Below, one piece after another: positions 1-14,410 of a stretch of DNA of 14,410 bases (position 1 is its first letter; every line of letters begins with the position of its first letter). The DNA is from Pseudomonas sp. ACM7 (GTDB taxonomy: Bacteria > Pseudomonadota > Gammaproteobacteria > Pseudomonadales > Pseudomonadaceae). The stretch is taken from the NCBI RefSeq assembly GCF_004136015.1, contig NZ_CP024866.1, positions 178,579 to 192,988 of the forward strand, given 5' to 3'. The position numbers were made by a program, and so were the translations under genes. The notes beneath the pieces were generated by a model, which ran no database searches, was not told the DNA's origin, and saw nothing but the letters and a program-made list of their open reading frames with translations.

Positions 1-299
1 TCGTCGACAACAACGCGGCGGAGCGCGCGATAAAGCCGTTTGTAATCGGGCGCAAGGCATGGCTGTTCAGCGACACGCCCAAGGGTGCCACCGCCAGTGC
101 GCAGATCTACAGTTTGGTCGAGACCGCCAAGGTCAACGGCCAGGAGCCTTATACGTGGCTGCGCCACGTACTGGAAAGACTACCGCAGGCACAATCGGTT
201 GGGGACTACGAAGCCTTGCTGCCATGGAACTGCTCGCCAGAGATGCCACGGTAAACGACTGCCTCATCTTGAGGTAGGTGTAGTTCGTGGATCGGTTAC
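1..299 (+). mobile_element. IS66-family insertion sequence, 3' end (left copy)
   Basis: This is the downstream end of an IS66-like element: the last 84 codons of the transposase plus a 45-base tail. The same sequence occurs inverted at 14117-14410, and the part common to both ends in GGTTAC, which reads inward from the tip as GTAACCGATCC. Beyond that point the two copies differ except for one G, so the element tip is placed at about 299. The 8 bases outside are GTTTCACA here and GGTGTACC at the other copy, so the two ends do not share a target duplication. The insertion lies inside the membrane-protein gene at 300-896. Confidence 0.88.
3..254 (+). CDS. tnpC: IS66 family transposase TnpC, C-terminal fragment
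   Basis: Reading from base 3 gives an open frame of 83 residues to a TAA at 252-254; the gene runs off the left edge of the window. It starts with [13 protein letters not shown], the IS66 hallmark that contains the last acidic residue of the DDE catalytic triad. It continues through [17 protein letters not shown] and the usual ending with [12 protein letters not shown] and LPWN. Full-length IS66 TnpC is about 500 residues, so only the end is visible. The equivalent part of the copy at the right end appears identical, which implies recent transposition or duplication. Confidence 0.9.
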
Positions 300-896
300 G
301 TTTCACACGCTGAGTCAAAACCAGCATCGTCAGGAAACCCAGTGCAATCAGTACCGGATACGCCATCAACAGTTCGGAAAGGGAGTATTTCCAGGCCAAC
401 GGGCGCCCGACCCCCAGCATGGCCGCATACATCCAGGACACGGCCGACAGCGAGCCGCAGAACAGCGCCAGCATCCGTGCGCTGAAGCCAAGATTGAGCA
501 ACGAGCCTGCCTTTGCAGCGCGGGCAATACCAGGCGATGCAACAAGAGGCCGTTGTAACTCAGCAACACGACAATAATCACTTTGGCGTGAAGCTTTGGA
601 TTCATAAAGTAATTCATACCTTTTTTCAGGTAATCAATACCGATGATAGCGATACCAGTCACCCACAATGCTATCAATGCAACGATGACAGACTTCTGAA
701 GACTTTCCATGTGAGCATTATCATGCTCAGTGAATGTTTTTCGTTTTAACAAGTCTCTAACCATCGCAATATCACTGGTCAACACCAAACCAATGGCCAC
801 ACAACACGACACTAAATGAACGTAAATAACGCCCAATCGCAAAAACTCCATGCACTCTTTATTTTCGAGCAGGCTCATAATTGTATTTATCGCCAC
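300..896 (-). pseudogene. Integral membrane protein gene, frameshifted and truncated by IS66
   Basis: The gene reads leftward from a GTG at 896, preceded at 8 bases by GGAG on the minus strand; ATGs at 878 and 851 are possible alternatives. The first frame gives about 127 residues with three hydrophobic segments (near residues 22-42, 72-90 and 105-125). Near 515-517 the reading must shift: one G seems to be missing from a LPALAKAGS-like run. The second frame then supplies two more membrane segments (ARMLALFCGSLSAVSWMYAA and LLMAYPVLIALGFLTMLVL). The reading then enters the IS66 tip at 299, so the native C-terminus is gone. I do not recognise the family; it is a small protein with about five membrane spans and no visible catalytic motif. 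Both lesions argue that it is non-functional. Confidence 0.7.
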
Positions 897-989
897 GGTA
901 CTTTCTCCACCTTATTCGATAGTACCGATCGATATTTAACAGGGCATTCAACACTTCGAAACCCTGCGCGATCTTACTTTTATAAGATA

Positions 990-1045
990 TGCCAACTCAT
1001 AGACTTGGCACTGCTTAGCCCATTGATTCGCCTGGCAAATCAATG
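990..1045. promoter_or_regulatory. Two dyad symmetries upstream of the membrane-protein gene
   Basis: TGCCAA (990-995) and TTGGCA (1005-1010) form a 6-bp dyad around 9 bases. CATTGATT (1021-1028) and AATCAATG (1038-1045) form a perfect 8-bp dyad around 9 bases. They lie about 95-150 bases upstream of the GTG of the broken gene at 300-896. They could be operators for a dimeric repressor or simple hairpins. No regulator gene is adjacent, so the assignment is tentative. Confidence 0.35.
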
Positions 1046-1448
1046 ACCGGCTTATTTATTGCCTCCTGAATTTCGGGTAAAAAAAATCCCCATTAGCATT
1101 CAATGCACATGAGGTTAATTTTCCACTTCTTTTCTGCGGCTGCAGGAGCAGGTCTTGGGTGACGTGCTGCAGGATCAAAGGCCAGGGATCCTGGAATGTT
1201 CATTTTTTGAGCAACCCACCGACAAACGGCGGTTATTGTGAACGTCCCACACGCCGGTACTAACGTATCAACTTCTCTGTCAGCCCCATGACAACTGGGC
1301 TGGTGAATTACAGGGGTTTCCAACATTGTTTATTGGATCCATTAGTTGTTAGGTAACTTACGAAAAGTTTAATAGCGAGCTGCTCGCATTTAGGACCTGT
1401 CCCCACTGAAACAGTCATACTTTTACCATTCCACTCGTCGAGGAAGGG
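1046..1448. other. Non-coding stretch, nothing recognised
   Basis: About 400 bases without a convincing gene on either strand. A 77-codon minus-strand open frame at 1093-1326 has no recognisable domain and no clear ribosome binding site. The stretch around 1395-1425 (GGACCTGTCCCCACTGAAAC) resembles mobile-element edge sequence, but I could not tie it to a family. Confidence 0.4.
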
Positions 1449-1589
1449 ATGACAACATCGCCAGCGCCAATACGGGAGCCAAATTTGTCGTTTTTAGATG
1501 AGTTGTTCGAGCAACATCGCCGGTCTATGGAACCGGCGCACTTAATGTTTTTCGTAGATAGCTCGCAGACGCCGGACATAAATGTTTGA
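1449..1589 (+). CDS. Small ORF of 46 residues, possible gene remnant
   Basis: An ATG at 1449 follows GAGGAAGGG directly, a strong Shine-Dalgarno match but closer than usual. The product begins MTTSPAPIREPNLSFLDELF, is acidic-amphipathic in its middle (DELFEQHRRSMEPA) and stops at 1587-1589. It runs against the acetyltransferase gene and overlaps its last 65 bases. I do not recognise it. It may be the start of a truncated gene rather than a functional peptide, or a chance frame. Confidence 0.25.
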   Translation: MTTSPAPIREPNLSFLDELFEQHRRSMEPAHLMFFVDSSQTPDINV

Positions 1590-1977
1590 ACTGGGCTGTT
1601 TGGGTGATGGCAACAGGTGCCGCCTGTCTGTCGAACTGTTCATAACCATTGGCGGTAAAAAAACCGGCTGCCCCTTGGGTCAACAAATGCAGTCGAAGCG
1701 CGCCTTGCGAGGCCGCACACTGTTCCAATGCAAGTAACACGGCTTGGCCCAACCCTTCTCCACGACGCGCTTCACACACCACCATTGAACGAAGCAACAG
1801 GTCGGGAGCCGAACCCTCCAGCCCTCCAAAAGCCACCCATTTCCCCGCCACTTCGAAACGGTAAAACTGCCGGCCTGGTTCGCTGACATCATCGCAGGGC
1901 AATGCTGCCTGACGCAGGGCATCACGGAGCTGATCCAGACCGTTATCGTCTACTTTAATCATCTGCATGTTCAGCAC
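1525..1977 (-). CDS. ArsN2-like GNAT family N-acetyltransferase
   Basis: A 150-residue single-domain GNAT enzyme, expected to move an acetyl group from acetyl-CoA to an unidentified substrate in the cytoplasm. The acetyl-CoA loop is visible as RRGEGLGQ (residues about 72-79) after the strand LLLRSMVVCE. The C-terminal half has the layout LHLLTQGAAGFFTANGYEQFDR followed by TAQFKHLCPASASYL. That ending, with LCPASA, is characteristic of the family annotated as arsenic-resistance ArsN2. The GTG at 1977 is chosen because AGGAGG lies 5 bases upstream; the in-frame ATG at 1968 would be 14 bases away. It starts 17 bases after the MATE stop, so the two genes probably share a transcript. No other ars gene is present, so an arsenic role is not supported by context. 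The sequence around the MATE partner suggests a detoxification role at most. Confidence 0.8.
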   Translation of the reverse strand: MLNMQMIKVDDNGLDQLRDALRQAALPCDDVSEPGRQFYRFEVAGKWVAFGGLEGSAPDLLLRSMVVCEARRGEGLGQAVLLALEQCAASQGALRLHLLTQGAAGFFTANGYEQFDRQAAPVAITQTAQFKHLCPASASYLRKTLSAPVP

Positions 1978-1994
1978 CGTTACCTCCTGCCCGC

Positions 1995-3353
1995 CTACAC
2001 CAACCGCTCAATTTTCTGATGCTGCCAGACCATTTTGTAATACGCCGTCTGCAACACCAGCATCCCCAGATACGCCACCGGAAACGCCATCCACACCCCT
2101 TGCAACCCGAAGTGCCCGTCCAGCGCATACGCCACCGGCAACTGCACGCCGACCACACAAATAATCGAAATCGCCATCGGCACCAGCACCGATCCACTGG
2201 CGCGCATGATGCCGCCGACAATCGCCTGGAAGCCGAACACCAACAGACTCCACAGCATGATGTGCAACAGGTGTTCCGCCATCGCCCGGGTGGAATCATC
2301 CGTGAGGAACAACCCCAGCAACCAGTGCGACAACAGGTAACCCAACACCACCAAACCACCGGTCAGGCACACGTTGATCAACAGCCCCGTGCGCAAAATC
2401 GGCCCCATCCGCTCAAGCCGACCTGCCCCAATCGCCTGAGCACCGAGGATCGACGCCGTGATCGCAATCGACAGCGCCGGAAACTGCACGTAGTTGACGA
2501 TCTGCGTCACCGCGCCATACGCCGCCGTCGCCTGCGAACCGTGCTGATTCACCAGCGCCAGAATCACCAGCTCCGACACCGACAACACCACCATCTGCAA
2601 CCCGGTCGGCAATCCGATGCGCAACACCTTGCCGAGAATCACCAGGTCCAGCCGCATCGCCGCAAATATCTCCCGATCCGGCGCCAACGGATGCCCCTTG
2701 CGAATCAACCGCCACGCCAGCCACCCCATCGCCGACAAGTTACCCGCCAACCCCGCATACGCCGCACTCTGAATCCCCATCATCGGCAACCCGAACCAAC
2801 CCCGAATCAACGCCGGCGTCAGCGCCAACCCGATACAGGTCGACACCACCAACGCAATCAGCGGCGACACCGTATCGCTCACCCCGCGCAGCAGTTGGGT
2901 GAAGAGCACGTAGACCAGCAGCGACGGCATGATCCACATCATCACGTGGGCGTAGGACACGGCGTCGTCGATAACGTCGGCCGGTGTGCCGAGGCCTTCC
3001 AGGGCTGGCCTTGCGAATACGCTGCCGAGTACTGCCGCTGTCAGGCCGATCATTGCGCCTAACAGCAAGGTTGTGCCGGCGATGGTCTTCACCAGATGCG
3101 GTTCACGCGCGCCCCAGGCCTGGCCGATGAGCACGCCAGCACCCGCGCCGAGGCCGATGACCAGAGCGATGAAGAAGAAGACGATGGGGAACATGCCGGA
3201 GACGGCAGCCAGGGCTTGGGTGCCGAGCATTTGGCCGATGTAGATGCTGTTGATGGTGCCCGACATGGATTGGAGGAAATTGGAGAGGACCATGGGGGCC
3301 AGGAAAAGGAGGTAGGTTTTCCAGAGAGGGTGTTGGGTGGCGGGGGTTTGCAT
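1995..3353 (-). CDS. MATE family multidrug/toxin efflux transporter
   Basis: A 452-residue protein, the usual MATE size, with about 12 hydrophobic segments arranged as two homologous halves of six. The first half carries the family pattern around PMVLSNFLQSMSGTINSIYIG and the region ALAAVSGMFPIVFF. The second half begins near residue 240 with IGLPTGLQMVVLSVSELVIL and includes AAYGAVTQIVNYVQFPALSI. MATE proteins use a sodium or proton gradient to export cationic or amphipathic compounds across the inner membrane; the substrate cannot be read from sequence. It starts at ATG 3353, with only a weak purine-rich ribosome binding site, and is followed closely by the GNAT gene. The coding strand is GC-rich, unlike the AT-richer genes farther right. 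Confidence 0.93.
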   Translation of the reverse strand: MQTPATQHPLWKTYLLFLAPMVLSNFLQSMSGTINSIYIGQMLGTQALAAVSGMFPIVFFFIALVIGLGAGAGVLIGQAWGAREPHLVKTIAGTTLLLGAMIGLTAAVLGSVFARPALEGLGTPADVIDDAVSYAHVMMWIMPSLLVYVLFTQLLRGVSDTVSPLIALVVSTCIGLALTPALIRGWFGLPMMGIQSAAYAGLAGNLSAMGWLAWRLIRKGHPLAPDREIFAAMRLDLVILGKVLRIGLPTGLQMVVLSVSELVILALVNQHGSQATAAYGAVTQIVNYVQFPALSIAITASILGAQAIGAGRLERMGPILRTGLLINVCLTGGLVVLGYLLSHWLLGLFLTDDSTRAMAEHLLHIMLWSLLVFGFQAIVGGIMRASGSVLVPMAISIICVVGVQLPVAYALDGHFGLQGVWMAFPVAYLGMLVLQTAYYKMVWQHQKIERLV

Positions 3354-3460
3354 TGAGGGTCCGTCTCGGGGGGCTGTCTTCCAGGAAATTCTACGCTAGA
3401 GAACCGGTACCAACGCGCTCCTATTTCAACGAATTTGGTCGTATAGCAACGTCTGCTTTT

Positions 3461-3627
3461 GGCCGAGGCTGTGTAAAAACGTTTTTCAGCGCGACAGGTA
3501 CTCAAAACCGGACTGGAAATCGCGCTTCTACGCAAAATCCACATCTGCTGAGGTGCCGATAAATTTCAGATTTAACGTAGACGCGCACACCTCAATTTTG
3601 GCGAAGCGTTTTTACACACTCTGGGCC
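3461..3627 (-). repeat. MITE-like 167-bp repeat, copy 1 (inverted)
   Basis: One of three diverged copies, all exactly 167 bases including a 4-base direct repeat (GGCC here) on each side. The tips are GAGGCTGTGTAAAAACG at the left and, as reverse complement of the right end, CAGAGTGTGTAAAAACGC. The interior has no coding frame. Read on the minus strand the interior aligns with copies 2 and 3 (for example a shared TCTACGTTAAATCTGAAATTT-like segment), so copy 1 is inverted relative to them. It lies between the MATE and DJ-1 genes. The flank on the left is CTGCTTTT and on the right ATGAGCGGCCACTCG, parts of a common palindromic intergenic repeat. Confidence 0.75.
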
Positions 3628-3681
3628 ATGAGCGGCCACTCGAACACATCACCTGATCGGCTGTTTTGTAGGACGAAGCAG

Positions 3682-4251
3682 TCACCGATGTTCCGCTGCC
3701 AACATTGACCTGAATTGAGAAGTGATCTCTGAAGATAGCCCGGCACCTTCGAACACTGCGCAGGTGAAGCTAACGGGTGCAGGGCCTGGAGCAGTTATGA
3801 TGCGGTCTGCAACCACAGCCACTGGACTGCTTCGATAAAGCGTGCGCCCCTCATAACCTACGGCATTCTGTTGTAAGAAGTCAGCGCTGTTCGATGTATG
3901 AGGAACCGTGTCGAGAAGCCCGGCCCTCGCAAGTGCCAGCGTTCCCCCACAGATACCGGCAATTGTCGCTCCACTTGAACGAATAGCATGAAGAAACTCT
4001 CGAATATCCGGTGCTTCTGCACGTTCCCAGACCATTCCTCCAATGACGACAACAACGTCCGGTTTCCAGTCCAGACATTGTTGCAAACTGCTATCGACAG
4101 TTACAGCCAATCCACCCTGCGAGCGGAACTGCCCCGAAGCAGAAGCGAAAAACCTGACGTCGATCCCGTAAAACGGAGACGCAGTTCCAGCAATGAAAGC
4201 ATATTCCCAGTCCGCAAAACCGGGTGTCAGTATCAATCCCACGCGTGCCAT
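3682..4251 (-). CDS. DJ-1/PfpI superfamily protein (class I glutamine amidotransferase-like)
   Basis: A 189-residue single-domain protein of the usual family size. The fold signature is the nucleophile elbow AGICGGTLALARAGLLD with Cys101 as the likely reactive cysteine. Also visible are Glu16 (DWEYAF), in the place of the conserved family glutamate, and the strand VVVVIGGMVWERAEAPDIREFL before the elbow. The segment after the elbow is HTSNSADFLQQ, where many members have a histidine-tryptophan pair. Members act as small-molecule hydrolases, deglycase-like or isocyanide hydratase enzymes, or stress chaperones; this sequence does not decide between them. It resembles the YdeA-type branch. The ATG at 4251 has GGAGG 10 bases upstream. 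It lies downstream of the recombinase on the same strand, with a hairpin between, so it may be transcribed on its own. Confidence 0.85.
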   Translation of the reverse strand: MARVGLILTPGFADWEYAFIAGTASPFYGIDVRFFASASGQFRSQGGLAVTVDSSLQQCLDWKPDVVVVIGGMVWERAEAPDIREFLHAIRSSGATIAGICGGTLALARAGLLDTVPHTSNSADFLQQNAVGYEGRTLYRSSPVAVVADRIITAPGPAPVSFTCAVFEGAGLSSEITSQFRSMLAAEHR

Positions 4252-4327
4252 CAGTCAGAATCCTCCATGAATGCAAATAACATATGGCGACAACACACAT
4301 ACATCAAGGGCTGCTTTGGGTCGGACA

Positions 4328-4352
4328 GCGACGGTCTAGCATCGACCGTCGC
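4328..4352 (-). terminator. Perfect 9-bp hairpin between recombinase and DJ-1 genes
   Basis: GCGACGGTC (4328-4336) and GACCGTCGC (4344-4352) form a GC-rich stem with a 7-base loop, ten bases beyond the recombinase stop. There is no T run after it on the minus strand, so it is a poor intrinsic terminator; it may be an mRNA 3' end stabiliser. It is preceded by GGGCTGCTTTGGGTC (4310-4324), which recurs next to the third 167-bp repeat. Confidence 0.4.
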
Positions 4353-4361
4353 AGTGGGTGG

Positions 4362-4970
4362 TCATACTTCCGTCTGTTCCGCCATTTCCAGGGCGTCATC
4401 GACCTCGATTCCCAGGTATCTGACGGTGCTTTCAAGCTTCGTATGACCAAGCAGGAGTTGGACAGCTCTCAGGTTCTTCGTCCTGCGATAGATCAGCGAT
4501 GCCTTGGTTCTCCGTAGCGTGTGAGTACCGTACATGGTTGGGTCAAGGCCAATGGCTGTCACCCACGCTTTGACTATTCGAGCGTATTGCCTGGTGGAGA
4601 GATGATCTGAGCCGTGCAACCGGGTCGGAAACAAGAAGTCCTCACTGCGGAGGTGGGCCTGATGCATCCAAGCCTCCAGAACCGTTCGGGTTTGCTCAGT
4701 GATTTCAAATTGCACTGGGTGCTGAGTTTTCTGCTGCATCACGATGGCCCGTGACGACATATGTTCCCCATGGGCTATGTCTCGTACTCGCAACTTGGTT
4801 AAGTCACAGGCACGCAGCTTGCTGTCGATAGCCAAGTTGAAGAGAGCCAGATCCCGTGTCTTCTCCGCGAGCTGGAGTCTGACCCGGATGGCCCAGATAT
4901 CTCTGACTCGGAGAGGGGCTTTCTGCCCGACAAGCTTTCCCTTGTTCCAAGGCTGGTCTGTATGTAGCAA
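4362..4970 (-). CDS. Tyrosine recombinase (phage integrase family), catalytic domain only
   Basis: A 202-residue protein made almost wholly of the catalytic domain. The active-site set is complete: Arg53 (SKLRACDLTKL), Lys81 (QQKTQ), His150 and Arg153 (HTLRRTKA), His176 (LLLGHTKLE) and the nucleophile Tyr185 (TVRYLGIE). It lacks the separate N-terminal core-binding domain of phage integrases, as is normal for this short group widespread in Pseudomonas. It would break and rejoin DNA at an unknown site. The coding frame opens only after a TGA at 4977-4979, so the first usable start is TTG 4970. However, a strong GGAGG with 7-base spacing points to ATG 4980, which is in another frame; one extra base between about 4960 and 4980 would explain this. 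The gene is therefore either started weakly at TTG or damaged at its 5' end. It is not an integron integrase by anything visible. Confidence 0.82.
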   Translation of the reverse strand: MLHTDQPWNKGKLVGQKAPLRVRDIWAIRVRLQLAEKTRDLALFNLAIDSKLRACDLTKLRVRDIAHGEHMSSRAIVMQQKTQHPVQFEITEQTRTVLEAWMHQAHLRSEDFLFPTRLHGSDHLSTRQYARIVKAWVTAIGLDPTMYGTHTLRRTKASLIYRRTKNLRAVQLLLGHTKLESTVRYLGIEVDDALEMAEQTEV

Positions 4971-4982
4971 TAGTATTCATGG

Positions 4983-5010
4983 CTTGTCCTCCACGTTGAG
5001 GGAGGACAAG
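4983..5010 (-). promoter_or_regulatory. Perfect 10-bp hairpin holding the recombinase ribosome binding site
   Basis: CTTGTCCTCC (4983-4992) and GGAGGACAAG (5001-5010) pair perfectly around 8 bases. On the minus strand the 3' arm is GGAGGACAAG followed by CC and ATG (4980). The Shine-Dalgarno GGAGG is thus fully inside the stem, 7 bases from that ATG. In mRNA this would hide the ribosome binding site and keep translation low unless the stem is opened. No riboswitch core or leader peptide was recognised. Confidence 0.6.
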
Positions 5011-5078
5011 GGTGGATCAGTCACAGTGCGTGGGGGGCGCTATCCGACCCATAGCTGACATTGAAAACAAGCACAAAT

Positions 5079-5104
5079 GGCCGATTGCTGCCGGCGACGA
5101 CCAG
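5079..5104 (+). repeat. Dispersed GGCC-started palindromic repeat, fragment
   Basis: GGCCGATTGCTGCCGGCGACG is one of several related copies in this window (also 6422-6446, 10834-10858 and 14095-14111). The shared core is GGCCGATT, one variable base, CTG, then a C/G-rich arm. No 159-bp element interrupts this copy. It lies between the recombinase leader and the diguanylate cyclase end, a gap with no gene. Confidence 0.5.
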
Positions 5105-5183
5105 CCCTGGGCGACCAAAAGTGCCCTTTAGGGGGGGCATGATGGTGATACAAACGCCATTTTCTCCAGATTGTCGTCAGAAC

Positions 5184-6116
5184 CTAAAGACTAAAAGATT
5201 GATCTCTTCCCCGTTCTTTAGCTACATAGAGAGCATTATCGGCTTGCGCCAGTAGTACGTTAGACGGGTGCAGTGGACCAAATGTATGAACTGAAAAACC
5301 GATGCTTATCGTCAAGTAGCCTGTGCTGGAAGCGGAGTGCGGTATTCTCAAATCTCGCACTCGTTGGCATAGCGACTTGACATACAGAGCTGCCTGGTCT
5401 TTCGCCATGCCGTTGGACAGAATCACAAATTCTTCGCCGCCATACCTGGCTGCAAAATCAGAGCCTCGCTGGAAGGACTTATTTAAACTATCTGCGACAC
5501 GTATTAACGCTTCATCGCCAGCTTGATGCCCATAAATATCATTGAATGATTTGAAGTGATCAACATCAATCATGGCAAGAGTCAATGAGTCGCCATTGCG
5601 ACATGCAATTTTACATTGAATTTCGAACTGCGTATCAAAAAAACGACGATTGTAAATGCCTGTGAGTCCATCTTTTATGGATAGTTGCTCGAAGTGTATT
5701 TTCATTTTTTCGAGAGACTGATGCTCGTCGCGAAGTTGTTGTTGTATTATCATTCTGGGTGTTACATCTTTTTGTATTCCAATAAAGTTGGTTACAGTCC
5801 CGTTCTCATCATGAATTGGCGATATGCTCAACTCGTTCCAAAACATAGTTCCATCCTTGCGGTAGTTTCGCAAGGTTACGAGGCAGTACTCGCCTTTTTT
5901 AACGGCATTGTGAACAATCTCCAGTTCAGGCTGTTTTCGATCGTTTCTTTGTAGGTATCGACAGTTAATATTAGTAATTTCTTCGAACGAGTAGCCAGTC
6001 ATTCGCTCAAAAGCAGGATTTACAAAAATCAACGGATTGTCGTCGATGCAATTGTCGGAGATGGTGATGCCGTCCCGTGAGTCCATAACCGCTTGTTTAA
6101 GAATTTCAATCTTCAT
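5184..6116 (-). CDS. LOV-GGDEF protein: probable blue-light-responsive diguanylate cyclase
   Basis: A 310-residue cytoplasmic protein, predicted to make cyclic di-GMP from two GTP. The N-terminal PAS domain (about residues 8-120) is of LOV type. It has NCRYLQ with Cys52, the position that forms the flavin adduct, and Arg53 and Gln56. It also keeps the flavin-contact asparagines Asn84 (NYRKDG) and Asn94 (FWNELSISP), and Gln115 (FIGIQKDVT). A short helical linker (121-145) leads to a GGDEF domain (about 146-310). That domain has DGLTGIYNRRFF, the metal-binding AMIDVDHFKSFNDIYGH, the active-site GGEEF (226-230) and the inhibitory-site RGSD (217-220), five residues before it. All parts for a light-gated, product-inhibited cyclase are therefore present. 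There is no membrane segment and no neighbouring EAL or receiver gene. No strong Shine-Dalgarno precedes ATG 6116. Blue-light activity is inferred from residues only. Confidence 0.9.
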   Translation of the reverse strand: MKIEILKQAVMDSRDGITISDNCIDDNPLIFVNPAFERMTGYSFEEITNINCRYLQRNDRKQPELEIVHNAVKKGEYCLVTLRNYRKDGTMFWNELSISPIHDENGTVTNFIGIQKDVTPRMIIQQQLRDEHQSLEKMKIHFEQLSIKDGLTGIYNRRFFDTQFEIQCKIACRNGDSLTLAMIDVDHFKSFNDIYGHQAGDEALIRVADSLNKSFQRGSDFAARYGGEEFVILSNGMAKDQAALYVKSLCQRVRDLRIPHSASSTGYLTISIGFSVHTFGPLHPSNVLLAQADNALYVAKERGRDQSFSL

Positions 6117-6187
6117 GTAAAGTCCGCTATTAGGATCAAAGGGAGGGCGCTGTTTTCAAGGGAAATAACATCTAGATATCACAATTA

Positions 6188-6193
6188 ATTATA
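6188..6193 (-). promoter_or_regulatory. Possible -10 box for the LOV-GGDEF gene
   Basis: On the minus strand TATAAT occurs at 6193-6188, about 70 bases before the start codon, in an AT-rich stretch. The hexamer 17 bases upstream (GACTAC) is a poor -35, so the call rests on the -10 alone. Confidence 0.28.
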
Positions 6194-6421
6194 CTACCTG
6201 ACTTACAAGTGTAGTCGTTGAAAAAAATACAATGTCTGTTTTCCTATACTATTCGATAATAGTGGGGATTGATTTCAGTCAAAAGCTCCGCTGAAATGGC
6301 CTTAGCTGCGCTGAATTGCATCAGAAATGACACTACATTGGGGCACAATGACGCCAGCCATATTAAGGGCTTAACCGGTCACTTCTTTTCCGCACGACCG
6401 CCAGATGACAGGCAGCTTCTG

Positions 6422-6446
6422 GGCCGATTGCTGTCTGTCGCGAAGG
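6422..6446 (+). repeat. Dispersed GGCC-started palindromic repeat, fragment
   Basis: GGCCGATTGCTGTCTGTCGC and the following GAAGG differ at only a few positions from the copy at 10834-10858. It lies in the gene-poor region 6117-6600. The open frames that cross it (6269-6472 and 6405-6749) include this repeat, have poor starts and are not supported as genes. Nothing else was recognised in 6194-6600 apart from a 6-bp dyad ACTATT/AATAGT at 6248-6263. Confidence 0.5.
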
Positions 6447-6599
6447 CTGCAATCGACTGTGAAATCAACTGATCGATGCAACAGACCGGCTAGCGTCAAC
6501 CCTGTCGCTGGGCGCACTTCAACAAATTATTGCAATGCACATTCTGTTGGACGGCGACAATTGCGTCATCATCGCCATGGATTACCGCAATCTCCCACG

Positions 6600-7134
6600 G
6601 CATCTGGGGCGATCGAACGTGAGGTGGAGGCGCTGGAGTTCCGAATATCTAGCCGCACGAATGCATTGCCTGTTCAGCTTTTCTGCCTCTGCACCGGGAT
6701 GGGTGTAGTAGATGAACGAGTGACATCAAAGACCGTGTACATCCAATAAACTGGCTCTTGGCACTCAACAGATCAATCAGCGAGTGCGCGTGTGCTCCTT
6801 CGACATCAAGAGCGCGGTAGCCATTTAAAATGGATTTCTCCCGTTCAAGGTGAGCGATTCGAGCTTCCAGTTCCTGGATTTTCTGTTGCTCCGGCATTAG
6901 CAGCCTTGCTGCGGAGTAACACCTTTGCTCTCCTACTGAAGCTGATTAACCCAGCGTGTAACGCGAACTCAACAACCCCGAGCGAACGTTAGGCTTCGAT
7001 ATGGCTGAAGCCTTCATCAAGCACGAGGCCTGCGGCCTCGCGTTTGAATTCAGCGGAAAAGGAACGACGTGGCTTGGTCTTCAGACACCTCTATCTGGCG
7101 AGCATTCTCGTCTAAATGGTGTCCGGTTTCATCA
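6600..7134 (-). mobile_element. Decayed IS3-family element (orfA and start of orfB)
   Basis: Read on the minus strand from about 7090, one frame gives PRRSFSAEFKREAAGLV and LDEGFSHIEA, the start of an IS3-family OrfA. A TAA follows at 6989-6991, then RSLGVVE, then, after a frame change, WVNQLQ and a TAG. Farther on comes PEQQKIQELEARIAHLEREK, the usual OrfA coiled coil. A last frame change gives ATALLMSKEHTRTR and a stop at 6777-6779. OrfB-like pieces continue (LIDLLSAKSQF, then SYYTHPG) until about 6600. The upstream edge is near 7117-7134, with a tip reading TGATGAAACCGGACACC. At least four lesions make it inactive. The 82-codon open frame at 6649-6897 is part of this remnant and not a gene. 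The lower boundary is approximate. Confidence 0.72.
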
Positions 7135-7184
7135 GATCCACTACAGGAAGTGTACTTTGGCTACTTGACACGCCAAGGGCTATG

Positions 7185-8099
7185 TTAGTTTTTGTAGAGT
7201 GGAAGTTTTTTTGCACTTTCGGTCCATTCAGTAATTTTCTCTGGGTGTGAGTCAAGATAATGATTGATAGCCCCATCGGGGTTTGAAGTCTCATGAGCCT
7301 CAGCCATAATTCCCTGCAAGTCGGCAAGGGGGATTTTGTAGTTTTGAAGGAAGTTCGCTGCTCGAGGGAAATCTTCACCGAACCCTTTGCGAGAAAGGGT
7401 ATGTACGCCCTCAGCACCACCTAAAGAGCCTTTTGGATCTTCCAAATAGCGTAGGTTCCACTTTCCAAACATCCAATGAGGGGTCCAGGCTGTGGCAACG
7501 ATCCAGTCTTTTTTAAGAATGGCTCGATCCATCGCAATAGTCATTGCAGTTGCGCTGCTAGCGGAGAGTTTGTAATCGACTAAGTTGTAATTTTTTATTG
7601 TTTCTTCGGATTTTCTCATTAGGCCTGCACCAGGGTCGATGCCTTGTATTGTTCCTTTAAATTTATTTGCAACTTCGGGATTTTCCAAATCAGCGATTGT
7701 TCTTACTTCGTTGACCGGCACATAGTCTGGCACCACCCATCCAAGCTTCCCGCCATAGATTATGCCTAAATCATCAACACTATTTTTGTACTTATCCCAA
7801 TAAGCAGCTTGGGTGTTCGGTAGCCAAGCCATGAGCATAGCATCAAGCTTTTTAGTTGAGATGCTTTGATATTGCACGCCAAGTGCTAGCAGTGAGAGTT
7901 TTACTTTATAATCGAGTTGTTGCTCTAGTATTTTCTTGGCCATATTTGTAACGATTTCAGAGTCCGGCTCTGAAATAAAACTCAATCGCAAGGCTTGATC
8001 TTCCCTGAATTCAGACTCCGCCGCTTGAACGCCTAATGACATTAAAGGTACCACTGCCAACGTCGCACACTTGAATACATACATAAAATCAAGCTTCAT
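7185..8099 (-). CDS. Glycine betaine/quaternary-amine-type ABC transporter substrate-binding protein
   Basis: A 304-residue periplasmic solute-binding protein of the OpuAC/ProX type. A signal peptide is clear: charged start MKLDF, hydrophobic CATLAVVPLMSLG and a probable cleavage after VQA (about residue 26). The mature part has the family's tryptophan-rich ligand cage, seen in AMLMAWLPNTQAAYWDKYK, GGKLGWVVPDYVP and ATAWTPHWMFGKWNLRYLEDP. It also has the conserved GIDPGAGLM. Such proteins bind betaine, choline, carnitine or related trimethylammonium compounds. ATG 8099 is preferred over ATG 8108 because AGGA lies 8 bases before it. It lies 101-110 bases after the dehydrogenase on the same strand, probably in one transcript. 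No permease or ATPase gene is in the window, so it must borrow a transporter elsewhere or act as an orphan. Confidence 0.9.
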   Translation of the reverse strand: MKLDFMYVFKCATLAVVPLMSLGVQAAESEFREDQALRLSFISEPDSEIVTNMAKKILEQQLDYKVKLSLLALGVQYQSISTKKLDAMLMAWLPNTQAAYWDKYKNSVDDLGIIYGGKLGWVVPDYVPVNEVRTIADLENPEVANKFKGTIQGIDPGAGLMRKSEETIKNYNLVDYKLSASSATAMTIAMDRAILKKDWIVATAWTPHWMFGKWNLRYLEDPKGSLGGAEGVHTLSRKGFGEDFPRAANFLQNYKIPLADLQGIMAEAHETSNPDGAINHYLDSHPEKITEWTESAKKLPLYKN

Positions 8100-8209
8100 T
8101 TTAATCATCCTATTATTTTAGCTTTTGGGTGGTGTATGGAAGATCAATTTACGCCAGCGCAAGCTCTTGGAGTTCCTGAATTCAGAGGAGATCCTAATTA
8201 AGCGGCTAC

Positions 8210-9136
8210 CTATGCGTGTACGGGTAGGACTTCCCACGGTGCTACCCAGTCGCCCGCCACTCGCAACGCAATCTTTGCATCATCTTCAATGAGCCGACAG
8301 ACACTCATTTCACCGGAACGCTCTCCGTAACGCTGCCTCGCTTCTTCGAAGCGCGTATGAGTTGCACGGGTTAGCTCGCAGCGTGTTCCGGTTTCATTTA
8401 ACAATTCTTCTATCAGGCCAAGATCTTTCAGGCACAGCGCAAGCGGGAAAGATGGGTCGTAGTGACCGGCAAATATCGACGGTACATCGTGTTGCATTAC
8501 GAAGCTATCGGCGGCCCCTCCCTTCATTGCTTCCCACCATACATCTGGCTCCAAACCTGCAACCTTAGCGGCTACCATAGCTTCGCCTATAGCGGCAGCG
8601 TGGATTTTCCAAAGCTGGTTGTTAACCAGCTTGGCGACGTAACCGTTGCCATAGCGGCCAACTTTTCGAATTACACCCATTGCTTCAAGAACAGGACGCG
8701 TTTTTTCGATATGAGCATCCTGCCCACCTACAAACAAAATCATGTCACCACGTATGGAGGAATCAACTGACCCGGTAACAGGTGCATCAATAGGAAATCC
8801 GCCCCGCACGACGAACTCGTCGGCGAGCTTGCGCATCATAAACGGACTGCTGGTTGTCAGGTCGATCCAGTATTTGCCAGTAATATCGGCTTCAAAAAAA
8901 CCACCGGCACCACGTACAACTTGATCAATTTGCACTGGTCCGAAGACCATGCTAACTACGACATCTACATTCTCAATCACTTCTCGAGGGCTGTCAGCCC
9001 ACACAGCACCATTGGCTAACAAAGACTCTGCCACTTCCCTCCGCAGGTCATAAACAACCAAGTCAAAGCCTAAAGCCTGAATGTTCCGAGCCGCGGGAAG
9101 TCCCATTGTTCCTAAACCAACAAATCCAATTTTCAT
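8210..9136 (-). CDS. NAD(P)-dependent beta-hydroxyacid dehydrogenase (3-hydroxyisobutyrate dehydrogenase family)
   Basis: A 308-residue oxidoreductase of the usual length. The N-terminal Rossmann fold starts with GFVGLGTMGLPAARNI (residues 4-19), the family's dinucleotide loop; Asp30 and Arg32-Arg33 follow the second strand. The substrate-binding signature is DAPVTGSVDSSIRGD (117-131), slightly altered from the common DAPVSGG form. The catalytic lysine is Lys169 in GNGYVAKLVNNQ, with Asn173 alongside, and KDLGL occurs at 237-241. Relatives oxidise 3-hydroxyisobutyrate, reduce tartronate semialdehyde or act on other beta-hydroxy acids; the altered signature and context suggest a different substrate. 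It is the first gene of a pair with the binding protein and is divergent from a LysR gene, so substrate uptake and oxidation may be linked. The ribosome binding site before ATG 9136 is weak. Confidence 0.88.
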   Translation of the reverse strand: MKIGFVGLGTMGLPAARNIQALGFDLVVYDLRREVAESLLANGAVWADSPREVIENVDVVVSMVFGPVQIDQVVRGAGGFFEADITGKYWIDLTTSSPFMMRKLADEFVVRGGFPIDAPVTGSVDSSIRGDMILFVGGQDAHIEKTRPVLEAMGVIRKVGRYGNGYVAKLVNNQLWKIHAAAIGEAMVAAKVAGLEPDVWWEAMKGGAADSFVMQHDVPSIFAGHYDPSFPLALCLKDLGLIEELLNETGTRCELTRATHTRFEEARQRYGERSGEMSVCRLIEDDAKIALRVAGDWVAPWEVLPVHA

Positions 9137-9192
9137 AATGTTTCTCGTTTTTATTGATGGGGCGATTGGAAGCTACAAGCAACATAAAATGC

Positions 9193-9209
9193 TTGTTGGC
9201 TATAAACAA
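9193..9209. promoter_or_regulatory. Candidate LysR operator between divergent genes
   Basis: TTGTT (9193-9197) and AACAA (9205-9209) form a dyad around 7 bases, containing the T-N11-A pattern typical of LysR boxes. It lies in the 126-base gap between the dehydrogenase and regulator starts, 57 bases from the former. The site's position suits control of both genes by the LysR protein, but this is inference. Confidence 0.45.
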
Positions 9210-9262
9210 ATGAAATATTATTATGGTATCGATCATGAAATGTGATAGTAGGAGGTAAGCGA

Positions 9263-10159
9263 TTGAAAAACCTTGATTTGAACCTGCTCCAGGCTTTTAT
9301 AGCCATTGTCGACAGTGGAGGTTTCACGCGTGCTGCTCACTTTTTATGCCGTACTCAGTCAGCAGTAAGCATGCAGTTGCAAAAGCTTGAAGAGCAGATG
9401 GGCAAACAATTGATTCAACGGGATAATCGTCAAATAAGGTTGACGGAAGACGGTGAGATACTTCTCGGTTATGCGCGTCGTATGATCCATCTAAATGAAA
9501 GCGCCTTTGCGGCCGTTGGAAAGCCATACACTGAGGGGCACCTCAGACTAGGCATACCTGATGATTACGCTCAGTTTTTTTTACCTTCTGTGTTGACCCG
9601 TTTTGCACATGCTTACCCACGAGTGCAGCTTGAAGTAACTGGGGCTTTGAGTGGGGAGCTGCTTGACCTACTTGAGGCGGGAGATCTTGACGTGGCTCTG
9701 ATCACGCGACAGCCAAATCGAAGCTGCGGAAAGATTTTGCGCAAAGAACGGTTAGTCTGGGTAGGTTCGCGCCAACATATGGCTCAGAGCATGGAGCCGG
9801 TTCCGCTGGCGTTTTTCCCCGAAGGGTGTGTGTTCCGTGAGCATGCCATTGCTGCTCTTAACGCCCATGGACGGCCTTGGCGAATTGCCTATTCCAGTCG
9901 GAGCTTTGCTGGAGGAACAATCGCTGTAAACGGAGGTTTAGCAGTGACTGTAATGGCCCAGAGCATGGTGCCGGTTGAGTGGCGGATCTTCGGGGTCGAG
10001 GATGATTTTCCTCAATTGCCCGAGATCGAGATCGTTTTGCATCGAGCACCGAGCAAGCTACCATCAGCCACAACGCTGTTAGAGGAACAGTTGATTGAAA
10101 GCGTCCAGACAGCTTTTAATTCAGCTTTCCGACAAGGTAGCTATTTAACACGGGCTTAG
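9263..10159 (+). CDS. LysR-type transcriptional regulator
   Basis: A 298-residue LysR regulator from TTG 9263. This start is chosen because AGGAGG (9250-9255) lies 7 bases upstream and the protein then begins MKNLDLNLLQAFIAI, the standard LysR opening. The GTG at 9242 would lie before that ribosome binding site. The winged helix-turn-helix spans about residues 4-62, with GGFTRAAHFLCRTQSAVSMQ as the recognition region and KQLIQRDNRQIRLTEDG as the wing. The effector-binding domain follows (from about 90, HLRLGIPDDYAQFFLP). It is divergent from the dehydrogenase/binding-protein pair and probably controls it in response to the substrate or a metabolite. It ends 15 bases from the convergent decayed gene. 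Confidence 0.92.
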   Translation: MKNLDLNLLQAFIAIVDSGGFTRAAHFLCRTQSAVSMQLQKLEEQMGKQLIQRDNRQIRLTEDGEILLGYARRMIHLNESAFAAVGKPYTEGHLRLGIPDDYAQFFLPSVLTRFAHAYPRVQLEVTGALSGELLDLLEAGDLDVALITRQPNRSCGKILRKERLVWVGSRQHMAQSMEPVPLAFFPEGCVFREHAIAALNAHGRPWRIAYSSRSFAGGTIAVNGGLAVTVMAQSMVPVEWRIFGVEDDFPQLPEIEIVLHRAPSKLPSATTLLEEQLIESVQTAFNSAFRQGSYLTRA

Positions 10160-10174
10160 TAAAGCGCTCACTTC

Positions 10175-10600
10175 TCAAGCGTCAGCCTCGATGAAGCAAT
10201 TGCGCATATCGGCTTCTTGGCAGATTTTTGCCAGCCGATCGTGAACAGCCTTATCCAGCTCTTCGTCGCTCCAATAGGTGTGGCCAGCTCGTAATTGCCC
10301 GACCCCAGCCGCTTCATCCCTTAGGGTTCCAGGCAGTAGTGCTCGATGTTTTCCCCGGCTCGCTTTCTGCTGCGCACGAACTTGCTATTGTTCTCGACAA
10401 CCAGGCGCAGCACGACAGTGGCGACCCGTTCGGCATCGACCTCTCCCGGCAGCCAATGAGCGTCCGCATCGCGGCGCACATGGCCTATGCACTCCACAAT
10501 GAGGCAGAGGTTGCGTACAGCAACGCCGACTCTCAGCTCGGCCACGCAACTCAGAAAATCGCTGCGATCGATCAGTTCTTGGTGTCACGGATGGTGCCGC
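10175..10600 (-). pseudogene. Decayed conserved gene, C-terminal part readable
   Basis: On the minus strand one frame reads ELIDRSDFLSCVAELRVG and then a good coding run, including GEVDAERVATVVLRLVVENN and KFVRSRKRAGENIEHYCLEP. A TAA at 10321-10323 interrupts it, in a place where a tyrosine codon would fit. The same frame continues GMKRLGSGNYELAT. Then one base seems to be missing near 10277-10284, and the next frame reads YWSDEELDKAVHDRLAKICQ and EADMRNCFIEADA, to TGA at 10175-10177. An in-frame TGA precedes the readable part near 10588. I recognise the pattern as a conserved protein of unknown function but cannot name a family. The open frames on the plus strand here are shadows. Confidence 0.5.
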
Positions 10601-10670
10601 TTTATTGAGCAGATTTAACGTCAGGGCCTAACGTTATTCCGGATAGCGTCTAGCCCGAATGACCGCTCCT

Positions 10671-10837
10671 GGCCCAGGCCGTGTAAAAACGCATTCGTCA
10701 CTTTGAAGTCAGCGTTACTACGTGAAATCTGGCGTCGACCGTTTGGTAAGTAGACCTGAAATTTGCGTAGGGACGCGATTTTTGGGCTGTTTTCGTCTGC
10801 CTCCGCAGATCGAAAACGTTTTTACACAGCCTCGGCC
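10671..10837 (+). repeat. MITE-like 167-bp repeat, copy 2
   Basis: Same length and ends as copies 1 and 3: left CAGGCCGTGTAAAAACGC, right CGTTTTTACACAGCCTC, with GGCC on both sides (10671-10674 and 10834-10837). The interior is homologous to copy 3 in the same orientation (both have TTTGAAGTC, a CGTTxCTACGT segment and AGGxACGCGATTTT). No coding frame is present. The right-hand GGCC is the first four bases of a dispersed palindrome, and the left flank GAATGACCGCTCCT belongs to the same class of repeat. The element therefore appears inserted in that palindrome. Confidence 0.78.
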
Positions 10838-10925
10838 GATTTCTGCCTGTCGCGACCGGCGGAAAACGACCCAATGCAGACGCCCAGCACAGGTAGAAAG
10901 CGGCCAGAACCGGCTGTTTAACTGG
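10834..10925 (+). repeat. Dispersed palindromic repeat, interrupted by copy 2
   Basis: GGCCGATTTCTGCCTGTCGC and the following GACCGGCGG match the copies at 6422-6446 and 5079-5104. The stretch continues with AAAACGACCCAATGCAGACG and AGCGGCCAGAACCGGC, which look like further arms. With GAATGACCGCTCCTGGCC (10657-10674) as the left half, it makes one intergenic repeat split by the 159-bp element. Nothing else was seen before the MBL gene at 11040 apart from an AT-rich leader. Confidence 0.5.
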
Positions 10926-11039
10926 AAATGGAACTGTCCCCTTCATCTTTGCATCCGTTATCCTCTCAGTGTGGATGAATAATCATAGTCAAATTCGGTA
11001 TGATTTAAAAAACCAATCAGTAAGCTAAGGCGGGTGTAA

Positions 11040-12314
11040 GTGGACGGCGTAGTTAAAGATGGTTATCCAATCGAAGATTTTCCGTCTAGTAAATTTTATG
11101 CAAAAATTGAACAAGGATCCACTGTCCAAGACTACTACCCTTTGCAAGATTGCGTTCGTCTGATTGCGGTATCACCAGATAGCTTTCAAAGTGCTGCGTT
11201 TAACTTGGAGAGCGGCTGCTCAACGTACATTTTAGATATTGGTCGTTCCGATCTATGGGGATCAGGATTGCCACGACGGCATAACCTATCCCCATTTCCA
11301 CGCCCCCGTTCTTTTTGGTTTGAGGATAGTGCTTTTGAGGACGACTCAAGCACGTCGTGGTGGGAAATTAACTACACAATTTCCCCTGTCGCGACCGGGA
11401 GCTATGCTTACTCAGCATTCACTTCCGGCGAGCCGAGGTATTTAGACGTTTCTTCAATTAGACGGGTTCTAGGTCCAGTAGTAGATCCGGTGCCATTGAG
11501 CAATGATATTTCACCGGCACTTGAACTTGAGTTCGTGACAGATAAGCCATTCAAGCTGACTGCATTTCATGTAGGGCAGGGAATGTGCTCACTTTTCTCC
11601 AACGATAAATTGGGCTACCTACTGGATGCCGGTGCTGGCACGCCTGTTACTCGTGATGTGTATAGGAAAAACCTTCATCGCACTGGAATACCGTTTGTAA
11701 ATGATCTTAGATCTGCCATAGCAGGACACGAAGAACTTTCTGCGATTATCTCCCATGCAGATAGTGATCACTGGCGGATATTAGAGTGGGATGAGGGTTT
11801 ATTGGAACAAATTAAAACAGTCTATCTACCGGCAGGCAGGCCAGCTCTCGCATTTTCTTCTCCAATGGTTAAGAGAAAAGTAGTTGGCATTCGTGACAGG
11901 TTATTTTCTCTCGGGGCACATGATCTTTTAGACGTTCACAGATCCGACCCTTCTGTTAGTGATAAGAATGGTGATGGCTTAGTCGTCGTTGTGACTTGCC
12001 AGGAGAAACAAGCACTTTACCCAGGCGATTATGTTTATGATCGAATGGCTGTCGATGGAAACCTATCTATGGTTGTATTGGCGGAGTCGAGATTTGACGC
12101 TGTCGTTGTACCGCATCATGGTGACGAGGCTAGCGCCTCGGTTATGCCCTGGCCAAAGGTTCCTGATGAGTCACAAGCATTCTTTTCTGCGGGCACGCAC
12201 GCAGGTTATGGTCATCCAACAAATGCTTCACTTTCTGCCCATGAAAGAAAAGGCTTTGTCAATATTGACAAGCATACGTGTAGTCACATCAGAGCACATC
12301 ATTTGCTTCCCTAA
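11040..12314 (+). CDS. ComEC-like metallo-beta-lactamase-fold protein of unknown role
   Basis: A 424-residue protein with no signal peptide or membrane segment. Residues 1-160 are an uncharacterised N-terminal region. From about 170 it has the MBL-fold pattern of the ComEC/Rec2 group: KLTAFHVGQGMCSLF, then GYLLDAGAGTPV, then the metal site SHADSDH (His239, Asp241, Asp243, His244). It goes on with ALYPGD (Asp330), VVVPHHGDEAS (His359-His360) and AGTHAGYGHP (His392). The ligand set for a two-metal hydrolase appears complete, and a nuclease or phosphodiesterase activity is plausible. The usual glycine after the DH pair is tryptophan here. GTG 11040 follows an AAGGCGG-like ribosome binding site. 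The gene stands alone between two direct copies of the 167-bp repeat, and its base composition is AT-richer than the MATE gene, suggesting transfer. No partner gene of a known defence system was recognised. Confidence 0.78.
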   Translation: MDGVVKDGYPIEDFPSSKFYAKIEQGSTVQDYYPLQDCVRLIAVSPDSFQSAAFNLESGCSTYILDIGRSDLWGSGLPRRHNLSPFPRPRSFWFEDSAFEDDSSTSWWEINYTISPVATGSYAYSAFTSGEPRYLDVSSIRRVLGPVVDPVPLSNDISPALELEFVTDKPFKLTAFHVGQGMCSLFSNDKLGYLLDAGAGTPVTRDVYRKNLHRTGIPFVNDLRSAIAGHEELSAIISHADSDHWRILEWDEGLLEQIKTVYLPAGRPALAFSSPMVKRKVVGIRDRLFSLGAHDLLDVHRSDPSVSDKNGDGLVVVVTCQEKQALYPGDYVYDRMAVDGNLSMVVLAESRFDAVVVPHHGDEASASVMPWPKVPDESQAFFSAGTHAGYGHPTNASLSAHERKGFVNIDKHTCSHIRAHHLLP

Positions 12315-12472
12315 ACCTCAATACCCTTCCCTTCAACCACTCTTGAAAAGGATAATTTCACGGTGTCAGTAGTGCACACAGAGCGCTTTAGGGAGGCGGT
12401 TATCGTGCTTTAGTAGGCACGTCTGAGGGACCGCTTCTCGCCGATGGCTGCGTGGCCTAAGGGGCTGCTTTG
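12315..12472. other. Short gap between MBL gene and repeat copy 3
   Basis: No gene, no T-tract terminator and no attC-like structure is visible. The last 15 bases before the repeat (GGGCTGCTTTGGGTC) also occur at 4310-4324. Confidence 0.4.
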
Positions 12473-12639
12473 GGTCCAGGCTGTGTGAAAACGCATGCGC
12501 CGTTTTGAAGTCCGCGTTGCTACGTAAAATCTGCCAGCGTTTGGTTCAGCAGCAGGCCGGAAATTTGGGTAGGAACGCGATTTTCGTTCCAGTCCTGACT
12601 GTCAAACCTGCTCAAAAACGTTTACACACAGCCTGGGTC
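12473..12639 (+). repeat. MITE-like 167-bp repeat, copy 3
   Basis: The copy has GGTC on both sides (12473-12476 and 12636-12639) and tips CAGGCTGTGTGAAAACGC and CACACAGCCTG, the best inverted ends of the three. It has the same orientation as copy 2 and the same total length as copies 1 and 2. The interior is non-coding. The left flank is GGGGCTGCTTTG and the right flank GTAAGCAGTCC. These are near inverted versions of each other, so the insertion again sits in the centre of a palindrome. Confidence 0.78.
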
Positions 12640-12714
12640 GTAAGCAGTCCATAATGACAGACAGGAATCGGCCAGATGCAAATATTCCCGGACGGAAGCA
12701 CCTAGCCTACAACT

Positions 12715-12743
12715 CGACAAACGCCCATAAACCAACGTTAGAA
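12715..12743 (+). other. attI-like or half-attC recombination site ahead of the cassettes
   Basis: CCCATAAACCAACGTTAGAAAC resembles the right end of integron attI sites (CCCTAAAACAAAGTTAGG in class 1) and ends in GTTAGAA at 12737-12743. The integron core consensus is GTTRRRY, so the last base deviates. No paired left half was found, which fits an attI or a truncated attC. It defines the left edge of cassette 1 at G12737/T12738. Confidence 0.4.
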
Positions 12744-12760
12744 ACCGAACAGGAGTAATC

Positions 12761-13039
12761 ATGCTCGAACATGTTGATATTGAAGACTTGTGTAAAATTG
12801 AAGGCCCGTTACCAAATTATTTAAAAATTGAAGTTGCACTATCTTCACTAGGCGGCCCTGGATGGGATGGTTTTGGCTTTCAAGTTAGAGTGCTAAAAGA
12901 GCTAGGTTATGACGTCGATGCAAAAGGCAATACCGACGCAACGAGAGTTAGGGCTTACAACGCAGCAGCTGACGCGATTAACAAGCTTGGTCCAAAAATC
13001 ACCGCCAAAAAGCTGCTGTCCGAGCTGGGCATTTCCTAA
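12761..13039 (+). CDS. Integron cassette 1: hypothetical 92-residue protein
   Basis: A small soluble protein of 92 residues beginning MLEHVDIEDLCKIEGPLPNY. The ATG has AGGAG 6 bases upstream. The middle is glycine-rich (SLGGPGWDGFGFQVRVLKEL) and the end helical with lysines (GPKITAKKLLSELGIS). I recognise no domain. The stop codon falls inside the R'' core (CCTAAC) of the attC site, the typical arrangement in integron cassettes, and the cassette from 12738 to 13104 is 367 bases, a usual size. No promoter is evident in the 20 bases between the cassette edge and the gene, so expression would depend on outside promoters. Confidence 0.65.
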   Translation: MLEHVDIEDLCKIEGPLPNYLKIEVALSSLGGPGWDGFGFQVRVLKELGYDVDAKGNTDATRVRAYNAAADAINKLGPKITAKKLLSELGIS

Positions 13040-13110
13040 CAATGCACTCAATTGCCGCTCACTTCGTTCGCTGGGCAGTCAAAAGCTACACTTTTGGATG
13101 CCCGTTAGCT
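13034..13110 (+). other. Integron attC-like site 1
   Basis: The site runs from an R''-like TCCTAAC (13034-13040) to an R'-like GTTAGCT (13104-13110), 77 bases. The outer arms pair imperfectly: CTAAC, then GCA and CAA on the left, match the reverse complement of the right arm (CTAACGGGCATCCAAAA). The central segment, with CGCTCACTTCGTTCGCTGGG, is of the kind common in chromosomal-integron attC sites. Both core motifs deviate by one base from consensus (RYYYAAC, GTTRRRY). The recombination point would be between G13104 and T13105. Confidence 0.6.
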
Positions 13111-13156
13111 TATTCGTGAGGCATCGCATGACATGCGATCTAGGGACTCATCTCCT

Positions 13157-13834
13157 ATGAACATGAAAGACTACCTATCAAGCACCGGCGATGCTGTTTC
13201 GCCAATGTTCAATGTCATTCGAGACTCGTCCGAGAAGCTGTTCGAACTCGGCATCTCAATCCATCACTGGATTCACTTAGAAAACTATCTCCTTGGAAAG
13301 GAACACAAAGGATGGGGGCCGCTAAAATTTGATAAGTGGCAGAAAGATATGGGGGAAGATCCCACTGTTGAGTCCGTCCAATTTTGGAGGGGAAAGCTTG
13401 AATCAATGGTTGAGGCCAGAAATGAAGCCATTAATACGCTCTGTGCCTCGATCTTGATGATTGCCCAAGCTGGAATCAAGCTGGTGCTCGGAAAGCCTAC
13501 TCTTTGGAAAGTACACGAAGGCACATTGTTATCATCGCAGAGTGAATGCCTGCTCAGCGCCATTTGGCACGGCCGCAATCTAGGGGCTCATGTGGAAGGA
13601 CTTAGCCCACAGACGCCCTCCTTTGTTTATTTTCAAGATATCCGGTCTCGCAGAAATATCGACCTTCTGTCACCTGCAATCAAATATCCCTGCAAGTACA
13701 TTGTGAAAGATCTTCTTGGTTGGATTGAGTTACACGATTTACCCATTAAGGACAGCGTGCATACAGAGTCCCACCCGTCTCCCTACGTTCAGGACATGCT
13801 CCGAATTGGCAGCCTGACGGCTCCAACGAATTAA
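13157..13834 (+). CDS. Integron cassette 2: protein with HEPN-like RNxxxH motif
   Basis: A 225-residue soluble protein, mostly helical in character. Start ATG 13157 follows AGGGA at 10 bases; ATG 13133 (eight residues longer) and ATG 13163 are alternatives. Helix-rich parts include EARNEAINTLCASILMIAQA and the segment LLSAIWHGRNLGAHVEGL. The latter holds R140-N141-x3-H145, the RNxxxH pattern of the catalytic centre of HEPN ribonucleases, found in many toxin, abortive-infection and CRISPR-linked proteins. There is no second recognisable domain and no adjacent antitoxin-like gene. The gene fills an 822-base cassette ending in attC site 2. A role as an RNase toxin or defence factor is inference from one motif; the family is not recognised. 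Confidence 0.62.
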   Translation: MNMKDYLSSTGDAVSPMFNVIRDSSEKLFELGISIHHWIHLENYLLGKEHKGWGPLKFDKWQKDMGEDPTVESVQFWRGKLESMVEARNEAINTLCASILMIAQAGIKLVLGKPTLWKVHEGTLLSSQSECLLSAIWHGRNLGAHVEGLSPQTPSFVYFQDIRSRRNIDLLSPAIKYPCKYIVKDLLGWIELHDLPIKDSVHTESHPSPYVQDMLRIGSLTAPTN

Positions 13835-13865
13835 TGAATATTCTCGCGCAGCTAACAGTGGGAAT

Positions 13866-13932
13866 GCCTAACCTTTAGTTGCAGGGAACGCCCCGCCGAT
13901 CGGCGAGACGTCCCTGAACTCAAACGTCGGAC
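13866..13932 (+). other. Integron attC-like site 2
   Basis: A 67-base site with R'' GCCTAAC (13866-13872, full match to RYYYAAC) and R' GTCGGAC (13926-13932, one change from GTTRRRY). The arms pair well. The reverse complement of the left arm, TCCCTGCAACTAAAGG, aligns with the right arm TCCCTGAACTCAAACG, with a single unpaired C like the extrahelical bases that orient attC recombination. The loop contains the palindrome CGCCGATCGGCG. It follows the cassette 2 stop by 31 bases. Confidence 0.72.
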
Positions 13933-14065
13933 GGATGGGCACGGGGGAAGTAGCTGGACCAGCTACAAGATTAAGCCAACCAACAGATGATTGCTGAGTG
14001 CATATATTGCAGTGCCTGTGAAAAGCTCCTAGAGCTATTCCTCGAACAAATAGGGGACACACCAT
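13868..14065 (-). CDS. Doubtful reverse ORF of 65 residues in a truncated third cassette
   Basis: The frame begins MVCPLFVRGIALGAFHRHC and ends within attC site 2. Its composition is protein-like, but there is no clear ribosome binding site and the last third (TFEFRDVSPIGGAFPATKG) is translated attC sequence. It may be a remnant of a reverse-orientation cassette cut off by the IS66 insertion, or a chance frame. Confidence 0.25.
   Translation of the reverse strand: MVCPLFVRGIALGAFHRHCNICTQQSSVGWLNLVAGPATSPVPIRPTFEFRDVSPIGGAFPATKG
13950..13966. repeat. Perfect 8-bp palindrome
   Basis: GTAGCTGG and CCAGCTAC flank a single A, just right of attC site 2. It could be an operator or a recombination-related site. 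No neighbour suggests a role. Confidence 0.4.
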
Positions 14066-14094
14066 TATATTGATGTTACTGACAATTTGCTTTT

Positions 14095-14116
14095 GGCCGG
14101 TTTCTGCCGGTACACC
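14095..14116 (+). repeat. Dispersed palindromic repeat fragment at IS66 junction
   Basis: GGCCGGTTTCTGCCGGT follows TTTGCTTTT, the same flank as the left side of repeat copy 1 (CTGCTTTTGGCC). The IS66 copy begins at 14117, so the right IS66 insertion lies in one of these repeats. Confidence 0.5.
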
Positions 14117-14410
14117 GTAACCGATCCACGAACTACACCTACCTCAAGATGAGGCAGTCGTTTACCGTGGCATCTCTGGCGAGCAGTTCCATGGCAGCAA
14201 GGCTTCGTAGTCCCCAACCGATTGTGCCTGCGGTAGTCTTTCCAGTACGTGGCGCAGCCACGTATAAGGCTCCTGGCCGTTGACCTTGGCGGTCTCGACC
14301 AAACTGTAGATCTGCGCACTGGCGGTGGCACCCTTGGGCGTGTCGCTGAACAGCCATGCCTTGCGCCCGATTACAAACGGCTTTATCGCGCGCTCCGCCG
14401 CGTTGTTGTC
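14117..14410 (-). mobile_element. IS66-family insertion sequence, 3' end (right copy)
   Basis: The reverse complement matches positions 6-299 with no difference noticed. The tip reads GTAACCGATCCACG at 14117. The element runs off the right edge. Opposite orientation to the left copy makes the window an IS66-bounded inverted arrangement with 13.8 kb between. Confidence 0.88.
14162..14410 (-). CDS. tnpC: IS66 family transposase TnpC, C-terminal fragment (right copy)
   Basis: The visible 82 codons begin with [12 protein letters not shown] and end with the stop at 14162-14164. The protein is the same as the left copy. The start lies beyond the window. Confidence 0.9.

Follow-up and report, generated by a model that had tools for sequence, protein, structure and literature searches.

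We have found in the chromosome of Pseudomonas sp. ACM7 two genes in the same orientation with a site of the attC type behind each, in a genome which has no integron integrase (IntI) at profile level. This locus is very probably a CALIN of only two cassettes, its sites probably decayed and its genes left fixed. The window, which is the whole stretch of 14,410 nucleotides that we have analysed, corresponds to bases 178579-192988 of a complete genome of 6.60 Mb in one contig. Chromosomal integrons occur in members of the genus Pseudomonas. The features of the locus and its neighbours are:

11040-12314, plus strand: MBL-fold gene, upstream of the cassettes; 424 aa, with weak ComEC/Rec2 and Avs1a matches
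12460..12640, no strand assigned: a dispersed repeat bearing terminal inverted repeats, close to the cassettes on their upstream side; it recurs at about 3448-3640 and 10658-10840
12738..13116, plus strand: cassette 1; its 3' end is given by site 1, its 5' end is a candidate, GTTAGAA cut after the G (between 12737 and 12738)
12761..13039, plus strand: ORF1, a small helical protein of 92 aa
13034-13122, plus strand: site 1, attC-derived, of the Pseudomonas chromosomal-integron lineage (from covariance and relatives); R'' TCCTAAC 13034-13040, extrahelical base 13049, R' GTGAGGC 13116-13122 (degenerate)
13117..13926, plus strand: cassette 2, between the crossover points of sites 1 and 2
13157..13834, plus strand: ORF2, 225 aa, the start chosen from relatives; an upstream in-frame ATG at 13133 would give 233 aa
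13866-13932, plus strand: site 2, attC-derived, of another lineage (from covariance, log-odds and pairing); R'' GCCTAAC 13866-13872, extrahelical G 13881, R' GTCGGAC 13926-13932 (degenerate)
14103..14410, minus strand: C-terminus fragment of a transposase, right neighbour (from translation; matches in many relatives)

The first-pass annotation had described this region as two genes in the same direction, each with an attC-like site behind it, in a cluster without an integrase. It was right and needs correction in two points: site 1 ends further on, and the R' boxes have degenerate cores. Two models of attC were used, with sites gathered from arrays of other genomes and from one class 1 integron. 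The log-odds model was trained on n=50 sites, which come from genomes other than this one and from a single plasmid. It has a gapless spacing which is common to many known sites: R'' of 7 bases, a spacer of 5, 3 paired bases, an extrahelical base at position 16, 6 paired bases, the loop, 6 and 3 paired bases, a spacer of 6 and R' of 7. This template was designed with the known sites and site 2 in view, while the window had no part in the training of letters and pairs. Within the window the highest scores of this model fall precisely behind the two genes, site 2 with 33.3 and site 1 with 27.7; the third place has 19.5. The null maximum is 22.0 in 1,595,819 positions (40 stretches of 20 kb of the same genome, both strands) and 20.0 is the highest score among 200 dinucleotide-shuffled versions of 12600-14410 (plus strand). 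Both sites are below all 50 leave-one-out training scores, site 2 just below; the minimum of these scores, 33.4, is flattered, since the training sites were picked by a strict pattern which requires YAAC and GTT.

The covariance model, R1, was built from 39 attC sites: three from a class 1 integron, 29 from stretches that adjoin IntI genes and seven from Pseudomonas arrays, four of them with IntI in the locus. Covariation supports its stem: two-sided changes are seen in 129 cells, against 43.6 in shuffles. A covariance search had been proposed as a check on the first-pass reading. Our model, which is not IntegronFinder's own, matches both sites: 13866-13932 with 26.4 bits and 13034-13122 with 19.8 bits. 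They are the only matches at E<=10 in the window plus 800 kb of the same genome (814,410 bases), with E values of 0.0008 for site 2 and 0.055 for site 1. With the filters off, the next match in the window is 6967-6994 (12.2 bits, E 0.12), in which most of the stem is missing. A search of the whole genome, in which 150 of 4940 candidates were scored, reported site 2 alone, with E 0.0065. R1 gives 211 matches at E<=1 in 26 loci, mostly arrays, among which are the loci that it was built from; the sites of the window are in the lower part of their range. Beside the cassettes no further attC was found. CALINs are an established kind of element, and according to PMC9024848 two attC sites are the threshold for this label: here two were found, with a covariance model made by us. 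Published lineage-specific attC models include one for Pseudomonadales, as described in PMC8352920.

Site 1 belongs to a known lineage of attC, that of the Pseudomonas chromosomal integrons. When 12690-14060 was compared by blastn with 298 genomes of the genus, matches were found in at least 36. Site 1 itself is matched in at least 32 of 297 other genomes, many of them with several copies in a row (best E 6.6e-28); this count leaves out our own genome and G078, G108 and G291, which match elsewhere in the query, and two candidate stretches were scored per genome, so that the counts are lower bounds. In 20 fetched loci there are 83 match rows, with about 90% identity at best over 89 bases. These relatives sit as spaced repeats in arrays, in several genomes beside IntI. 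In G193, for example, IntI is found at 3568023-3568964; the first listed site comes 621 bases further and the sites run from 3569585. We chose 25 of the 32 genomes, and 17 of them have an integron integrase above the TIGR02249 cut-off. The other eight (G112, G279, G290, G053, G147, G146, G022 and G027) have site 1-type sequence with no IntI match at E<=1e-40; they are possible further CALINs, although seven of the eight assemblies have more than one contig.

The relatives also define where site 1 ends. They align with the window through 13123, and CCCGTTAGCTTAATC-GTTAGGC is their usual right end, in place of which CCCGTTAGCTTATTC-GTGAGGC stands in the window. The site had been placed at 13034-13110: it is real, its true end is 13122, 12 bases further on. 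The bases previously taken as R' (13104-13110) belong to L'; with them the log-odds score is 10.2, against 27.7. The stop codon of the gene does fall inside R'' (TCC-TAA-C), as had been noticed. In the fold, five of the seven R pairs are formed and the L stem is weak; the extrahelical base at position 16 is a C at 13049, that is a G on the bottom strand. Among plasmids, relatives over most of site 1 are found in P. fragi (E 2e-8) and in two Shewanella records (E 4e-4).

The P. fragi plasmid (NZ_CP021133.1) has a solitary attC of site 1 type, at L012:3998-4085. One of its neighbours is a recombinase-family gene, adjacent to a Tn3-like transposase; the gene on its other side codes for a nucleotide-binding protein. 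IntI is not annotated within this stretch of 8 kb; it is perhaps another stray cassette.

Site 2 belongs to another lineage. Its coordinates in the first-pass annotation agree exactly with those given by R1, and the unpaired base in its fold is also confirmed. There is a single one, at position 16, which is the place of the conserved first extrahelical base according to PMC2727003. The L stem is fully paired (9/9). The extrahelical base is a G on the top strand, a normal variation which is found in eight of the 50 training sites. We also read the site in reverse, as the minus strand gives a perfect R' (GTTAGGC): its log-odds score is 5.1, against 33.3, and this reading was rejected. Relatives of site 2 are not found by blastn in the 298 genomes of the genus, with two candidate stretches scored in each, and there is no significant match in plasmids. 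Neither site has a second copy in its own genome by blastn.

The letters of the boxes show what has changed. According to PMC2727003, conservation of letters in attC is limited to AAC in R'' and GTT in R'; the crossover point is between G and TT of R' (PMC3518468). AAC is intact in both R'' boxes. GTT is absent from both R' boxes, neither of which matches GTTRRRY; this had been missed in the earlier reading. For this reason we call the sites attC-derived rather than functional attC, and given the degenerate cores "decayed CALIN" is a better label than intact array. In the relatives of site 1 found through their other, intact boxes R' starts with GTT in 55 of 55 cases; the regular expression behind this count skips damaged right boxes, including two relatives without GTT, L041:11184 and L042:7318. 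A scan with the core pairs unscored gave 179 sites in 34 loci: 148 have GTT in register and 31 do not. Among the latter there are 19 whose R'' has AAC and whose GTT is shifted by up to three bases, three with AAC and an R' misplaced by the scan in comparison with R1, two GTC sites, in one of which R'' has GAC, and seven that lack AAC and are probably false. GTG is found in none of the 179. The two GTC sites (L058:5102 and L065:6455) and L041:11184 are the last ones found in their arrays; L042:7318 (R1 match 7333-7421) is the last but one, with a weak site of 15.6 bits beyond it. As sites without GTT are found at or near the end of other arrays, three out of four in the last position, site 2 may be a natural array end. 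The change in the R' of site 1 looks like decay.

The corrected end of site 1 modifies the size of the cassettes. Since crossover occurs after the G of R', cassette 2 has 810 bases (13117-13926), and cassette 1 has about 379; the values of 367 and 822 given earlier do not stand. For the 5' end of cassette 1 the candidate is a GTTRRR core which precedes the ATG by 23 bases. A half-site CGCCCATAAACCAAC-GTTAGAA (12722-12743) was tried at this place and rejected: its score is -3.4, and about 0.5 such places are expected per 120 positions. The cassettes have a G+C content of 45.1% and 48.8%, which is no sign by itself because the whole window is also low, 50.5% against 58.6% in 400 kb of the chromosome.

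The lack of an integron integrase, which had been noted for this stretch, holds for the complete one-contig genome: no protein is above the TIGR02249 cut-off. There are eight weaker matches, the best with 84 bits against a cut-off of 265, which look Xer- or phage-type; weak matches of this kind occur in 14 of 14 control genomes. A true IntI is found in 57 of 143 genomes in a sample of the class. No integrase remnant was found beside the cassettes, and the DNA upstream has only short chance matches to six Pseudomonas attI regions. A complete integron has an intI gene and an attI adjoining the array, and neither was found here. The suggestion that the dispersed repeat and the MBL gene have taken the place of the integrase finds no support: in the comparison with the six attI regions no attI-like sequence was found there. 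A tyrosine recombinase of 202 aa is present elsewhere in the window, at 4362-4970 on the minus strand (Phage_integrase E 2.6e-19, residues 36-186). As a candidate for IntI it was discarded, with 23 bits for the IntI profile against the cut-off of 265.

The dispersed repeat is present in three copies of about 180 bases, with termini GGCTGTGTAAAAACG...CGTTTTTACACAGCC; it is MITE-like and has matches in several other genomes of the genus. The window is bounded by two inverted fragments, 6-313 and 14103-14410, which are 98% complementary. The latter we take, from its motif, to be of an IS66-type transposase; an identical copy of 296 bases is found at G000:C1:1431192-1431487. The protein coded at 11040-12314 has no Pfam match at E<=0.01; it weakly matches Avs1a, the MBL protein of the AVAST type 1 defence system. 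In 143 other genomes, with two candidate stretches scored per genome and these mostly filled by repeats, no empty site was seen, and nothing listed matches the intervals from 12675 to site 1 or from site 2 to 14103. The matches listed in 144 genomes, our own included, are copies of the repeat, the transposase fragment and site 1.

The two cassette proteins belong to small families, both of them rare. ORF1 has 11 relatives besides itself, a structural model with pLDDT 90.2 and no match in a structure search. It matches HHH_8 (helix-hairpin-helix) with E 4.9e-4 and 20.9 bits, below the cut-off of 30; this profile matches 12 of 12 members of the family, with a best E of 6.6e-5. One relative, P0023, continues beyond the usual end as NNTLKAQLRSPGPAKPAP, which we have read by eye as probably translated from an attC of the same lineage as site 1. 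ORF2 is all-helical (pLDDT 91.9) and has 19 relatives besides itself. HEPN ribonucleases have the motif Rx4-6H. ORF2 contains RNLGAH (R140-N-L-G-A-H145), which is an Rx4H, and its R, N, L, A and H are invariant in 20 of 20 sequences. No match was found in Pfam or NCBIfam, and neither profiles nor folds gave a match in favour of a HEPN enzyme. ORF2 has the motif, and is called HEPN-like here rather than a HEPN enzyme, without a confirmed family.

The spread of these genes is patchy. In a sample of 398 genomes of the genus ORF1 is found once, and ORF2 once in 369 of the class; both times the genome is our own, the other 397 and 368 giving no match. No relatives of either protein were found in the collections genome_contigs and viral_contigs. 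In plasmids ORF1 has no match, and ORF2 only one of 31% over half its length, in Priestia. Two relatives of ORF2 are named Vibrio (V. parahaemolyticus and V. splendidus) and one Pseudomonas, and in 14 of the 19 the longest contig is below 10 kb. Presence in a single genome among those sampled, with relatives on mostly short contigs, in Pseudomonas and two Vibrio, makes this distribution cassette-like.

From what is seen directly, namely the sites and their orientation, the kinship of site 1, the changes in R' and the lack of a profile-level IntI, we infer the following order of capture, loss and decay. Each gene would once have been a circular cassette. By the established mechanism, an IntI would have captured it through the bottom strand of its attC, in folded form. 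The pair would be a mosaic, with site 1 from the Pseudomonas chromosomal-integron lineage and site 2 from another one; cassette arrays are mosaics. The integrase would have been lost, or would never have been close by. In its absence the sites would have drifted, and the third base of GTT would have gone from both R' boxes. As both boxes lack this base of the crossover triplet, little or no mobility would be expected, even with an integrase entering in trans.

The locus could have a different origin, although we consider it rather unlikely: a transient IntI, perhaps on a plasmid, might have put the cassettes into a non-classical genomic site (attG or secondary) and left them stranded, so that no integron was ever present here; this would alter the history of the two cassettes and their sites, not what they are. 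The lack of attI-like sequence upstream and of an IntI above the cut-off in a complete genome agrees with such an origin, and PMC12901181 and PMC12444791 describe cassettes that insert at attG sites of the genome. However, two head-to-tail cassettes with attC of different lineage are more simply explained as a fragment of an array. Secondary sites are said to follow GNT (PMC3518468), whereas the right junction is here GTC, and the position of GTT-less sites in other loci, three of four in the last place and one in the last but one, fits site 2 as a natural end.

It appears improbable that the cassettes are still mobile, in the sense that the altered R' boxes would allow their excision and reinsertion by an IntI arriving in trans. 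It is true that PMC12444791 describes mobilisation of CALINs in trans as possible and that a change from G to C at the first extrahelical base (position 16, bottom strand) cuts attI x attC only 2.7-fold, according to PMC2727003; the extrahelical base of site 2 is present in natural sites (8/50) and, judging by sequence, GTC is also found in two sites of other arrays. But it is GTT, with AAC the only conserved letters of attC in the same source (PMC2727003), that both sites have lost, and the core-unscored set has just 2/179 sites with GTC in register and 0/179 with GTG. A bolder proposal has little chance of being correct: the loss of GTT would be a recurrent way of locking cassettes at array ends or in orphans, the pair would here have been domesticated, and one of its genes would represent a possible new family of HEPN-like ribonucleases in Pseudomonas and Vibrio. 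Finally, we can hardly be dealing with ordinary intergenic hairpins (terminators, REP-like repeats) which merely resemble attC: folding as single-strand DNA is weak in site 2 (z -0.46 and -1.69, not separated from shuffles), z is -2.58 and -1.58 in site 1 (on the shorter stretch 13034-13116) and Rfam matches are at chance level only, but the spacing and orientation are exactly those of attC, scores of 33.3 and 27.7 exceed the null maximum of 22.0, there is no second copy by blastn in the genome and no terminator-like pattern at either site, and for site 1 its close relatives in integron arrays already refute such an explanation.

The decayed two-cassette CALIN can be compared with known systems. 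It shares with the CALIN class the presence of two attC-type sites in the same orientation, each after a gene, and the lack of an IntI above the cut-off; it differs by its minimal size and by the degeneration of both R' boxes, the sites being recognised with a model other than IntegronFinder's own. Pseudomonas chromosomal integron arrays (L037, L041, L044 and L048) have sites to which site 1 is about 90% identical at best over 89 bases. In these loci IntI and an attI region are present and R' mostly starts with GTT, whereas none of the three was found in the window. A CALIN in Xanthomonas citri pv. citri also has two cassettes and no intI, and is read as an inactivated platform in PMC12444791, where it is said to adjoin secD in every pv. 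citri genome. Unlike it, our locus has no relative found in the same place, among 143 other genomes with two candidates scored in each. This kind of element is already known: the locus is one more small CALIN, a fairly ordinary relic of gene exchange.

Its presence indicates that attC sites of Pseudomonas type and their cassettes reach a chromosome which holds no recognisable integron. It also gives an example of how orphan attC sites appear after the loss of the crossover triplet, and adds members to two small, rare families of cassette proteins. The sites without GTT which we have found at or near array ends or in orphans give a hint that this position may be a general feature of such sites.
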